Assembly (NCBI RefSeq): GCF_001006305.1
Contig: NZ_LBHJ01000012.1
Location: 284,231-348,230, forward strand
Length of the DNA: 64,000 nt
Source of the DNA: Silvibacterium bohemicum
Lineage (GTDB): Bacteria; Acidobacteriota; Terriglobia; Terriglobales; Acidobacteriaceae
Direction of reading: 5' to 3'
In this document: one piece after another, positions 1 to 64,000 of the stretch
Layout: each line of letters begins with the position of its first letter
Position numbering within the stretch: the first letter of the stretch is position 1
Program-made: the position numbers and the translations under genes
Notes under the pieces: generated by a model
Database searches by the model: none
The model's input: only the letters and a program-made list of their open reading frames with translations
What the model was told of the DNA's origin: nothing

Positions 1-1134
1 GTGGCGCTTGGGAATGCATCACTCTCCGATGCCGGACGGATGCAGCGAGCGATCGATGAGCTGACTCGCGCCGCGCAGCTTGCTCCAGAGAATGCCGTTG
101 TGCAGGTCGAATTGGGTCGAGCGCTTACGAATTCAGGCCGCGATGAAGAGGCTATTCCGCACTTCGAGCAGGCGCGGAAGCTCGACCCTGCAGCGATTGA
201 GGCGACGAACCAGCTGGCCATGGCTCTGCAGCGAACTGGAGCGGTGAGCCGTGCGATTCCACTCTTCGAGCAGATCGTAAGCGCGCAGCCGCAGAACACG
301 GCGGCGCTCTCGAATCTCGCGGTCGCGCTGATCCAGACGGGGAAGGCGAAGGATGCCATCGGTTATTGCCAGCGAGTTCTGACGATTGCCCCCGGCGATG
401 CGGGCGCTCATCAGATTCTCGGCGCCGCATATTTGCAGGAGAGCGACATCGACGATGCGATGCGAGAATTTCGCAGCGCTCTTGCCGCGACGCCTGATAA
501 TTCGCAGCTGCATTACAACCTTGGTTTAGCTTTCAAGCTGAAGGACAATCTTCCGGATGCGGTGAAGGAGTTGGAGGAGGCGGCGCGGCTCGATCCGGCG
601 TCGCCCGACGCGCCTTACACCCTGGGCATCCTGTATATGCAGGCGGGGCGCTTCGATGATGCAGTGAAGAACCTTACCTCGTCTCTCGATCGGAGGCCCG
701 GCAATGGCGATGGATGGGCCGTGCTGGGCAGCGTCTATCGCCAGCAGGGAAAGAATGATGATGCTGCTCGGGCTCTGCGGAAGGCTATCGAGCTTCTTCC
801 GAATCAGCCGGGGCCGCACATTACGCTGGCCAGCGTTCTGCAGGAAGAAGGCAAGCGCGACGAAGCTGCAGTGGAACGCAAGCAGGCCGCCGACCTCACC
901 CGAGTCGCGGTGAACCGGCAGCGTGCGCAGTTCGCAACGAATACGGCGAACGCCTACCTCGAGAAAGGGCAGATTGCCGACGCTGTTGCGCATTATCGTG
1001 ACGCCATTACCAGCGATCCGAGTTATGTGGACGCGCATCTTCAGTTGGCCATCGCATACGATCGGGAGGGTCGCGGCGCGGACGCAGCGAACGAACGCGC
1101 GGCAGCGGAGAAGCTGGGGGGCAATCATCCGTAG
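1..1134 (+). CDS. TPR-repeat protein, 5' end cut by the window edge
   Basis: The visible 377 residues are almost entirely tandem 34-residue tetratricopeptide repeats, roughly ten units with the usual pattern of small and aromatic residues and the closing 'LDP' or 'APxN' turns. No signal peptide or enzymatic domain is seen. The reading frame is open at base 1, where a GTG happens to lie, so the true start is probably upstream. TPR arrays are protein-interaction scaffolds. The gene lies 90 bases before a CRTAC1-type exported protein, and a TPR-tailed cytochrome follows on the other strand, so these three may act together. The specific partner is unknown. Confidence 0.85.
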   Translation: MALGNASLSDAGRMQRAIDELTRAAQLAPENAVVQVELGRALTNSGRDEEAIPHFEQARKLDPAAIEATNQLAMALQRTGAVSRAIPLFEQIVSAQPQNTAALSNLAVALIQTGKAKDAIGYCQRVLTIAPGDAGAHQILGAAYLQESDIDDAMREFRSALAATPDNSQLHYNLGLAFKLKDNLPDAVKELEEAARLDPASPDAPYTLGILYMQAGRFDDAVKNLTSSLDRRPGNGDGWAVLGSVYRQQGKNDDAARALRKAIELLPNQPGPHITLASVLQEEGKRDEAAVERKQAADLTRVAVNRQRAQFATNTANAYLEKGQIADAVAHYRDAITSDPSYVDAHLQLAIAYDREGRGADAANERAAAEKLGGNHP

Positions 1135-1224
1135 ATACAGATCGAATAGCTATTCGAACTACTCCGCCCGCGTGAGCACCCATGCGATACGAAGGACAGT
1201 TGCGCGATGCGGACGTGGGCCGGC

Positions 1225-3108
1225 ATGAATCGACGACGCTTTCTTTCTTCGCTCAGCCGCACGGCTCTGGTGCTGCCCTTTGCCGATCTCTTATGGCTGG
1301 CTACACCTCCATGGATGCGCGGGAAGCGCTCTGCCGTGCAGGGCGCAATCGATGCCGCGCAGAGCCAGATGGGTGGAGCGCAGCCGGTCTATGAGGCGAA
1401 GCCGATGCCTCCACCGCCGGGACCTGTCTCTCCGATTGCGGGAACTCCGCTTGGACTGCAGTTCGTCGATGTGGCTGCACAAGCCGGATTGAACGCGAAA
1501 ACGATCTATGGCGGCGAGGGAAAGAATAAATATCTTCTCGAAACCACCGGCTGCGGAGTGGCGTTCTACGACTACGATCACGACGGCTGGCTGGACATCT
1601 TCCTGGTCAATGGCTGGCGGCTGGAGGGCTTTGCAAAAAGAATGGAGCCCACCTGCCATCTCTTTAATAACAACCGCGACGGCACGTTCACGGATGTCAC
1701 GGCCAAGGCAGGCCTGCTGCGCAGCGGCTGGGGGCAGGCGTGCTGCGTAGGCGACTACAACAACGACGGCTTCGACGATCTCTTCGTCAGCTACTACGGG
1801 CAGAACGCGCTCTTTCGTAACAACGGCAGTGGCAAATTCACCGACGTCACGGCTCAAGCGGGGCTGGCGCAAACAAAGACGCGCTGGAATTCCGGCTGCG
1901 CCTTTCTTGACTATGACCGTGACGGCCACCTCGATCTCTTCGTCGCCAACTATATCGATCTCGACCTGAAGACTGCGCCCACACCGGAGTCGGCGAACTG
2001 CGCCTATAAGGGCATCCCCGTGGCCTGCGGTCCACCCGGCCTGCCCGGCGGGAAGAATATTCTCTATCGCAACAATGGAGACGGCACGTTCAGCGATGTT
2101 TCCGAGAAGAGCGGCATGTGGGGAACGCTGGGCAACTACGGGCTCAGCGTGGCCGTCGCCGATTTCGACAACGATGGCTGGCCCGATATCTATGTCGCGA
2201 ACGATTCCACCGCGGCTACGCTTTATGTCAACCAGAAGGACGGCACCTTTCGCGATGTTGCGATTGAGTCAGGCGCTGCGCTCTCGCCCGATGGCAAGCC
2301 GCAGGCGGGCATGGGTGTCTCGGTCGGCGACTACAACCGCGACGGCAGCCTGGATATCGCGAAGACCAACTTCGCCGGCGATACCGACTCGCTCTACGCG
2401 AACATGGGCGACGGCAGCTTCGAAGATCGCACTTACCTTGCCGGTCTGGGCATCAACACACGCTATCTCGGCTGGGGCATTGGATTTTTCGACATGGATA
2501 ACGATGGCTGGCTCGATCTGCTGGTCTCGAACGGACACGTCTATCCCGAGGTCAGTAGCTCGAAGACCGAAGCTCCTTATGCCGAGCCGAAGTATCTCTA
2601 CCGCAACCTTCGCAATGGACGCTTCGAGGATGTTTCGTCGCAGGGAGGTTCGGGCATCACTACACCGGCACCCGCGCGTGGCTGCGCTTTCGGCGACTAC
2701 GACAACGACGGCGATCTGGATGTTGTTGTGAATTGTGTGAATGCAGCGCCGCAGCTGCTGCGCTGCGATTCGACATGGAAGCGCAGCTGGATCAAGGTGA
2801 AGGCCGTCGGTGTGAAGTCGAACAGGACCGGCATCGGCGCGCGGGTGAAGGTGGTAGCGCGAACGCAGAAGGATGCCGCGCTCACGCAGATCGATGAAGT
2901 GCGCAGCGGCGGCAGCTACTATTCGCAGAACGATCTGCGTTTGCATTTCGGTCTGGACGAGGCCATGGTGGTCGACCTGATCGAGGTTCGCTGGCCTTCG
3001 GGGGAGGTGGATACCTTCGAGAAGCTTGCCGTGAACCGGCTGTACATTCTCGAAGAGGGCAGCAAAATCGCGAAATCGGAGATGCTGGTTCCGGCAAAGA
3101 AAAGCTGA
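1225..3108 (+). CDS. Tat-exported CRTAC1-like protein with FG-GAP repeats and ASPIC/UnbV domain
   Basis: The start at 1225 gives an N-terminus MNRRRFLSSLSRTALVLPF, a twin-arginine signal; an in-frame ATG at 1207 adds only six residues and is less likely. Seven FG-GAP units follow, each with a calcium-binding D-x-[DN]-x-D-G core (DYDHDGWLD, DYNNDGFDD, DYDRDGHLD, DFDNDGWPD, DYNRDGSLD, DMDNDGWLD, DYDNDGDLD), enough for one seven-bladed beta-propeller. The last ~100 residues match the ASPIC/UnbV domain (IGARVKV ... VRWPSG). The protein should fold in the cytoplasm and act in the periplasm or outside. Members of this family often sit beside TPR proteins and multihaem cytochromes, as here, but no reaction is established. 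Family assignment is firm; function is not. Confidence 0.88.
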   Translation: MNRRRFLSSLSRTALVLPFADLLWLATPPWMRGKRSAVQGAIDAAQSQMGGAQPVYEAKPMPPPPGPVSPIAGTPLGLQFVDVAAQAGLNAKTIYGGEGKNKYLLETTGCGVAFYDYDHDGWLDIFLVNGWRLEGFAKRMEPTCHLFNNNRDGTFTDVTAKAGLLRSGWGQACCVGDYNNDGFDDLFVSYYGQNALFRNNGSGKFTDVTAQAGLAQTKTRWNSGCAFLDYDRDGHLDLFVANYIDLDLKTAPTPESANCAYKGIPVACGPPGLPGGKNILYRNNGDGTFSDVSEKSGMWGTLGNYGLSVAVADFDNDGWPDIYVANDSTAATLYVNQKDGTFRDVAIESGAALSPDGKPQAGMGVSVGDYNRDGSLDIAKTNFAGDTDSLYANMGDGSFEDRTYLAGLGINTRYLGWGIGFFDMDNDGWLDLLVSNGHVYPEVSSSKTEAPYAEPKYLYRNLRNGRFEDVSSQGGSGITTPAPARGCAFGDYDNDGDLDVVVNCVNAAPQLLRCDSTWKRSWIKVKAVGVKSNRTGIGARVKVVARTQKDAALTQIDEVRSGGSYYSQNDLRLHFGLDEAMVVDLIEVRWPSGEVDTFEKLAVNRLYILEEGSKIAKSEMLVPAKKS

Positions 3109-3122
3109 CCGCGTTCGAACCT

Positions 3123-4820
3123 TCAATGCGCCGCGCACGGCTTTACTCCCGAGCGAATGGCGCTCTGCAGCAAACGCGCGCGCTGGTCGTCCGGAGAAAA
3201 GAGCAGCACGCGGTCGAGCGTTGCCAGCGCTGCCTCACGCTGGCCGAGACCGCATTCAACTTCGGCGAGGTTTTCGCCCGCAGCCAGTTGTGTGGGATCG
3301 TGAGCGAAGGCGGATTGCCAGAGCCGAAGCGCCGATGGCAAATCGTGATTGCGTGCGTCAATCAACGCGAGATTGCCTTCGGCTACGGCATCGAAGGAAT
3401 CGGCTTTGAGCGCGGCTTGGTATTCGGTCTGGGCCGCTGCTGTTTGCCCCATCAGCTGTTCGAGAAAGCCAAGCTCGGTATGCAGCTCATGGTCGGTTTC
3501 GCCCGGCTCGGCCTGCTCTGCGGAGAGCAGCAGCTTATAGGCCCGACGCGCGGCCTGCTCGTCGCCGTGAGTTGCGAGCTGGGCATACGCGAGGCCCATA
3601 TCGCGATCGGAGACCTTCGCCTCGTGCAGGGCCACGAGAGCATCGCTGCGCGGAGCCGCCGCGACGGCCACGGCCGGCAGCTGGATGCGATGATCGGTCA
3701 CCTGCTCGTGGGCGATGTCCGTTGTCGACGAGCGCGGCATGTGGCATGACGAACAATCCTGCTGCTCGGGATGGTGCTGCGTTGCGTAGGTCGGCTGCGA
3801 ATGGCAGCCGAGGCAGCTCTTCCGATAGAACTGCACGCGCTCTTCCGGAGCAGGCGAGCTGTGCGGATCGTGACAGGTGGTGCAGGTGAGCTTATCGCCC
3901 GAGGCCCGCTTGCACGCGCTCTGCTGCAGGGCTTCCCATTGGCTGGTGGCGCGGCCTCCGGAGCCCGACTCCTGAGCGCGGACAAAGAAAAGCGCGTAGT
4001 CGAAGATGCTGTCTCCGGGCTTGAATGCGCCCAGCGACTTGCCCTGGCGGACGACGATCACCTTGCCTTCGAGATGGCAGTTGAGGCAGACCGAATCGCG
4101 GCGGATAGGTTCGAACGATGCCGGGTTCAGAATGGGTGCGTGGCCCTTGGCCGCGATGTGCGCGGAGGCCTCTCCATGGCAGGCGGTGCAGGTGATGCCT
4201 CCGGCGAGAAAGGGCTGCGCGGCAAAGTGGTTGCGCGCATCGGGCAGAGAGGGCTGCAGCGACGAGGCATGGCAGCGCAGGCAGCTGACGTCGACCGGCA
4301 GGGTGAGAGGCATCTGCCTGGCAGACAGATAATTCGGGGTCATATCCCAGATGCCTTTTTTTGCATACCAGTTGATGGGCAGCTCGAACCAATAGCCCTG
4401 CTGCTCAAAAAGGTAGGTCCGGCCGCGCCTGCCGGAGCCGAGGAAGTAGAGCAACTGCTGCTGCCCATGCAAAGCGCCGCCCGGCGTCGAGGCATCGCGG
4501 TCATAGGACAGGAACACACGTCCGGCGTCCTCGTAAACGCGATAGTGGATGCCGGAAGCTTGATGGACAAAATCCGCGGGAGTGAACCCATCAACAGATG
4601 TCAACCTATCAGCCGCAGGGCCGCTGGCGTTCGCCATGGGAGTGCGGCGATAACGCTCGTAGATCGCTCGATGGCACGAGGCGCAGGCAGCGTTGGGGTC
4701 GGGAGCAGCGTCCGCTGGGGCGGCGAAGGCTCGGTTACAGACGAGGAACTGGATGACGACCGCTAGAAGACAAGCTGGGGCGCACCGCTGGCCGGACATC
4801 CGTAGTCGAAATGCCATCAT
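3123..4820 (-). CDS. Seven-haem c-type cytochrome with C-terminal TPR region
   Basis: The 565-residue product begins with a hydrophobic export signal (about residues 14-34). It then carries seven CxxCH haem-binding motifs at residues 46, 180, 211, 245, 313, 336 and 356 (CASCH, CLRCH, CTACH, CLNCH, CTTCH, CLGCH, CSSCH). Residues ~380-560 contain no haem motif and look like TPR helices. It is therefore a periplasmic or outer-membrane-associated electron carrier with a built-in protein-docking tail. It converges on the FG-GAP/ASPIC gene with only 14 bases between the two stop codons. The spacing of haems does not match NrfA or small tetrahaem proteins. The redox partner is unknown. Confidence 0.88.
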   Translation of the reverse strand: MMAFRLRMSGQRCAPACLLAVVIQFLVCNRAFAAPADAAPDPNAACASCHRAIYERYRRTPMANASGPAADRLTSVDGFTPADFVHQASGIHYRVYEDAGRVFLSYDRDASTPGGALHGQQQLLYFLGSGRRGRTYLFEQQGYWFELPINWYAKKGIWDMTPNYLSARQMPLTLPVDVSCLRCHASSLQPSLPDARNHFAAQPFLAGGITCTACHGEASAHIAAKGHAPILNPASFEPIRRDSVCLNCHLEGKVIVVRQGKSLGAFKPGDSIFDYALFFVRAQESGSGGRATSQWEALQQSACKRASGDKLTCTTCHDPHSSPAPEERVQFYRKSCLGCHSQPTYATQHHPEQQDCSSCHMPRSSTTDIAHEQVTDHRIQLPAVAVAAAPRSDALVALHEAKVSDRDMGLAYAQLATHGDEQAARRAYKLLLSAEQAEPGETDHELHTELGFLEQLMGQTAAAQTEYQAALKADSFDAVAEGNLALIDARNHDLPSALRLWQSAFAHDPTQLAAGENLAEVECGLGQREAALATLDRVLLFSPDDQRARLLQSAIRSGVKPCAAH

Positions 4821-4903
4821 CCGCCACCAGGGAGCGTCTTCGGCCTTCCATCATAGCTTGGTGGGTAAAAGACCTGCGAGTCTTCAGTCCTACATATTCG
4901 GCT

Positions 4904-6049
4904 TCAGTTAGAAGCAACCAGCCAGACGGATTCTACGGATTTGCTTAGCTCATATTGCCCAAGCTCATTAGGGTGGGTTTGATCATTCATCTCCGGTGCT
5001 GTGCCAAGCATGAATTGCCGAGTATCAAATATCCGAACTGTCAGTCCATCTTTAGAGAGCAGGTCCACGTCGGCCTCGATATCGTTGATATAGTTTTGGC
5101 ACGGACCGTCAGAAGCATCGCAGACAGTCCCCGGCAACTGGTAAGGAATCGTCCCGGCCAATACAGTGGGAAGCTGGTTGGAGGAGGGCTGGGCCGGGAA
5201 TCCAACGCCGACAACGGAGACACCACTTACACCGTCACTCGTTTGAGTGAATGTGACCACATGTATTCCTGCCGGCACCGGTGGCAGGCGAAGAAAACCT
5301 AGGGACGTGGAGGTGCCATTTCTAGTGGCTATCTCGGGGTTTGTCCCAACTTCGCCCGAACCAACGATCAATCCGTCAATCGAGTAGTTGTACGTCCCAT
5401 TGCTGCCGTCGATGATGAGGGGCCATGCATAGATCGGACCGTCTTGCGGGGTCGTAATTGTGAAGCTAATGGATGCTCCTTTGGCTTCGCCGGTCCATGC
5501 GTTCCAATGATTCAAATTGTCAATCGTGTTGGCGCCGGTAGTTGTGACTGCATTAGAGGTAGCCAGAATTTTATGCTCGGCAGGGATGGCAAGCCATGAA
5601 ACAGCGGCCAGATGACAAGCTTTAAAGACCGCCTCGTAGGGACCGACACCCTTGTCAAAGACATCGTTCGTCCCAATAAGCAAGCTATATGTCGGATGTG
5701 ATGCAAGAGTGGGCGCGTCCTCGTTAGGGAAAATTTGCCTCGCTGAAACGTCACAAGCCTGATCGCCAGGTATTGCATTGTCGGCATAGGTTACTTGCTC
5801 ATTTTCGGCAACGAAAGCAGGATAGGGCCTCTGGGAGCCACTCAGTGTTTCGCCGAACGTAATTGAGTCGCCGTAGGCGCGGTATTGTGCCGCAGAAGTC
5901 GCCACTGGACTCTGTAATGCAGCCATTATGGCGGCCGGAACACGGCCTGGCGAAACACCGCAGCCGATCAAAAGAGGAGTCAATATCGAGAACCCGGCAA
6001 TTACTGCTTTCACACCTCGCAGTAATTTTACTTCGCGAAATAAATACAT
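4904..6049 (-). CDS. SGNH/GDSL-family hydrolase, putative lipoprotein
   Basis: The preferred ATG at 6049 has an AGGGA upstream; a TTG at 6073 would add eight residues and overlap the gene before it. The N-terminus has a hydrophobic stretch ending in a lipobox-like LIGC (Cys30). SGNH blocks are present: GDSI near residue 60, GTND at 126-129, and a C-terminal DQTH (Asp356, His359), which together form the catalytic set. An insert of about 150 residues between blocks III and V looks beta-rich, so it may be a carbohydrate-binding insertion. The gene lies 8 bases after a membrane acyltransferase that itself has an SGNH domain. A role as O-acetyl esterase or acyltransferase on the surface glycan is inferred from that pairing. 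Confidence 0.75.
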   Translation of the reverse strand: MYLFREVKLLRGVKAVIAGFSILTPLLIGCGVSPGRVPAAIMAALQSPVATSAAQYRAYGDSITFGETLSGSQRPYPAFVAENEQVTYADNAIPGDQACDVSARQIFPNEDAPTLASHPTYSLLIGTNDVFDKGVGPYEAVFKACHLAAVSWLAIPAEHKILATSNAVTTTGANTIDNLNHWNAWTGEAKGASISFTITTPQDGPIYAWPLIIDGSNGTYNYSIDGLIVGSGEVGTNPEIATRNGTSTSLGFLRLPPVPAGIHVVTFTQTSDGVSGVSVVGVGFPAQPSSNQLPTVLAGTIPYQLPGTVCDASDGPCQNYINDIEADVDLLSKDGLTVRIFDTRQFMLGTAPEMNDQTHPNELGQYELSKSVESVWLVASN

Positions 6050-6056
6050 GATCGAA

Positions 6057-8078
6057 CTAGTCCCTGTGATCAATAACGGATTGCCAAAAAGTTCGTGTTA
6101 CAAGCGTAGATCCGGAGATCGTAAAATGAGATTGATCGTATGTTATCAAGTCGTTCCACGTTGGCCCTGTTGTGACCAAACAACTGGTTTGATCACATAG
6201 CTGGTCAAAAATCGATACATAGACCGCTCCTGCACCTACGGATGCTGCAACTAGCGCACTATCATCGTGGGCTTCGAGGAGACTGCGTCCTAGGCGAAGC
6301 GGAACAGCTTCATTTGGATTGCGGCGAATTTCGCCTGCCAGCAGCCCAGCTACGGGCCGCTTCCAAAGGGGGACGGAACCGATGACAATGACTCGCGGGT
6401 CCCCGGCTGCTTTAACGAGTTCAATTGTCCGCGAAAGTTTTTCCATCCGATCATGGCGGCTTTGGTCAGGCGCAGTTTGATCCCAGTCCGCAGACAGAAC
6501 AACGACATCAGGCTTCAGGTTTCTGATCCGATCCAAAATGGCTTGGTTGATCGAAAGGCACCGGGGCCGCTCCCGTATCGGCAATTCCATGATGGGAGGA
6601 CACATGGAGGCAGTGAATTGGGCGAGACGCACATTCGATGTCCCTTGAAGTGCCCTGAAGCCTGGAAACAGATCCGCTGCATGAGAATCTCCCCACAGGA
6701 CTACCAGAGGTTCCTTCGAGGGGCTATCGTTGGAATCTATGCAGCTTCCAGCAAAAGAAGAAGGGGACTGGTCCTGGCGAAGAAAACAAACGCCGTCGCG
6801 CCATGCCTTGCTGAGGCTGTCGCTAGCATCGTGGTCCAGGGCCACAATGTTTTTCGGGAACCTTGCAGGAAAACCATTTGCCGCTATAACTAAAACGCCA
6901 AAAAGGCCAGTGAGGACTATAGCGCCGGCAAGGTACAAAGCTCCTCTCCGTCGTCGTCCTTTGTCTTTGACAAGACGAATCGGAAGTTCAATATAACGAT
7001 AGGTTAGCGCGGCAAGGATGAACGCCAGAAAAATCAGCCCTATCTTCTCGCTACGGTAAATCGGAATTCCCCAAGTATCGCTGGCAATCCGAGTAAAAGA
7101 GAGAAGTGGCCAATGCCACAAATAAAGTGGATAACTGATTAGACCTATAAGTACCGCCGGCTTAGACGAAAATATGGTCCGGTTTACCCATGCGGTTTCG
7201 CCTGCGGCGATCAATGCCACTGCCGCAGTTACTGGGAGCAATGCCCACCAGCCCGGAAAAGCATCGAACTGATTGATCGCAAACTCGGACGTCAGTAGTA
7301 GCGCCATGCCTGCAATGCTGGCGGCATGACGCCAGAAAGCGGTCCTTTTATCTGGCTCATCCGATTGTTCGGAGCCGTGCATCCAAAGCGCCAGACCGGC
7401 GCCTGCCAAGAGTTCCCAGAATCGAGAGAACGGCAGGAAGTATGTTGCCGCGCCGAAGCGGGAAACAAGCAGAACATTTACAAGCATCGACAAAGATGCA
7501 ATTGTGATGAACGCAATGGCCATCGGATGGCGTGAGCCGGCTCGGTACATTGCCATACAAATCAGAGGAAAAATGAGATAGTACTGTTCTTCGACGCCCA
7601 GCGACCAAAGATGCAGCAAGGGCTTCAGGGCAGCGTCGGGAGAAAAGTATCCGGACTGCAGCCACATGACGAAATTCGCCACGAAAGCGCTGCCCCCTAA
7701 AACCTGTTGTCCGAGCGCCACAAAGCCAGAAGGCATAAGCAGCATCCAACCGCCTGCACAGACAAAGCACAGGACAATCAGGAGTGCCGGATAAATCCGC
7801 CTGATTCGTCGAGTGTAAAACTCGACGATGCTGAAGGTTTGAAACCGGAGCTCCTGGTAGATGATGGAAGAAATTAAAAAACCGGAAATCACAAAGAAGA
7901 TATCGACACCGACAAATCCGCCGGGAAATTTAGCTGGTGCGAAATGATACCCAAGTACCGACAAGACAGCTGCTGCACGCATTCCGTCGATGTCGCGCCG
8001 GTAACGGATCTTCCTTTCAGGTGTGGGGTCCGTCTTTGTGACTTCGCGCTGTTCGGCGATTGTCTGGAGGAAGTCCAT
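6057..8078 (-). CDS. Membrane acyltransferase (acyltransferase-3) with C-terminal SGNH domain
   Basis: This 673-residue protein has the OafA-type architecture. Residues ~28-380 hold about ten membrane helices, with the family's N-terminal signature (YRRDIDGMRA followed by a conserved His at about 45) and the GVDIFFVISGFLI block. Residues ~430-670 form a periplasmic SGNH domain with LWGDSHA and a C-terminal DQSHF (Asp648, His651). Related proteins move acetyl groups across the inner membrane and place them on O-antigen or other glycans. It is the upstream partner of the SGNH lipoprotein gene at 4904-6049. The acetyl-type substrate is known for the family; the acceptor sugar here is unknown. 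Confidence 0.88.
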   Translation of the reverse strand: MDFLQTIAEQREVTKTDPTPERKIRYRRDIDGMRAAAVLSVLGYHFAPAKFPGGFVGVDIFFVISGFLISSIIYQELRFQTFSIVEFYTRRIRRIYPALLIVLCFVCAGGWMLLMPSGFVALGQQVLGGSAFVANFVMWLQSGYFSPDAALKPLLHLWSLGVEEQYYLIFPLICMAMYRAGSRHPMAIAFITIASLSMLVNVLLVSRFGAATYFLPFSRFWELLAGAGLALWMHGSEQSDEPDKRTAFWRHAASIAGMALLLTSEFAINQFDAFPGWWALLPVTAAVALIAAGETAWVNRTIFSSKPAVLIGLISYPLYLWHWPLLSFTRIASDTWGIPIYRSEKIGLIFLAFILAALTYRYIELPIRLVKDKGRRRRGALYLAGAIVLTGLFGVLVIAANGFPARFPKNIVALDHDASDSLSKAWRDGVCFLRQDQSPSSFAGSCIDSNDSPSKEPLVVLWGDSHAADLFPGFRALQGTSNVRLAQFTASMCPPIMELPIRERPRCLSINQAILDRIRNLKPDVVVLSADWDQTAPDQSRHDRMEKLSRTIELVKAAGDPRVIVIGSVPLWKRPVAGLLAGEIRRNPNEAVPLRLGRSLLEAHDDSALVAASVGAGAVYVSIFDQLCDQTSCLVTTGPTWNDLITYDQSHFTISGSTLVTRTFWQSVIDHRD

Positions 8079-8485
8079 GAAGGCATTCTAAGCGAGTGCC
8101 CGATCTTCACGGCAAATTCTCGCGTTGGTGCCGACAGTCTTCATCCAGTGCCTGGGCAACAGCCCATGCGTTAAAGTGGGCGCATAAGAAGAATTATGTC
8201 GTAGGTGATTGCGATCGCGATCAAATTAGACTGCAACGATTTAGAAAAGACTACAGCTCTTCGCAATTTGAAGATCAACTTTCATCGCGCTTCAAAACAT
8301 CGTTTCGTGATGGAAAGCCCAGGTTATAACAGCCCCGGAAAGGCGGTCCGTGATTGAATTGGCCTTGGGGTTGGAGGCTTTTCTGCCAACAGCATTGCAA
8401 GCACGATTCTGATGATGTCAATGACTACGGGTTGCTTTGACGTAAATGGGCGTCAGACGAGATCCTCATCCACAGGCGGTGGAAG
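8079..8485. other. 407-base intergenic region
   Basis: This is the space between the divergent acyltransferase gene and the beta-helix protein gene. It should contain both promoters. I found no convincing open frame, inverted repeat or promoter match. The last bases (GGTGGAAG) act as a ribosome-binding site for the plus-strand gene. Confidence 0.4.
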
Positions 8486-10198
8486 ATGCAGATGAAAGCC
8501 ATTCTTTTTGCGATCTACCTGTTTTTCGTCTCAGCCCTTTCGTCTGGCGCGCAACAGGGGAACCCGGCCACAGATATTCGTTGGCCGGCCGGTGCGACAG
8601 GCTGTTCATATATTCCCGGCAATAATGCGTGTGTCGCGATGCTGCCTCTAGCGGGCGGAGCGCTTACGGGAGGATTGTCGGCGCCGTCAGTGTGCTCAGG
8701 GACTGATCGAATAAACGCAAAAGGCTGCTACGGCGCAATGGGAGACCTGCGATTTGCCAACCGTTGTGCTATTACGGCGGGTAGCGTGAGACTCACGTGC
8801 ACAAGCGGCCCCTTCGCCTCGAAAGACGCACATAAAACTGCATACGTTCGTGGCGCCGGTCCGGGAGGGAATACGCTCTCCACCTCCATTGCGGCCTATG
8901 CCAGTTCGACTCAGGTCACGCTGGGAGCCGCGGCAGCTACCACCGTTAGCGAGGCAACGGTCATCTATGGGAGTGATGACACCGCAGCTTTGCAGAAGGC
9001 TCACGACGCCGCGGTTTCCCAGCAGCGAGCGCTCTATATCCCGGCAGGGATCTACTTACATCATGGTCTGAATTGGACGAATATGGATACAGAAGTCGAG
9101 GGTGATGCACATGGCAGCACATTCCTGTGGGCCTTGGCGGTGACTAATCCCGGCCGTGTGAATACGCCAATCTCAGGCGGCGTGGGTGTGGACATCTCAA
9201 GTTCGCAGTACAACGAAATCGATCGCATCGCCTTTATGGGTGGCTATTCAGGCTTTCCCGACCTTGCTCCAGGAATCAACGTTCTAGCCGCACGCGCTGC
9301 TTCCTCTGCTGGGCCCAATTACTTCTCGATACACCACGTATTTGAGAGTGATTACTGGAATACATTTGGACCTTACAATCTAGTCCTTTACGGATACGAG
9401 GATTCCGATTTCCACAATTCCCACTTCGAATCGTACGGCTCAGTCAATGACGGAACGGTCTATATGTCCGCGGCCAACACGCCTGGTTTTGTTTCTCCTT
9501 ATGTGATGGTGCAGCCCCCGACAAATTCCATGACCAAGATCAACTTTTCTGGTGGGCGCACGGCGATGGCGTGCACGGGGAAGTGCGTTGTTCTGGACGA
9601 TGCAAACAGCGGTTCCACCTACAATATCTCTTTTCGCGACTTCTACGTTGCCTTCGACGCGCCCGGGAGCGTTTTTCTTTCGGATACGGGAACGACCCAT
9701 TCCTATGCGCTTCGCCACATCGTAATGGACACGGTAAATATCGAGGCGAACGCCTGCAGAACTTGCCAGGTTGTGAATGTGAGCTCCCCAGCGTGGGATT
9801 GGCGCCTGCAAAACGTGCAGTTCTATGGGCCAGGACAATCCAACACGCCACCGTATGTATTTGAGGGCGGATTGTTCGATTCGCTGTTGCTGATTGATTC
9901 CTCCGGTCAGGCGACGGGTACGCCGACGGAAGTGTCTGCGCCGTCATGCGCCGGTTCAATTCTGCAGTTAGGCGAGCAGCAGCCGGTCACCAGTTGCACG
10001 GACGCGATGCTTGTTTCGGGAACGAGCGGTTCCCAGTACTTCACTCTAGGAAGAGTGCATTTTTATTCGGGAAGCGGTGTGCCCACCGGATCTTGCTCGG
10101 TAGGCGACGAATACAACAACTCTGCTGCGACTAGTGCAAGCACAGTGAAATATCTTTGCTACCCGGCAAACACATGGAAGGCGGTAATGATCCCATGA
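8486..10198 (+). CDS. Secreted pectate-lyase-like right-handed beta-helix protein
   Basis: A signal peptide covers residues 1 to about 23 (ending SSGAQ). The middle of the protein carries the signature of the pectate lyase 3/tail-spike superfamily: YGAMGDLRF near residue 80, then DDTAALQKAHDAA and ALYIPAGIYL around 165-190, where the first coils of a beta-helix usually begin. The later region is rich in Asn, Thr and Val, as expected of helix coils. The final 40 residues (VPTGSCSVGDEY... KYLCYPANTWKAV) form a small Cys-paired module seen at the end of phage-like or exported beta-helix proteins. A second ATG at 8492 has better spacing from GGTGGAAG. It may be a polysaccharide lyase or hydrolase acting on the exported glycan. 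The enzyme class cannot be set from sequence. Confidence 0.7.
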   Translation: MQMKAILFAIYLFFVSALSSGAQQGNPATDIRWPAGATGCSYIPGNNACVAMLPLAGGALTGGLSAPSVCSGTDRINAKGCYGAMGDLRFANRCAITAGSVRLTCTSGPFASKDAHKTAYVRGAGPGGNTLSTSIAAYASSTQVTLGAAAATTVSEATVIYGSDDTAALQKAHDAAVSQQRALYIPAGIYLHHGLNWTNMDTEVEGDAHGSTFLWALAVTNPGRVNTPISGGVGVDISSSQYNEIDRIAFMGGYSGFPDLAPGINVLAARAASSAGPNYFSIHHVFESDYWNTFGPYNLVLYGYEDSDFHNSHFESYGSVNDGTVYMSAANTPGFVSPYVMVQPPTNSMTKINFSGGRTAMACTGKCVVLDDANSGSTYNISFRDFYVAFDAPGSVFLSDTGTTHSYALRHIVMDTVNIEANACRTCQVVNVSSPAWDWRLQNVQFYGPGQSNTPPYVFEGGLFDSLLLIDSSGQATGTPTEVSAPSCAGSILQLGEQQPVTSCTDAMLVSGTSGSQYFTLGRVHFYSGSGVPTGSCSVGDEYNNSAATSASTVKYLCYPANTWKAVMIP

Positions 10199-10361
10199 CC
10201 GGAAGGCCGGATGATTGGTTCGATGTTCAGTCCTTCGAATAAAGAAGATGAAGAAAGCGAGCTCTGATCTTTTCACCGGCTATCGTCAAGATCTTTTTCC
10301 CCTCCTCTCTCCAGAATCTTCCTCTGAGCGACTTAAAAGGATAAGAGTTTGCCGGTATAGC

Positions 10362-11411
10362 TTAAACGCGGTAGCTATCTACCGTGCGCCGAAAACCCTC
10401 CTCGATTGTCGTCGTAGCTCGCCATCCCAGTGATTGAATCTTCTTCACGCTCACCTGTGCTCCCTCGTCGGACCTAGGGACATAGCCTGATGCTGGACGC
10501 TCTTTACGCGCAACATAGATTCCCTCATTCTTGTAAAGCGCAGCGAGCCGGTCAGCGAGGTCCGCGATGCTGCATTCGGCAGCAGAATTGACGACGTTGT
10601 AAGCCTGCCCGACCTCTCCTTTTAGGAGCACGGTAAAAAACGCTGCTGTCGCGTCCGCCAAATAGCAGAACGGTCTTCGTGCGGTCCCGTCACTGAGCAT
10701 AGTAATGGGGCCGCCATTCAAGATATCCCGAACGAAGTCGGCGTAGACGCGACCATCATCCAACCTCATCCCGGGGCCATAGGTGTGACCTGGCCTCACT
10801 ATGCGTGTGGGAACTCCATATTGTCGCGCCCAGGAGGCGCACATGGTTTCGCCCGCTCTTTTGCTCTCGCCGTAACATGAGCGGACATCTATGGGGTCAA
10901 GATATCCCCCTTCATGCTCGGTGAGAGTGGCCGACCTTCCCGTTACCGCTCCGTATACCTCGCCGCTGCTGAAAAATAGAAATCCCCTGCAGACCTTATC
11001 CAGCATGGCGGCATTCAGCAAATGATAGGTGCCGAGCACATTCGCGGAAAATGTTCCTACGGGATCTGCGAGGTAAGCCGCCGGACTTGCATTACTGGCC
11101 GCGTGGATGATGTAGTCGAACCGCGTCGATACACCGAGTGGATCGGAGACATTCTGTACGAGCATCCGGAGGTCGTCGCGGCCGTCGTAATCGGCGAATC
11201 GCTTGATGGCCCCTGCCTCATTGCGAACGAGAGCGGTTACTTTGGCTGGCTTTGAGAGCACAAATTGGTTGAGGAACATGAGTGTCTCGACCATGTAGGC
11301 GGGCAAGAAGCCAGCAGCGCCGGTCACAAGCACGTTCGTATCTTCAAAAGACTGCCAGGGTAGGGGCTCCTGGACAATACCTTTCATGTCGTCTTGAACG
11401 ATGGAATTCAT
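10362..11411 (-). CDS. NAD-dependent sugar epimerase/dehydratase (extended SDR)
   Basis: This 349-residue Rossmann enzyme has a nucleotide-binding loop LVTGAAGFLP at residues 28-37, the strand-4 block HAASNAS, an active-site Ser in FFSSGEVYG, and the YxxxK pair in CYGESKRAG. It acts on a nucleotide-linked sugar in the cytoplasm. UDP-glucuronate decarboxylase, dTDP-glucose dehydratase and 4-epimerase relatives share these motifs. The final Pro in place of Gly in the first loop marks a subfamily often found in surface-sugar loci (recalled, not checked). It is transcribed away from the NeuB-like operon. It could reduce or epimerise a keto sugar of the pathways further downstream. Confidence 0.8.
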   Translation of the reverse strand: MNSIVQDDMKGIVQEPLPWQSFEDTNVLVTGAAGFLPAYMVETLMFLNQFVLSKPAKVTALVRNEAGAIKRFADYDGRDDLRMLVQNVSDPLGVSTRFDYIIHAASNASPAAYLADPVGTFSANVLGTYHLLNAAMLDKVCRGFLFFSSGEVYGAVTGRSATLTEHEGGYLDPIDVRSCYGESKRAGETMCASWARQYGVPTRIVRPGHTYGPGMRLDDGRVYADFVRDILNGGPITMLSDGTARRPFCYLADATAAFFTVLLKGEVGQAYNVVNSAAECSIADLADRLAALYKNEGIYVARKERPASGYVPRSDEGAQVSVKKIQSLGWRATTTIEEGFRRTVDSYRV

Positions 11412-11914
11412 AAGGAGGAGTCTCCGAGGGTGACCGTTATAGTTACAAAATGAGATCTGCAGACAGCCCTAATGATCAACCTGAAGATTTCATTGCGCGG
11501 CTCGCCATTAGCAGTCATTTCGACTTCGAGCGAGCTCCCGTATCGGACCCCGAGTGGCGTCGATAATCGGGCTGGCGGGGTTCTGCTAACACAAGCAGCC
11601 TGAATTTTCATCGATTGTGGCCGTGGAGCTTTTCAGTAGAATACACAACCGGCGTGGCGGCGCGCCTTGTGAGGGCAGCGTCCTACAGTGCCCGTTCGTT
11701 GCTCTCTACTTCCACAGATACCCCGGGTTTGCTGACGCGATAAGATACTGCGAGGAAGGCAAATAAAATCGGAAGCACTGGGCATAAAAGGGACCGAACA
11801 AAGGGCCGGGTCGCGCCGATAGACGCTAAAACTCGTGCCAGCGTATAGTGATTTCACTAGATCGGGATCTGCGACTTTTAAGTGCTCTAAAAGACAGTAG
11901 GGGGAATTGGTATT
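11412..11914. other. 503-base divergent intergenic region
   Basis: This separates the reverse epimerase gene from the forward NeuB-like operon, so it should hold two outward promoters. A purine-rich AGGGGGAA about ten bases before 11915 is the ribosome-binding site of the NeuB-like gene. I see no conserved open frame or strong hairpin; short frames in it have no recognisable domains. Confidence 0.4.
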
Positions 11915-12805
11915 ATGCACAACGGCGATTCAGCCATCAGAATTGGAAATAAGCTTGTCGGAGACGGGCAACCTTGTTATGTCGTTGCCGAAATCGGCAT
12001 AAACCACAATGGCGACCTCGATCTGGCCAAGCGGCTCGTCAGCGTTGCCATTGCGGCAGGCTGCGATGCGGTGAAATTTCAGAAGCGTAGCGTGGATGTG
12101 GTCTACACGGCTGAAGAGTTGGCTAAGCCCCGCGAAAATCCATTCGGCCCCACAAATGGGGACTTGAAGTGGGGGTTAGAGTTCGACGAAGAGGATTTTG
12201 CGGAAATCGACGCATTCTGCAAATCCGCGAAGATGCCATGGTTTGTATCTGCGTGGGATGAAGCTTCTGTCGATTTGATTGCGAAGAATTTCGATGTTCC
12301 GTGCTTCAAGATCGCTTCGGCCTCACTGACCGACGACAATCTCTTGCGCCACACCAGGAAGACCGGGAAGCCAATCATTCTATCGACGGGTATGAGCACC
12401 TACGCCGAGATCGACCATGCAGTCGAAGTACTCGGCAAAGAGAATCTCATCGTGATGCACGCGACCAGCACCTATCCTGCCAACTACGATGAGCTGAACC
12501 TCAAGGCCATTCCGACTATCCGTGATCGTTATGGAGTTCCAGTCGGATATTCCGGCCACGAGACGGGCATTCCGAGCAGCGTCGCGGCTGCGGTTCTCGG
12601 AGCCTGCATGATAGAGCGGCATATCACCATGGACCGTGCGATGTGGGGAAGCGATCAGGCTGCATCTTTGGAGCCGAATGGCATTTCTCGACTTGTGCGC
12701 GATATACGTCTCTGTGAGCAGTCGATGGGTGATGGAATCAAGCGTGTTTATGAACGCGAGGTTCCCATCATCAAGAAGTTACGCAGGGTGGGAGCGGCGG
12801 TCTAG
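11915..12805 (+). CDS. NeuB-family sialic acid/ulosonate synthase lacking the SAF domain
   Basis: The 296-residue product is the TIM-barrel part of the N-acetylneuraminate synthase family. It has the N-terminal block VAEIGINHNGDL (residues 24-35) with the catalytic Glu, DAVKFQKR, STGM, GYSGHETG with the conserved His, and ERHITMDRAMWGSDQA near the end. These enzymes condense phosphoenolpyruvate with an aldose or its phosphate to make a 3-deoxy-2-ulosonic acid. Canonical NeuB, LegI and PseI are about 335-350 residues and end in an SAF (antifreeze-like) domain that covers the partner active site; this protein stops before it. It is first in an operon, 3 bases before a KdsC-like phosphatase. A Kdn-9-phosphate synthase is the closest functional analogue; the true substrate is open. 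Confidence 0.85.
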   Translation: MHNGDSAIRIGNKLVGDGQPCYVVAEIGINHNGDLDLAKRLVSVAIAAGCDAVKFQKRSVDVVYTAEELAKPRENPFGPTNGDLKWGLEFDEEDFAEIDAFCKSAKMPWFVSAWDEASVDLIAKNFDVPCFKIASASLTDDNLLRHTRKTGKPIILSTGMSTYAEIDHAVEVLGKENLIVMHATSTYPANYDELNLKAIPTIRDRYGVPVGYSGHETGIPSSVAAAVLGACMIERHITMDRAMWGSDQAASLEPNGISRLVRDIRLCEQSMGDGIKRVYEREVPIIKKLRRVGAAV

Positions 12806-12808
12806 CGA

Positions 12809-13351
12809 ATGGCGCACAAAAATGCCTCGCCTGAGATTCAGGACAGGCTGCGGAGAATTAAGGCCATCGCTTTCGATGTAGATGGTGTGTTGACCGACGG
12901 CGGGATGTGGTGGGGCGCTGATGGCGAAGAGTTCAAGCGCTTCTCGTTCAGCGATATCATGGGGATTTCGCTGGCCCGCCGACACGGATTTACACTTACT
13001 CTTATCTCCGGCGAAGCCAGCCCGCTGGTTGACCGGTACGCCGCAAAGATGAAGATTGCCGATGTAACTAAAGGTTGCCGCGATAAGGCGTCTGCACTTC
13101 GCGAGTTTGCCGGAAGGAACAACCTGGATCTCGCCGAGATTTGTTTCATGGGTGACGACGTCAACGACCTTCCCGCCATGGGCATCTGTGGATTTTCGGC
13201 AGCCCCTGCGGATGCTCGTCCGGCAGTGCTCGAGAAGGTAGACTTTGCCGCGACCAGTCCAGGCGGCCGGGGCGCGGTTCGTGAACTCATCGAGGCGCTC
13301 TTCGCTGCACACGAAACGGATTCGGCGACCGTCTTCGCCAACTCTATTTAG
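12809..13351 (+). CDS. KdsC-like HAD phosphatase
   Basis: This 180-residue HAD-superfamily enzyme has motif I DVDGVLTDG (nucleophile Asp23, acid/base Asp25), a motif II Ser in LISGEAS, a motif III Lys in the KGCRDK region, and motif IV FMGDDVNDLP. The lack of a cap domain and the length match KdsC (Kdo-8-phosphate phosphatase) and the Kdn-9-phosphate phosphatase of Bacteroides. It follows the NeuB-like synthase by 3 bases and precedes the SIS isomerase by 9, so it probably removes the phosphate from the synthase product. It could instead serve Kdo synthesis, but no kdsA or kdsB lies nearby. Confidence 0.85.
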   Translation: MAHKNASPEIQDRLRRIKAIAFDVDGVLTDGGMWWGADGEEFKRFSFSDIMGISLARRHGFTLTLISGEASPLVDRYAAKMKIADVTKGCRDKASALREFAGRNNLDLAEICFMGDDVNDLPAMGICGFSAAPADARPAVLEKVDFAATSPGGRGAVRELIEALFAAHETDSATVFANSI

Positions 13352-13360
13352 AGACAAATC

Positions 13361-13984
13361 TTGAAACACATCATTCACGAACAACTCGGAAAAACGATTG
13401 CGGTACTGGAGAAAGTTCGGGCCGATGACACTCTCCTTAGGGTTGTGTCGCAGGCTGCGGAAGTGACGGCAGAGGCGATGCTCAACGGCCGCAAGCTGAT
13501 GGTGGCCGGTAACGGTGGCAGCGCGGCAGACTCGCAACATTTGGTGGCGGAGTTTGTCAGCCGCTTGGTAAAAGACCGTCCGGCCCTGCGCGCCATCGCT
13601 CTCACAGTAGACTCCTCCATTCTCACAGCGGTCGGAAACGACTACGGCTATGAAAAATGCTTCGAACGCCAGATTGAGGCGCTCGGACAGCAAGGGGATG
13701 TTTTTCTAGGCATCTCCACTTCAGGCAACTCTCCCAATGTGCTGCGTGCGTTGGCGCTCTGCCGGACGCTGGGTGTGGTCACCATCGGTCTCAGCGGCAA
13801 CGGCGGCGGCAAGATGGCCGAGCTCTGCGACTATAACGTCGTCGTCCCTTGCGACGTTACGATGAATATCCAGGAATCCCACCTGGCCCTCGAGCACATC
13901 TTCTGCATGCTGGTGGAGCGCTGCTACTTCGGGCCGGAGTTCTTGGCCCAAACAACGCCGGCTTCCCGAGTAGCGCCAGTTTGA
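13361..13984 (+). CDS. gmhA: Sedoheptulose-7-phosphate isomerase (SIS domain)
   Basis: The 207-residue product starts at a TTG and aligns over its full length with GmhA. NGGSAADSQH (residues 51-60) and ISTSGNSPNV bind the sugar phosphate. Glu64 and His179 fall where the catalytic Glu65 and His180 of E. coli GmhA lie. GmhA converts sedoheptulose 7-phosphate to D-glycero-D-manno-heptose 7-phosphate, the first step of ADP-heptose synthesis. HldE and a GmhB-like phosphatase are also encoded in the window, at 23203 and 42509, so the heptose assignment is consistent. Its place in the NeuB/KdsC-like operon raises the possibility that its product, or a related aldose phosphate, feeds the synthase. 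Confidence 0.85.
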   Translation: MKHIIHEQLGKTIAVLEKVRADDTLLRVVSQAAEVTAEAMLNGRKLMVAGNGGSAADSQHLVAEFVSRLVKDRPALRAIALTVDSSILTAVGNDYGYEKCFERQIEALGQQGDVFLGISTSGNSPNVLRALALCRTLGVVTIGLSGNGGGKMAELCDYNVVVPCDVTMNIQESHLALEHIFCMLVERCYFGPEFLAQTTPASRVAPV

Positions 13985-13986
13985 AA

Positions 13987-15204
13987 ATGGAGAGCGATTT
14001 AGATTCACAGCGAATGAAAAACGCTCGCAAGCAGGATTTTCAAACTGGAGTCTGGTATCGAGGGTTGGATGGGGTTCGGGCGATTGCTGTCATCCTCGTC
14101 TTCACCGTGCATTTTATTGGTTACAGAACCCGCTTCATCGGCTGGACGGGTGTACCCATCTTTTTTGTGCTCTCCGGTTTTTTAATTACCGGCATTCTCT
14201 ACGACAATCGCAACGAGCCTCATCGCTTCCGCAACTTTTATGTCCGCCGTACACTCAGAATTTTCCCACTTTTCTATTTTGTGTGGCTTCTTGTTCTGAT
14301 AGCGGGTTTGTTTCTGCGGGCTCAATGGCACCCGATTCAGATTCTCTGGCCACTGTATCTCGGCAACTACGTTCGCTTTATCGCTGGCACCGAAGCCCTA
14401 GATCACATCTATACACTACGCTCGCCGGCGCTTCCGCTACAGATCGGTCATTTCTGGTCCCTCGCTGTTGAAGAGCAGTTCTATCTTTTATGGCCTCTTG
14501 TCGTCTTTTATGTTCGCGAGAGGCGAAGGTTGATCCAGATTTGTATCGCGGTCGTCGCCCTCGCCCCTTTGTTGAGGGTTCTGCTCTGGGCGACGGCTTC
14601 GAAGAAGCTCCTATCTATCCTGCTTCTGTACATGATCACTCCCACGCAGTGCGACGCGTTCCTGCTTGGCGGGCTGTTCGCGCTCCTGATGCGGGGTAGT
14701 GAGAAGGAGAAACTGTTATCACACGCCAATAAAATTCTTTATCTATCGTTGGCTTTTCTCATGGCCGTATATGTCGCGAACAACGGCCTTCACTTTCGCG
14801 ATCTATCGGCTTCCTCCGCCTGGATGTCCACATACGGATTCACGCTCGTGAATATGGCCGCCGCAGGACTGATTCTTTGCTCTTTGCAGTCACAGTCTGT
14901 GATTTACAGACTCACAGCTTCCCAGCCTATGCGAATGATCGGAAAATATAGCTACGGTATCTACGTCTACCACGTACTCCTCGCGCCATTTCTGGAATAC
15001 TATGTATGGCCAGCTAACAAGTCCTGGCCGCCGATTGTATATATCATCCATGCAACGCTATCAGTGGTGCTTTATTTCCTGATAGTGCTTGCGGTATCAG
15101 CGTGCAGTTACCACCTGTTGGAGGCGCCATTCCTGGGATTGAAGGACCGGTTCACCGCTCGCCATAGAAATCCCGCGGCGGAAACCTCTCCAGGAATAGC
15201 CTGA
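13987..15204 (+). CDS. Membrane acyltransferase (acyltransferase-3 family)
   Basis: The start at 13987 lies 2 bases after gmhA and gives 405 residues; the frame is open further upstream, but only inside gmhA. The N-terminus has YRGLDGVRAIAVILVFTVH, the family signature with its conserved His, then PIFFVLSGFLITGILY, RRTLRIFPLFY and HFWSLAVEEQFYLLWP. About ten membrane helices follow. Unlike the protein at 6057-8078 it has no SGNH domain. It probably O-acylates a sugar of the surface polysaccharide. It ends the forward operon and converges on the reverse FkbM gene. Confidence 0.88.
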   Translation: MESDLDSQRMKNARKQDFQTGVWYRGLDGVRAIAVILVFTVHFIGYRTRFIGWTGVPIFFVLSGFLITGILYDNRNEPHRFRNFYVRRTLRIFPLFYFVWLLVLIAGLFLRAQWHPIQILWPLYLGNYVRFIAGTEALDHIYTLRSPALPLQIGHFWSLAVEEQFYLLWPLVVFYVRERRRLIQICIAVVALAPLLRVLLWATASKKLLSILLLYMITPTQCDAFLLGGLFALLMRGSEKEKLLSHANKILYLSLAFLMAVYVANNGLHFRDLSASSAWMSTYGFTLVNMAAAGLILCSLQSQSVIYRLTASQPMRMIGKYSYGIYVYHVLLAPFLEYYVWPANKSWPPIVYIIHATLSVVLYFLIVLAVSACSYHLLEAPFLGLKDRFTARHRNPAAETSPGIA

Positions 15205-15256
15205 CCTCCGGCGTTTCCGGCGAATCCGCAAACGCGGCAAGCTTCCGCAATACTCC

Positions 15257-16459
15257 CTACCGCGGCCGAAGGCGATGTTTGGGGATTGCATAAGTGACAA
15301 GGTCCCAGCCCTCTAAAAGGTGAGGACGCAAGAAAAATGCATAATTGTCGCTAAACGACTTTATGAGAAGCGGAATTTTCCAGAGATGATCTTGTAGATG
15401 GTAAGTGCAGATTGCGAGAACGGGTGTGCGCCGCTCGATGATACCCCGTGCACCCGTCAATGCGTCTAGTTCTGAGCCCTCGATGTCCATCTTGATATAA
15501 GTAGGTTGCGTTCCTGCGAGAACTTCGTCGAGAACAACGCAATCGACCGCCATATCGCCCTTTCCGACCCGAGAAGCCTCACTTCCCTCACCGGAAAAAG
15601 TAACAACCCCGGCAGTCGCGCCGACCGCGGCGCGCCGAACGCTGATCGAATCTCGTTTTGGCTGCAGGGAGACATATTCCTGGAGCTTGGCGAAGTTGGC
15701 GGGATCCGGTTCGAATCCGTAGATGTGGGTGAAATTATTCTTGGTCTCTTCCAAAAAGCTTTGAATGCTGTCGCCGTCGAACGCGCCGCAGTCAACGAAA
15801 ACTTCAGAATCGGTCAACGGACAAAGTTCCAGCGGAAAGTAGATAGTGTGCTCTACGGGATCGGGCATGGCATTAAAATCTCCAAGCACACGCCACCGCA
15901 GCTGCGCCAGGTATTCGCCGCGAGAGGCGTCGTCGGCCCAGAGTTGCCCAGCCTGTCGAACCTTATCAGCCTCCTGATGCACCTTGTGAGGGAGGTCGAC
16001 GGCATAGTGAGGCAGGAAAATCTCCGGATGCTTCCAAAATAACGGCTGGAACGTCATTACATGCTGGCAGCCGAGGTCTCGCAGCGCGGCCTCGCGGTCG
16101 GGCATTCGATCGGCGCTCTTGCCTCTCCAGATCGTGACGATGAAGATCGCCTGGTTCCCATGAAGGCGTGCGGCTTCTTGTGGTGAAAGAACCTGTACGC
16201 CATCGACCTTGGTGTTCCAGAGTTGCGAGTTGTTGTCGGTAAAGGCGATTGGCTCCGCGCCTAACCTACGCAGGCCGGCTAGAGTAATGCGGCCCAACTG
16301 TCCAGCGCCGAACAGGACGAGAGGCTTCTTTACAAGCCCCGCTTCCAGATCGTACGCCACGTTTTGCCGGTCGCGTGCGCCCGCTTCGCCTTCAGCGAAC
16401 AGGCCGTCCAAGGCCGCAGTCAATTCGTTTCCGGATAGCCCGATTGTCGCAATTGCCAT
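15257..16459 (-). CDS. FkbM-family methyltransferase with N-terminal Rossmann domain
   Basis: The start at 16459 is chosen because GGAGGTGAACG stands just before it; the longer frame would run into the SDR gene. The 400-residue product has two parts. Residues ~45-150 form a dinucleotide-fold domain (VLFGAGQLGR at 48-57, AFTDNNS). Residues ~210-390 form the FkbM methyltransferase domain with VDCGAFDGDS as SAM motif I, YGFEPDPANF, and KMDIEGSE. FkbM enzymes O-methylate sugars or polyketide hydroxyls. It is last in a five-gene reverse operon of sugar-modifying enzymes, so an O-methylated monosaccharide is the likely product. The function of the front domain is unknown. Confidence 0.82.
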   Translation of the reverse strand: MAIATIGLSGNELTAALDGLFAEGEAGARDRQNVAYDLEAGLVKKPLVLFGAGQLGRITLAGLRRLGAEPIAFTDNNSQLWNTKVDGVQVLSPQEAARLHGNQAIFIVTIWRGKSADRMPDREAALRDLGCQHVMTFQPLFWKHPEIFLPHYAVDLPHKVHQEADKVRQAGQLWADDASRGEYLAQLRWRVLGDFNAMPDPVEHTIYFPLELCPLTDSEVFVDCGAFDGDSIQSFLEETKNNFTHIYGFEPDPANFAKLQEYVSLQPKRDSISVRRAAVGATAGVVTFSGEGSEASRVGKGDMAVDCVVLDEVLAGTQPTYIKMDIEGSELDALTGARGIIERRTPVLAICTYHLQDHLWKIPLLIKSFSDNYAFFLRPHLLEGWDLVTYAIPKHRLRPR

Positions 16460-16503
16460 TCGTTCACCTCCACATCGCAGCCTATAGCTCGATGAAAATT
16501 CGT

Positions 16504-17334
16504 TTACCAACAACTCCGTCCGCCGTCGATGACGAGGTTTGTGCCGGTCATGTACGACGATGCGTCGGAACACAGAAATAAAATTGCGCCCTGATATTCA
16601 TTGGTCGCGGCCATGCGTCCCAGCGGGATCAGGTTGGTCAGCCGCTCAACGAAGTCTTCCGGCTGGCCGTTGGCTACGCCGCCGGGCGAAATAGCATTCA
16701 CACGAACTTTATTCGCGGCCCAATAGGTGGCCAGATAGCGCGTAAGACCCACGAGAGCCGATTTCACGACAGAGTAAGTGACAGGTTTAACCGGTTGCAG
16801 GTGCTCCGGCAAACCGGGCTGTCGATAAATACGCTGATCGGGGCCAATCAGAGCCAGATCGGACGCCACGTTGACGATGACGCCTCCGCCATTCGCTGCC
16901 ATATGGCTTCCCAAAACCTTGCTGCAAAGGAAGGCGCCGGTCAATCCTACTGCGAGGTCGGCCTCCCATTGAGACAGGGGGAAGTTCTCCAGACGAGAAA
17001 AGTCTATCTCTCCGCTGGCCTCCATTTTGGGATTATTGGCTGCGTTGTTGATGAGAATATCGAGACGACCGTAGCGAGAGAGGACCTCATCGCGAAGCGA
17101 TTCGATCTCCTGCTGCTTCGTGATATTGGCGGCGCAGCCAAAGGCTGGAACGCCATAGGTGTCAGCGAGCGCTTGCGCTTTCTCGCGAGCGCGCTGCTCG
17201 TGAATGTCTACCAGCACCGGGATGCCTCCGGCTGCAGCTATCGCGGTGGCGTGCTGCTCGCCGAGCAGACCTGCGCCGCCCGTGATCACCGCGACGCGGC
17301 CAGATAGATCGAAGGGGTTGGTAAGCTTGGTCAT
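16504..17334 (-). CDS. Short-chain dehydrogenase/reductase
   Basis: This classical SDR of 276 residues has ITGGAGLLGEQH (17-28) as the NAD(P) loop, NNAAN at 97-101, and the catalytic pair Tyr187-x3-Lys191 in TYSVVKSALVGL. The C-terminus (GTNLVIDGGRSCW) is the usual SDR ending. The N-terminal pattern LSGRVAVITGGAGLLG resembles the PtmA-type SDRs of flagellin nonulosonate loci in Campylobacter (similarity recalled, not computed). It lies 13 bases after the Gfo/Idh gene in the reverse operon and probably reduces a keto-sugar. Confidence 0.88.
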   Translation of the reverse strand: MTKLTNPFDLSGRVAVITGGAGLLGEQHATAIAAAGGIPVLVDIHEQRAREKAQALADTYGVPAFGCAANITKQQEIESLRDEVLSRYGRLDILINNAANNPKMEASGEIDFSRLENFPLSQWEADLAVGLTGAFLCSKVLGSHMAANGGGVIVNVASDLALIGPDQRIYRQPGLPEHLQPVKPVTYSVVKSALVGLTRYLATYWAANKVRVNAISPGGVANGQPEDFVERLTNLIPLGRMAATNEYQGAILFLCSDASSYMTGTNLVIDGGRSCW

Positions 17335-17347
17335 ACCTGATCAATTC

Positions 17348-18385
17348 TCACGACAGTTCCACCAATTGCCCACTTGCGGCCGATTCCTTAGCGGCCAAGG
17401 CGAGACGCAGACTCTTCATGCCTTCATTCAGATCTACCAGTGGTTTCTTCCTGGTCTTCACGCAGTCCAGGAAATGTTCGGTTTCGCGAATAAAGAGGAG
17501 ATTGCGGTCGAAATCCTTGTAACTGACTTGATCTTCCGTGCCGTTTTCGAAATTGTGCAGAGTAACGGAAAGCTCGGGGAAGTTGATAACGGCTCTGCCC
17601 ATGTCCCCCACCACTTCGCACTGGCGATATGCCGGACGTTGAAGATAATCCTGTTGTAAGTGCACAGGCAGCGGTCTTCCATCATGCTCGCATTGCATCA
17701 GTGTACTGGCTATATCTTCGACGTCGATTTCCAAATTGCTCCAGTGGCCGCCGATCGAGAACAAGCGCTTCGCCATGCCAAACAAAGCATAAAGATAATC
17801 GAATTCGTGGATCTGCGAGAGCACTACGCCGCCGCCCAGGCTTGCTCGCGCGGCATAGCCGGTCCGGTAATCCTCGTAACGATGCCAGTTTGGCAGATAT
17901 TCCCCTACTATGGAGCGGACCCCGAGCAGATTCCCTAACAGCCCCTGCTGCAGGATCTCCTGCATGCGGAGAAAACATGGATGGAAGCGGAGTTGGTAGC
18001 CGACCATTGCGATCCGGCCATGCTTTTCGATTGCAGCCTGTAGCTCAGGCAATCCCGCGAGGTCGTTCGATAAAGGCTTTTCCACGAAGATGTCGCAGCC
18101 GGCTTCGATACAAGCCAGCGCCACCGGGACATGCATACTGCTGGGGTTGCAAATGAAGGCGATGTCCGGTCTCTCCGCCAGTGCAGATCCGAGGTCTCCG
18201 AAAACGCGGAGTCCGTATTCGTTCTCGACATCGAGCTCGTCGTTTTGTTGCAAGGTCGGAGTGATGACTGACGTCAGTCTGCGAACGCGGTACGCGATGA
18301 TCTCAATATCATTGCCAAGCAAGGATCGCAGATTACGAAGATGACGTTGTCCGATGCCGCCCAGCCCGATCATCAATATCTTCAT
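17348..18385 (-). CDS. Gfo/Idh/MocA-family sugar dehydrogenase
   Basis: The 345-residue product starts MKILMIGLGGIGQRHLRNL, the dinucleotide-binding loop. It carries the family's EKP motif as VEKPLSND (Glu102-Lys103-Pro104), which holds the catalytic lysine and cofactor. The C-terminal alpha/beta domain (from ~residue 125) binds the sugar. These enzymes oxidise or reduce sugars, inositols or nucleotide sugars. Its start codon overlaps the stop of the TIM-barrel gene by 4 bases (ATGA), so the two are translated together and probably act on successive intermediates. Confidence 0.88.
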   Translation of the reverse strand: MKILMIGLGGIGQRHLRNLRSLLGNDIEIIAYRVRRLTSVITPTLQQNDELDVENEYGLRVFGDLGSALAERPDIAFICNPSSMHVPVALACIEAGCDIFVEKPLSNDLAGLPELQAAIEKHGRIAMVGYQLRFHPCFLRMQEILQQGLLGNLLGVRSIVGEYLPNWHRYEDYRTGYAARASLGGGVVLSQIHEFDYLYALFGMAKRLFSIGGHWSNLEIDVEDIASTLMQCEHDGRPLPVHLQQDYLQRPAYRQCEVVGDMGRAVINFPELSVTLHNFENGTEDQVSYKDFDRNLLFIRETEHFLDCVKTRKKPLVDLNEGMKSLRLALAAKESAASGQLVELS

Positions 18386-19233
18386 CGGTTCTTTCCCCGG
18401 CCAAAACCGGCTTCCTGCAATTGGCTCCTAACCAGTTCGCGATTTTTCGCGATCCAGTCAAGCTCCATGCCCGGTTCGTCCCGGGCAATCTGCATCACGA
18501 AGTCGCCCTTGTATGCTGTGCGCGACAAATTAGAAAGCAAAACCGGGATGTTCGCGTTTCCGGATCCAAGCGGGACCGTCCCCCCGCCGCGAATCCTGTC
18601 TTTGATGTGGACACTGCCGATGCGCTCCCCATATGAGGCAATTTCCTCCGAAGCGTCGTACCCCAGGGAAGCGCTATTCCCCGAGTCGTAGTTCACTTTC
18701 AAGAAGGGGTGCGGGAGCCTGGCAAGCAACAAACTAAATTGCTCCGGACCAAGCGAAGTTTCCAGGTGCAGCTCGATGCCTGCCTTCTCCGCGGCCATCA
18801 AGGCTCCGGATAATATCCGGACTACCTCGTCCTGGTCTGTCTCGTTTTCAATCCTGGAGTTATCGACAAAGGGAAGCACCATACGTTGGATGCCAGCCAG
18901 TTTGCATCGCTCCAAGAGCCACAGGAGTTTGTCGATTCGCACTTCCAGTTCCGCGGGGCTCACGCGGAGAAAGGGGTGCTCCATGAAGTAGTCTGCGCAG
19001 ACCGAGACCACGGCAATGCTATGCTTCTCGCTCAACTGCGCCATTTCGGCCAAACCGGCATCGGTGTTAAGTGGATTGCCATCTTCACCGACAGAGTCGT
19101 ATATCCACTCGATTGCGTCGATGCCCGCCCGCTGAGCGAGAGAAAACTCTTCGCGCCAGCGGCTGAGTGGAAAGCTTTGAAAATGGCCATCGTAGGGCGG
19201 TAGAAGTCTGCCCTGCATTACCGCAAGTCTCAT
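18382..19233 (-). CDS. Xylose-isomerase-like TIM-barrel sugar isomerase/epimerase
   Basis: At 283 residues this matches the AP_endonuc_2/xylose-isomerase-like TIM-barrel family. Metal-binding carboxylates are visible in DAIEWIYD (strand 2), ELHLETS (strand 5-6 region), VNYDSGN (strand 6-7) and VHIKDR. Family members include IolE, IolI, hydroxypyruvate isomerase and tagatose/psicose 3-epimerases, so the reaction is probably isomerisation, epimerisation or dehydration of a keto-sugar. It sits 5 bases after the ThDP enzyme and overlaps the Gfo/Idh gene by 4 bases. Confidence 0.83.
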   Translation of the reverse strand: MRLAVMQGRLLPPYDGHFQSFPLSRWREEFSLAQRAGIDAIEWIYDSVGEDGNPLNTDAGLAEMAQLSEKHSIAVVSVCADYFMEHPFLRVSPAELEVRIDKLLWLLERCKLAGIQRMVLPFVDNSRIENETDQDEVVRILSGALMAAEKAGIELHLETSLGPEQFSLLLARLPHPFLKVNYDSGNSASLGYDASEEIASYGERIGSVHIKDRIRGGGTVPLGSGNANIPVLLSNLSRTAYKGDFVMQIARDEPGMELDWIAKNRELVRSQLQEAGFGRGKNR

Positions 19234-19238
19234 CCTCC

Positions 19239-21053
19239 CTAGTCCTCCTCGACCGGGATCAACATATTCGAGAGGAATTCCTCTCGCGGAAGAAAGGGAA
19301 ACAAGTCTTCGAGCGGCTTGGAGACGAAGGAGCCATCGGGGCGCTGAACTGAAGAAAGCCGCGGGCCGCGGAACTCATCCGGAAGGACATGCGTGTCGCA
19401 AACCATCGGGCCGCCGCGGGCAAGCACCCTGCGCAAATCGGCGCGCAAATCCGACTGATCGCGAATAATGTCCGTCTTCAGGCCATAGGCCTGTGCGACC
19501 TTGCCGATGTCCGGCAGGCTCTGCCCGGTCTCCCGGTTACAGCCAATACGCGGGGAGCCGAAGAAGGCGGTCTGTGAAATACGAATGGAGGCATAGCCAT
19601 CGTTGTTCAGCACGAAGAAGGTGATAGGCAACTGCAGCCGCGACACCGTCTCCAGCTCCTGAATGTTGAACTGGAATCCTCCATCGCCATCCACGCATAC
19701 GACGGGTCGGCGGCCATTGGCCATGCAGACTCCAATCGACGCAGCGATACCAAAGCCCATTGCTCCTAGGGCTGTGGTGTGAAAGACTCGCTGTCCGGGC
19801 TTCACGCGCAGAGCCAGGAGGAAGAGTTCAATTGCACTCCCCGAGCTTCCCGAGACGATCGGAGTGTTGTCCGGAAGTACATCCTGGATTGCTTCGGCGA
19901 GGTGATACATGCTCACCGGCCCTTCCGGCTTCCGGTGTTCGACCTGGATAACCGGATAGCGGGTCTTCCAATCGGCACAGCGCTGCTTCCAGACGGAGCG
20001 GTCCTTTGTTTGAATCTCTGACTTGCGGCGAAGCAAGGCGCGCATGAACTCGCCTGCGTCAGCCTGCACTTTGGTCTGGACCGAATCCCCCATCTTGCCC
20101 AACTCGGTGGGATCGATATCCACCATGACCTTGTGGGCAGCGCGCGCAAGACGTTCCGGAGAATAGCCGGTGATGACGCGGTCCAATCGAGCGCCGAGGG
20201 TCAGCAGGAAGTCGGAGTTTTGAATGGCGAAGTTCGCCCCCCGCGGCGCGAGCGAGCCTGGCCGCCCCACAAACAGGGGATGATCGTCTGAGATCAGATC
20301 AATTGCCAGCCATGTTGCTTCGACAGGGACATCGAGCAGCTCGACGAGCTCGAGAAATTCCTTCTCCGCACGGGCTAAGCGAATGCCATTGCCGGCCAGG
20401 AGCATCGGCCGCTCGGAGGCGTTCAACGCCTGGATCGTTTCTCCGACCAGTGACTCCAGATCAACTGTAGACCCAGTCGCGGACTCGGCAGGATTAAAAC
20501 CCGGCTGTTGCTCCGGTTCAATGGGCATGGCCTGCACGTCGAGTGGAATGTCGATCCAGACCGGACCTGGACGTCCCGACTTAGCAAGGTACAGGGCCTT
20601 CTCCATGTGATAGCGGATGGACTCTGGATCGTCTATTGTCACGGCGTATTTCGATAGAGGCCGCACGATCGAGACGATATCGACTTCCTGCATACCGACC
20701 TGCCGAACGCCGAGTGGCACCCCGTCCGAAGTAAACATCCGGTCTGCGCGTTTGACTTGGCCAGAAAGAAAAAGACAGGGAGTCGAATCCAGCCATGCAC
20801 CAGCCAGGCCAGTGATGGCGTTCGTGGCGCCGGGGCCTGTGGTGACCAGAGCAACGCCCAAGTGGTTGGTGGCCTTGGAATAGTTTTCGGCCGCGATAGC
20901 GCTGGCTTGCTCGTGGAGATTGCAAACAAATTCAAGCTCAGCACAGCGGCTCAAGGAATCGTTCAGGTGCATGGCGCCGCCGCCAGGCACTAGAAATACA
21001 TGTTTCACGCCGCTGTCCGCGATAGCGCGGAAAACGTAGTCCGAAAGCTTCAT
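19239..21053 (-). CDS. Thiamine-diphosphate enzyme, acetolactate-synthase-like
   Basis: The 604-residue protein has the three-domain ThDP fold. The activating Glu48 lies in NLHEQASAIAA. A central domain around residues 200-340 resembles the FAD-type domain of acetolactate synthase. The ThDP-Mg motif runs from GDGG at 456 to NN at 483-484. It heads the reverse operon with a TIM-barrel enzyme, a Gfo/Idh dehydrogenase, an SDR and a methyltransferase, and no ilvN or ilvC is nearby, so a housekeeping role in valine synthesis is unlikely. Candidate roles are transfer of a two-carbon acetyl unit from pyruvate to a keto-sugar, as done by YerE in yersiniose synthesis, or IolD-like ring cleavage. YerE uses the CDP-dideoxy sugar that rfbFGH in this window would lead to. 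Confidence 0.83.
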   Translation of the reverse strand: MKLSDYVFRAIADSGVKHVFLVPGGGAMHLNDSLSRCAELEFVCNLHEQASAIAAENYSKATNHLGVALVTTGPGATNAITGLAGAWLDSTPCLFLSGQVKRADRMFTSDGVPLGVRQVGMQEVDIVSIVRPLSKYAVTIDDPESIRYHMEKALYLAKSGRPGPVWIDIPLDVQAMPIEPEQQPGFNPAESATGSTVDLESLVGETIQALNASERPMLLAGNGIRLARAEKEFLELVELLDVPVEATWLAIDLISDDHPLFVGRPGSLAPRGANFAIQNSDFLLTLGARLDRVITGYSPERLARAAHKVMVDIDPTELGKMGDSVQTKVQADAGEFMRALLRRKSEIQTKDRSVWKQRCADWKTRYPVIQVEHRKPEGPVSMYHLAEAIQDVLPDNTPIVSGSSGSAIELFLLALRVKPGQRVFHTTALGAMGFGIAASIGVCMANGRRPVVCVDGDGGFQFNIQELETVSRLQLPITFFVLNNDGYASIRISQTAFFGSPRIGCNRETGQSLPDIGKVAQAYGLKTDIIRDQSDLRADLRRVLARGGPMVCDTHVLPDEFRGPRLSSVQRPDGSFVSKPLEDLFPFLPREEFLSNMLIPVEED

Positions 21054-21403
21054 TGTTTCTTAGGCTCCATCGGGCTTCAACACTGAAATGTCCAGCAACT
21101 TGCCCATGGCAGAAGCTGCAACAATACCTGTTCGATGATAGCGCATCGCTTCACCGCGCTCTTTAGGTTGTGAGAGCAAATATCGAAGGTGTGATTCCCG
21201 CCCAAAGACCTCCCGGGTCTTCAGGTTTTCTCAATTTGGACAAGTTGTACTTTCTTGTTATAACCGAAATGAACATCGGACCAATTTACCGACTTTCTCA
21301 ATCGACCGGCAATGAGCATAGGTCTGACGAGTGCTTTCTTGAATAGCACTTGCGCGAGAAAGCCCGGTCAGAGGGATGCTTTGCCGTCGCTGTTTGAAAA
21401 AGC
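21054..21403. other. 350-base divergent intergenic region
   Basis: This lies between the start of the reverse ThDP operon and the forward sulfatase-like gene and should drive both. One plausible sigma-70-type promoter for the forward gene is listed separately. I see no strong hairpin or open frame. Confidence 0.4.
21237..21264 (+). promoter_or_regulatory. Possible sigma-70-type promoter
   Basis: TGGACA at 21237-21242 and TATAAC at 21259-21264 are separated by 16 bases (17 if TTGGAC at 21236 is taken as the -35 element). Both hexamers match five of six consensus bases in the first reading. The site lies 140 bases before the ATG at 21404. It is called by eye only. Confidence 0.4.
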
Positions 21404-22993
21404 ATGAGGATACTCCAGCATCCGATCACGACTGCGCTCGGAATAACCACGCTAAGCCTTCTTTTTCTGATAGGGCCTTTCGTCTCACCCAACCACGAGG
21501 CGATCTATCATTTAAGCGGCACGGCAACTCCGGTGTTCATTTTGGTGGGGATCTATTTCGGTTATCTATGGCTACTGCTTTCTGGTGTACTTCTGATCGC
21601 AGAGAAATACCGGATTTTTTGGTTCCCCGTTTGGCTCGGCGTCCTATGGTTTCTTCCTTGGGTCGTCCTGAAAAATTGCATCATGCTTACCCTGTGGCCA
21701 ATATCCCACCGGGCTATGGTGCACCTCTTTCTTGGAACGCTTGCGGCGTACTTGGTAGCCCTTTTGTTCCGTCCCGCTATCTTGAGAAAGAAGTTCCCGT
21801 CCATCCAGAGTGTTGCCTCCGTTGTACTCGGTTTTGCTGCATTCGCTGGTTTGGCAACGTTGGTCCGATTGCCTTACGAAGCCTGGGCCGCGCGAGACCT
21901 AAACCCACGGTTTACGGCGAACGCACGAAGCATTTCCCCTGCCAGGAGTGCGGCTCACCACAGAATTATCTGGATACTATTTGACGAGCTTTCACAGCAG
22001 CAAGTTTATGGAGAGCGGTATCCCGGGCTAAGCTTGCCCGCCTTCGATCGGTTGGCGGATCAATCTCTTGAATTTACCCATGTGGTTCCGGCGGGCATTC
22101 TGACTGAGCGCGTCATCCCGTCCCTGTTCTCTGGCTTACCTGTCGACGCGATCCGCGTTTCGGCGGATGGTCAGTTGCGCGCCCTCCACAACCCTACCAG
22201 CGAAGTTTGGCAACCCTTCAATCAATACAACACTGTCTTTCAAGATGCGCACTTTGCGAACTATGCCACGGGTGTTGTGGGATGGATGAATCCTTACTGT
22301 CGCCTGTTGGCGGGAGTACTGGATCGGTGCTTTTGGACCTACCGCAGTCCTGAGACTAACGATCTGCAAGCAGATCACACCTGGCAAGCAAGAATGACGA
22401 GCCCTTTTCGATTTCTTGCCTCTTATTTTCCGGACTCGTTTGGGCTTGGCGCCAGGGGGGGGGCGTTCGGCAGGACGGCTTCGGAGATGCACATCGCCGA
22501 CTACGTTGAAATTCGGGACGAAGCTGATAGGCTGCTCGCCGATCCCGCAATCGACTTCGTCTTTCTGCACCTGCCATTGCCTCACCCCGAGGGTATTTAC
22601 GATCGCAAACGGATGATTTTCGCAACCGCCGGCGCATCCTATCTCGACAACCTTTCCCTCGCCGATCAATATCTCGCACATGTGCGTCTACTGTTAGAGA
22701 AACAGCATCAATGGGATTCTTCGGTTGTAATCGTCATGGGGGACCACTCTTGGCGTACGGAACTGATCTGGAAGCGATCGCCGGGTTGGACTTTAGAGGA
22801 TGAACAAGCCAGCCACGGTGGCAAGTTCGACGATCGCCCTGCTTTTATCGTCAAGATGCCAATGCAGCAAAATGCTTTGCAAATGGACATTCCATTCGCG
22901 GCCGTCCACACTCGAGAGCTTCTGGATGCGGTCATCAGAAGCAAGGTCGAAACCGCAGCCGAACTGAGATCCTGGGCTGAGAAGCCCCGCTAG
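21404..22993 (+). CDS. Membrane-anchored sulfatase/alkaline-phosphatase-superfamily protein
   Basis: The first ~160 of 529 residues contain four to five membrane helices. The rest is an outward-facing domain of the alkaline phosphatase superfamily. It opens with RIIWILFDELS, the metal-binding first strand, has a possible nucleophile Thr in GILTERVIPSLFSG, and has a late metal-site block IVMGDHSWR. The layout resembles lipoteichoic-acid-synthase or phosphoethanolamine-transferase relatives, which move a phospho-substituent from a phospholipid onto a glycan or lipid A. In this locus it probably decorates the polysaccharide. The nucleophile assignment is tentative. Confidence 0.7.
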   Translation: MRILQHPITTALGITTLSLLFLIGPFVSPNHEAIYHLSGTATPVFILVGIYFGYLWLLLSGVLLIAEKYRIFWFPVWLGVLWFLPWVVLKNCIMLTLWPISHRAMVHLFLGTLAAYLVALLFRPAILRKKFPSIQSVASVVLGFAAFAGLATLVRLPYEAWAARDLNPRFTANARSISPARSAAHHRIIWILFDELSQQQVYGERYPGLSLPAFDRLADQSLEFTHVVPAGILTERVIPSLFSGLPVDAIRVSADGQLRALHNPTSEVWQPFNQYNTVFQDAHFANYATGVVGWMNPYCRLLAGVLDRCFWTYRSPETNDLQADHTWQARMTSPFRFLASYFPDSFGLGARGGAFGRTASEMHIADYVEIRDEADRLLADPAIDFVFLHLPLPHPEGIYDRKRMIFATAGASYLDNLSLADQYLAHVRLLLEKQHQWDSSVVIVMGDHSWRTELIWKRSPGWTLEDEQASHGGKFDDRPAFIVKMPMQQNALQMDIPFAAVHTRELLDAVIRSKVETAAELRSWAEKPR

Positions 22994-23202
22994 CTTTCTA
23001 AGCTGACCGCACAATTTCGATCGAGCAGCTGTCCGACGTCCCCGACTTTGTTCCGACACCGGCCTATATAATAAGCCGTGAAGTTGCTGCACCCGCGTAA
23101 AAGGCCAATGACCTCGTCTGCCCTATCTTCTACAGTATTTGGTCTCAGATTTGAGAATTATCTCAATCCGGATTGCTGCCATCTTCGACAGGTGAATCAC
23201 GA

Positions 23203-24729
23203 GTGATTTCGAAGGTCAATAACTCAGGCGTGCACCGTTCCGAGGGGCGTAGCGGTATCGTTCATCTTCACGAAATCGTTCGCCTGCTGGAGAGCGGCTG
23301 GGCCGACAAGCATATTCTCGTGGTTGGCGATGTGATGCTGGACAAGTACATCCACGGCAGCGTAGACCGCATTTCCCCGGAAGCACCGGTCCCTATCGTC
23401 CAGGCTACGCGGCGGAGTGAACAACCAGGAGGCGCGGCCAATGTTGCGATGAACGTCGCCGGACTGGGAGCGCGTGCCACGGTAGTCGGCTTCGCTGGAG
23501 ATGATGAAGACGGTTCCATCCTCGCTGCCATGCTGAAGGCCAGCGGAGTCGAAGCTCATCTCGTCACGGTTCCCGGTAAGCCAACTACGTCGAAGCTGAG
23601 GATCCTCGGCGGCAGCCAGCAGATGATGCGGCTGGACATCGAAACCGCAACTCCCAGACCGCCGGAGGCGTATACGGCTTTGCTCGAAGGATTGATTTCC
23701 TTACTCCCCGATGTCGATGGCGTCATCCTCTCTGACTACGCCAAGGGCACGCTTACGGCGGAGAATTGCCGGAGCATCATTGCTGCGGCTCGCCAGGCTG
23801 AAGTCCCCGTTATGGTCGATCCAAAAGGCCGCGATTTCCTGCGCTATCGCGGCGCGACAACCATCAGTCCCAATCTGAAGGAGCTGGCTCTCGTCACCGG
23901 ACATACAGTCGGCGAGGTGAAAGATGTTTTAGAGAGCGGGCGATCCCTTGTGGCGGAACTTGGCCTTGAGTACCTCACCGTCACCCTGGGAGAGAGAGGC
24001 ATCGCAATCCTTGACGAGGAGGGCGAATTTGACGCTCCCGCGATCGCTCGCCAGGTCTTCGACGTCTCCGGAGCCGGGGACACCGTCATTGCGACCATGG
24101 CTGTCGCCACCGCCTGCGGGGTTACGACAGAAGACGCAGCACGTCTTGCCAACGTCGCCGCCGGTATCGTCGTCGGCAAGCTTGGCACGGTCCCGATCGC
24201 GCGTCATGAGCTGGTCGCCGCGCTAACCGAGTTTTCCGGCACTGAAACACCAGAAAAAATCCTCGATCTGGATCGCCTGCTCGTGCGTGTCGCGGAATGG
24301 CGCGCATCCGGTCACACTGTCGTCTTCACCAACGGCTGCTTCGATATCCTGCATGTCGGTCATATCGCGCTGCTGGAGGATTGCCGCCGGTTCGGCACCA
24401 AGGTCATCGTTGGTATCAATAGCGATGCCTCGGTCTCGGGACTCAAAGGCCCGAGCCGTCCCATCGTCGGGGAGCGCGAGCGTGCTCGCATTCTCGCTGC
24501 CCTTGCGGCAACCGACGCGGTCGCAATCTTCGACGCGCCCACCCCTATCGACCTGATTGTCGCCCTTCGTCCGGATGCTCTCGTCAAGGGTGGCGACTAC
24601 ACCGAAGAATCGGTGGTTGGGGCGCACGAAGTCAAAAGCTGGGGTGGACGTGTTGTGATCGTACCCACCGTGGAAGGCTTCAGCACAACGAATATTGTGC
24701 GCAAGCTGGCCCACTCCGCAGACCGCTGA
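23203..24729 (+). CDS. hldE: Bifunctional heptose-7-phosphate kinase/heptose-1-phosphate adenylyltransferase
   Basis: The GTG at 23203 is preferred because an AGGTG lies 8 bases upstream; the frame is open from a TTG at 23173. The first ~330 residues are a PfkB-type kinase (VVGDVMLDKYI, PGGAANVAMN, and catalytic Asp in GAGDTVIA). The last ~140 are a nucleotidyltransferase with FTNGCFDILHVGH and SGLKGPSRP. This is the two-domain HldE (RfaE) that phosphorylates D-glycero-D-manno-heptose 7-phosphate and, after GmhB acts, adds AMP to make ADP-heptose. It stands apart from gmhA and gmhB but within the same locus. The full-length domain match makes this one of the firmest calls in the window. Confidence 0.93.
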   Translation: MISKVNNSGVHRSEGRSGIVHLHEIVRLLESGWADKHILVVGDVMLDKYIHGSVDRISPEAPVPIVQATRRSEQPGGAANVAMNVAGLGARATVVGFAGDDEDGSILAAMLKASGVEAHLVTVPGKPTTSKLRILGGSQQMMRLDIETATPRPPEAYTALLEGLISLLPDVDGVILSDYAKGTLTAENCRSIIAAARQAEVPVMVDPKGRDFLRYRGATTISPNLKELALVTGHTVGEVKDVLESGRSLVAELGLEYLTVTLGERGIAILDEEGEFDAPAIARQVFDVSGAGDTVIATMAVATACGVTTEDAARLANVAAGIVVGKLGTVPIARHELVAALTEFSGTETPEKILDLDRLLVRVAEWRASGHTVVFTNGCFDILHVGHIALLEDCRRFGTKVIVGINSDASVSGLKGPSRPIVGERERARILAALAATDAVAIFDAPTPIDLIVALRPDALVKGGDYTEESVVGAHEVKSWGGRVVIVPTVEGFSTTNIVRKLAHSADR

Positions 24730-24826
24730 AGCTTTTACGAAGCACCAGGAGAAAGATGCGAATCATGATTATCGTCAAGGCAGCGGAGGTTTCGTCCGTA
24801 GTGATGCAGCTCTGCCGAAAGAGCGA

Positions 24827-26185
24827 ATGAAGCTTACTGAATTTCGCAATTGGATACGGCATACCCTTGGACTCGATCACGCAATTGCATTCACTGTTCT
24901 GGCACGCGTTTGGTCGAGCGCAGCCGGGGTCATCACGGTTCTGCTGATCGCAAGATTTCTCTCTCCCGCCGAGCAGGGCTACTACTATACGTTCGGAAGC
25001 CTGGTCGCCCTGCAAATCGTTTTCGAGCTGGGATTCTCGATCGTAATATTGCAGCTTGCGAGCCATGAGAGAGCTCATGTAACCATCTCGCCGGGTGGAG
25101 TCATCACCGGAGACCCGGTCGCGCATGAGCGGCTTGCATCCGTTTTGCAAAAGTCTGTGCGATGGTACACCGTGGCGGCCATGATCATGGCGTGCGTTTT
25201 GATGCCGGCGGGGTTCCTCTTCTTCTCTCATCAGCGACATTCAGGACCGGCGGTCGCCTGGCAAATGCCCTGGTGCTTTGTCGCGCTGGCCGCGACACTG
25301 ACTTTTCAGATCGATCCCGTGCTCTCTTTTCTGGAGGGTTGCGGATATGTGGCCAACATCGCGCGACTTCGATTCACGCAGGCGATGCTGGGCGGCGTAT
25401 TGATGTGGTTAGCTCTTTCGACGCATCACGGGCTGTTCGCTCCGGCCATGATGATCCTCGCCCAGGTCATTGCTGGAGGGGTATGGCTGTATGGCCGCAG
25501 GTCTTTGCTGCTCGGGCTGCTTCGCTATCGCACCGCAGAGAACCGCATCCTTTGGAGCCGGGAGGTATGGCCATTTCAATGGAGAATCGCTGTCAGCTGG
25601 ATATGCGGCTATTTTATCTACCAGCTCTTTAATCCTGTCCTATTTGCTTATAAAGGCGCGGTGGCAGCGGGCCAGATGGGAATGTCTCTGACGATCGCGA
25701 CCGCATTGCAGTCGGTTGCGATTGCCTGGGTCAATACCAAGGCTGCGCCATTCGGGGCACTGATCGCCCGCAAGGATTATGAGCAACTCGATAGGGTGTT
25801 TTTCCGGGCGTTTCGACATTCGATTTCCGTGTATTGTGCTGGCGCGTTGCTGGTGTGGCTCGGTGTGGTCTATTTGAATGCTCAACACATGCGTTGGGCT
25901 CAACGGGTACTTAGTCCACCCGTGCTGGGCCTTCTCTTTCTGGCGACGCTGCTCAATGTGATTGTGTTTGCGCAGTCGATTTACCTGAGAGCGCACAAGC
26001 AGGAAAAATATATGGCCAGCTCGATCGGCTCGGCGATCTTGGTAAGCTTGTCAACTTACTTCTTTGGGAGAACCTATGGTGCCGCGGGAATGGTGGGGGG
26101 CTATCTCTGTATAGGCTTATTCGGAGGAATATGGTACAGCACCTATCTCTTTGTTAAGTACCGCCGCGAATGGCACGCAAACTGA
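24827..26185 (+). CDS. Wzx-like polysaccharide flippase
   Basis: The ATG at 24827 follows GAAAGAG and gives 452 residues; the frame extends upstream into hldE without a better start. Hydropathy shows 10-12 membrane helices. The N-terminal segment (VLARVWSSAAGVITVLLIARFLSPAEQGYYY) is typical of the MOP/polysaccharide-synthase flippases that move undecaprenyl-linked repeat units across the inner membrane. It lies 97 bases after hldE. With the Wzy-like and Wzz-like proteins nearby it indicates Wzy-dependent assembly. Confidence 0.83.
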   Translation: MKLTEFRNWIRHTLGLDHAIAFTVLARVWSSAAGVITVLLIARFLSPAEQGYYYTFGSLVALQIVFELGFSIVILQLASHERAHVTISPGGVITGDPVAHERLASVLQKSVRWYTVAAMIMACVLMPAGFLFFSHQRHSGPAVAWQMPWCFVALAATLTFQIDPVLSFLEGCGYVANIARLRFTQAMLGGVLMWLALSTHHGLFAPAMMILAQVIAGGVWLYGRRSLLLGLLRYRTAENRILWSREVWPFQWRIAVSWICGYFIYQLFNPVLFAYKGAVAAGQMGMSLTIATALQSVAIAWVNTKAAPFGALIARKDYEQLDRVFFRAFRHSISVYCAGALLVWLGVVYLNAQHMRWAQRVLSPPVLGLLFLATLLNVIVFAQSIYLRAHKQEKYMASSIGSAILVSLSTYFFGRTYGAAGMVGGYLCIGLFGGIWYSTYLFVKYRREWHAN

Positions 26186-26283
26186 TGTCACGGAAGAAAA
26201 GTTCCGATAGGGCGGAGCTACTTTCGAGGACCAGCCGTGGAGATCAAAAGCGTCCGGAAAGAGTTGCCGTGGAACAGCCTGAT

Positions 26284-27519
26284 TTACTTGCGCGAAAAAA
26301 GCGCTTGCCGCAGTGCCAGCAGCCGCGGCTGCTCGGCTGGGTTGCTGGCGATCCTGGCAAATGCCTCGGAAATGAATGACCAGACCACGCCAAAGAATAC
26401 TCCCAGGATAAGCGCGCCAAGCACGATTAAAGCGCGCTTAGGCGACGAATGGCGATCTGGTACCACTGCGGGATCAACCACCTGCACCACTGCGCCCTGC
26501 CGGGCCTCATCCACCTTCGCCGCCTCGTACTGCCGTGCCAACAGCTCTAAGATGGTCTCAGAATATTTCACGTCCCGGAGCTTACGCGTATATTCGAGAC
26601 CCGACTCCTGCATGACGCCTTTGGGAACGAGCGGCGCGCTCGAAGTACCGTTCGGCGTTGCCCCCATTTTGGCCTCTTCCGCCTTCAGGCCCTGCAACTC
26701 CTGCTGCGCCATCGTGAGGTCAGGATTCTCTCCGGAAGCGAAGGACTGCATCGCCTGGATTTGTACCTCCTTGGCCACGATCTGCGCCCGAACCTGGCCC
26801 ACGGCTTCGATGAGTGCCCGATCCTGGCTGTCTAGCTGAAGCACGCCCGTCTTCTGCTCCGTTTTCTTCAGGTTCTCTTCGGCGTTAGCCAGATTATCTT
26901 TTGCCTGGCTGAGCTGCTGTTCGAAGAAGAGTCGCCGCTGGGAAGCTTCGGTGACTGCAAGGGTCGAGGTTAACTTCTTGAATTCAGCTACATAACCATT
27001 GGCAAACTCCGCTGCACGCTGCGGACTTCGATCCGTGACCGAAACGCGAATCAGCCCATCTTTTGCCCCATTCTCTATGTCGACGGCCTTCTCAAGCCTG
27101 GTCCGGGCCTGGGACCTCAGCCGAACATGATAGAGATCCATCAAGTGATAACGATCGATCATCGCGTCTTCAACCGTTCGGCTTTTCAGCAAGGCAACTT
27201 GCAGGTCGTTGGGATTTTTCAACCCGAGTGCTCCGCCCGCCAGCCCGGCCACCGATCCCAGGCCGCCTAATTGAGCCATCAGCGCTGAACCTGCGGAGGT
27301 AGAGCCGCCCTGCTGGGGCGGCAAAAGCGATGTCGTCGCGGTGTACTCGTTTGGCAGGAGCAGCGAAGCTGCAATGGCGACCAGCACCAGCGCCGCCGTC
27401 ACGCGGACGATCAATCGGCGCCGTCGCGCGAGGACTAATAGCAGTTCAAGCAGGGACGTCTCTTCTTCGCCTGGCGCCAAGAAGTCCTGGTTCGCCACTC
27501 TCTCGGCATCGCCGATCAC
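26284..27519 (-). CDS. Wzz-type chain-length/polysaccharide co-polymerase protein
   Basis: The 411-residue product has the Wzz plan: a first membrane helix at ~37-55 followed by YTATTSLLPP, a long periplasmic region rich in predicted coiled coil (about residues 180-270, many Glu, Lys and Gln), and a second membrane helix at ~363-383. The tail after the second helix is short, with no Walker motifs, so it is not a fused tyrosine kinase. Such proteins set the length of Wzy-made chains. It is transcribed opposite to the flippase and ends 98 bases from it. Confidence 0.85.
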   Translation of the reverse strand: MIGDAERVANQDFLAPGEEETSLLELLLVLARRRRLIVRVTAALVLVAIAASLLLPNEYTATTSLLPPQQGGSTSAGSALMAQLGGLGSVAGLAGGALGLKNPNDLQVALLKSRTVEDAMIDRYHLMDLYHVRLRSQARTRLEKAVDIENGAKDGLIRVSVTDRSPQRAAEFANGYVAEFKKLTSTLAVTEASQRRLFFEQQLSQAKDNLANAEENLKKTEQKTGVLQLDSQDRALIEAVGQVRAQIVAKEVQIQAMQSFASGENPDLTMAQQELQGLKAEEAKMGATPNGTSSAPLVPKGVMQESGLEYTRKLRDVKYSETILELLARQYEAAKVDEARQGAVVQVVDPAVVPDRHSSPKRALIVLGALILGVFFGVVWSFISEAFARIASNPAEQPRLLALRQALFSRK

Positions 27520-27631
27520 AAGTTTCTGGTCCTTTTGGCTGGGTTGCAGCCGCTTTGGTTCAAACCCTACGAGCTTACTCCATCATAACGGAGAGCATCA
27601 AAGGCATATTCGCCAACGGTGGGCATCGGGC

Positions 27632-28645
27632 TCATCGAAGTAAGGGGTTGCCTATCGCCCGGTCCAGGCGATTTATAACTCTGCAAAGCAGCAGCCACAG
27701 CCGGGCCGGACCATTCGGCAGCCGCAACACAGGATATACAAAAAAATAGAGACGAAGGTTATTCGGGAAAAGAGAGTGCAGAAGGGTGTCGAGTTGCTCC
27801 CCCTCATAACGGCTAAGTCCAAGTTTTGTCTGGAGCGCCCAGGGCGGGAAAAATACCTGAAGCGTTCCATTCAATATAACTCTCACCAGGGCGGGCTCTA
27901 CAAGCCACTCTTCGGTGATCCGCTTGAGGTTCACGCCGAAGATGGTGAAAAGCGAAAGGCCGCCGCGATTATCGCCGCCTGCGGCGATAATCGGCTCGCG
28001 GAGGTAAGCGCCTTTCCGGAGATAACGCACAGCAGTATACGTCCAGCTCAGTTGTCCAAGATAAGTCCCCGTCAATTCGGAGAACGGCCGATGCGGCAGG
28101 GACAGTACTCGCTGCCTGTTGATGATGTTTGCCGTAATAAAAGTGAGAAATACATGGGTTTTGAGCGCGAATGTTCTGGCGTCGTAGATGACCTCGAACT
28201 TCGGCTGCCGGTGAATCGCCGGCAGGGTGTCTTCGAAGCTGATCTCTTTGCCGTGGAGATGCACGATGTCATACTCGCCGCTTCGCTCGCCCTCGCTGAG
28301 CAGGTCCAAGACCGTAGCGATTCCGCCAAGCAGGACGACATCGTCGTCGCCCATGATCCATACATACTTTCCCGACGCCTGGGCGAAGCATTGCTCGAAA
28401 TTCGCGTCAGGTCCGATGTTCGTCTCGTTCCGGATACTGCGAATCGAGAGCCCGCGGCTGCGATACTCCTCAACGGCGACAGGCGTCCCGTCGCTGGAGG
28501 CATTGTCGGAGACCAACAATTCGACCCGAGACTCCTCTGCCAGTTGTGGCATTAGCGAATTGAGCAGCCGCACGAGATAGCGACTGCGGTTATAGGTTGG
28601 TATCGCAATTGTCAGAAGGGGAGAATCGAAAGGCGTGATGGTCAA
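27632..28645 (-). CDS. Family 2 glycosyltransferase
   Basis: The 337-residue protein begins its GT-A fold with LTIAIPTYNRSRYL, has LLVSDNASSDGT for nucleotide binding, and WIMGDDDVVL as the metal-binding acidic motif. It is a cytoplasmic enzyme adding one sugar to the lipid-linked repeat unit. The C-terminal ~80 residues are basic and amphipathic, which could attach it to the membrane. Donor and acceptor cannot be told from sequence. A perfect 12-base palindrome with a 4-base loop lies inside the gene at 27967-27994. Confidence 0.87.
   Translation of the reverse strand: MTITPFDSPLLTIAIPTYNRSRYLVRLLNSLMPQLAEESRVELLVSDNASSDGTPVAVEEYRSRGLSIRSIRNETNIGPDANFEQCFAQASGKYVWIMGDDDVVLLGGIATVLDLLSEGERSGEYDIVHLHGKEISFEDTLPAIHRQPKFEVIYDARTFALKTHVFLTFITANIINRQRVLSLPHRPFSELTGTYLGQLSWTYTAVRYLRKGAYLREPIIAAGGDNRGGLSLFTIFGVNLKRITEEWLVEPALVRVILNGTLQVFFPPWALQTKLGLSRYEGEQLDTLLHSLFPNNLRLYFFVYPVLRLPNGPARLWLLLCRVINRLDRAIGNPLLR
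27967..27994. repeat. Perfect 12-bp inverted repeat inside a glycosyltransferase gene
   Basis: Arms at 27967-27978 and 27983-27994 (CGATTATCGCCG and its complement) are exact, with a 4-base loop CCTG. The segment is coding (minus-strand residues IIAAGGDNR). It could slow the ribosome or polymerase, or be chance in GC-rich coding DNA. Confidence 0.5.
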
Positions 28646-29160
28646 ACCCTTTCGCCGGCGGCTGGGTTAGGTTGTTTTATCCGCGGTTGGGCGTGTTCCG
28701 GAAACATCGAAGTCTAATCTATACCAGATGTGCGCGGCTCGACAAACCAGGCAAGTTCACCGCTGATACGCTCGATACGTTGGCACAGCGCGTCATATTA
28801 AATCGAGGGAAGACGCTTTGCTAAGATTGAGATTCGATCTGTAATCGCACGAGTCAGTCTCTTCATGTAGTTTCTGAAATCAAGGTGTCATCTCTCTGGC
28901 AGAAGGTTCGAGGGGGCCTGTCCTTTTCTAGTATGAAGGAGCAGCCTCTCTATGAATGACCGGCAAATTTTCGCCTCTTCGAGCAGGATTCTCTGACGCG
29001 GGAGTACAGGCGGGGGGCCTTGCGCCGCGAAGAAGAAGCCGGCGAGACCAGCAGCCAGGGTTGGATACGAGGTTTTGAGCAATTTTCGATGGCGCTCGGT
29101 TCGACCTGAAGGGAAGTTCCATGACAGAAGACCAGAGCCGCCAAGCGAGCCGCACGCCCC
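28646..29160. other. 515-base divergent intergenic region
   Basis: This lies between two oppositely oriented glycosyltransferase genes. The only detail of note is a 15-codon frame from ATG 29121 to TAA 29168 that overlaps the GTG start at 29161 by 8 bases, a possible leader peptide. No recognisable protein or clear terminator is present. Confidence 0.35.
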
Positions 29161-30117
29161 GTGATTAAGACCAGGGCAATCGACCAGCTCAACGTGTCTA
29201 TCATCATCCTGAACTGGAATGGATGGCGCGATACCATTGAATGTCTTGAATCTGTTTTTCGGCTGAATCATCGGCGCTTCAATGTGGTGGTGTGCGACAA
29301 TGCCTCGTCTGATGGCTCTTTTGAGAAGATCAGGGATTGGGCAGAAGGAAAGAATCTAGTAGGTTTTGGTTCCTCGTCGCAGGACTGCCCTGGTCTTGCG
29401 CTCATTCAAACGGGATCTAATCGGGGCTTCGCTGGCGGTAATAATGTCGGGATCCGACATGCCTTGGAGCGCAGCGACTGCGATTACGTATGGCTTCTGA
29501 ACAACGACACCATTGTGGATCCGGATGCGTTGTCGGCAATGCTCAGAATGATGTATTCAAATCCGGGGCTCGGCGTGTGTGGTTCTCTCCTTCGTAGCTA
29601 TGCTCCTCCCCGCGAGATTCTGACGGCAGGCGGGAGGAGATACAGCCGGTGGAGTGGGCGCACACGGCCGTTAGTCGATATCGCTACGCCGCAAATCTCA
29701 ACCTCGCCGGGAGCCCCAGATTACATTGAGGGAGCCTCGATGCTGATAAGCCGAAGGTGCATCGAGCAAATAGGGCTGTTGGAGGAACGCTACTTCTTGT
29801 ACTCAGAGGAGATCGATTACGTGGTCCGGGCACGATCTGCGTTCCATTTCGGATTTTCGCCAGACAGCGTCATTTACCATAAGGAGGGCGCGAGCATTGG
29901 AACCGCTGCTTTGAGGATGCATCGAAGCATACTCCAGGAGTTTTATCTGGCTAGGAACCGGCTCCTTTTTACCTGGTGGCATTATCCTTGGTTCTGGCCC
30001 TCAGTGTTTGCCACCGTAGTTGTGAGTTTCCTGCAGCGCCTCTTGATCGGCAAGCCTAAGAGCGCTGCCGCGATTCTCCGCGGGGCGTTAGCCAGCTTCA
30101 GCGGAAAGCTTTATTGA
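29161..30117 (+). CDS. Family 2 glycosyltransferase, rhamnosyltransferase-like
   Basis: The 318-residue product starts at a GTG. It shows VSIIILNWNGWRDTIECL as the first strand, VVVCDNASSDGSF, and WLLNNDTIVDPDAL with the metal-binding D-T-I-V-D region. This subgroup (NWNG ... LNNDT) is typical of WbbL-like rhamnosyltransferases and related O-antigen enzymes. A membrane-associated stretch (WHYPWFWPSVFATVVVSFL) lies near the end. It is followed 15 bases later by the polymerase gene, so the two are an operon. Confidence 0.87.
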   Translation: MIKTRAIDQLNVSIIILNWNGWRDTIECLESVFRLNHRRFNVVVCDNASSDGSFEKIRDWAEGKNLVGFGSSSQDCPGLALIQTGSNRGFAGGNNVGIRHALERSDCDYVWLLNNDTIVDPDALSAMLRMMYSNPGLGVCGSLLRSYAPPREILTAGGRRYSRWSGRTRPLVDIATPQISTSPGAPDYIEGASMLISRRCIEQIGLLEERYFLYSEEIDYVVRARSAFHFGFSPDSVIYHKEGASIGTAALRMHRSILQEFYLARNRLLFTWWHYPWFWPSVFATVVVSFLQRLLIGKPKSAAAILRGALASFSGKLY

Positions 30118-30132
30118 TGGTGGAGATTTAGC

Positions 30133-31470
30133 GTGTCTTGGAACGCACTTTACGTCCTTGATGTGGTCGGGATCGCACTCTTTCTCATCTCCTACTACCG
30201 GAACTGCTATCGGCGTGGCTACCGCATCGATTTTTGGCATCTCGGCCTGTTTCTAAGCTGCGTCTTGCCGAACATGCTGATGCTTCCCTTTTCCACAAAC
30301 GATCTTAATGCGATCGTTGTGGGCGAGAATTTCCCTTCCGTTGTCACGGTGCTGCCGAACGTCTTCCTGATCGCAATGGTGGGATATTTCTCCCTGCTGG
30401 CGGGTGGAAGCTTATGGCATCTTCGGGTGGGGCTCGGCCTGCGCAAGAGGGCGGCCGACATCATGAACGTTGTCCCCCGATGCTCCATGATGCTGATCTC
30501 GTCTCGGAAGCTGCTCGTGCTCCAGGCCTTGATGTGCATAGTGTCGCAAGCTGCAATCCTAGCCATCTATTTTGCGACTAGCGGTTTCGGATTCGATCTT
30601 CGAGGTTACACATTTGCGCACCCGTGGGTGCGTCCAGTGGCGTTGATCATCTCCAATTATTCGATCGTGATTGCCTCACACTGCTTTGCGAGATATGCCG
30701 ATACACGCGAAAAAGTTCTTCTGTTTTGCACCTTGCTGATAAGCGGAGGCCTAGTCTTCTTTGGCGCAAGGGCCAGCATCCTGGCTATCTACTTTAGCGT
30801 TCTGTTGTGCTACCTGGTTAAGCGAAGAGATAAGGTCAGCTTACTGCGTCTGTTTGGTCTTGCAGCGGCGATGATCCTGGGTGCGTTGTATCTGGGAAGC
30901 GTGCGGGACGGCGTAGCTTCCTTGCCGGATTTTCTTGGTTCGCTGGCCTTCTTATTGTTGTACGGGAGTAACTTTTCCGATCTTAGAGACTTCGGTTGGG
31001 TCTACGCCGGCTGGAACCATGTACCCTGGTTCGGCAAGACATATCTTGCAGCCGTCATCGCATTCGTTCCGAGAGTGGCGTCGGAGTTTCGCGACACCTG
31101 GGGATCTGGCGTTGCGATGGACCTGACCGCCGGTGTTGATCCGACGAATCATCCCGGACTGCGGCCCGGCTCTTTTGGAGAGGCCTACTTCAACTTCGGC
31201 TTGTTGGGGGTGGTCGTCGCAGGGTTGATTCTCGGCCTCTTCGCTCGACTTGCCGATGCTGAAGCAAAGCAAGCCCTCACGGCGGCGCGACCTTCGATAG
31301 CGAAGGCCTTTTCATTCACCATGATGGGGGCGGTCGCGGGTTGCTTTTCCGTTAGTGCCAGCGTCTCCGCCCTCTACGTGCTGTTAGGGGTTTATTTCAT
31401 TACGTGGCTTTGTCTTCGCGTGGAGCACCTGATCCGTCCGCCGAAAATCTTTTCTGTCGGCTCTACGTGA
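30133..31470 (+). CDS. Wzy-like O-antigen/exopolysaccharide polymerase
   Basis: The GTG start has GGTGGAG 8 bases upstream. The 445-residue product has about 12 hydrophobic helices and a large loop after them containing HPGLRPGSFGEAYFNFG, a pattern common in Wzy-type polymerases and related WzyE/O-antigen ligase proteins. These join lipid-linked repeat units in the periplasm. The order glycosyltransferase-polymerase supports this. Wzy proteins diverge strongly, so the call rests on topology, the loop motif and the neighbours. Confidence 0.7.
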   Translation: MSWNALYVLDVVGIALFLISYYRNCYRRGYRIDFWHLGLFLSCVLPNMLMLPFSTNDLNAIVVGENFPSVVTVLPNVFLIAMVGYFSLLAGGSLWHLRVGLGLRKRAADIMNVVPRCSMMLISSRKLLVLQALMCIVSQAAILAIYFATSGFGFDLRGYTFAHPWVRPVALIISNYSIVIASHCFARYADTREKVLLFCTLLISGGLVFFGARASILAIYFSVLLCYLVKRRDKVSLLRLFGLAAAMILGALYLGSVRDGVASLPDFLGSLAFLLLYGSNFSDLRDFGWVYAGWNHVPWFGKTYLAAVIAFVPRVASEFRDTWGSGVAMDLTAGVDPTNHPGLRPGSFGEAYFNFGLLGVVVAGLILGLFARLADAEAKQALTAARPSIAKAFSFTMMGAVAGCFSVSASVSALYVLLGVYFITWLCLRVEHLIRPPKIFSVGST

Positions 31471-31626
31471 TGCGCTTACAGTGGCTGATATATACTCGGT
31501 TCGGATTGCTGGCGCTCGCTAATACGGGGGAGTACTCGGGAGTGAGCAAGTTATGTTTCAATCGTACAAAAACACGAATTATCTTATTGATAGGTCGCGA
31601 TAGCGACTGCGTCAGGGTGGAGAAAT

Positions 31627-32360
31627 ATGGCCCAAAGCCTAGATGAAATCCAAAGCATAGAGTTGACCCTTTGGGAGAGGCTCAGCGAGCAGGACTGGCT
31701 TGCAAATCTTGCGAACAAGCTTTCGGAGCTGCGGTGGCTTTTGCCGAAATTCCCAGCCCACGATCGGGAGTTTCGCGAAGCGGGTTCAGTACTTGAGTTA
31801 GGGGCTGGGGAGGGGTGGTCGTCTTGCGTAGTCAAGCACCTCTATCCGTAATTGGAGGTGGTCGCCTCGGACATAAGCCCAGCTGCAATCGAGGGCATCG
31901 GTAGGTGGGAAAGGATATTCGAGGCCACTGTAGATTCCCGGATCGCATGCAAAAGCTATGAGGTGCCATTGCCGGATGCAAGCGTCGGCCTCATCTTCGC
32001 GTTCCAGGCGGCTCACCACTTCCGGCTGCATGAGGAGACGTTGCGCGAAGCAGTGCGCATTCTACGGCCCGGCGGAGTCTGCATGTATCTCAATGAGCCT
32101 TCCTGCAGGAAATACCTATATAAGGTTGCCTATTGGAGGGTGAACCGGAAGCGCCCTGAGTGTCCGAAGATGTCCTCGTCGTCGAGCGTATGCGTGATGC
32201 AGCTGCCACTCTCGGGCTTAAGTTCGAACTCAATTACAGCACGAACACCGTCAACCGCGGTGTTGTCGAAGGCGTGTATTACAAGCTGCTCTCGATTTTC
32301 CCAGTTCTCTGCCGATGGCTTCCTTGCACGGCTGATTTCATCTTTACTAAGATTCCATAG
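31627..32360 (+). pseudogene. Decayed SAM-dependent methyltransferase (one stop, one frameshift)
   Basis: A good ribosome-binding site (GGTGGAG) precedes the ATG. The first 74 codons end VLELGAGEGWSS...HLYP, the SAM-binding motif I, then reach TAA at 31849-31851. The same frame goes straight on with LEVVASDISPAAIEGIG, motif II of the same domain, and RILRPGG. Near 32160 the sense moves to the frame reading VSEDVLVVERMRDAA, consistent with loss of one base, and ends at TAG 32358-32360. Joined, the three parts make about 243 residues, the normal length of a type-11 methyltransferase. Sequencing error is possible but would need two events. Confidence 0.8.
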
Positions 32361-32386
32361 CGCACATGGAAATCAGAGATCCCTCT

Positions 32387-33067
32387 CTAGACCTTGCGGA
32401 AGAGGGCTGAACCGTGGAAGTCGGGGATTTCGATTAGCGATTCAGGCTTGTCGGCCATGAACTCGTGGGCCGCCCTCGAAATAGCACGATCCGATTCCGG
32501 CGAGTTATAGTCGTGCATGAAGAAGTATCCTCCCCTCGCCATGCGCGGATAGAAGAAGCGAAGAACTTCGAGCGCTGGGCGATACAGGTCAACGTCCAGC
32601 ATGATCAGGGAGAAACTCTCGCCCTCGAGGCCAGACGCGGTTTCGGGAAAATAGCCCTTTCTGAATACAACATTCTGCGTGTCACCAATGACCCCTGCGA
32701 CCAATTCCTGCGAGGTATCCTTGAAGCGCGTGTCTTCACCCGCCTCCAGATCCTGGCTGGGAAAGCCTTCGAATGTATCGAAGAGGTACAGGCGGCGCTC
32801 CGGTGCCTGCCGGTGAAGAAAGGCGCTGGTGACTCCGCGATATACGCCTACTTCGGCGAAGGCGCCTGGTATGTGGTCATCCTGAAGTCTCTGGACAGCG
32901 AGCGCGAGCGTCGAATAGCGTACGTCATCAGGATATTCTTCGATTCGTTGGGCTACAGCGGCGGGATAGGACGGGAATTGCATCGTCCTACGTGCTCTCG
33001 TGAGGCTTGCCAGCTTGCGCGCAGCCAATCGCAAGCTAATTTTAATGCGGTCGCTGTCAGTGGGCAT
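32387..33067 (-). CDS. TylF/MycF-family sugar O-methyltransferase
   Basis: The 226-residue protein contains AEVGVYRGVTSAFL (SAM motif I), LYLFDTFEGFP (motif II with the acidic ribose-binding residue), and LIMLDVDLYRPALEVL with HDYNSPESD, where metal-binding Asp residues lie in macrocin O-methyltransferases. This family methylates sugar hydroxyls, often in antibiotics but widely also in surface glycans. It is intact and opposite in strand to the decayed methyltransferase, separated by 26 bases, and may have replaced it. Confidence 0.85.
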   Translation of the reverse strand: MPTDSDRIKISLRLAARKLASLTRARRTMQFPSYPAAVAQRIEEYPDDVRYSTLALAVQRLQDDHIPGAFAEVGVYRGVTSAFLHRQAPERRLYLFDTFEGFPSQDLEAGEDTRFKDTSQELVAGVIGDTQNVVFRKGYFPETASGLEGESFSLIMLDVDLYRPALEVLRFFYPRMARGGYFFMHDYNSPESDRAISRAAHEFMADKPESLIEIPDFHGSALFRKV

Positions 33068-33225
33068 CTCTCGTATTGTATTACCTGATGCCGAGTTCCC
33101 TTTGACACTCGAACTTCGATAATGGAATGGGCATCAAGTCGGGGCGGAGATGGAGCAAGCTCGCGCGGGTTTTCTGTAAGTAGCCTCAGTATTCCGCCGC
33201 CGCGCCTCGTTGTCAGGAGAAGTAA

Positions 33226-34302
33226 TTGGTTCGCAAAACTGCCCTTATCGTTAAATTCGGCCAGATCGGCGATGTCATCATGGCCATCCCCGCTGCATAC
33301 GCTCTTCACGAGCGAGGCTTCGAAATCGACTGGGTTTGCGGCCGGTCGGTTCTGCCGCTTCTCGCCTGCTACTCGTGGATACGGCCGATTCTTGCGGATG
33401 ACCGGGCGATCTTCCGCGGCAGCACACTGAAGCGAGTCCGGGCGATTGCAGCTTTATGGGGCGCAATCGCCCGGAAGCGATATGATCTCTGCGCCACACT
33501 CTATTACGATCGCCGCTACCATCTACTGACACTGCCTGTCCGCGCCCGCAGCAAACGGATGCTTTCAAGGCAGTCCAGGGAAACGACACTTCTTCCAGGC
33601 CGCCATCACAGCGACGAATTCGTCCGCTTTGTGTTGGAGAGGGAAGACGGCTGCCAGGAGGGGAGTGCGACACCAGTCTGCCCGGATCGCCTTCCGCCCT
33701 CTCCTTTAACACCCAAAACCGCCCCGCGCCGCATCGCGATCGTTCCCGGCGCAGCGAGCAACTTGCTTCATCGCCAGGTATTGGGCATGGAGCCGGAGAG
33801 TCTGCGCCGCTGGCCAGTGGAGAGCTACAGAGTTCTAGCGCAGCGTCTAGTCGACCGCGGTTGGGAGGTCGTTCTTCTTGGCGGTCCGGACGAAAGCTGG
33901 GTCAAGCCGCATTTTCTTGGAATTGCGATGACCGACTGCATTGGCAAACTCACTCTCCCCGAAGTTGTGAGTGTTTGCGGCACCTGCGACGCAGTCGTTT
34001 CCAACGATACCGGCCCCCTCCACCTGGCCGGTCTGAGCGAGACTCCGCTGGTGGGCATCTTCGGGCCTACCGATCCTTCGACGCGCATTCCCAGGCGCGC
34101 GCTCTCCGTGGGAATCTGGGGAGGGCAGGGTTTTGCCTGCAGGCCATGTTACGACGGTGCAAATTTCGCTCCCTGTCAATTCAATGGATGCATGCACCAA
34201 GTGACTCCATCGAGGGTACTTCGGGAGCTGGACCGCCTCCTGGACGCCAGTTCGCGAGGGCTGCCAAACTCTTGGCGGATCGCGTTTCCGGATGAAAATT
34301 GA
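33226..34302 (+). CDS. Family 9 glycosyltransferase (heptosyltransferase-like)
   Basis: The start is a TTG preceded by CAGGAGAAG. The 358-residue GT-B protein opens with ALIVKFGQIGDVIMAIPAAY, the family's signature for the acceptor domain. It has VVLLGGPDE and the donor-site block SNDTGPLHLAGLSE with GIFGPTDPS. GT9 includes the ADP-heptose:LPS heptosyltransferases WaaC, WaaF and WaaQ. With gmhA, hldE and a gmhB-like gene in the same locus, transfer of heptose to the core or repeat unit is likely. A cysteine-rich tail (QGFACRPCYDG ... CQFNGCMH) is shared with many GT9 members. Confidence 0.88.
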   Translation: MVRKTALIVKFGQIGDVIMAIPAAYALHERGFEIDWVCGRSVLPLLACYSWIRPILADDRAIFRGSTLKRVRAIAALWGAIARKRYDLCATLYYDRRYHLLTLPVRARSKRMLSRQSRETTLLPGRHHSDEFVRFVLEREDGCQEGSATPVCPDRLPPSPLTPKTAPRRIAIVPGAASNLLHRQVLGMEPESLRRWPVESYRVLAQRLVDRGWEVVLLGGPDESWVKPHFLGIAMTDCIGKLTLPEVVSVCGTCDAVVSNDTGPLHLAGLSETPLVGIFGPTDPSTRIPRRALSVGIWGGQGFACRPCYDGANFAPCQFNGCMHQVTPSRVLRELDRLLDASSRGLPNSWRIAFPDEN

Positions 34303-34475
34303 TCGGACGGCGGTAACCCATTAGCAGCAGTTGTAATCAGAGTTCATCCGAAGCGGCTACGGCGTTCTAAGTCGCGACTGCATCCTATCGTCTATGGTAG
34401 ATTGAAGAATAGAATTCGCTGCCAGCAACGAGTTAGAAGATGTTCATTTAAAACCATCTTCGGAGGCTTTTTCGA

Positions 34476-36020
34476 ATGCGCGTGCTTTTCCTTAATCCAC
34501 CTTTTCATCCACGGTTTTCCCGCGAGCAGCGGAGCCCCGCAGTTACCAAGAGCGGAACTCTGTATTACCCCAAGTGGCTCGCGACCGCGGCTGGGGTTGC
34601 GATTAAGAATGGGCACGAAGTGGACCTGGTGGATGCGCCAGCCGGTGGGTTTTCAGTGCAGGCGGTCATTGATCGTATTGCGTCCAAAAACATCGAGGCC
34701 GTGGTCTGCGACACCTCCACTCCCAGCATTCTCAATGACGTCAGTGTCATTGAATCGCTGACGGCGGCTAATCCTAAGTTGCATACTCTGATGGTTGGCC
34801 GTCACGTGTCCTCTCTCCCCAAAGAGACGCTTGCCATGTCTGATTCGCTGCAGGCGGTCGCGATCCGAGAGTATGAATACACCGTTCGCGACTGGCTCGA
34901 AGCAAAGGCTTGCGGAGCCGATCTTTCCCAGGTGGACGGACTCGCGTGGCGTCAGCCCGGCACCGGAGAGATCATCATCAATAAGCAGCGCGCGGCGATT
35001 CATAACCTCGATGAGCTGCCGTTTGTGTCCGAGGTCTATAAGCGCTTCCTGCATACGCCGGATTACTTTTACGGCCATTCACTTTGGCCTCTAGTCGTTT
35101 TCGACACCAGCCGCGGGTGCCCATACCATTGCTCCTTCTGCGTTTATCCGCAGACCTTCAGCGGCCATACGATGCGTTACCGGTCAGTTGCCAACGTAGC
35201 GGATGAGTTTGAGTTTGTCTCTCGCGAAATGCCGGAAATTAAGACCGTGATGCTGGAGGATGACACCTTCATCGTCAGCAAGCCACGCACGCTGGAGTTG
35301 GCCAACGAGCTCATTCGCCGCGGAAACAAGCTGCCCTTCGATGCGAACTGCCGCGCCGACATTGGCGCCGATCATGAGTTGCTGTCTACATTGCACAAAG
35401 CGGGAGCGCGTTTATTCTGCGTAGGCTTCGAGAGTGGCGACGTGGAAGTAATCAACGGCATGAAGAAGAACAATGACGACCGCCGGGATGCCAAATACCA
35501 CGATGAGGCTCACAAGTTTGTCCGCCGCTGCCAGGAAGCGGAGATCATGGTTCATGGCTGCTTCATGGTGGGTAATCTGAATGAGACCCCGGCCAGCATG
35601 GAGAAGACATTGAGCTTCGCGAAGGCGTTGCGGCCCGATACCGCGCAGTTCTTTCCCATCATGGTCTACCCGGGCACCGTCGCATATCAAGAGGCCAAGA
35701 AGCGGGATTACATCCAGATCGAGGATTGGGGCGCGTGGCTGACCAAGGACGGTCTTCATAACAGTGTCGTGACGCTGCCCAACATCTCCCATGAGCAACT
35801 GGTCAGTTTCTGTGATCGGGCGCGGCGTAGCTTCTATCTCGCACCCCCGTATCTTCTCTACAAGTTGAAGCAGTCGCTCAAGGACCGCCGGGAGCTACAG
35901 CGTAATCTCAAAGGATTCCTCACGCTTGCTAAATATCTGGTGAAGGGCAGCGATCATCAGAAGGATGGTGCCTCCCCGATTGCCGGAGGGCCTGCTAAAA
36001 CCCAGGGCGCAACAACCTAA
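34476..36020 (+). CDS. B12-binding-domain radical SAM protein
   Basis: The 514-residue protein has an N-terminal cobalamin-binding-type domain (residues ~1-135). The radical-SAM domain follows, with the cluster motif in SRGCPYHCSFCVYP: Cys215, Cys219 and Cys222 bind the [4Fe-4S] cluster. GFESGDVEVINGM and MVHGCFMVG are typical of this class. Enzymes of this layout carry out C-methylation, ring contraction or other radical changes on natural products and lipids, and are frequent in polysaccharide loci. It is followed 15 bases later by a glycosyltransferase. Its N-terminal domain lacks an obvious DxHxxG motif, so true cobalamin use is uncertain. Confidence 0.85.
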   Translation: MRVLFLNPPFHPRFSREQRSPAVTKSGTLYYPKWLATAAGVAIKNGHEVDLVDAPAGGFSVQAVIDRIASKNIEAVVCDTSTPSILNDVSVIESLTAANPKLHTLMVGRHVSSLPKETLAMSDSLQAVAIREYEYTVRDWLEAKACGADLSQVDGLAWRQPGTGEIIINKQRAAIHNLDELPFVSEVYKRFLHTPDYFYGHSLWPLVVFDTSRGCPYHCSFCVYPQTFSGHTMRYRSVANVADEFEFVSREMPEIKTVMLEDDTFIVSKPRTLELANELIRRGNKLPFDANCRADIGADHELLSTLHKAGARLFCVGFESGDVEVINGMKKNNDDRRDAKYHDEAHKFVRRCQEAEIMVHGCFMVGNLNETPASMEKTLSFAKALRPDTAQFFPIMVYPGTVAYQEAKKRDYIQIEDWGAWLTKDGLHNSVVTLPNISHEQLVSFCDRARRSFYLAPPYLLYKLKQSLKDRRELQRNLKGFLTLAKYLVKGSDHQKDGASPIAGGPAKTQGATT

Positions 36021-36035
36021 TCGGGTTTCAAGTCA

Positions 36036-37085
36036 GTGGGAGCGATGGAAGCGGGCAGTCGGAATTCGTCAATCAGATCACAGTCCATTGAGTCGATATC
36101 GGTCATTATCCCCACGTTCAATGGGGCTCGACGTATCGGCAACTGCCTGAAGGCGCTCTTGGCGCAGGTGGATGGGCGGGACGTTGAAATTTTGGTGGTC
36201 GATGACGGTTCAACCGATGAAACTGGATCGGTGGTTGCGAGTTATCCGGGCGTTCGATTGATCACCCAACCCAACGCGGGCCCTGCGGCGGCCCGGAACC
36301 TCGGCGCCAGAGAGGCGCGCGGGACAATCCTTCTGTTCACTGACGACGATTGTGTGCCGATGCCTGACTGGCTTGACGCGATGCTGGCTCCCTTCAACGA
36401 TCCAAAAGTGGTTGGAGCAAAGGGTATCTACCGGACCCATCAGAAAAGCATGGCAGCGCGTTTTGTCCAGATCGAATATGAAGATCGCTATCGCCTGATG
36501 TCCAGCCAGCCTGATATCGACTTTATCGATACTTACTCCGCAGCCTTTCGCCGCGGCCGGTTTCTGGAGATGAATGGCTACGATACCTCCTTCCCGGTGG
36601 CCTGCGCTGAAGACATTGAACTTTCCTACCGCATGTCCGCGCGCGGCTGGAAGATGCAGTTTGCTCCCGCCGCAATCGTCTACCACACGCACCCCGACAG
36701 TCTATGGCGCTACCTGAAAAAGAAATACAAGTTCGCATTTTGGCGGGTGGTCGCGGTCCGCAAAAATCCTGGCAAGGGTGTCAAGGACAGCCACACTCCG
36801 CAGGTGATGAAGCTTCAGCTTTTGTTTCCTCCGGCGCTGCTCATGGCTGTAGCTTTTGATATAGCCATGCGGCCAGGGTTGGTTGCCTCAGTATTCGTAT
36901 TGGCTGCGTTCCTGCTTAGTACGTTACCCTTTGCGCTGCGAGCGGTGATGAAAGACCCGGTAGTTGGATTGATTTCTCCACTGCTACTCGCCGCGCGGGC
37001 ATGCGCGCAGTTCCTGGGTGTAACCGGCGGCCTGATCTATAGTTATCGTAATCAAGCGGCGATTCCGGTTAAATCAGCAGCCTGA
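36036..37085 (+). CDS. Family 2 glycosyltransferase with C-terminal membrane helices
   Basis: Start codons GTG 36036 and ATG 36045 are both possible. The 349-residue product has ISVIIPTFNGARRIG, ILVVDDGSTDET, NAGPAAARNLGAREA, and the metal-binding LLFTDDDCVP. Further on, the block SYRMSARGWKMQF matches the catalytic-base region of processive-like GT2 enzymes. Residues ~265-335 contain two or three membrane helices. It is probably an inner-membrane glycosyltransferase coupled to the radical SAM gene 15 bases upstream. Confidence 0.88.
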   Translation: MGAMEAGSRNSSIRSQSIESISVIIPTFNGARRIGNCLKALLAQVDGRDVEILVVDDGSTDETGSVVASYPGVRLITQPNAGPAAARNLGAREARGTILLFTDDDCVPMPDWLDAMLAPFNDPKVVGAKGIYRTHQKSMAARFVQIEYEDRYRLMSSQPDIDFIDTYSAAFRRGRFLEMNGYDTSFPVACAEDIELSYRMSARGWKMQFAPAAIVYHTHPDSLWRYLKKKYKFAFWRVVAVRKNPGKGVKDSHTPQVMKLQLLFPPALLMAVAFDIAMRPGLVASVFVLAAFLLSTLPFALRAVMKDPVVGLISPLLLAARACAQFLGVTGGLIYSYRNQAAIPVKSAA

Positions 37086-37129
37086 AACAGCGACGAAATT
37101 TCGCTGCGGATCTCCCACGGCGAATACGC

Positions 37130-38836
37130 TCACTTTTGAACATAAGGCTCGACCACGCCATTGACCTTGATCGAAGGCGAATCGGTGGTTGCCGAGATAT
37201 ACGGTACTTCGTTGGCCATCACCGCGTCGGGAAACTCCCAGCCTGTCGCCAGAACACCTGCGCCGGCAACGGAGCCAATTTTCGAGAATCCTCCGGCGGC
37301 CACGGGAGCCTTGATATTGCTGCTATCAAGAGCGGCGAGAACCAATTGCCCAATGGATTGCGACCCGATGTTCAACAGTTCCGAAGCCTGTGGATAGGAA
37401 CCTGAATCCTCCACGGAAAATCCGTTGAATGTCAGATTCTCAATCGTCGAATTATTTTCGAGGATAATAGCGGAGACATCCGCGCCTGATTTTCTCAGGA
37501 TCTTACAGTTGTTGAGTGTAAGGTTCGACCCAACCCAGGTCTGGTTACCATTCATCGGCGAGGGCCTCAAGAATCCGAAAGTTTCATTTGCCTGCTGTAT
37601 GAACCAGATGATCCCTGCTCTGGAAGGGGTAAAGGTGACATTATTCACCGTGATAACTCCGAAGTTCTCGCCCATTGCCAGAACCGCTGGAGCTGTCAGA
37701 TTGCAGTCCGAGATTGTCAGCGAAGCGATGGAATTTGGAAGGCTTCCGTTGTTCTGGCCGATGAAAAACCCTCCCTCCGTAAGCGTGCCGTTGCAATTGG
37801 TCACCGTCACCGTGTCAATCGTGAACCTGCCGACCGGGTCAACCGTGTAGAGGCGCATAAGGGACCAGCTGTTGAACGTGCAGTTGGTTACCGTGACCCG
37901 TGAGATATTTCCGGAATAGCCCTCCGGACAATTCAATGCGATCGAGTCGTCCCCAGTCATAAACTTACAGTTTGAGATCGTGATGTCATTCGCCGGCCCA
38001 TCGAAATGAAGGCCGTCGGTACCCAGACCAAAACTCCATAGCACGCATCCGGAGACGGCAACATTGCCGACGTTTGTGAACCGGAAGTTATATGCAGGGC
38101 TGTTTACCATCACGATATTTTCGATAACGATGTTATCCAGGTTCATTAAGTTGATGCCGAAGTAGTAGACGCTATTGGTAATCCCCAGATTCAACCCGCT
38201 GGTTGAATCGCCGTTACGCCCATTTCCCTGATTCCCATTCAAGGTGAAGTTGCTGAGCGAAACATTCATCCCTCGAGGGGGGGCCGGCGGCCCCATATCG
38301 GACGGGACGGCCACGTTTGGCGCTCCATTATGGATGCCGTCATTGTTTGTTCCCGTCTTTATGAAGAAACCCGTACCACAGCCGAGACCGGCGATACTCC
38401 AGTGACCGCCAGCGGGAAGGAATAGACCCGAGATCAGAGCGCTTCCGTCGATGATGAGCGTAATAGGGTTGTCCGCGGTAGCGGCAGCCATCGCCGCATT
38501 GATGCGCGGTCCATCATCGGTGGCGGCGCCGCCGTGGTGCTTATTGCTGCCGTCCTCCAACTTGCAATCCAAGGCGCAGCCTATCTCCGATGCGCGGATA
38601 TAAGTCATTCCGGGAACAGGCACCGGTGCGGCTGCCGGACCCAGGCATGGAATATTCAATTGCGAACCGCAGCCCACAAGCGAGCCACCAAAGGCTGAAC
38701 CGGCGGCCAACAAGCCGGCCCCCTGTAAAAAGCGGCGCCTGTCAATTGAAATGGCGCCTCTATTGCGAATTTTTGCCACTGTCTCTCGCCCTGCCTGTGC
38801 GCCCGATCTATGACTCTGGGCTGTATCTGCCATCAT
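37130..38836 (-). CDS. Tat-exported beta-helix lipoprotein, GH28-like
   Basis: The preferred start is ATG 38836 (or the next codon); the frame extends to 38923. The signal contains DRRRFLQGAGLLAAG and ends LVGCGS, a Tat signal with a lipobox. The rest is a right-handed beta-helix with many Asn-rich coils. Two GH28 (polygalacturonase) blocks are visible in order: TDGLHFDG and TGDDSIALNC, matching that family's NTDG and GDDC motifs with the catalytic Asp residues. A GHG or RIK block is not clear. It may hydrolyse a uronic-acid-containing glycan at the cell surface, perhaps the cell's own polysaccharide. The enzyme class is tentative. Confidence 0.7.
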   Translation of the reverse strand: MMADTAQSHRSGAQAGRETVAKIRNRGAISIDRRRFLQGAGLLAAGSAFGGSLVGCGSQLNIPCLGPAAAPVPVPGMTYIRASEIGCALDCKLEDGSNKHHGGAATDDGPRINAAMAAATADNPITLIIDGSALISGLFLPAGGHWSIAGLGCGTGFFIKTGTNNDGIHNGAPNVAVPSDMGPPAPPRGMNVSLSNFTLNGNQGNGRNGDSTSGLNLGITNSVYYFGINLMNLDNIVIENIVMVNSPAYNFRFTNVGNVAVSGCVLWSFGLGTDGLHFDGPANDITISNCKFMTGDDSIALNCPEGYSGNISRVTVTNCTFNSWSLMRLYTVDPVGRFTIDTVTVTNCNGTLTEGGFFIGQNNGSLPNSIASLTISDCNLTAPAVLAMGENFGVITVNNVTFTPSRAGIIWFIQQANETFGFLRPSPMNGNQTWVGSNLTLNNCKILRKSGADVSAIILENNSTIENLTFNGFSVEDSGSYPQASELLNIGSQSIGQLVLAALDSSNIKAPVAAGGFSKIGSVAGAGVLATGWEFPDAVMANEVPYISATTDSPSIKVNGVVEPYVQK

Positions 38837-39059
38837 TTTAGGGGGTTGAGGCGCAGAATAACCGCTCGATGCATAAATCGCAATTGATCCCGCGAAGACT
38901 CGTAAGGGCCATGCTATGATCATCTCCCCCCAACTTATCTTGAGAGCTATGCTCCGATTTGTTCAGCAGCCGAGATGTGAGCTAGTCGATGGTTATCGGT
39001 TTTCATACTCGAGGCAGAACACTCGAAAGCAAGTTCCCCCTATGCTTGGAGCTGCTTCA

Positions 39060-42000
39060 ATGGCCGACGTACTTCGTCTCTCTGCAGTGGCGCGACCTGT
39101 TATCGACTCCTGTTTGCGGTTTTGCAATGTGCGAAGCGGGATTTTCCTTCTCGTCCTCTGCATGATTCTGTGCGGATCCTGGAGAGGCAATGCTGCGCAA
39201 GCGCAATCTGCGACATCGACAACGCTTGTCATCGCTTCGGGAACTGGGCCGGCGACGAGTGTAGCGTCCGGCAGCGTGGTGACGTTGACAGCTTCGGTGA
39301 CGACAGCGTCGGCGCCAGTGAAGATCGGCCAGGTGAATTTCTGCGATGCATCCGTTGCCTATTGCACTGACATTCACCGGATCGGCACGGCGCAGCTGAC
39401 GAGCGCGGGGACCGCGGTCATCAAATTCCAGCCTGGGCTCGGAAGTCACAGCTATAAGGCGATCTTTGCCGGGACGAATTCATGCCTGGGAAGCACCTCG
39501 GCTGCTGCGGCGCTATCGGTTACAGGCACGGCTCCCACCACGACGTTACTGCAAACCTCGTCCCCGTCGAGCGGAACTTACGACTTGACGGCAACAGTTT
39601 CCGGTTTCGGAAGCGCAGCGCTAACAGGCAGCATTTCATTCACGAATCTTAGCGATGCCAGCGCGGTTCTGGGCACCGCGACATTGAGTGCCGGAACGGC
39701 GGGATTGAATTTTCTGGAGCTGCAAAATATTGGCGCCCCCAACATAGCTCCAGGTGGAGGCGCGGCTGTCGGGATTGCTACCGCGGACTTCAACGGAGAT
39801 GGCATTTCTGATCTGGCAGTGCTGAACAGCGGAACGTCCAGCACCGCCGCAGGCTCGGTCACAGTATTGCTGGGATCGGGAGGGGGAAACTTCAAGGCGG
39901 TTGCAGCCAATCCTGCAACGGGTCAAGGTTCGGGTGTCATCGTAACAGCCGACTTCAACGGAGACGGCATCCCCGATATCGCAGTGGCAAACGGAACGAC
40001 TAACAATATCACCGTACTGTTGGGCAATGGCGATGGAACGTTTGCTGCGACACCAAATTCTCCTGCCACGGGCAGCGGCCCCAACGCGATGATTGCCTCC
40101 GATTTCAATGGGGATGGCATCCCCGACCTCGCAATAGTAAACGGAACCAGCAATACTCTCACCATTTTGCTTGGAAATGGCGATGGGAGCTTTACTCCCA
40201 CAACGAACACCCAACAGACAGGTGCCGCGCCGTATTTCATTGCCACAGCAGATTTCAATGGCGACGGTATCGCCGATCTGGCATTGCTCAACAGCGACGG
40301 TGGAACCGACACTCTGACAATTTACCTGGGTAACGGAGCAGGCGGCTTCACGCTCGTCACTACCGGTCCCGGCGCGGGTACAGCCGCGGCCGCAATCGCG
40401 ATCGCGGACTTTAACGGCGATGGCATTCCAGACATTGCGATCGAGAACTACGTCGTGAATGGAGCTGGATTAGATTCGACCGTGACGGTGACGGTCTCGG
40501 TGCTCCAGGGAAACGGGGATGGAACGTTTCAAGCGGAGAGCGGCGTAAGCTTCCAAAGCCAGTCAGCGAGTGCTGACGCCTTACTGGTAGCAGACTTCAA
40601 TAATGATGGCATCCCGGATGTGGCTGTCGATCTGTTGAGCCAAGCCGAGGTAAGGTTTCCCAATTCCGTCGCTGTGTTGTTGGGCACCGGAAGCAGCATG
40701 TTCACGACGACGGCGATCTCATCGGAAACCGGCCTTTTTCCCGCTCCCCTCATAGCCGGCGATTTTAATGGGGATGGCATACCCGACCTCGCAACACCAT
40801 TTCACGATCAAACAGTCTTTGACCCAGGCTCAGTCAATCTTTTGGTGACTTTCGATCAAACAGCAACAGCGACGGCAAGTGGAATCGCGCTGCCGCCCAG
40901 TAGTGGCATGAATGAAGTAGTCGCCAATTATCCGGGTGACAGCAACTTCAGCGCCAGCGCCTCCGCACCCGTGAGCCTGACTGCTCTCGCCGGCCCTGCG
41001 ACGATAAGCGTTACCAGTTCCATAGCGAGTCCGATTTCTTATGGAACTTCGATCACATTCACCGCAACTCTCACCGGCGCCGGGGCGACTCCCACCGGCA
41101 CGGTAACGTTTTATGACGGCAGTGGACAGCTGGCAGCAAGTCAGCTCCAGAACGGAGTGGCTACTTATACCTCTGCGAACTTTTCAGTAGGGACACACTC
41201 CATTGCTGCACAGTATGCAGGGGATGCTAACTATACCTCGGGCACCTCTTCAGTCTTCCCGCTGGTGGTGAAGCCAGCTAATGCAAACGTGACGATAACG
41301 CCATCATCGTCGAGCCTATCGACAGCGCAATCGCTCAACGTGACCGTCACCGTCAGCGGTGCCGCCGGCAGCCCGAGCCCTACCGGTACGGTGATCCTAA
41401 GTGGGGGCGGCATCAATGCGGCCTCGCCCAGTTATGCCTCCGCGCCAATGACTCTCGTCAGCGGAAGTGCAACGTTCACGGTCTCGGGAGCTGCGCTCGG
41501 CGCCGGACAGGACACACTCGTGGCCGCTTACACTCCTGATGCCACCAGCGCCGGCTTGTATGCTGCGTCTTCCGGAAGGACTGTGGTTATAGTGACTGGC
41601 ACGGGAGCTCCTACCTTGACCATCACTCCCTCAGCGACCTCGATTACCAACCAGCAGAGTCTCACCGTCGCGGTGGCAATTGCGGGAATCAGTGGGTCTC
41701 CTGCACCTACAGGCGCAATTACGCTGACGAGTGGGTCGTATAGCGCGCAGATGACGCTTCCTAACGCTGCATTCAGCATATCAGCGGGAACATTAAGCGC
41801 TGGTTCCAATACGTTGACAGCTGCCTACTCCGGCGATGGCTTATATATGGCGTCGAGTGGGACTGCCACGGTAAATGTGTCCGATGTAGTGGTTTCCGCC
41901 ACTACTCCCTCTCCTGTGACTCCGGGAAGCAGTACAACATCGACAATCACTCTAAATACCGGCAGCTCCTATAGTGGAACGCTGAATCTGAGCTGCAGTC

Positions 42001-42431
42001 TGACCACTCCCCCCGCGAACGCACAGAGCCTGCCCACGTGCACATTAAATCCGGCGGCCGCGACAGTTATGACCGGCGCGACGGCGACCACCAGTTTGAC
42101 GGTGAAAACAACCGCTGCCGCTACTGCCTTGCTACAGCCATTCGATAGACTGCGGGGTATGGGCGGGGGAGGGCTGGCCCTTGCCGGGCTTGTCATGCTC
42201 GGAACTTCCCTCCGTCGTCGCCGCTGGCTGTCAGTGCTAGCTATGCTCGCGATTGGCATATCCGGTGCGGGAATTGGCTGCGGCGGGAATGGGAACGGTA
42301 GCGGAAGCCCCAATCCTCCGCCCACGACGGCGGCGACAACAGCGGGCTCCTATGTCTTTACCGTGACTGCGACGGACTCGACCAATTCCAGCATCACTGC
42401 TTCATCGACGGTTAGTGTCATGGTGCAGTAA
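39060..42431 (+). CDS. Large exported FG-GAP/Ig-like repeat protein
   Basis: The ATG at 39060 has TTGGAG 8 bases upstream; the frame is open from 38916. A signal peptide ends near NAAQAQSATS. Then come Ig-like (Big_3-type) domains. The second is interrupted by seven FG-GAP/VCBS repeats (39772-40860, each ADFNGDGIPD-like) and resumes with NEVVANYPGDSNFSA. Two to three more Ig domains follow. Near the C-terminus two hydrophobic stretches flank an RRRR cluster (42213-42224), then a GCGG and a final ~45-residue Ig-like tail. It is probably an adhesive or structural surface protein. Such architectures are frequent in acidobacteria; no ligand is known. Confidence 0.83.
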   Translation: MADVLRLSAVARPVIDSCLRFCNVRSGIFLLVLCMILCGSWRGNAAQAQSATSTTLVIASGTGPATSVASGSVVTLTASVTTASAPVKIGQVNFCDASVAYCTDIHRIGTAQLTSAGTAVIKFQPGLGSHSYKAIFAGTNSCLGSTSAAAALSVTGTAPTTTLLQTSSPSSGTYDLTATVSGFGSAALTGSISFTNLSDASAVLGTATLSAGTAGLNFLELQNIGAPNIAPGGGAAVGIATADFNGDGISDLAVLNSGTSSTAAGSVTVLLGSGGGNFKAVAANPATGQGSGVIVTADFNGDGIPDIAVANGTTNNITVLLGNGDGTFAATPNSPATGSGPNAMIASDFNGDGIPDLAIVNGTSNTLTILLGNGDGSFTPTTNTQQTGAAPYFIATADFNGDGIADLALLNSDGGTDTLTIYLGNGAGGFTLVTTGPGAGTAAAAIAIADFNGDGIPDIAIENYVVNGAGLDSTVTVTVSVLQGNGDGTFQAESGVSFQSQSASADALLVADFNNDGIPDVAVDLLSQAEVRFPNSVAVLLGTGSSMFTTTAISSETGLFPAPLIAGDFNGDGIPDLATPFHDQTVFDPGSVNLLVTFDQTATATASGIALPPSSGMNEVVANYPGDSNFSASASAPVSLTALAGPATISVTSSIASPISYGTSITFTATLTGAGATPTGTVTFYDGSGQLAASQLQNGVATYTSANFSVGTHSIAAQYAGDANYTSGTSSVFPLVVKPANANVTITPSSSSLSTAQSLNVTVTVSGAAGSPSPTGTVILSGGGINAASPSYASAPMTLVSGSATFTVSGAALGAGQDTLVAAYTPDATSAGLYAASSGRTVVIVTGTGAPTLTITPSATSITNQQSLTVAVAIAGISGSPAPTGAITLTSGSYSAQMTLPNAAFSISAGTLSAGSNTLTAAYSGDGLYMASSGTATVNVSDVVVSATTPSPVTPGSSTTSTITLNTGSSYSGTLNLSCSLTTPPANAQSLPTCTLNPAAATVMTGATATTSLTVKTTAAATALLQPFDRLRGMGGGGLALAGLVMLGTSLRRRRWLSVLAMLAIGISGAGIGCGGNGNGSGSPNPPPTTAATTAGSYVFTVTATDSTNSSITASSTVSVMVQ

Positions 42432-42508
42432 CTGTCAGAACTGGTTGTGAAATTCACCGGATCTCAGCAGATCGATATAGGCCATCTACTTTAGCGCACC
42501 TATAACAC

Positions 42509-43135
42509 TTAACTTTCGGTAATCGGCGGCTCCTGCTCGAGATTACTTGCAGAACGATTTGGAGCCAGGTATTTAAACACTGCATCGCGGAGTGAATCAG
42601 AAGTAACCGTGGCGATGGCGGCGGCGCGGTCGACGCCGGGCTTCTGGACGCTTGGATCTCCGTGGATGAAGATGGTCATCATGCCTAGCCGAAGCCCGGC
42701 TTCGATATCGGAAATGGAATCCCCAACTACTACGCTGTTCGAGCCGGAGGCTTCTGGGAATTTTTTGAATGCCTGCAAAAACATCCCTGGACCTGGCTTA
42801 CGGCAGTTGCATTGATCCCGGTCGTGTGGGCAATAGTAGATGGCATCGATTCGCGCGCCGCGAGAGGCTAAATGCTCGAGCAGTTGACGATGAAGTTCCG
42901 CCAGATCCTGCTCGGTATAGTGGCGAAGAGAGATTCCCCGTTGATTTGTCACCACAATCACTTTGTGGCCTGTCTTGTTTAGCCGGGCAATTGCTTCTTC
43001 AACGCCGGGAAGGATATCGAAGTACTTCCAGTTCGAAACATATTGTCCTTCGGGCGGCTTCCGATTGATGACTCCATCTCGATCAAGAAATACATACTCG
43101 ATGTGTTGGAAGTCTTCAAAAGATTTCTGTGCCAT
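42509..43135 (-). CDS. gmhB: HAD-family heptose bisphosphate phosphatase
   Basis: The 208-residue product has the DxD motif in FLDRDGVINRKP (Asp18, Asp20), VVTNQRGI as motif II, a zinc-binding C-x-H...C-x-C set (Cys102, His104, Cys109, Cys111), RKPGPGM with the conserved Lys, and VGDSISDIEAG as motif IV. It matches GmhB, which removes the C7 phosphate from heptose 1,7-bisphosphate between the two HldE steps. The spacing between the zinc ligands is short, as in the histidinol-phosphatase half of HisB, so that activity is the main alternative. Its neighbours are sugar genes, not his genes. Confidence 0.83.
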   Translation of the reverse strand: MAQKSFEDFQHIEYVFLDRDGVINRKPPEGQYVSNWKYFDILPGVEEAIARLNKTGHKVIVVTNQRGISLRHYTEQDLAELHRQLLEHLASRGARIDAIYYCPHDRDQCNCRKPGPGMFLQAFKKFPEASGSNSVVVGDSISDIEAGLRLGMMTIFIHGDPSVQKPGVDRAAAIATVTSDSLRDAVFKYLAPNRSASNLEQEPPITES

Positions 43136-43210
43136 ATCTCAAAGTTTAGCTGAACCGTAAGCTCACAAGGGTTTCCGGGCGACACCGTGGTCCCTTCGAG
43201 CCTGCGGGCC

Positions 43211-43256
43211 GCGTTGCTTTGGCGCGATAGCTCTTGAAGCGGCGCCAAAGCAACGC
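43211..43256. repeat. 15-bp perfect inverted repeat between rfbG and gmhB
   Basis: GCGTTGCTTTGGCGC at 43211-43225 is repeated in reverse complement at 43242-43256, with a 16-base loop. It lies 154 bases past the rfbG stop and 76 bases before the gmhB start, on the same transcript. It could be a terminator or attenuator, though no U-run follows on the minus strand, or an operator. Confidence 0.55.
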
Positions 43257-43409
43257 ATTACATTTACCGACAAGCCTACGACTCCAGAAAGCACTCTCTC
43301 TTCCCTATCGCTTGTCTCGGAATAGACCAGGATCAGAGGAGAGACCTGTTTTTCATCTGCCAAATTGCGCTTACGGGAGAACAACATTCCCCAAAACGCC
43401 ATCAGAAGT

Positions 43410-44489
43410 TCACTGTGCCCGGTTCTCGTATGCAGAGATCTGCTTCAATGTGAATTCTTGCATGGGCTGGCCGTCGTTCCAGGCTCGATACCAGGCTACG
43501 GTCCATTCCAGAGCTGTTTCTATTCTCAGGCGCGGCTGCCAGTGTAGTTCGGCGCGAGCCTTGCTCGAGTCCAATCTCAAATACCTGGCTTCATGTGCGC
43601 CTGGATCGTCGGGTTGCGTCCACGCGGAGCCCGGTCCCCACAGCTCGGCTACCTTGGTGGCTACCCGGTCTACAGGCCACGCATCGTCATCCGATGGGCC
43701 GAGATTGAATGAGGTCGCGAATTCCGGCTTTGCCTCAAGCAGTCTTTCTGCAAGAAGAATGTAGCCGTGCAGCGGCTCCAGCACGTGCTGCCATGGCCGA
43801 ATGGAGGCCGGCCGCCGGATCAGTACCGGTTGATTCGTGCGGAAGCCCTCAATTAAATCGGGAATCAGCCGGTCTCTCGACCAGTCTCCGCCGCCGATTA
43901 CATTGCCGGCTCGAGCCGTGGCCAAGGCTACGTGATGCTGGTCGAGAGCGTCTACCGGGAAGAACGAACTCCGGTATGCCGCACAGACCATTTCCGCGCA
44001 GGCCTTGCTCGATGAGTATGGATCATATCCGCCGAGCGCATCGGTCTCACGATAGGGCCAGACCCACTCTCTGTTCTCATAACACTTGTCCGTGGTGATC
44101 GAAACAACCGCTCGTATGCTGGGCGTCTTGCGAACGGCCTCCAGCATGGTCGCCGTACCCATCACGTTGGTTGCGTAGGTCGTCAGAGGATCGGAATACG
44201 ATTCGCGGACCAGCGGCTGAGCGGCCAGATGAAAGACAACCTCGGGAGCAAATTCCGCCATTGACTCTTCCAGGTGGGCTTTATCCAAAACGTTGCCCCG
44301 GATGTCGTCGACCAGCTTGCCAACTTCGCTTGCATAAAACATGCTTGGTTGAGCCAAAGGCTCAAGCGCATATCCACGAACCTGCGCACCCAGTTTTGTC
44401 AGCCAGAGAGATAGCCACCCACCCTTAAATCCAGTATGTCCCGTTAAAAAGACGCGTCGTCCGCGCCATGTATTTACCACGTTTTCCAA
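43410..44489 (-). CDS. rfbG: CDP-glucose 4,6-dehydratase
   Basis: The 359-residue extended SDR has VFLTGHTGFKGGWLSLWL as the NAD loop, HLAAQPLVRESY, STDKCYENREW, and the YxxxK pair in YDPYSSSKACAEM. The HTGFKG loop and length match RfbG/DdhB, which converts CDP-glucose to CDP-4-keto-6-deoxyglucose. It overlaps the end of rfbF by 16 bases, and rfbH starts divergently 900 bases away. The three genes give the shared trunk of CDP-3,6-dideoxyhexose synthesis (abequose, paratose, tyvelose, ascarylose, yersiniose). Confidence 0.93.
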   Translation of the reverse strand: MENVVNTWRGRRVFLTGHTGFKGGWLSLWLTKLGAQVRGYALEPLAQPSMFYASEVGKLVDDIRGNVLDKAHLEESMAEFAPEVVFHLAAQPLVRESYSDPLTTYATNVMGTATMLEAVRKTPSIRAVVSITTDKCYENREWVWPYRETDALGGYDPYSSSKACAEMVCAAYRSSFFPVDALDQHHVALATARAGNVIGGGDWSRDRLIPDLIEGFRTNQPVLIRRPASIRPWQHVLEPLHGYILLAERLLEAKPEFATSFNLGPSDDDAWPVDRVATKVAELWGPGSAWTQPDDPGAHEARYLRLDSSKARAELHWQPRLRIETALEWTVAWYRAWNDGQPMQEFTLKQISAYENRAQ

Positions 44490-45244
44490 GGTGCCTTTCC
44501 GCTAGCCCAGAGCTCGTCGAGCCGCTGCTTATCCCGAAGTGTATCCATCGCCTGCCAGAAGCCTTCATGATAGAAAGCCTGCACCTCTTGCTGCCGGGTC
44601 AGGTTTTCAATTGGTTCGCGTTCAAACATCCAGGCGTCATTCTGAATTTCATCGAAGATTGCAGGAGACAGGACAAAGAATCCACCGTTGATCCAACCGC
44701 CTTCACCTTTTGGTTTTTCCTGGAAGGCATAGACATTGGTTCCGTCTAAGCCCAGGCCGCCGAAGCGTGCTGTGGGCTGGACTGCAGTCAACGTAACCTT
44801 CTTCCCGTGGGAGCGATGAAAAGCGATGCTAGCGCCGATATCGATGTCGCTGAGTCCATCACCGTAGGTCATGCAGAAGGCGTCCTCATCGGAGACGTAG
44901 TTTGCGACTCGTTTTAAGCGTCCTGCCGTGCCAGTGTTGTCGCCGGTATCCACCAGGGTGACATTCCATGGCTCCGCGACACTCTGATGCACGGTCATCT
45001 TGTTTTCCTGCATGTTGAAGGTGACATCGGAGGTATGAAGGAAGTAATTCGCGAAGTACTCCTTGATGATGTAGCCCTTGTACCCGCAGCAGATCACGAA
45101 GTCGTTGATGCCGTGCTGAGAATAGATTTTAAGAATGTGCCACAGGATAGGCCGCGCGCCAATTTCGACCATTGGCTTGGGGCGCAGGGTGGTCTCTTCG
45201 CTGAGGCGGGTACCAAGCCCTCCCGCCAGAATTACCGCTTTCAT
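44474..45244 (-). CDS. rfbF: Glucose-1-phosphate cytidylyltransferase
   Basis: At 256 residues it matches RfbF/DdhA throughout. It has the nucleotide-binding loop [18 protein letters not shown] with the [10 protein letters not shown] block, [11 protein letters not shown] as the metal site, and GWINGGFFV in the sugar site. It makes CDP-glucose from CTP and glucose 1-phosphate. It is the first gene of the reverse rfbFG operon and shares a 144-base divergent control region with rfbH. Confidence 0.94.
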
Positions 45245-45388
45245 TTCCGCTCCTTGCAGTATCTTATCGCGTCAGCAATCAGGCGTATTGGTGGAAGTGG
45301 AGATTCATGGGAGGGGGATGGCCGTCGCCGCGCCTGCCAGGGACACTACGCTGCGTCGTCCCGGTATAGTAGTCTACTGCAAGGTTCC

Positions 45389-46756
45389 ATGTCTCTTATG
45401 ACTGAAAAATCAACACAATTGCGCAAACAGATTCTCGAATTGACGGCTCAGTATTTCGCTGAGGCCAACCCTCCGAAAGACTTTCATCCAGGCGTCTCGC
45501 CGGTTCCGGTCTCGGGGAAAGTCATCACTGGTGAAGATATCAGTTCGGTTGTGGATTCTGCGCTCGACGGTTGGTTTACAACCGGCCGCTTTGCCAGCGA
45601 TTTCGAACGCAAGCTGGCTCGTTTTGTGGGGGTTCGGTCCGCATCGCTGGTGAACTCCGGCTCTTCCGCGAACCTGATTGCGCTCAGTGCTCTAACCTCG
45701 CCGAAGCTGGGCGATCGCCAGCTCAAGCCGGGCGATGAGGTCATCACCGTCGCAGCTGGGTTTCCGACAACAGTCAATCCGATTATTCAGAATCGTCTCG
45801 TTCCGGTGTTCGTTGACGTTACGCTGCCGACTTATGAGATAGACACGTCGCAACTGGAAGCTGCGCGAAGTGAGAAGACGAAAGCGATTATTGTTGCTCA
45901 CACACTGGGCAATGTATTCGACCTCGATGAGGTTGTCGCATTCGCAAAAAAATATAACCTCTGGCTAATCGAAGACTGCTGTGACGCGCTGGGTTCGACC
46001 TATCGCGGGCGGAATGTGGGTACATTCGGAGATATCGCGACGGTCAGCTTCTATCCCGCGCACCACATCACGATGGGCGAGGGTGGCGCCGTGCTCACGG
46101 ATAAGCCTGCGCTGCAAGTGCTGATCGATTCGTTCCGCGACTGGGGCCGCGATTGCTGGTGCGAGCCGGGCAAGGACAACACATGCGGCAAGCGGTTCGA
46201 CTGGCAACTTGGCGCGCTGCCTTGTGGCTACGACCACAAGTACACCTACTCGCATATTGGCTACAACCTCAAAGCCACCGACATGCAGGCCGCATTGGGA
46301 GTTTCCCAAATCGCGAAACTGCCGGAGTTCATTGAGCGGCGCAAGGAAAATTTCACCCATCTCAGAGCCGCGCTTAAGCCGGTGGAGGAATTCTTGCTCC
46401 TCCCCGAGGCCTCGCCGCATTCCGATCCCTCATGGTTTGGTTTTCCAATAGGCGTTCGCGAAGACGCGCCATTCACGCGCGATGATCTCACACGCGCATT
46501 GGAAAACAACAAGATTGCCACCCGGCTGTTGTTTGCCGGCAACCTGGTGCGACAACCCGCCTATCAGGGTTCCGAGTTTCGAGTCATCGGCGACTTACCC
46601 AACACAAACTTCGTTATGAATAATGTGTTCTGGGTAGGAGTTTTTCCCGGATTGACAAAGCCAATGCTCGACTTCATCGCGGAGTCAGTGATTCAGTTTG
46701 TGCAGACGAGAGAATCTGCTCAACCTGCGTTCGCTGTTATGAAGAGTAGTTCGTGA
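45389..46756 (+). CDS. rfbH: CDP-4-keto-6-deoxyglucose-3-dehydrase (PMP/iron-sulfur)
   Basis: The starts ATG 45389 and 45398 both fit; 45389 gives 455 residues. This is E1/DdhC, an aminotransferase-fold enzyme that removes the C3 hydroxyl using PMP and a [2Fe-2S] cluster. The PLP lysine is replaced by His225 in [14 protein letters not shown]. The cluster motif C-x57-C-x1-C-x7-C is complete: Cys198, Cys256, Cys258, Cys266. All five residues are offset by exactly five from the Yersinia enzyme (His220, Cys193/251/253/261, recalled). It needs an electron-transferring reductase (E3), which is not in the window. A hairpin terminator follows. Confidence 0.95.
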
Positions 46757-46846
46757 ACGCATTGACACTGCGTTAACTTCAGTTATCCGCAAGGTTGCGC
46801 CTTTAGCAGAACTCAGGGAAGCACCCTGTCTTGGTACTGATTACCC

Positions 46847-46880
46847 AATTGCGCGCCCTCGAAGACGGGGGCGCGCAATT
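46847..46880 (+). terminator. Rho-independent-type terminator after rfbH
   Basis: A perfect 12-bp stem, AATTGCGCGCCC at 46847-46858 with its complement at 46869-46880 and a 10-base loop, is followed by TCTTCTT. It lies 91 bases after the rfbH stop and probably ends that transcript. Confidence 0.7.
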
Positions 46881-46988
46881 TCTTCTTGCATCGTCGTGTT
46901 GAAAACAATCGATTCATGAAACGCGTTCTATCGAACCGAAGAGCTTCTTTTCATTTACCGGTCCGTCCGGCACTTTGCATCAGAAATT

Positions 46989-48041
46989 CTATCGCTGGCG
47001 CGCGGCGGTTTCGCTTGGGCTTGGTTCACTTTGATTCGGTGCATGCAGTTCGGTTCCTAGCCAACCCATGATGCCGTTGGCTCCTAGTGCTTTGGCTTCC
47101 TCGGCGCTGGTGGGATAGCGGCTTATATCACTGCTTGCTGGTGCTGCTGCGGCGATCTTGTCTCTTGCTGCTGCCGGTGTTACTGGATCGGCTAAAACCT
47201 GATCGATGCGGATCGCTCTTCCTTTCAGTTGCGGCAGATAGTCGAGAGGATCGAGTCCAGAGACTTGTTGAAGAAATTCCGGCTTCAGATACGATGCGCG
47301 CTCGGCCTCAGGAATCTGTGCAGAGCCCTTCAACCAATCGGGCCAGTCGCCCCATGGATCCATCAGGTCAAGTACGGCGATGCGAGGATCGGCAGCAGCA
47401 GCGAGAATGGCGACCGCTCCTCCCGAGCCTTGCCCAAAGATGCCGACGCGATGAACATCGAGGTCGCTCCGCGATTGCAGATAGTTGAGAATCATCTGCA
47501 CATCATGCGTGGAAGTTACCAGCGCTTCTTGCAATTCGCTCACGAACCACTGCTTCATGGGCCGCGGAGCATGCAGTCGAGCCCAGGAGAGCGCAGAGGG
47601 AAAACCAGCAACCGCGAAGCCATTCTCGACCGCGCGTGCGCACCAGCGGCCCTCTTGGAACACATCGTCGTCGAAGATGTAGTTATACATAAAGAGAACG
47701 ACAGGGAGCTTGTTGGCTCCGGCAGGGCGGATTACGTAGAGATCGATCGGGTCGCTGGGGCGCCACTGAAGACGCAGCAACTCGCGGGTGCATCCTCCCG
47801 GCAGATTGACCTTATTCACCAGCATGGCGCCGGGCGTCTCGAGCGGAAGCCCGCTCTTGGCCAGATCGATAGCCGTCCAGTCTTCACCGTTGTGAGTCGA
47901 TGAGAGCGTCGGAGGGAAAACCGGTGCCGGCGCTGTTGTCAAGGCGGGCTGGTGCGGTGCCGGTGAGGCGGCGCTCTGCGCGTGGATGGTTGTCGATGCG
48001 AGTGCGAAGACGGCGACGGATACGAAGAGGCTGCGAAACAT
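46989..48041 (-). CDS. Secreted alpha/beta-hydrolase
   Basis: The 350-residue protein begins with a signal peptide (MFRSLFVSVAVFALASTTIHAQ). Its alpha/beta-hydrolase core has VVLFMYNYIFDD as an early strand and the nucleophile elbow GIFGQGSGGAV with Ser206. A following DLMDPWGDW and a late region (residues ~270-310) should provide the acid and His. It is probably a periplasmic esterase or peptidase. The gene runs toward rfbH and ends 108 bases past the rfbH terminator. Nothing ties it to the sugar locus. Confidence 0.75.
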   Translation of the reverse strand: MFRSLFVSVAVFALASTTIHAQSAASPAPHQPALTTAPAPVFPPTLSSTHNGEDWTAIDLAKSGLPLETPGAMLVNKVNLPGGCTRELLRLQWRPSDPIDLYVIRPAGANKLPVVLFMYNYIFDDDVFQEGRWCARAVENGFAVAGFPSALSWARLHAPRPMKQWFVSELQEALVTSTHDVQMILNYLQSRSDLDVHRVGIFGQGSGGAVAILAAAADPRIAVLDLMDPWGDWPDWLKGSAQIPEAERASYLKPEFLQQVSGLDPLDYLPQLKGRAIRIDQVLADPVTPAAARDKIAAAAPASSDISRYPTSAEEAKALGANGIMGWLGTELHAPNQSEPSPSETAARQR

Positions 48042-48124
48042 TGTTGCTCCTGGAGTGGAGTTTGGCGGGTCGGTTTCGGCGGAAAAGAAAGGAGCTGCAC
48101 AGCCGATTGTTTGATTCAGCGAAT

Positions 48125-48160
48125 AACGGCAGGCCCGGCTTATGAGCCGGGCCTGCTGTT
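48125..48160 (-). terminator. Strong hairpin terminator downstream of the PstS-like gene
   Basis: Arms at 48125-48140 and 48145-48160 pair over 16 positions, with one G-T, around a 4-base loop TATG. The stem core is GGCAGGCCCGGCT. It lies 31 bases beyond the stop of the reverse gene ending at 48192 and just before the start of the hydrolase gene, so it separates those transcripts. No long U-run follows. Confidence 0.75.
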
Positions 48161-48191
48161 GTTCACGTTCGGTTAAGTGAAGAGCGGAGGA

Positions 48192-49853
48192 TTAGCGACG
48201 GCCGTTGACCTGGCCATTCGTGACGTGGTTGGTGGAGCAGAAGGTGCTGTTGTTCCCTGTTCCAGTGCGCAGCGGAACCACGACACCGCCCACATCGCCG
48301 CCTGCCTCAGGCAGTGCGGTGCAGTTGGTCAATGTGGTGAACTGCTTGTCGCCGTCGACATTGGTGGTGGGATAGGTCGAGCCCGACAGGCCGAGCGGGG
48401 GAGTGAAGTGCTCGCGGATCGAGGTCATGCTGGATGGAACGATGAAGTCGGGGCGCGAGGTGGTTGTGCCGAAGCTGACGAAGTCCTGTGCGGCTTTGGC
48501 AAGATTCGATACTGTGGTCGAGATAGCGGTGTTGGTGTTGATCATGCGCAGCAGCGAATAGATCGGATAGCTGCCGTTCGCTACGTTGTGCATATCCACG
48601 CATGCCAGCTCAGAGGAGCCGGTGGTCGGAATCACACCGTTGTAAGAGCATGAGGTGCTGTTGAGGGGATCGATGCTGTCAATGGTGTAGTAACCGGTGT
48701 TGGCCAGTGCGCCGAGGCCGGCGTAGTTGGCGACGCTCCAGAAGCCGTAGCCGAGATTGTTGTTGTTATCGGTGGTATTGCCGTTGGCGAAGGAGCCTAC
48801 CTCAGCCAGTTCTTCGCCGGTGCCGATTGCGCGCAGACGTTCCGCACCATTGGAGGCGGTGAACTTCAGAGTGGGGTTGGCAACCTCAACGCCGCCGGAA
48901 AGGATGCAGTTCTGCTGGGCTGCAAGCTGATTTTTACCTACATCCTGCGAGGTCTGGTTCACCGTAGTGTTGGGAACGTTGTATTCCATGGTGTTATAGG
49001 TTCCCGACAGTGGCTCGCGGACAAGCACGTTCGCGGCTTCGCCTGCGGGGGTGGTGTTGGTGGTTCCGTCCAGGTAGTGAGCCAACTGCGCGCTGGTGAG
49101 ATTACCGCTGGTAGCGAATCCATTGGCGTCGTCGCTGCTGTGGATCGCGACCAAAATCGCCGTGGCGCCGACAACGGTCACGTTAGGAGCAGTGGACGGA
49201 AGCGTGAATTTGACCACGTTGAACTTCTTGGTCGAAATCGCGCTGTTGATGACACCGCCGTTGGAGTAGCCCAGGCCGAGATACTGCGTGCTTCCGATGG
49301 TGGCACCGCACGGTGTGGCCAGCGCACGCGCGATTGCGAACTCAGCGTCTTCGGGACGGATGTCCGAGCCAGCCACATTTGCTACTTGTGCATTCAGCTT
49401 CGCGGCGACCGTTTCAGGCAGAGCAACTTCACTGCTGGTGCCGAGAATCAAGCCGGCCGACGCTGGATCGGTGGTGGGATAGGTGAGCGTGCATCCATTG
49501 AAGAGGCAACGGTTGCCGACCACGGAGTCAGTGTTCAAATAAGCATAGATGACGCTGGTCGAGGCAGGGCTGGCGCAGGTGCCGCCGGTACCCGGCGTCC
49601 AGGCCACCCATGCGCTGCCGCTATCGACGGCGTTGGGTGTCACGGTCGTGTCGGTAGCGGAAACGCCGGAGGAGGCGCTCCACAGGCACGATGCGTTGAT
49701 CGGACCGGTGCTCAGGTGCGCGCCCAGGCCAGCTTCGAGGAAGTAGGCCGAAGAGCCGACGATCTGCAGCGATACGGTTTGTGCATGGACCTGCGACAGA
49801 GACGCTGCTGCCAGGCCCATGACAAACGACATTTTCAGGAAGTTCTTCAACAT
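48192..49853 (-). CDS. Exported PstS-like periplasmic binding protein
   Basis: The ATG at 49853 has AGGAGCAATCGC before it and gives 553 residues with a signal peptide cleaved after QVHA (about residue 24); a longer frame lacks these features. Two blocks recall the type-2 phosphate-binding fold: LQIVGSSAYF at the mature N-terminus and VREPLSGTYNTME, with GYGFWSVANYAGL near the C-terminus. The protein is longer than PstS (about 340) and has many Cys residues, so disulfides are likely. No permease or ATPase is nearby. Phosphate or another anion is a guess. It could instead be a secreted protein of unknown function that uses this fold. Confidence 0.6.
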   Translation of the reverse strand: MLKNFLKMSFVMGLAAASLSQVHAQTVSLQIVGSSAYFLEAGLGAHLSTGPINASCLWSASSGVSATDTTVTPNAVDSGSAWVAWTPGTGGTCASPASTSVIYAYLNTDSVVGNRCLFNGCTLTYPTTDPASAGLILGTSSEVALPETVAAKLNAQVANVAGSDIRPEDAEFAIARALATPCGATIGSTQYLGLGYSNGGVINSAISTKKFNVVKFTLPSTAPNVTVVGATAILVAIHSSDDANGFATSGNLTSAQLAHYLDGTTNTTPAGEAANVLVREPLSGTYNTMEYNVPNTTVNQTSQDVGKNQLAAQQNCILSGGVEVANPTLKFTASNGAERLRAIGTGEELAEVGSFANGNTTDNNNNLGYGFWSVANYAGLGALANTGYYTIDSIDPLNSTSCSYNGVIPTTGSSELACVDMHNVANGSYPIYSLLRMINTNTAISTTVSNLAKAAQDFVSFGTTTSRPDFIVPSSMTSIREHFTPPLGLSGSTYPTTNVDGDKQFTTLTNCTALPEAGGDVGGVVVPLRTGTGNNSTFCSTNHVTNGQVNGRR

Positions 49854-50679
49854 GCGATTGCTCCTAAGATTGCTCTTGGATGCTGCTTGTGTTGGGGGAT
49901 GGCCTCGCATACTGGCCGGCAGCAGAACTCAAGCTGACCACGATCCGAAGCCGTTTATCCGGCTGACTCAATTGCTACAGAAGAGCGCACGCCGGTGGCT
50001 GTGAATTGGTACTACGTGCGGAGATATATGTGGTGCGAGATGCAGGAATCGTCAGGGTCCGCAACGATGCGTTCCTGACTTGGTAGACAGGAACACAGCT
50101 TCGATCTCAACAGCGCGAAATTGAATTCACCGCAATGCAACCAGGGGTTCATGGCCGCCCAACAGAGCAGCTCGGATCACGCGAAATGTTACCGGGAGAA
50201 GAAATTCAGGTTGCGAAGATACTAAGTGGAAGCACGGTTCAACGAGTTAGGGCTGCACCGGATTGTTATCCAATCGTCACAGAGCATACACCTGCTTCAG
50301 CGAAGATAAGGAGATAACAGCCGCACTCTGACAGGCGCAGAATGGCCGAGCCAAATTTTATATGGCCTTAACTTGCAGCCCCGGAGCGTTGTGTTACAAA
50401 AGCGATCTGTCGATGCTTTTTTTTAGCACGTACCTTCTGTGTATGAGCAGTTAGGTGTTTCTTATGTGCTCGCCAATTGTTTTCTCAAGTAATCTCCCTC
50501 CAAAAAAAATTGATATGCGCCGTTGAGAATCGCTACCCCTGACAGTCATTCTTACGGGTGATTCCCGGTTTCATCTTTACCTGGGCAGCGATGCGTGCAT
50601 TCAGCATCGTACCCGCTTTGTGTGTCCAGGCGAATGATTACTGAGGTTATTGAATTTTTCAGGAGGCGGTGCGGATTTT
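49854..50679. other. 826-base intergenic region
   Basis: This is the longest non-coding stretch in the window, between the reverse PstS-like gene and the forward giant lipoprotein gene. AT-rich tracts occur near 50416 (a run of eight T) and 50503 (a run of eight A), fitting a promoter region. No tRNA, hairpin or recognisable small protein was found. A run AGGAGG at 50661-50666 lies 13 bases before the ATG at 50680. Confidence 0.45.
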
Positions 50680-53600
50680 ATGGCAGCGAAGTTTGGTTGG
50701 CGGACGGTATTCCTGCCTTTGGGTCTGGCACTTGTTCTATTAGCGGCTGGTTGCGGCGGCGGTTCCTCTTCAACGGCGAGCAATGTAACTGCAACGCCCT
50801 CATTTAGTCCTGGTGCGGGAAGTTATAACTCCTCGCAGACGGTGACGATATCGGATGCAATGCAGGGCGCCGTTCTTTATTGCACGACCGATGGAACCAC
50901 GCCTACATCCTCCTCTCCTCAGTGCGGTCAACCTACTACGGTTTTCCAGTCGGAGTTTCTGCAGGCCATCGCGGTAGCGCCGGGGAAGACCGCGAGTGCG
51001 GTTATGTCGGCGGGATACACCATCAATCTGAAGGCCGCTGCGACGCCGGCCTTTTCTCCCGCCGGCGGCACCTATGCGGGAACGCAGATGGTAACCGTCA
51101 AGGATGCGACCTCCAGCGCAAATATCTATTACACGCTGGATGGGACCACGCCGACCACGCAGTCGACGCTGTATACCGGGCCGGTCGCCATCTCGGTAAC
51201 CGCAACGCTCAGCGCCATCGCGACGGCATCTGGCTATGACCAGAGCGGAGTCGAAAGTGCAGCCTACACGATTCAGGAGGGGGGATCGTCACCGACGGGG
51301 ATCGCTCCGATGATTACTAGCCTGTCGCCGTCGTCGGTCTCTGCCGGCGGTGCAGGGTTCACTCTTACGGTGAACGGCACGGGTTTTACATCGGATGCGA
51401 TCGTAAGCTGGAGCGGCACCGCGCTTACTACTACCTACGGGAGCGCGACGCAATTGACGGCGGCTGTTCCTGCCAATCTGATCGCGACAGCAGGTACTGC
51501 AACCGTCACGGTGGCAAATTCGGTTGGCACCTCATCGGGAGCCAGCTTTACGATCAACCCAGCTAGCTCTACGTCCCCGCCTTCCTCTGGCTCCCTTGCC
51601 ATCACCAGCCTTTCTCCGTCGTCAGCATTAGTCGGGGGCGCGGCCTTCACGCTCACGGTGAACGGCACAGACTTTGCTTCGGGTGCAACTGTTAGCTGGG
51701 GCAATACGCCGCTGGTCACAACCTTCGTGAGTGCAATCAAGCTGACGGCAGCCGTCCCCGCCAGCCTGATTGCGAATGCAGGCGCTGTCCCGATAACGGT
51801 CGCCACGGCGATGAGTGGCGAGTCGCCGGCTGCGACATTTACGGTTACCGCCGGAACGCCCGGCATTACCGGTCTTTCTCCCTCTTCCGTGCAGGCCGGC
51901 GGGGCGGGGTTCACGCTTACCGTCAACGGCAGCAACTTTGTTGAAGGCGCAACCGTGAATTGGGGCAGCACGGCGCTCACCACCACCTTCGAGAGCCCCT
52001 CCCAGCTGAAGGCATCCGTTTCCGCTAACCTGATTGCGACAGCAGGCACCGTGGCTGTCACGGTGGCCACCTCGGGAGGCACCTCATCCGCGGCGAACTT
52101 CACTGTCAGCGCGCCGGGCGCTCCTACCATCACCAGCCTTGCGCCATACTCGGTTTCGGCCGGTGGTGCGGCGTTCACCCTCACGGTCGGCGGAACGAAT
52201 TTCGTCTCGGGAGCGGTTGTGAACTGGGGCGGCACGGCCCTCACTACCAGCTTCGGGAACCCGACGCTGCTGACAGCGAATGTGCCAGCCAATCTGATTA
52301 CGGGTACGGGTTCGACCGCGATCACAGTGTCGGAGCCGGCTGGAGCTTCCGGGGGAACGGGCTTCACTGTCAGCGCGCCAGGCGTGCCCACCATTGCCAG
52401 CCTATCGCCGGGTACGGCCTCAGCAGGCGGACCACAGTTTACGCTTACTGTGAACGGAACGAATTTCGTTTCCGGTGCGGTTGTGAGCTGGGGCGGCACT
52501 GTCCTCTCTACTAATCTGACGAGTGCGACGCAGTTAACGGCGACGGTGCCGGCTAACCTCATTGCCACCGTAGGTTCGACCACGATAACTGTGGCGGAGT
52601 CCGCCGGAACCTCCGGCGTTGCGACATACAACATTACGGTGCCGCTGCCGCAAATTGCCGGAGCCGTGTTGAGCGGAGCCGGCGCATCTGTTGTGCCGCT
52701 CGGTGGCGCGACGGTGCAGCTCTATGCGGCCGGCTCGACTGTTACCGGAGCGGCGGGTTACGGCCAGCCAGCTACGGCTCTTGGCAGTCCGGTTACCGCT
52801 GATCCTCAGACCGGGGCGTTCTCAGTGGGCTACGACTGCTCTGCTGTCCCGCCACCTGGCGATCTGTTGTACCTGGTGGCCACCGGAACCGGCAACGACG
52901 TGATTCTCATGACAGCCCTGGGGCCATGCGGAGGGCTGAGCACGGCCGGAACGGCGGCCACGATCAACGAGGTGACCACGGTTGCTTCGGCCTATTCGCT
53001 TGCACAGTTCATGACCACCGCTCCCAATGTGGGAGCTCCGGCGACCAATTATCAGGGCCTCTCCAACGCATTTGCCACCGTGAATAATCTGGTGAATGCC
53101 GCCAACGGGACTGCCCTGAGCATTACTCCGGCCTACGCGAACGGTACGGTGCCGTTTCTCAACACCAGCACGGCGCCGCAGATGCGCGTGAATACGCTGG
53201 CCGACATCCTCAATAGTTGCGCGAGCACCGGCGGCTCGGGATGCAACAGTCTCTTGAGTGCCGCCACGCCGCCTTCGGGCACCGCTCCTGCGAATACACT
53301 GCAGGCCATTCTCGACATCGCGCAAAACCCGGGCGTAAACGTAGCTACGCTTTTCGGGCTTGTGCCCGCTACGCCGCCGTTCGCGCCAGCGCTGACGTCC
53401 GCTCCGGGAGACTGGACTCTGGCGCTGACCTTCACGGGCGGCGGATTCGGCATCTCGCCCACCACATCGGGAACCGACTCGCACAACGATGCGGACGTCG
53501 GTCCCACGATCAGCACGGGGCTGGCTATCGACGCCACCGGAAACATCTGGGTGACGGGTTTCGGCGAATTTGGATATCAATCGGAAAGTCCAGAGGCGAC

Positions 53601-54642
53601 GACCCCGATTCTTGCCGAGTTCACCAATCAGGGCACGCCGGTGACGCCGGCCACCACGCAGAGCAGCGATCCAACGCCGCTAATTAGCTACGGAGGATCT
53701 CAGATATCGGGCGGACAGGAACCCGGCTCGATAGCCATCGATACCGGCGGAAATATCTGGGTCGGGAATTTCGATTCTGACGGCGTGCTCTCCACCATAA
53801 GCCCGGGCCTTTCCCTACTAGCTAACGTAACTACGACGCACAGCATTGCGGCCCTCGCTATCGATAATAACGGCAACGCATGGGCTGGTTCTTTCAGCCA
53901 GGCTCTTGTCGAGTATGCATACTCGGCAGGAAACGCTGCTCTCCAGGCGCAGCCCTTGAGCGGGAATCAGGCCGATTACAGTGGTTTTCTCAACCTGGTT
54001 TTCGACTCATCCTTCAACCTGTGGGCCGACGCAGACTTCCCGGCCGACTTCACCGACACTGTTGAAGAAATCTCCACCACGGACGCTAGCCTCTTATACA
54101 ATGCATTTCCTTCCGGGGGGTTCGCTCCGATATCACTCGCCGCTGACAATGCAGGCAACGTCTACGGATGCGGGGATCCGGCTGGAAACATCCTGGATGT
54201 TTTCACTCCCGGCACCATCGCGAATACGTTCACGATCGGAAGCCGCGGCTGCGGCCAGCAGTTACTGCTGGATGGACAGGGGCATCTCTTCGCCATCACC
54301 AACGGGTTCCCTCTCAACACGGATAACACGATCGATGTGTACACCACCACGGGGACCGTCATCTCGCCTGCCGGCGGCTACACGGGGACCAGCAGCGCGG
54401 AGCCGACAACGATAACAATCGACGGCAATCTGTCCGCTTTTTTAGATTTCAACCCCACGACCGGAGCCATCGACGGATCGGGCAACTTGTGGCTGATCAA
54501 CATCGACACGTCCAACAGCGGGGGACCTTCTGGGAGCGCTGCCACCGGCAATGTGCTGGTGGAATTCGTAGGCCTCGCGGCGCCCGTGGTTACTCCTACA
54601 TCGCTTGCACTGCAAAACGGACAGCTTGGAACGCGTCCGTGA
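50680..54642 (+). CDS. Giant lipoprotein: chitobiase-C repeats, IPT repeats and propeller-type C-terminal module
   Basis: ATG 50680 gives 1320 residues. A signal peptide ends in LLAAGCGGGSS, a lipobox. Residues ~35-200 hold two CHB_HEX_C-like repeats (SFSPGAGSY ... YCTTDGTTPT; AFSPAGGTY ... YYTLDGTTPT). Five IPT/TIG repeats follow, each ITSLSPSSVSAGG-like then FTLTVNGTNF. From ~52645 a C-terminal module of ~660 residues includes a carboxypeptidase-regulatory-like strand set and NHL/Vgb-type propeller blades (AIDATGNIWVTGFG, AIDNNGNAWAGS). The ending AAPVVTPTSLALQNGQLG recurs at the end of the giant at 57390-61391. It is probably an outer-surface protein. Confidence 0.83.
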   Translation: MAAKFGWRTVFLPLGLALVLLAAGCGGGSSSTASNVTATPSFSPGAGSYNSSQTVTISDAMQGAVLYCTTDGTTPTSSSPQCGQPTTVFQSEFLQAIAVAPGKTASAVMSAGYTINLKAAATPAFSPAGGTYAGTQMVTVKDATSSANIYYTLDGTTPTTQSTLYTGPVAISVTATLSAIATASGYDQSGVESAAYTIQEGGSSPTGIAPMITSLSPSSVSAGGAGFTLTVNGTGFTSDAIVSWSGTALTTTYGSATQLTAAVPANLIATAGTATVTVANSVGTSSGASFTINPASSTSPPSSGSLAITSLSPSSALVGGAAFTLTVNGTDFASGATVSWGNTPLVTTFVSAIKLTAAVPASLIANAGAVPITVATAMSGESPAATFTVTAGTPGITGLSPSSVQAGGAGFTLTVNGSNFVEGATVNWGSTALTTTFESPSQLKASVSANLIATAGTVAVTVATSGGTSSAANFTVSAPGAPTITSLAPYSVSAGGAAFTLTVGGTNFVSGAVVNWGGTALTTSFGNPTLLTANVPANLITGTGSTAITVSEPAGASGGTGFTVSAPGVPTIASLSPGTASAGGPQFTLTVNGTNFVSGAVVSWGGTVLSTNLTSATQLTATVPANLIATVGSTTITVAESAGTSGVATYNITVPLPQIAGAVLSGAGASVVPLGGATVQLYAAGSTVTGAAGYGQPATALGSPVTADPQTGAFSVGYDCSAVPPPGDLLYLVATGTGNDVILMTALGPCGGLSTAGTAATINEVTTVASAYSLAQFMTTAPNVGAPATNYQGLSNAFATVNNLVNAANGTALSITPAYANGTVPFLNTSTAPQMRVNTLADILNSCASTGGSGCNSLLSAATPPSGTAPANTLQAILDIAQNPGVNVATLFGLVPATPPFAPALTSAPGDWTLALTFTGGGFGISPTTSGTDSHNDADVGPTISTGLAIDATGNIWVTGFGEFGYQSESPEATTPILAEFTNQGTPVTPATTQSSDPTPLISYGGSQISGGQEPGSIAIDTGGNIWVGNFDSDGVLSTISPGLSLLANVTTTHSIAALAIDNNGNAWAGSFSQALVEYAYSAGNAALQAQPLSGNQADYSGFLNLVFDSSFNLWADADFPADFTDTVEEISTTDASLLYNAFPSGGFAPISLAADNAGNVYGCGDPAGNILDVFTPGTIANTFTIGSRGCGQQLLLDGQGHLFAITNGFPLNTDNTIDVYTTTGTVISPAGGYTGTSSAEPTTITIDGNLSAFLDFNPTTGAIDGSGNLWLINIDTSNSGGPSGSAATGNVLVEFVGLAAPVVTPTSLALQNGQLGTRP
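51310..52635 (+). repeat. Five tandem IPT/TIG-domain repeats (coding)
   Basis: Five units of about 265 bases encode near-identical domains beginning ITSLSPSS or a variant, with FTLTVNGTNF, VSWGGTAL and LTAxVPANLI as shared blocks. Similarity at DNA level is visible, so recombination between units is possible. Confidence 0.8.
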
Positions 54643-54792
54643 GCGAAGCGGATCGATACAAGTTGTCCGATCGAACAACCGAGAGAAAGTTCCGCGTGAG
54701 CACAGCGACCGCAAGGGAGATGTGCGCAAAACTCGATTCCGCTTTCGTTACGCCCCCTCCCGGGTTTTGCCCGGGGTGGAAGAGGAGCCGAA

Positions 54793-55524
54793 ATGTACCT
54801 GGGTACGAGGCAGCGAAAGTTCATGTCGACCGCGCACAGTGCTACCACGGGAGAGGTAACGAGGATGGGTATTTGTTACAGACCAGAGGCGAGCCTGGGA
54901 GAGGTATCGGGTTCGAGCGTTCTCTCGAGAGAGGCGATTCATCTCGGCGCGAGGACGGAGCCGCAGTTCGGTATCTCCGCGGATGGCGAAGCGGTGCGCG
55001 ACGAATGGACCCAGCCACGATTGAGCGGAGACGCGCAGCAGCGGATTCTGGCGTTGTACGACGAATATCGTCCTCATCTCTATCGCTATCTGCGCAGCAT
55101 GCGACTGGGACGGGAGTGGGCCGAGGAAGTTATCCAGGAAACATTCATGCGTCTCACGTCCAAGCTGCTGGAAAAGGATGATATCGAGAACGTGCAGGGT
55201 TGGGTGGTTCGTGTGGCACACAACCTGGCGGTGGATGTGTTGAAGGAAGAATGCCGCAAGATCATTGGCGACGATGAACCTTTCCTGATTGAGAACCGCG
55301 CCGATCCATCCTTGAACCCCGAGGAAGCGTACTGCAGAAACGAACGGTCGATACGAATGACGCTCGCGCTGTGGGAGCTGAAGCCCCAGCACCGCCAATG
55401 TTTTCAGATGCGCGCCCATGGCTTTCGCTACAAGGACATCGGTGTGGCCCTGGGAATCAGCGCGCAGCGGGCGGCTTTCGTGGTTAAGCAGGTGGCAATG
55501 CGACTGGCGACAATCTGCGGGTAG
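54793..55524 (+). CDS. ECF-type RNA polymerase sigma factor
   Basis: ATG 54793 has AAGAGGAG 6 bases upstream and gives 243 residues. Region 2 lies at about 85-150 (ALYDEYRPHLYRYLRSM, EVIQETFMRLTSK, VQGWVVRVAHNLAVD). Region 4 lies at about 185-240 (ELKPQHRQCFQMRAHGFRYKDIGVALGIS), a helix-turn-helix for the -35 element. The 80 residues before region 2 are unusual for an ECF factor. It lies 36 bases before the anti-sigma-like gene and 150 after the IPT giant, so it may control these surface proteins. Confidence 0.88.
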   Translation: MYLGTRQRKFMSTAHSATTGEVTRMGICYRPEASLGEVSGSSVLSREAIHLGARTEPQFGISADGEAVRDEWTQPRLSGDAQQRILALYDEYRPHLYRYLRSMRLGREWAEEVIQETFMRLTSKLLEKDDIENVQGWVVRVAHNLAVDVLKEECRKIIGDDEPFLIENRADPSLNPEEAYCRNERSIRMTLALWELKPQHRQCFQMRAHGFRYKDIGVALGISAQRAAFVVKQVAMRLATICG

Positions 55525-55560
55525 ATAGCGGCGAATACATAGATGGTGAAGAGCACATAA

Positions 55561-57393
55561 ATGGCGGTGAATAAGTTGGTTGAGGAGTTATTGCGACGGT
55601 TCGATCTATCTTGGAACGAACATCTTTCCGACGAGAAGCTCGCGGATCTGATTTGTCGTGAACTGTCGTTCGTCGAGGTGTGGATCGCGCAGCGTCATCT
55701 GGAGATGTGCCGGCATTGCCGCAGCCGCCGCTGGTGCCTGGAAGGCCCGCGCGCCGCGAGCATGATCGAGCTCTATGCAGAGACAAGCCGGGCAGAGACA
55801 AGCCGCGGGGAGGATGACGAACTTTCGGAGGAGCCGCGCGCCGCGTTCGCGCAGTGGCTGCAGTATGAGGTGCGCCGCGCCGCATTGCAAAGGCCGGAGC
55901 GGCGGATTCTGAAGCAAGGGCGCAGGCTGCGCGCAGCGATGCCTGCAGTTTCGATCGGCGTGGCCTTTGGATTGACGGTTGGCGCTATCGCATTCTCGCT
56001 CGCATGGCGGCGAGTCCCGAGTATCAGCGCGAATAGCCTCCTGGTGCATGCGGAAGCGTGGGATGTCTCCGCATCCACTACCGATGCGGGAGTCGCCCAT
56101 CAGACCATCCGGATCAAGACATCCGGACAGAGCATGGATCGCACGCTCTATTGGGATCTGCAGGGAAAGCGCCATGCCAAGCGTGTGGCATTGGCCGGCC
56201 GCGAGGAGCAGCTCAAGCTGGAGCTGGGACGCGCGGGAGTGGATTGGGACCGGCCCATCTCGGCTTCTGCTTATCAGGACTGGCACGATCATCAGCATGT
56301 GCGCGTGGACCGCATTGCGGAGACGGGCCGTCATCTACTTACACTCACCACGACTGTGCCCGACGGCATCCTTGCGCAGCAATCCATCACTGTGCGCGAC
56401 ACCGACTTCCATGCTGTGCGGCGGACCGTAGGGTTTCGTGACAGCGACTCGGTGGAGATCGCAGAGCTTGATTACAGCGTTCTTCCCTGGAGCGCGGTGG
56501 ACGCGAAAGCCTTTGAGCCGCTGCAGACCGTGCCGTTGCACGAAGCGCCGGCGTTGCCGCATCTCCGCATGACGCTGGATTTGCCCGAATCCCGCAGCCC
56601 GGAGCAGCTTGATGAGACGGAGCTGAATACGCGGCTCATCTTGAATCAGCTGCACGCCGATGAGGACGAGCAGATCGAGGTGCGCCGGTCGGGGCAAGAG
56701 GTGGAGGTCGAGGGCTTAGTTGCGACCGACGATCGCAAACGCGAGCTCACCACGCAGTTGATGACGGTTCCGGGGCTCAAGATCTCGATTCGCAGCGAGG
56801 CGGATTTAAGCAAGACTCCGCCGAGCGCTATGGAATCTGTAAGTGTCGAAGCAGCGGCGCTGCCTGACAACCCATCGGCATTGGATAACTATCTGCGCCA
56901 CCGCGGCCGGCCGGTCGAGGAGATCAATGCTGTGGAGCGGCAGCTCTTTGAGGGAGCTCTCGTCATCAGCAAGGAGAGCCACTTCATCGCTGAGTTGAAG
57001 ATCCGCTTTGCGCACTCCGGTTCGATGCCGGTGCTCACGCTGGCCACTCTGGAGGAGCTGCTCTACAGCCACCATGAGCGCATGGAGAAGGCTCTGCGCG
57101 AGGAACGGGCGCTGCTGGCCCAGGTACAGGGAGTGCCGGTGGCCGGCGCCGGTTCGTTCGTTCCAGGCACGCCAGCCGCGGGCGCGCCAGCCGCGGGCGC
57201 GCCTTCTCTGGCTGCGGCGGCGGGCACCAACCTGGCGCTTGCCCGGGAGTTGACGCAGACCAATCTGGAGCATCCGCGCAGCGCGGAAGAGATTTTCGCC
57301 GAGATGACCGGCGTGCTGGATGCCTTGTTTCCCGCTGCGCGTGAGGCCTACATGGATCGGGAAGTGAACCCGGCCGCAGGGAGCAAGCAATGA
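55561..57393 (+). CDS. Membrane protein with N-terminal anti-sigma zinc-finger motif
   Basis: The 610-residue protein has H-x3-C-x2-C at His46, Cys50 and Cys53 (RHLEMCRHC), the zinc-binding anti-sigma motif, followed by a single membrane helix at ~127-148. The cytoplasmic part is thus 125 residues. The ~460-residue outer part is not like known anti-sigma sensors; a stretch around 375-415 (DEQIEVRRSGQEVEVEGLV) resembles a BON-type fold, and an Ala/Gly/Pro-rich linker lies near 545. The placement just after the ECF gene supports an anti-sigma role. Its stop overlaps the next start by 4 bases, linking sensor and lipoprotein. Confidence 0.72.
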   Translation: MAVNKLVEELLRRFDLSWNEHLSDEKLADLICRELSFVEVWIAQRHLEMCRHCRSRRWCLEGPRAASMIELYAETSRAETSRGEDDELSEEPRAAFAQWLQYEVRRAALQRPERRILKQGRRLRAAMPAVSIGVAFGLTVGAIAFSLAWRRVPSISANSLLVHAEAWDVSASTTDAGVAHQTIRIKTSGQSMDRTLYWDLQGKRHAKRVALAGREEQLKLELGRAGVDWDRPISASAYQDWHDHQHVRVDRIAETGRHLLTLTTTVPDGILAQQSITVRDTDFHAVRRTVGFRDSDSVEIAELDYSVLPWSAVDAKAFEPLQTVPLHEAPALPHLRMTLDLPESRSPEQLDETELNTRLILNQLHADEDEQIEVRRSGQEVEVEGLVATDDRKRELTTQLMTVPGLKISIRSEADLSKTPPSAMESVSVEAAALPDNPSALDNYLRHRGRPVEEINAVERQLFEGALVISKESHFIAELKIRFAHSGSMPVLTLATLEELLYSHHERMEKALREERALLAQVQGVPVAGAGSFVPGTPAAGAPAAGAPSLAAAAGTNLALARELTQTNLEHPRSAEEIFAEMTGVLDALFPAAREAYMDREVNPAAGSKQ

Positions 57394-60300
57394 GCGGCGT
57401 ACTGTTCATGGCAAAGACCCTGGTGAGCGGATGGTTGACGGGAAGAGCAGAGGCGCCCGGAGCGATTCGCGGAGCATTGCGTCTGCGGCATCGCGGCGCG
57501 GTGAGCGCGTTCTCTCTGCTGTGCTTTGCGATGCCCGGCTTGATTTTGATTGGTTGCGGCGGCCACTCCGGCGAGCAGGCGAAGGCTGGGCCGATTACCT
57601 TCACGAATTCGAGCGGCGCCGTGGAAAAAATCGCTTCGCTGGCCATAACCTCGGCGGTGAAATTGAGCATGATGCCGATCGGGGACAGCATCAACGGTGG
57701 CGTGGATTGGGTGATCGCGTGCGGCGGCAATCCTGTCTCAGGAAGTATCACGAATGGCGGCTGCGGCAGTCTATCTTCGCTGCACACGCCTGACGGAGGG
57801 CCTACTACCTACACAGCTCCTTCGCTTATTCCTATCGGTACGTCTGTCACTATCACTGCGACAGTGACCAGCAACCCATCGCAGAGCAGCAGCGTGAGCC
57901 TGACCATTGTGTCGACACCCATCGGCGTGACCTTCGCCTCGACCGCTCCGATGCCGAGTTCCCTGGCTGTGAACGCGACGTTATCGATTAATGTCCAGGT
58001 CGCCAACGACCCATCGGATGGGGGAGTGAACTTCACTGTCACTTGCGGGTCGAGCGCTTGCGGATCGTTTAACCCCGTCATGGCGCAAGCGGGCACAGCT
58101 GTTGTGTCCGGGTATCCGGTTACGTCCACCTACACGGCGCCCTCCGTGATTCCAGCCGGAAATACAGTCACGATCACGGCCACGTCAGTGACCGACAGCA
58201 GCAAATCAGCCAGTGCGACGTTGACCATCACGCCGCCGTCTGCTCCGCCGCCCGCGCCGCCTCCGGTGACGGTGAGCGTCGCGCCAACGAACCTATATGC
58301 GCAGACGACGGGATCGGTGCACTCCGCTCATGTCACGGCCATTGTCGCCAACGATCCTCAGGCTGAGGGTGCCGACTGGTCGGTGAGCTGCGGCGCAGCG
58401 GCATGCGGGACGATTACCGCGCACACTGCGAGTGGCAGTCCTGCCACCTATGTGGCTCCGCCCACAGTGCCGCCGGGCGGAACGGTGTCAATTACGGTAA
58501 GCTCGACGGCGAATCCGGCTGCCACTGCTTCAGCGACCGCGAACATCGTGACCGCAGCGCCCATCGTGGTGACCATCTCCACGCCGCCCGCTCCGTCGCA
58601 AACGGTTGGAGCGCAGGCAACGCTGGCGGCAACAACGACAGGCGATACGGCCAACCTCGGTGTCAATTGGACAGCGAGCTGCGGAGGCTCCAGCGGATGC
58701 GGCAGCTTCAATTTGTCTCCCGCGCATACGGCAAGCGGAGGACAGATCATCTACACCGCTCCGGCCGCGGTTCCCACGGGTGGAGTCGTCACGATCATGG
58801 CTTCTTCTGCGGCATCTACGCCGTCGAATCCCGGAGTCGCGTTCACGACGATCGTGCCGCAGCCGCCGTCGGTGTCGTTCCAGCAGGCTCCGCCTTCCAC
58901 GATGACGGCGGCGACGCAAGCTTCTGTCATCGCCACAGTTACAAATGATGTTCCGCCGGGAGGAGTGACCTGGTCGGTGGTGTGCGGCAGCACACTTCCA
59001 GGCGGCTGCGGCTGGATTGCGCCGGTGCAGACGGCCAGCGAAGCTGCCGCCACATATACCGCGCCTCCGGTAACACAGGCAGGAACCTCTGTCACGCTCA
59101 CCGCCACTTCGGTCGCCGAGCCCAGCGTAAGTGCCAGCTCCAATCCCATCACCATCAATCCCGCGACCACGCCGACGGTGAGCTTTATTCCTTCGCTTCC
59201 GTCGCAGATGCAGCCCAACGCAACTGTGAACCTGACTGCAGCCGTGGCCAACGATTCCACAAATGCGGGGATCGACTGGCAGGTTTGCTCCAGCGGCTGC
59301 GGCTTCTTCACGATCCAGCCTGCGATTCCCGCCATTCCCGCAACTGCGACGACGCCGTTTACTCCTGCGGTTCCAGCGGTGACGGCGACCAGCGTCTCGG
59401 CGTGGTCCAACGATCTGCCCATTCCGTATACCGCTCCGCCGCAAGCGCCTTCCACGGGCACGGTGGCAATTCTTGCCGCGGCTCACGCCAACAATGCGCA
59501 GGCTATGTCGGGCGCGATCACGATCAGCTCCAGTTTGTTCGGGCCGCCCGTCGGGGGCGTAGTGCAGACGGGCACGCAGCCGGTGGTTGGAGCATCGGTT
59601 GCGCTCTATCCCGCCGGAACCAGCGGCTATGCTTCCGCGTCGACTGCGATAGGTACAGCCGTCACCGACAAGAACGGAGGCTTCACGATCGCCGGTACAT
59701 ACTCCTGCCCATCGCCCGCAAGCCAGATTTACGTGGTGGCCACGGGCGGCAAGGTGGGAACGAATTCAAACAATCCCAATCTGGCGCTGATGGCCGTGTT
59801 GGGCGCTTGCAGCAATCTCGGTTCCGCGCCGGTGGTCGTGAATGAAGTGACGAGCGTGGCTGCGGCCTACGCCACCTCGGCGTTCGCGGCGAACGACGCT
59901 CTCACTGGGAATAACAGCTATCTCTATCTGGGAACCAGCAGCGGGAACAGTGCTGGTCTCGCCAATGCGTTCGCCACGGCCAGCAGCCTGGTTGACATCA
60001 CTACCGGTCAGGCACGGTTCTTCGTTCCGGCCGGAAACGGGGCTGCACCATACGTTCAGATCAACACCGTCGCCGACATGCTCAACGCCTGCACCGCAAC
60101 ATCGGGTGGTGTTGAAGGGGATGGCAGCGCCTGCGGCAACCTCTTTACCGGTGCGGATGTCCTTTCGCAGCACACCCTCTTTAACTCGGTAGCCCCAACG
60201 GACACGCTGCAGGCTGCATTCAACATTGCCGAGCATCCGGTTACAAATTATGGCTATCAATTGCTTCTTCCACCGCTGGGTGGCTCTTCCAGCCTGGCCT

Positions 60301-61391
60301 CGCTGAGCTCTCCCTTCCAGCCCATCCTGTCCACGACTCCCAACGACTGGTCGCTTTCGCTCAACTACACGGTGGGCGGTCTTCCCGCGGACACACTGGG
60401 CTCCTTCGCTCTCGATGCCACAGGAAACCTGTGGATCACCGATGCGACCGCGGGCACGGTCATCGAGTGGAACTCGACCGGCGCAGCCGTTTCGCCCTCG
60501 GCAGGCTATGCGGCGGGTGGTGGACCCATTGCCATCGATGCGAATGGCAACGTGTGGATCTCCGGCAATGGATCGCTGAGCGAACTGAACAGCCTGGGGA
60601 TGCCGATACCGGGAAGTCCCTTTGCCGGTGTGGCAGGCGGCGGCAGCGATATGTCCATCGACGCGCAGAACAACCTCTGGATCGCCAATGGAGCCGGCGT
60701 CAGCGAGTTCAGCGATGTCGGCGTGTTGCTTTCGCCGGCTGGTGGATTTACCAACAGCGCCTACTCCGGCGTCAGCGCAGTTAGCGTCGACAGTTCCGGC
60801 AACGTCTGGCTGGGCACGCCCGGCGTGGCTGACGGGAGCGCCTTCGCCGTTCTTAGCAATCCCGGCGGTCAGTTGATCGCTGCCGGCGGAGCTTCAGATG
60901 AGAACACCGTCGCCCCGCAGATGGCCGCTGACAAGGCAGGCGACATGTGGGCTGTGCAGGGCAATGGCGCTGGGTTTGTTTGCGATATCCCGCCCTACGC
61001 CGGAAGGGGATCGGAGTTGGTAGGGGCGGCCTCGTGCACGCCAGGCGACGGACCCAACCCGAATAGCAACGCGTTTCCCTTTTTCAACGCCGAAGGTCTC
61101 GCGCTGGACGGCGCTGGCACGGCCTGGTTGGCGAGTGCGGGCGGCGGGAGTTCGCCCACAATTCCGCCCAGCTTACTCCCGGTCATCTTAAAGGGCGCTT
61201 TTACTCCAACAAACTTCTACGTATCGCCGAGTCTCGCCGCGGGCACTGTCCGTGTGGGCATAGACGGCTCCGGCAATGTGTGGGTGCTGCTTGCGAATCA
61301 CACCGTTACTGAATACATCGGCGCCGCGGCTCCGACGGCGAATCCGACCGCTCTGGCGCTGAAGAACATGAAACTTGGAGCAAAACCATGA
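57390..61391 (+). CDS. Giant lipoprotein: six Cys-paired Ig-like repeats and propeller-type C-terminal module
   Basis: The 1333-residue product begins at an ATGA overlap with the gene before. A signal segment ends in LILIGCGGHSG (lipobox). Residues ~65-715 hold six Ig-like repeats of ~100 residues, each with a W-x-V/A-x-C-G ... C-G pair and a YTAP strand (GVNWTASCGG, CGSFN, IIYTAPAAVP). The C-terminal ~615 residues (from ~59545) match the module in the protein at 50680-54642, with propeller blades (ALDATGNLWITDA, AIDANGNVWISG, SIDAQNNLWIANG, SVDSSGNVWLG) and the tail AAPTANPTALALKNMKLG. It is a likely surface-exposed lipoprotein; no ligand is known. Confidence 0.83.
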   Translation: MSGVLFMAKTLVSGWLTGRAEAPGAIRGALRLRHRGAVSAFSLLCFAMPGLILIGCGGHSGEQAKAGPITFTNSSGAVEKIASLAITSAVKLSMMPIGDSINGGVDWVIACGGNPVSGSITNGGCGSLSSLHTPDGGPTTYTAPSLIPIGTSVTITATVTSNPSQSSSVSLTIVSTPIGVTFASTAPMPSSLAVNATLSINVQVANDPSDGGVNFTVTCGSSACGSFNPVMAQAGTAVVSGYPVTSTYTAPSVIPAGNTVTITATSVTDSSKSASATLTITPPSAPPPAPPPVTVSVAPTNLYAQTTGSVHSAHVTAIVANDPQAEGADWSVSCGAAACGTITAHTASGSPATYVAPPTVPPGGTVSITVSSTANPAATASATANIVTAAPIVVTISTPPAPSQTVGAQATLAATTTGDTANLGVNWTASCGGSSGCGSFNLSPAHTASGGQIIYTAPAAVPTGGVVTIMASSAASTPSNPGVAFTTIVPQPPSVSFQQAPPSTMTAATQASVIATVTNDVPPGGVTWSVVCGSTLPGGCGWIAPVQTASEAAATYTAPPVTQAGTSVTLTATSVAEPSVSASSNPITINPATTPTVSFIPSLPSQMQPNATVNLTAAVANDSTNAGIDWQVCSSGCGFFTIQPAIPAIPATATTPFTPAVPAVTATSVSAWSNDLPIPYTAPPQAPSTGTVAILAAAHANNAQAMSGAITISSSLFGPPVGGVVQTGTQPVVGASVALYPAGTSGYASASTAIGTAVTDKNGGFTIAGTYSCPSPASQIYVVATGGKVGTNSNNPNLALMAVLGACSNLGSAPVVVNEVTSVAAAYATSAFAANDALTGNNSYLYLGTSSGNSAGLANAFATASSLVDITTGQARFFVPAGNGAAPYVQINTVADMLNACTATSGGVEGDGSACGNLFTGADVLSQHTLFNSVAPTDTLQAAFNIAEHPVTNYGYQLLLPPLGGSSSLASLSSPFQPILSTTPNDWSLSLNYTVGGLPADTLGSFALDATGNLWITDATAGTVIEWNSTGAAVSPSAGYAAGGGPIAIDANGNVWISGNGSLSELNSLGMPIPGSPFAGVAGGGSDMSIDAQNNLWIANGAGVSEFSDVGVLLSPAGGFTNSAYSGVSAVSVDSSGNVWLGTPGVADGSAFAVLSNPGGQLIAAGGASDENTVAPQMAADKAGDMWAVQGNGAGFVCDIPPYAGRGSELVGAASCTPGDGPNPNSNAFPFFNAEGLALDGAGTAWLASAGGGSSPTIPPSLLPVILKGAFTPTNFYVSPSLAAGTVRVGIDGSGNVWVLLANHTVTEYIGAAAPTANPTALALKNMKLGAKP
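57590..59525 (+). repeat. Six tandem Ig-like repeats with paired cysteines (coding)
   Basis: Each unit of roughly 300 bases encodes GVxW(T/S)V-x-CG, a second CG 8-15 residues on, then TYTAP and a VTITATS-like strand. The sixth is degenerate, with a single-residue-rich insert (AIPAIPATATTP). Two more copies occur in the next gene. Confidence 0.75.
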
Positions 61392-62272
61392 AAAAGGGCG
61401 GACATCCGGCCTTGCATCACTCTCTTCTGCGTTGGGACAAAACACCAGCGATGAAACACGCCAGGTTCCCTAAGATACGGCTTGCCCTGCCGGTTTATTC
61501 GCTGCGGCGGATGGCGGTGGCAGGTTGTGCCGCTGTTCTGACGATGCTCTCCGCATGTTCCTCGGGGCATGCTCCCTCGAATGTGCAGGTGGGGCCGATC
61601 GTCTTCACTGACGTCAACGGCGCGCCATTGCCTAAGAACAAGATTCCCGGTTCGCTGACTGCGGGACAGGGCACCTATGTCGACGTGACGCTGAGCGGTG
61701 ATCCGCAGGAATTGGGCGCTGACTGGAGTGTCTATTGCGGGAGCGCCCCGGCTCCGGGCACTCCGGTGCCTCCAGGACAGACGCAGGATGAGACCTGCGG
61801 CACCTTCACGCCCGCGCACACCCTAAGCGGCCCGATTCCCACCTTCCTCACCAGCGCCACCGGCTATGTCGCGCTCTATGTCGCGCCGTCCGCTCCGCCG
61901 AAGGATGGCACGGTGACCTTGTACGCCGCCTCGACCAGCGCTGCGAACAAGTTCTCGAGTGTGTCGTTGTCTATCGACGGCAATCCGATTTCGGTGAGCC
62001 TTGCTCCTCCGCCTCCGGGGTCGCTCACCGCCGGAACCGGCACCCAGTTGCGCGCGGTGTTGAACAATGACCCGGCCAACGCAGGGGTGAAGTGGACGGT
62101 GATCTGCGGATCGACCGATTGTGGCTCGTTTGCGCCTGCGCAGACCGGCAGCGGCATTGCGACGACTTATACCGCTCCTGCAGTTGCGCCCGTGAATGGC
62201 GTCGTGCAGGTGACGGCGACTTCGGTTACAGACCCGACCAAGGCTGCCAGCGCAACGATTTCGATCATGTAG
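61388..62272 (+). CDS. Small lipoprotein with two Cys-paired Ig-like repeats
   Basis: The 294-residue product starts by ATGA overlap with the giant gene. A second ATG at 61451 may be the true start, as the signal segment runs SLRRMAVAGCAAVLTMLSAC with a lipobox at the last Cys. The mature part holds two Ig-like units, GADWSVYCGS ... CGTFTPAHT and GVKWTVICGS ... CGSFAPAQT ... YTAPAVAP, clearly of the same repeat family as the preceding giant. It could be an accessory or decoy subunit of the same surface complex. It lies 59 bases before the porin. Confidence 0.8.
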   Translation: MKKGGHPALHHSLLRWDKTPAMKHARFPKIRLALPVYSLRRMAVAGCAAVLTMLSACSSGHAPSNVQVGPIVFTDVNGAPLPKNKIPGSLTAGQGTYVDVTLSGDPQELGADWSVYCGSAPAPGTPVPPGQTQDETCGTFTPAHTLSGPIPTFLTSATGYVALYVAPSAPPKDGTVTLYAASTSAANKFSSVSLSIDGNPISVSLAPPPPGSLTAGTGTQLRAVLNNDPANAGVKWTVICGSTDCGSFAPAQTGSGIATTYTAPAVAPVNGVVQVTATSVTDPTKAASATISIM

Positions 62273-62331
62273 CGAGCGACATTCCCCGCAACGATCCGAT
62301 TGCATTACCCGCATTCACCGAAGGAGATTCG

Positions 62332-64000
62332 ATGCACACTCTTCTGAAAACGAGCTTGGCCGGCACGCTTCTGGCTATTTGCTTTTGTGCCCCGGCCCAA
62401 ACCGTTTCCACCGCAACTACGACCAAGCATGTCCGGGCGAAAGCGAAGACCCAGGAAGAGATGCTGCTGGAGCAACTGAACGACAAGTTCCACAAGCTTG
62501 ACGAGCTGAACCAGAAGTACGACGAGCTGCAGCAGAGGTTCGATGCTCTGGAGAAGCGGTCTTCGGCCCGCGATGCGGAGCTCGAACAGGCGCGCAAGGA
62601 TGCGGAGGATGCGAAGCAAAAGCAGGAGGCGACGCAGCAGGCGTCCGGTCCGGAGAATGCAGCCGTTACGGAATTGCAGACGCAGGTTGCGAACCTGAAG
62701 TCTTCTTCCGATGCCCTCGCTACGCGCGTGGATACGACGCAGCAGGCGACGAAGAGACTCGAGAACGGGGATACCATCCACTTCAAAGGTGTCGATCTCA
62801 AGCCGGGCGGCTTTCTGGCTGCAGAAACGGTCGATCGCCAGCGCGCAGTCGGTGGAGATGTGAATACTCCCTTCAACTCGATTCCGTTTGGCGGGCAATC
62901 GGCTGGGGTGTTGTCGGAATTCAATGCCAGCGGCCGCCAGTCGCGCATCTCGTTGCAGGCGGATGGCAAACTCCCTTCGGCTACGCTGCGCGGATATTAC
63001 GAGGCAGACTTCCTTTCGGCAGGAACCACTTCGAACAACAATCAGAGCAACAGCTACACGCTGCGTCTGCGCCAGGCATGGGCTCAGGCGCAATTGCAGA
63101 GCGGATGGACACTGACCGGCGGGCAGATGTGGTCGCTGGTCACCGAGTACCGGCACGGCCTGGACAACAACTCCGAAGCGATTCCGTTGACCATCGACGC
63201 GCAGTACAACGTCGGCTTCAGCTGGGAGCGGCAGTACGGCTTCCGCGTCGTCAAGCACATCACCCCGAAGTTCTGGATCGGCGGCTCGGTTGAAGAAGCG
63301 CAGACGCTGAACATCGGTGGCCACAATCTGCCGACAATCCTGTATCAGCAGGCCGGCAATGCCGGCGGACTGTATAACCCCACAGCAAACTACAGCTTCA
63401 ACTACGCGCCTGATCTTATCGCCAAGGCCGCTTACGAAACCAACTTCGGACACTTCGAAGTATTCGGCGTTGGCCGGTTCTTCCGCGACCGCGTGTTCCC
63501 CAATGGCCCCGTGCCGCCGGGAGCAACGCAGCCTGCCACGGTCTCGGCGCTCGGAGCCTTTACCAATAAGACGCAAGGCGGGGGCATTGGCGCCAATGCG
63601 CGGGTTTCGCTGTTTGCAAAGAAGCTCGATATCGGAGCGCATGCGCTGATCGGCGATGGAATCGGCCGTTACAGCAGCGCCACGCTGCCTGACGCTACCG
63701 CTCATCCCGACGGATCGCTCGAGTTGCTGGCGGGCGGCTCGGGCCTGGCCTCGATGGAGTGGCACAGCACGCCGCGACTCGATGTGTATGCCTACTATGG
63801 CGGCGAGTACGACAAGCGCGCCTGGTATGCGACGCCGTTCACCAACACCACGGCCGGGCCGACACTGGGCCAGCCGATTTTGGGCGGCTACGGCGCTCCT
63901 ACCAATATCGTTTCCGGCTGCTATGTCGAAGTGCTTCCGGTCGCGTCGCCCAATGGCGGCGGCAACGTACCCGGAGCGGCGGCGAACTGCAACTCCGATA
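62332..64000 (+). CDS. Coiled-coil outer-membrane porin, 3' end beyond the window
   Basis: AAGGAG 5 bases before ATG 62332 sets the start. I translated the frame to the window edge and found no stop. A signal peptide ends near CAPAQ. Residues ~40-125 are strongly coiled coil (QLNDKFHKLDELNQKYDELQ, LEQARKDAEDAKQ), as in the trimer-forming domain of some porins. From ~145 alternating beta-barrel strands follow (GFLAAETVDRQ, SRISLQADGKL, YEADFLS, LRQAWAQAQL, WTLTGGQMWSL), as in DcaP-like trimeric porins (compare by search). It is the last visible gene of the sigma/lipoprotein cluster. The substrate is unknown. Confidence 0.82.
   Translation, partial: MHTLLKTSLAGTLLAICFCAPAQTVSTATTTKHVRAKAKTQEEMLLEQLNDKFHKLDELNQKYDELQQRFDALEKRSSARDAELEQARKDAEDAKQKQEATQQASGPENAAVTELQTQVANLKSSSDALATRVDTTQQATKRLENGDTIHFKGVDLKPGGFLAAETVDRQRAVGGDVNTPFNSIPFGGQSAGVLSEFNASGRQSRISLQADGKLPSATLRGYYEADFLSAGTTSNNNQSNSYTLRLRQAWAQAQLQSGWTLTGGQMWSLVTEYRHGLDNNSEAIPLTIDAQYNVGFSWERQYGFRVVKHITPKFWIGGSVEEAQTLNIGGHNLPTILYQQAGNAGGLYNPTANYSFNYAPDLIAKAAYETNFGHFEVFGVGRFFRDRVFPNGPVPPGATQPATVSALGAFTNKTQGGGIGANARVSLFAKKLDIGAHALIGDGIGRYSSATLPDATAHPDGSLELLAGGSGLASMEWHSTPRLDVYAYYGGEYDKRAWYATPFTNTTAGPTLGQPILGGYGAPTNIVSGCYVEVLPVASPNGGGNVPGAAANCNSD

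Follow-up and report, generated by a model that had tools for sequence, protein, structure and literature searches.

A short NeuB-type synthase and KdsC-type phosphatase associated with a YerE-like thiamine diphosphate enzyme: a candidate route to a branched-chain sugar

Results

A coupled synthase-phosphatase-isomerase unit

The window, which is the whole stretch of 64,000 nucleotides that was analysed, contains a short NeuB-family synthase gene followed by a KdsC-type HAD phosphatase gene after 3 bases and, 9 bases further on, by a GmhA-type isomerase gene (Table 1). The open reading frame coordinates and the Pfam and NCBIfam matches agree with the preliminary description of this DNA, which had claimed a coupled synthase, phosphatase and SIS isomerase.

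The synthase scores 257 bits against PF03102 (Pfam cut-off 22.1) and stays below the NCBIfam equivalog cut-offs for N-acetylneuraminate synthase (TIGR03569, 257.2 against 399.65) and pseudaminic acid synthase (TIGR03586, 196.3 against 340.25). By Pfam its 296 residues hold the NeuB domain only, with no C-terminal SAF domain. Residues E26, K54, K132, S157, S213, H215, E234, H236 and D247 are invariant across 14 relatives and presumably catalytic, as in N. meningitidis NeuB. The phosphatase gene, with HAD-type hydrolase matches in Pfam, exceeds the cut-off of the KdsC-type subfamily (TIGR01670, 116.0 against 106.95) and lies below those of the KdsC equivalog (NCBIfam) and the Kdn-9-P phosphatase equivalog (NF058599, 118.8 against 180). 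The isomerase matches SIS_2 (PF13580) with 85 bits (Pfam) and falls short of the sedoheptulose-7-P isomerase equivalog (TIGR00441, 186.1 against 209.45), a model against which the GmhAs of nine other loci score 173.5-193.4. Solved GmhAs match it at 1e-57, a closeness suggesting that it is a sedoheptulose-7-P isomerase, and it is the single GmhA-type match in the whole genome.

Table 1. Genes of the window discussed in the text
Feature	Coordinates	Strand	Basis and remarks
NAD-dependent epimerase/dehydratase-type gene	10362..11411	-	Pfam
Short NeuB-family PEP-condensing synthase, without SAF domain	11915..12805	+	296 aa, PF03102
KdsC-type HAD phosphatase	12809..13351	+	180 aa, TIGR01670; DVDG and GDDVND motifs
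GmhA-type SIS isomerase	13361..13984	+	207 aa, TTG start, PF13580
FkbM-type methyltransferase	15257..16573	-	Pfam; start uncertain, overlaps SDR gene
Short-chain dehydrogenase (SDR)	16504..17334	-	Pfam; recurs near short NeuB
Gfo/Idh oxidoreductase	17348..18385	-	Pfam; recurs near short NeuB
TIM-barrel sugar isomerase/epimerase (AP_endonuc_2)	18382..19233	-	Pfam; recurs near short NeuB
YerE-like ThDP enzyme	19239..21053	-	JanthE 8rph 421 bits; proposed user of NeuB/HAD product as donor
HldE, heptose kinase and adenylyltransferase	23173..24729	+	TIGR02198 366.1 vs 345; TIGR02199 184.1 vs 181.5; second likely consumer of what GmhA makes
GT9 family, heptosyltransferase-like	33226..34302	+	PF01075 77 bits
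GmhB-like heptose bisphosphate phosphatase	42509..43135	-	NF006506 154 vs 178, below cut-off
DdhB, CDP-glucose 4,6-dehydratase	43410..44489	-	TIGR02622 494.8 vs cut-off 278.45
DdhA, glucose-1-phosphate cytidylyltransferase	44474..45244	-	TIGR02623 443.7 vs cut-off 300.25
DdhC / RfbH, 3-dehydratase	45395..46756	+	NF011936 739.1 vs cut-off 423

The search for this gene order in other genomes, proposed earlier, found HAD within 10 kb of NeuB at 35 of 36 related loci and GmhA at 13, while neither was present at any of 24 control loci that carry a long NeuB in this family; the recurrence bears out the three genes as a real unit. Among the best 80 named loci, GmhA lies within the same distance of short NeuB at 17. 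An FkbM-type methyltransferase accompanies short NeuB at 19/36 related loci. In many loci a gene similar to the epimerase/dehydratase-type gene adjoins NeuB or the ThDP gene; the product of the window gene is a candidate reductase for the branched sugar discussed below.

A YerE-like ThDP enzyme is the main partner of NeuB-HAD

The closest characterised relative of the ThDP enzyme of the window is JanthE (8rph, 420.8 bits), followed by 5ahk (264.6), which we take to be PpYerE, and AHAS (254.3). A housekeeping acetolactate synthase was ruled out, with 357 bits against a cut-off of 538 for the acetolactate synthase model and a separate IlvB in the genome at 713. On plasmids the ThDP enzyme had no match at 1e-80. 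The preliminary reading had overlooked this enzyme as the main partner of NeuB.

The strongest partner of NeuB-HAD is the YerE-like ThDP enzyme with DdhABC, not GmhA. In raw counts that ignore kinship, the short SAF-less NeuB (at least 58% identity) occurs in 39 of 300 family genomes and the ThDP enzyme (at least 58% identity) in 37; both are present in 36 of the 39 short-NeuB genomes, and the ThDP enzyme in 1 of the remaining 261. One genome (G265) has the ThDP enzyme and lacks short NeuB, and in another (G032) NeuB is adjoined only by a ThDP relative at 33% identity. The order NeuB>HAD>ThDP is contiguous on one strand at 35 of 42 scored loci, these being the 43 ThDP loci minus one without a scored HAD; in the window itself the order is not contiguous, the ThDP gene lying 6.4 kb from NeuB on the opposite strand. 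The association extends to genomes without short NeuB, where at 17 of 18 loci, taken from 18 of the 24 genomes with a 39-49% ThDP relative, a divergent NeuB-family gene adjoins this relative directly or with one small gene between. At locus L233 the ThDP gene has no adjoining NeuB.

DdhA, DdhB and DdhC, encoded about 31 kb from NeuB in the window, would together make the known acceptor of YerE, CDP-4-keto-3,6-dideoxyglucose. DdhC is found in 35/37 genomes with the ThDP enzyme, 22/24 with the 39-49% relative and 32/239 others, and at 15 of the 18 loci of the 39-49% relative.

CMP activation

The earlier statement that the window lacks a CMP-sugar synthetase holds for a dedicated NeuA genome-wide: in the search for a neuA or kdsB homologue, PF02348 gave a strong match of KdsB class with 198 bits, located on another contig, and besides it a weak one of 28 bits. 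In a comparison of 49 genomes, covering 37 of the 39 short-NeuB genomes (G224 and G172 were left out), a NeuA-class match of at least 50 bits beyond KdsB was found in 0/30 genomes with short NeuB only and in 19/19 with long NeuB. Since the genome holds no dedicated CMP-synthetase, use of the acid as donor by the ThDP enzyme is more probable than its conversion to a CMP-sugar.

Partners within 10 kb were mapped by tblastn at 113 distinct short-NeuB loci, drawn in part from the best 80 named loci, which are therefore no random sample: ThDP only at 43, NeuA only at 33, both at 0 and neither at 37. This set leaves out three named loci duplicating genome loci, which the 36 plus 80 set retains. A tree-aware test of the ThDP/NeuA exclusion, which rests on few events, found 3 independent pairs on starred branches, too few, and was not significant. 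NeuA-HAD accompanies short NeuB relatives at the 33 loci, so the short-NeuB family can make CMP-sugars elsewhere; among the matches listed, such pairs occur in records from Streptomyces and Chloroflexi, and they are also seen in Nonomuraea. At one ThDP locus (L074) the HAD carries a NeuA-sized N-terminal part, with no CTP motif or CTP_transf_3 match.

Two possible roles of GmhA

Neither simple role for GmhA was adopted as it stands. As the key partner of NeuB it was rejected on its presence near NeuB in only 13/36 related loci and its absence from G236 (100% complete) and G132 (98% complete), which keep NeuB-HAD-ThDP. A pure ADP-heptose role was not adopted because the link with NeuB is kept alive by the empty controls and by fusions of a KdsC-type HAD to a GmhA domain, seen at 6 of 13 GmhA-bearing loci inspected, 5 of these 6 near a NeuA-class gene. 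In the NeuB tree, GmhA is near NeuB in 12/19 rows of one grade and in 0/21 of a NeuA-HAD group. A single NeuB-dedicated GmhA clade was likewise discarded, the NeuB-near GmhAs being spread over several lineages; the 15-row clade of the window GmhA includes two genes near HldE (L194 and L195). The HldE of the window scores 518.9 on the whole-length model (cut-off 521), and the HldE, GmhB-like and GT9 genes would account for GmhA on their own. At the 116 loci (36 related plus best 80 named), no HldE or GmhB was found within 10 kb at the thresholds used.

Discussion

We consider it fairly likely, from the families and their co-occurrence, that the acid made by NeuB and HAD serves as acyl donor for a branched-chain sugar by way of the ThDP enzyme and DdhABC. 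In this scheme an aldose phosphate and PEP would be condensed by NeuB into a 3-deoxy-2-ulosonate phosphate; its dephosphorylation by the KdsC-type HAD would leave a free 2-oxo acid that would bypass CMP-sugar formation. The YerE-like enzyme would then decarboxylate this acid and attach the resulting polyhydroxy acyl unit at C4 of the CDP-4-keto-3,6-dideoxyglucose supplied by DdhA, DdhB and DdhC. After reduction the product would be a CDP-3,6-dideoxy-4-C-(polyhydroxyalkyl)hexose, caryophyllose-like but longer, that is used in a glycan of the cell surface. The acid would probably serve to form the side chain of this branched and unusual cell-surface sugar. The product would be C14 if the substrate of NeuB is mannose 6-phosphate (Kdn) and C15 if it is the heptose 7-phosphate from GmhA. 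This last version, in which a ten-carbon acid would provide a nine-carbon acyl group for a fifteen-carbon C-branched nucleotide sugar, we regard as doubtful.

According to PMC12247030 (section 2.1), the unit that YerE adds to CDP-4-keto-3,6-dideoxyglucose derives from pyruvate, whereas 4-hydroxy-2-oxo acids are the preferred donors of ErwE; PMC5706390 gives the caryophyllose side chain as 1,3,4,5-tetrahydroxyhexyl, whose deoxy position 2 is what a 3-deoxy-2-ulosonic donor would leave. Donors reported for YerE-like enzymes reach up to C8, so that a sugar acid of nine or ten carbons (C9 or C10) would lie beyond this range. The yersiniose, erwiniose and caryophyllose pathways (YpYerE, ErwE, MMAR_2332, JanthE) share DdhABC, a YerE-like ThDP enzyme and the proposed C-C bond between a 2-oxo acid and C4 of this acceptor, whereas the donor proposed here would be the product of the NeuB-family synthase acting with its KdsC-type phosphatase. 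The Kdo pathway (KdsD, KdsA, KdsC, KdsB) has the same succession of SIS isomerase, PEP-condensing synthase and KdsC-type phosphatase, but the synthase is here of the NeuB family, the isomerase GmhA-type and the set without cytidylyltransferase. The Kdn pathway (Kdn-9-P synthase and phosphatase, NeuA-HAD fusions) likewise pairs a NeuB-type synthase with a KdsC-type HAD, while here the ThDP enzyme and DdhABC stand in place of NeuA. Genes of all three kinds of the ADP-heptose pathway (GmhA-type, HldE and GmhB-like, the last below its cut-off) are in the window, with GmhA, however, placed beside NeuB-HAD and apart from HldE. A literature search, with a survey of over 200 YerE-like enzymes, a Freiburg thesis and the 2022 ErwE paper outside its coverage, found no NeuB acting as donor maker for YerE-like enzymes. 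It gave, among the titles listed, none of relevance joining YerE with NeuB, no paper joining N-acetylneuraminate synthase, acetolactate synthase and glucose-1-phosphate cytidylyltransferase, no relevant link of ulosonic acid with thiamine diphosphate by title and abstract, and nothing on R. palustris polysaccharide.

Other readings of the same genes were weighed against this donor role. A Kdn-like ulosonic acid could be made for its own sake, with KdsB or some unrecognised enzyme carrying out its activation and the ThDP enzyme acting separately on pyruvate or another 2-oxo acid to give a yersiniose-like sugar, the genes being neighbours because one glycan carries both sugars. The NeuA-HAD pairing at 33 of the 113 loci, the KdsB-class enzyme of the genome and pyruvate as the known YerE donor (PMC12247030) favour this; we nevertheless hold it improbable given the tight NeuB>HAD>ThDP order, the near-perfect co-occurrence, the absence of NeuA from all 30 short-only genomes and the second NeuB subfamily also paired with a related ThDP enzyme. 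We think it very improbable that, as the preliminary description had it, heptose 7-phosphate from GmhA passes through NeuB and HAD to a ten-carbon ulosonic acid that KdsB, or else some unknown enzyme, converts to a CMP-sugar for a glycan. The order and spacing of the three genes, the fusions with their NeuA-class neighbours and the distribution of GmhA over the NeuB tree speak for it, and against it stand the genome without dedicated NeuA, the absence of GmhA from two near-complete genomes, the HldE and GmhB-like genes of the window and a literature search in which 'deculosonic' was not found. Its parts fare unequally: since GmhA recurs near short NeuB and is fused to HAD, the Kdo-like KdsD-KdsA-KdsC logic with heptose 7-phosphate is a reasonable hypothesis, although GmhA is not the strongest partner, whereas the ten-carbon ulosonate itself has the fusions on its side and HldE, the GmhB-like gene and the two genomes lacking GmhA against it.

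A further reading, which concerns GmhA only and fits the donor role as well, comes close to an even chance: GmhA would serve ADP-heptose synthesis with HldE and GmhB, its place behind HAD would be operon convenience, and NeuB would use mannose 6-phosphate. This agrees with the heptose genes of the window, with GmhA being the sole one of the genome, with its clade mates near HldE and with the modules that do without it; its recurrence near short NeuB at loci where HldE and GmhB were not found, compared with none in the controls, and the HAD-GmhA fusions argue the other way.

Should the donor role be true, it would be a second metabolic use of a sialic-acid-type synthase, as source of the acyl donor for C-branched sugars, would suggest an origin for caryophyllose-like side chains and would offer large, densely hydroxylated donors for ThDP biocatalysis. 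The fifteen-carbon version, if true, would mean a new sugar class, with ulosonic acids as C-C bond donors instead of CMP-sugars. Sugar structures would also become predictable from genomes of Acidobacteriota and other module-bearing groups; among the matches listed, the module is also seen in records of Verrucomicrobia, Planctomycetota, Holophagaceae and Peptococcaceae.

Short NeuB and a YerE-like ThDP enzyme co-occur

The three coupled genes put forward in the preliminary description were found as claimed, all on the + strand and separated by 3 and 9 bases. Pfam assigns them to NeuB, HAD-type hydrolase and SIS_2; the genome that carries them measures 6.46 Mb. The NeuB is short (296 aa), lacks a SAF domain by Pfam and falls below both the N-acetylneuraminate and pseudaminate synthase cut-offs of the profile models. 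The HAD exceeds the KdsC subfamily cut-off, and its top single model is Kdn-9-P phosphatase, yet under that model's cut-off; the GmhA is a near match to solved GmhAs but scores below the GmhA equivalog cut-off.

A short NeuB (at least 58% identity, the remaining matches being at most 42%) is present in 39 of the 300 family genomes and a relative of the window ThDP enzyme (at least 58% identity) in 37, with both together in 36 (Fisher p = 7e-42, kinship uncorrected). Short NeuB occurs without such an enzyme in G224 and G172, where NeuB sits at the edge of a contig and the HAD is truncated, and in G032, where a 33% ThDP relative adjoins NeuB; G265 is the sole genome among the 300 with the ThDP enzyme and without short NeuB. 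Within 10 kb of NeuB, the fetched related short-NeuB loci hold the HAD in 35/36 and the ThDP gene in 32/36, against 0/24 for each in control loci from this family that have a long NeuB. Across 113 loci (36 related plus the best 80 named, less three duplicates), scored over the same 10 kb, 43 have ThDP only, 33 NeuA only, none both and 37 neither. Where the HAD of a ThDP locus was scored (42 loci, those from the best 80 named included), NeuB, HAD and ThDP genes are contiguous in that order on one strand in 35; the window breaks this contiguity, its ThDP gene lying 6.4 kb away, and the same holds for L042, its closest complete relative, at 5.2 kb.

In a quickly built NeuB tree, with SH-aLRT as its only support, the short NeuBs separate from four long ones, and a starred 48-row clade contains every ThDP-linked row except L076, along with L098, its only NeuA row, and six rows with neither. 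Only 3 changes between ThDP and NeuA are required on this tree, so the events behind their mutual exclusion are too few for an independent-pairs test. TIM-barrel, Gfo/Idh and SDR genes recur beside short NeuB in the NeuA and ThDP classes alike, and therefore their products probably act on the ulosonic acid or its precursor.

Other arrangements were also observed. A 730-aa ORF of Nonomuraea gerenzanensis (L088) joins NeuA, a KdsC-type HAD in the middle and NeuB, and on a Methylomagnum ishizawai plasmid (L085) a split transketolase, a different ThDP enzyme type in a short-NeuB neighbourhood, is followed by a class III aminotransferase, an SDR and then short NeuB and HAD. In Gastranaerophilales records (L111, L115, L116, L123, L125, L127, L130, L133, L137, L138, L141, L143, L149, L153 and similar) NeuB-HAD follows a small membrane-protein gene that reads as FliO-like, and neither NeuA nor ThDP was found within 10 kb.

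Absence of a dedicated CMP-synthetase

The search for a neuA/kdsB homologue elsewhere in the genome, proposed at the outset, returned one strong cytidylyltransferase match, of the KdsB class (198 bits), and a weak second one (28 bits); a dedicated CMP-synthetase is absent. We surveyed 49 genomes (37 with short NeuB and 12 with long NeuB only), counting NeuA-class matches beyond KdsB at 50 bits or more. Such a match was present in 19/19 long-NeuB genomes, 7 of which also have short NeuB, and in 0/30 genomes with short NeuB only. Among these 30, G052, G087 and G212 have no strong cytidylyltransferase match, KdsB included; G016 has just one, counted as KdsB, which is a fragment starting at a contig end. 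The HADs of L074, a ThDP locus, and of Azospirillum L087 carry an N-terminal part of NeuA size without a PARxGSK motif or CTP_transf_3 match, and this motif lies upstream of the HAD in 18 rows outside the ThDP class vs 0/45 ThDP rows, a pattern that we read as the decay of a CMP step no longer in use.

The ThDP enzyme, its proposed acceptor and an independent second NeuB pairing

The closest solved structure to the window ThDP enzyme is 8rph (420.8 bits), described in PMC12188165 as JanthE, a YerE-like enzyme, followed by 5ahk (264.6 bits) and acetohydroxyacid synthases (at most 254.3). A housekeeping acetolactate synthase was rejected, the genome's own being at another site (713 vs 357 bits); two further acetolactate-synthase-like ThDP enzymes of this genome score below cut-off. 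DdhA, DdhB and DdhC, makers of the known YerE acceptor, all exceed their cut-offs in the window, and in L042 the ThDP gene through DdhC spans ~11.4 kb. DdhC is present in 35/37 genomes bearing this ThDP enzyme, the two others being G052 and G087, which are 70-73% complete.

A ThDP relative of 39-49% identity (E 1e-120 or better) occurs in 24 further genomes, with short NeuB in 0/24. Among loci sampled from 18 of them, another NeuB-family gene adjoins the ThDP gene or sits one small gene off in 17 (L216-L232, the exception being L233), and DdhC is present in 15. These NeuBs share 27-33% identity with the window NeuB over 224-272 residues in 14 and 35-39% over 131-155 residues in the remaining three; among four tested, two have SAF, one a cupin domain and one neither. 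The small gene intervenes in 10 loci, belonging in 7 to one cluster, both tested members of which are HAD_2 phosphatases, and in 3 to a cluster with a HAD-like DVDD motif at the start of one member and Pfam matches in 0/2 members tested. Since 17/18 loci pair a divergent NeuB with the ThDP relative, two deep NeuB lineages are each placed beside a YerE-like enzyme and DdhC, and the simplest reason we can offer for this double pairing would be use of the NeuB product as ThDP donor. L216-L232 represent a second NeuB subfamily, paired with the ThDP relative and DdhABC; the three of its sequences inspected are without the GSD normally seen around D247.

According to PMC12247030, YerE takes pyruvate as the source of an acetaldehyde unit that it adds to CDP-4-keto-3,6-dideoxyglucose, ErwE leaves pyruvate unused and prefers 4-hydroxy-2-oxo acids, and MMAR_2332 is assigned to caryophyllose synthesis. 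Caryophyllose is 3,6-dideoxy-4-C-[1,3,4,5-tetrahydroxyhexyl]-xylo-hexopyranose (PMC5706390). In our reading, decarboxylation of a 3-deoxy-2-ulosonic acid would give such a side chain, without a hydroxyl at position 2. A nine-carbon acid as donor would yield a C14 sugar and a ten-carbon acid a C15 sugar. No paper tying NeuB to a YerE-type enzyme was found in the literature searched, where one query gave mostly noise and coverage stopped short of the 2022 ErwE paper, a thesis on longer-branched sugars and a survey of >200 YerE-like enzymes, the latter two cited in PMC12247030; an earlier report of this link may exist.

The aldose phosphate used by NeuB

We place mannose 6-phosphate slightly ahead of heptose 7-phosphate, the GmhA product, as the NeuB substrate. 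In favour of the heptose, GmhA lies within 10 kb of short NeuB in 13/36 related loci and 17/80 of the best 80 named, vs 0/24 long-NeuB controls, with no HldE or GmhB within 10 kb in the 116 short-NeuB loci at the thresholds used. GmhA is likewise within 5 kb in 12/19 rows of the NeuB-tree grade that belongs to neither the ThDP clade nor the Gastranaerophilales-type group, and in 0 of 21 rows of the mostly NeuA-HAD group. Moreover, HAD and GmhA are fused in 6 of 13 GmhA-bearing loci inspected (5 HAD first, 1 GmhA first, without internal stops), spread over several phyla; by score their HAD halves are of the KdsC type, with no GmhB model among the matches listed.

However, the window itself holds HldE, GmhB-like and GT9 genes, and its GmhA clusters with two genes located near HldE, the GmhAs near NeuB not forming a single clade. 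GmhA-type matches are also widespread (207/300 family genomes, 35/39 short-NeuB genomes), and G236 (100% complete) and G132 (98%) have NeuB-HAD-ThDP without GmhA, their SIS genes being two long ones only and zero, respectively.

Positions of the features in the window, its genome and the compared loci
Feature	Location	Position	Context
NeuB	window	11915-12805 (+)	trio
HAD	window	12809-13351 (+)	trio
GmhA	window	13361-13984 (+)	trio
YerE-like ThDP enzyme	window	19239-21053 (-)	
HpnJ-like radical SAM protein	window	34476-36020	polysaccharide island
1171-aa protein	window	38916-42431	polysaccharide island
DdhA, DdhB, DdhC	window	43410-46756	
Acetolactate-synthase-like ThDP enzyme	G000 C13 (L214)	249580-251214	below cut-off
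Acetolactate-synthase-like ThDP enzyme	G000 C24 (L215)	539-2137	below cut-off
NeuA, HAD and NeuB, single ORF	L088	8678-10870	
Transketolase to short NeuB-HAD	L085	7886-13498	plasmid
KdsC-type HAD + GmhA-type isomerase, single ORF	L104	12691-13839	short-NeuB locus
KdsC-type HAD + GmhA-type isomerase, single ORF	L110	14199-15506	short-NeuB locus
KdsC-type HAD + GmhA-type isomerase, single ORF	L113	10327-11985	short-NeuB locus
KdsC-type HAD + GmhA-type isomerase, single ORF	L114	14434-15522	short-NeuB locus
KdsC-type HAD + GmhA-type isomerase, single ORF	L120	7532-9088	short-NeuB locus
KdsC-type HAD + GmhA-type isomerase, single ORF	L103	4113-5312	short-NeuB locus

Within the polysaccharide island, the HpnJ-like protein scores 341 bits vs a cut-off of 578, and the 1171-aa protein combines FG-GAP repeats with Ig-like domains.
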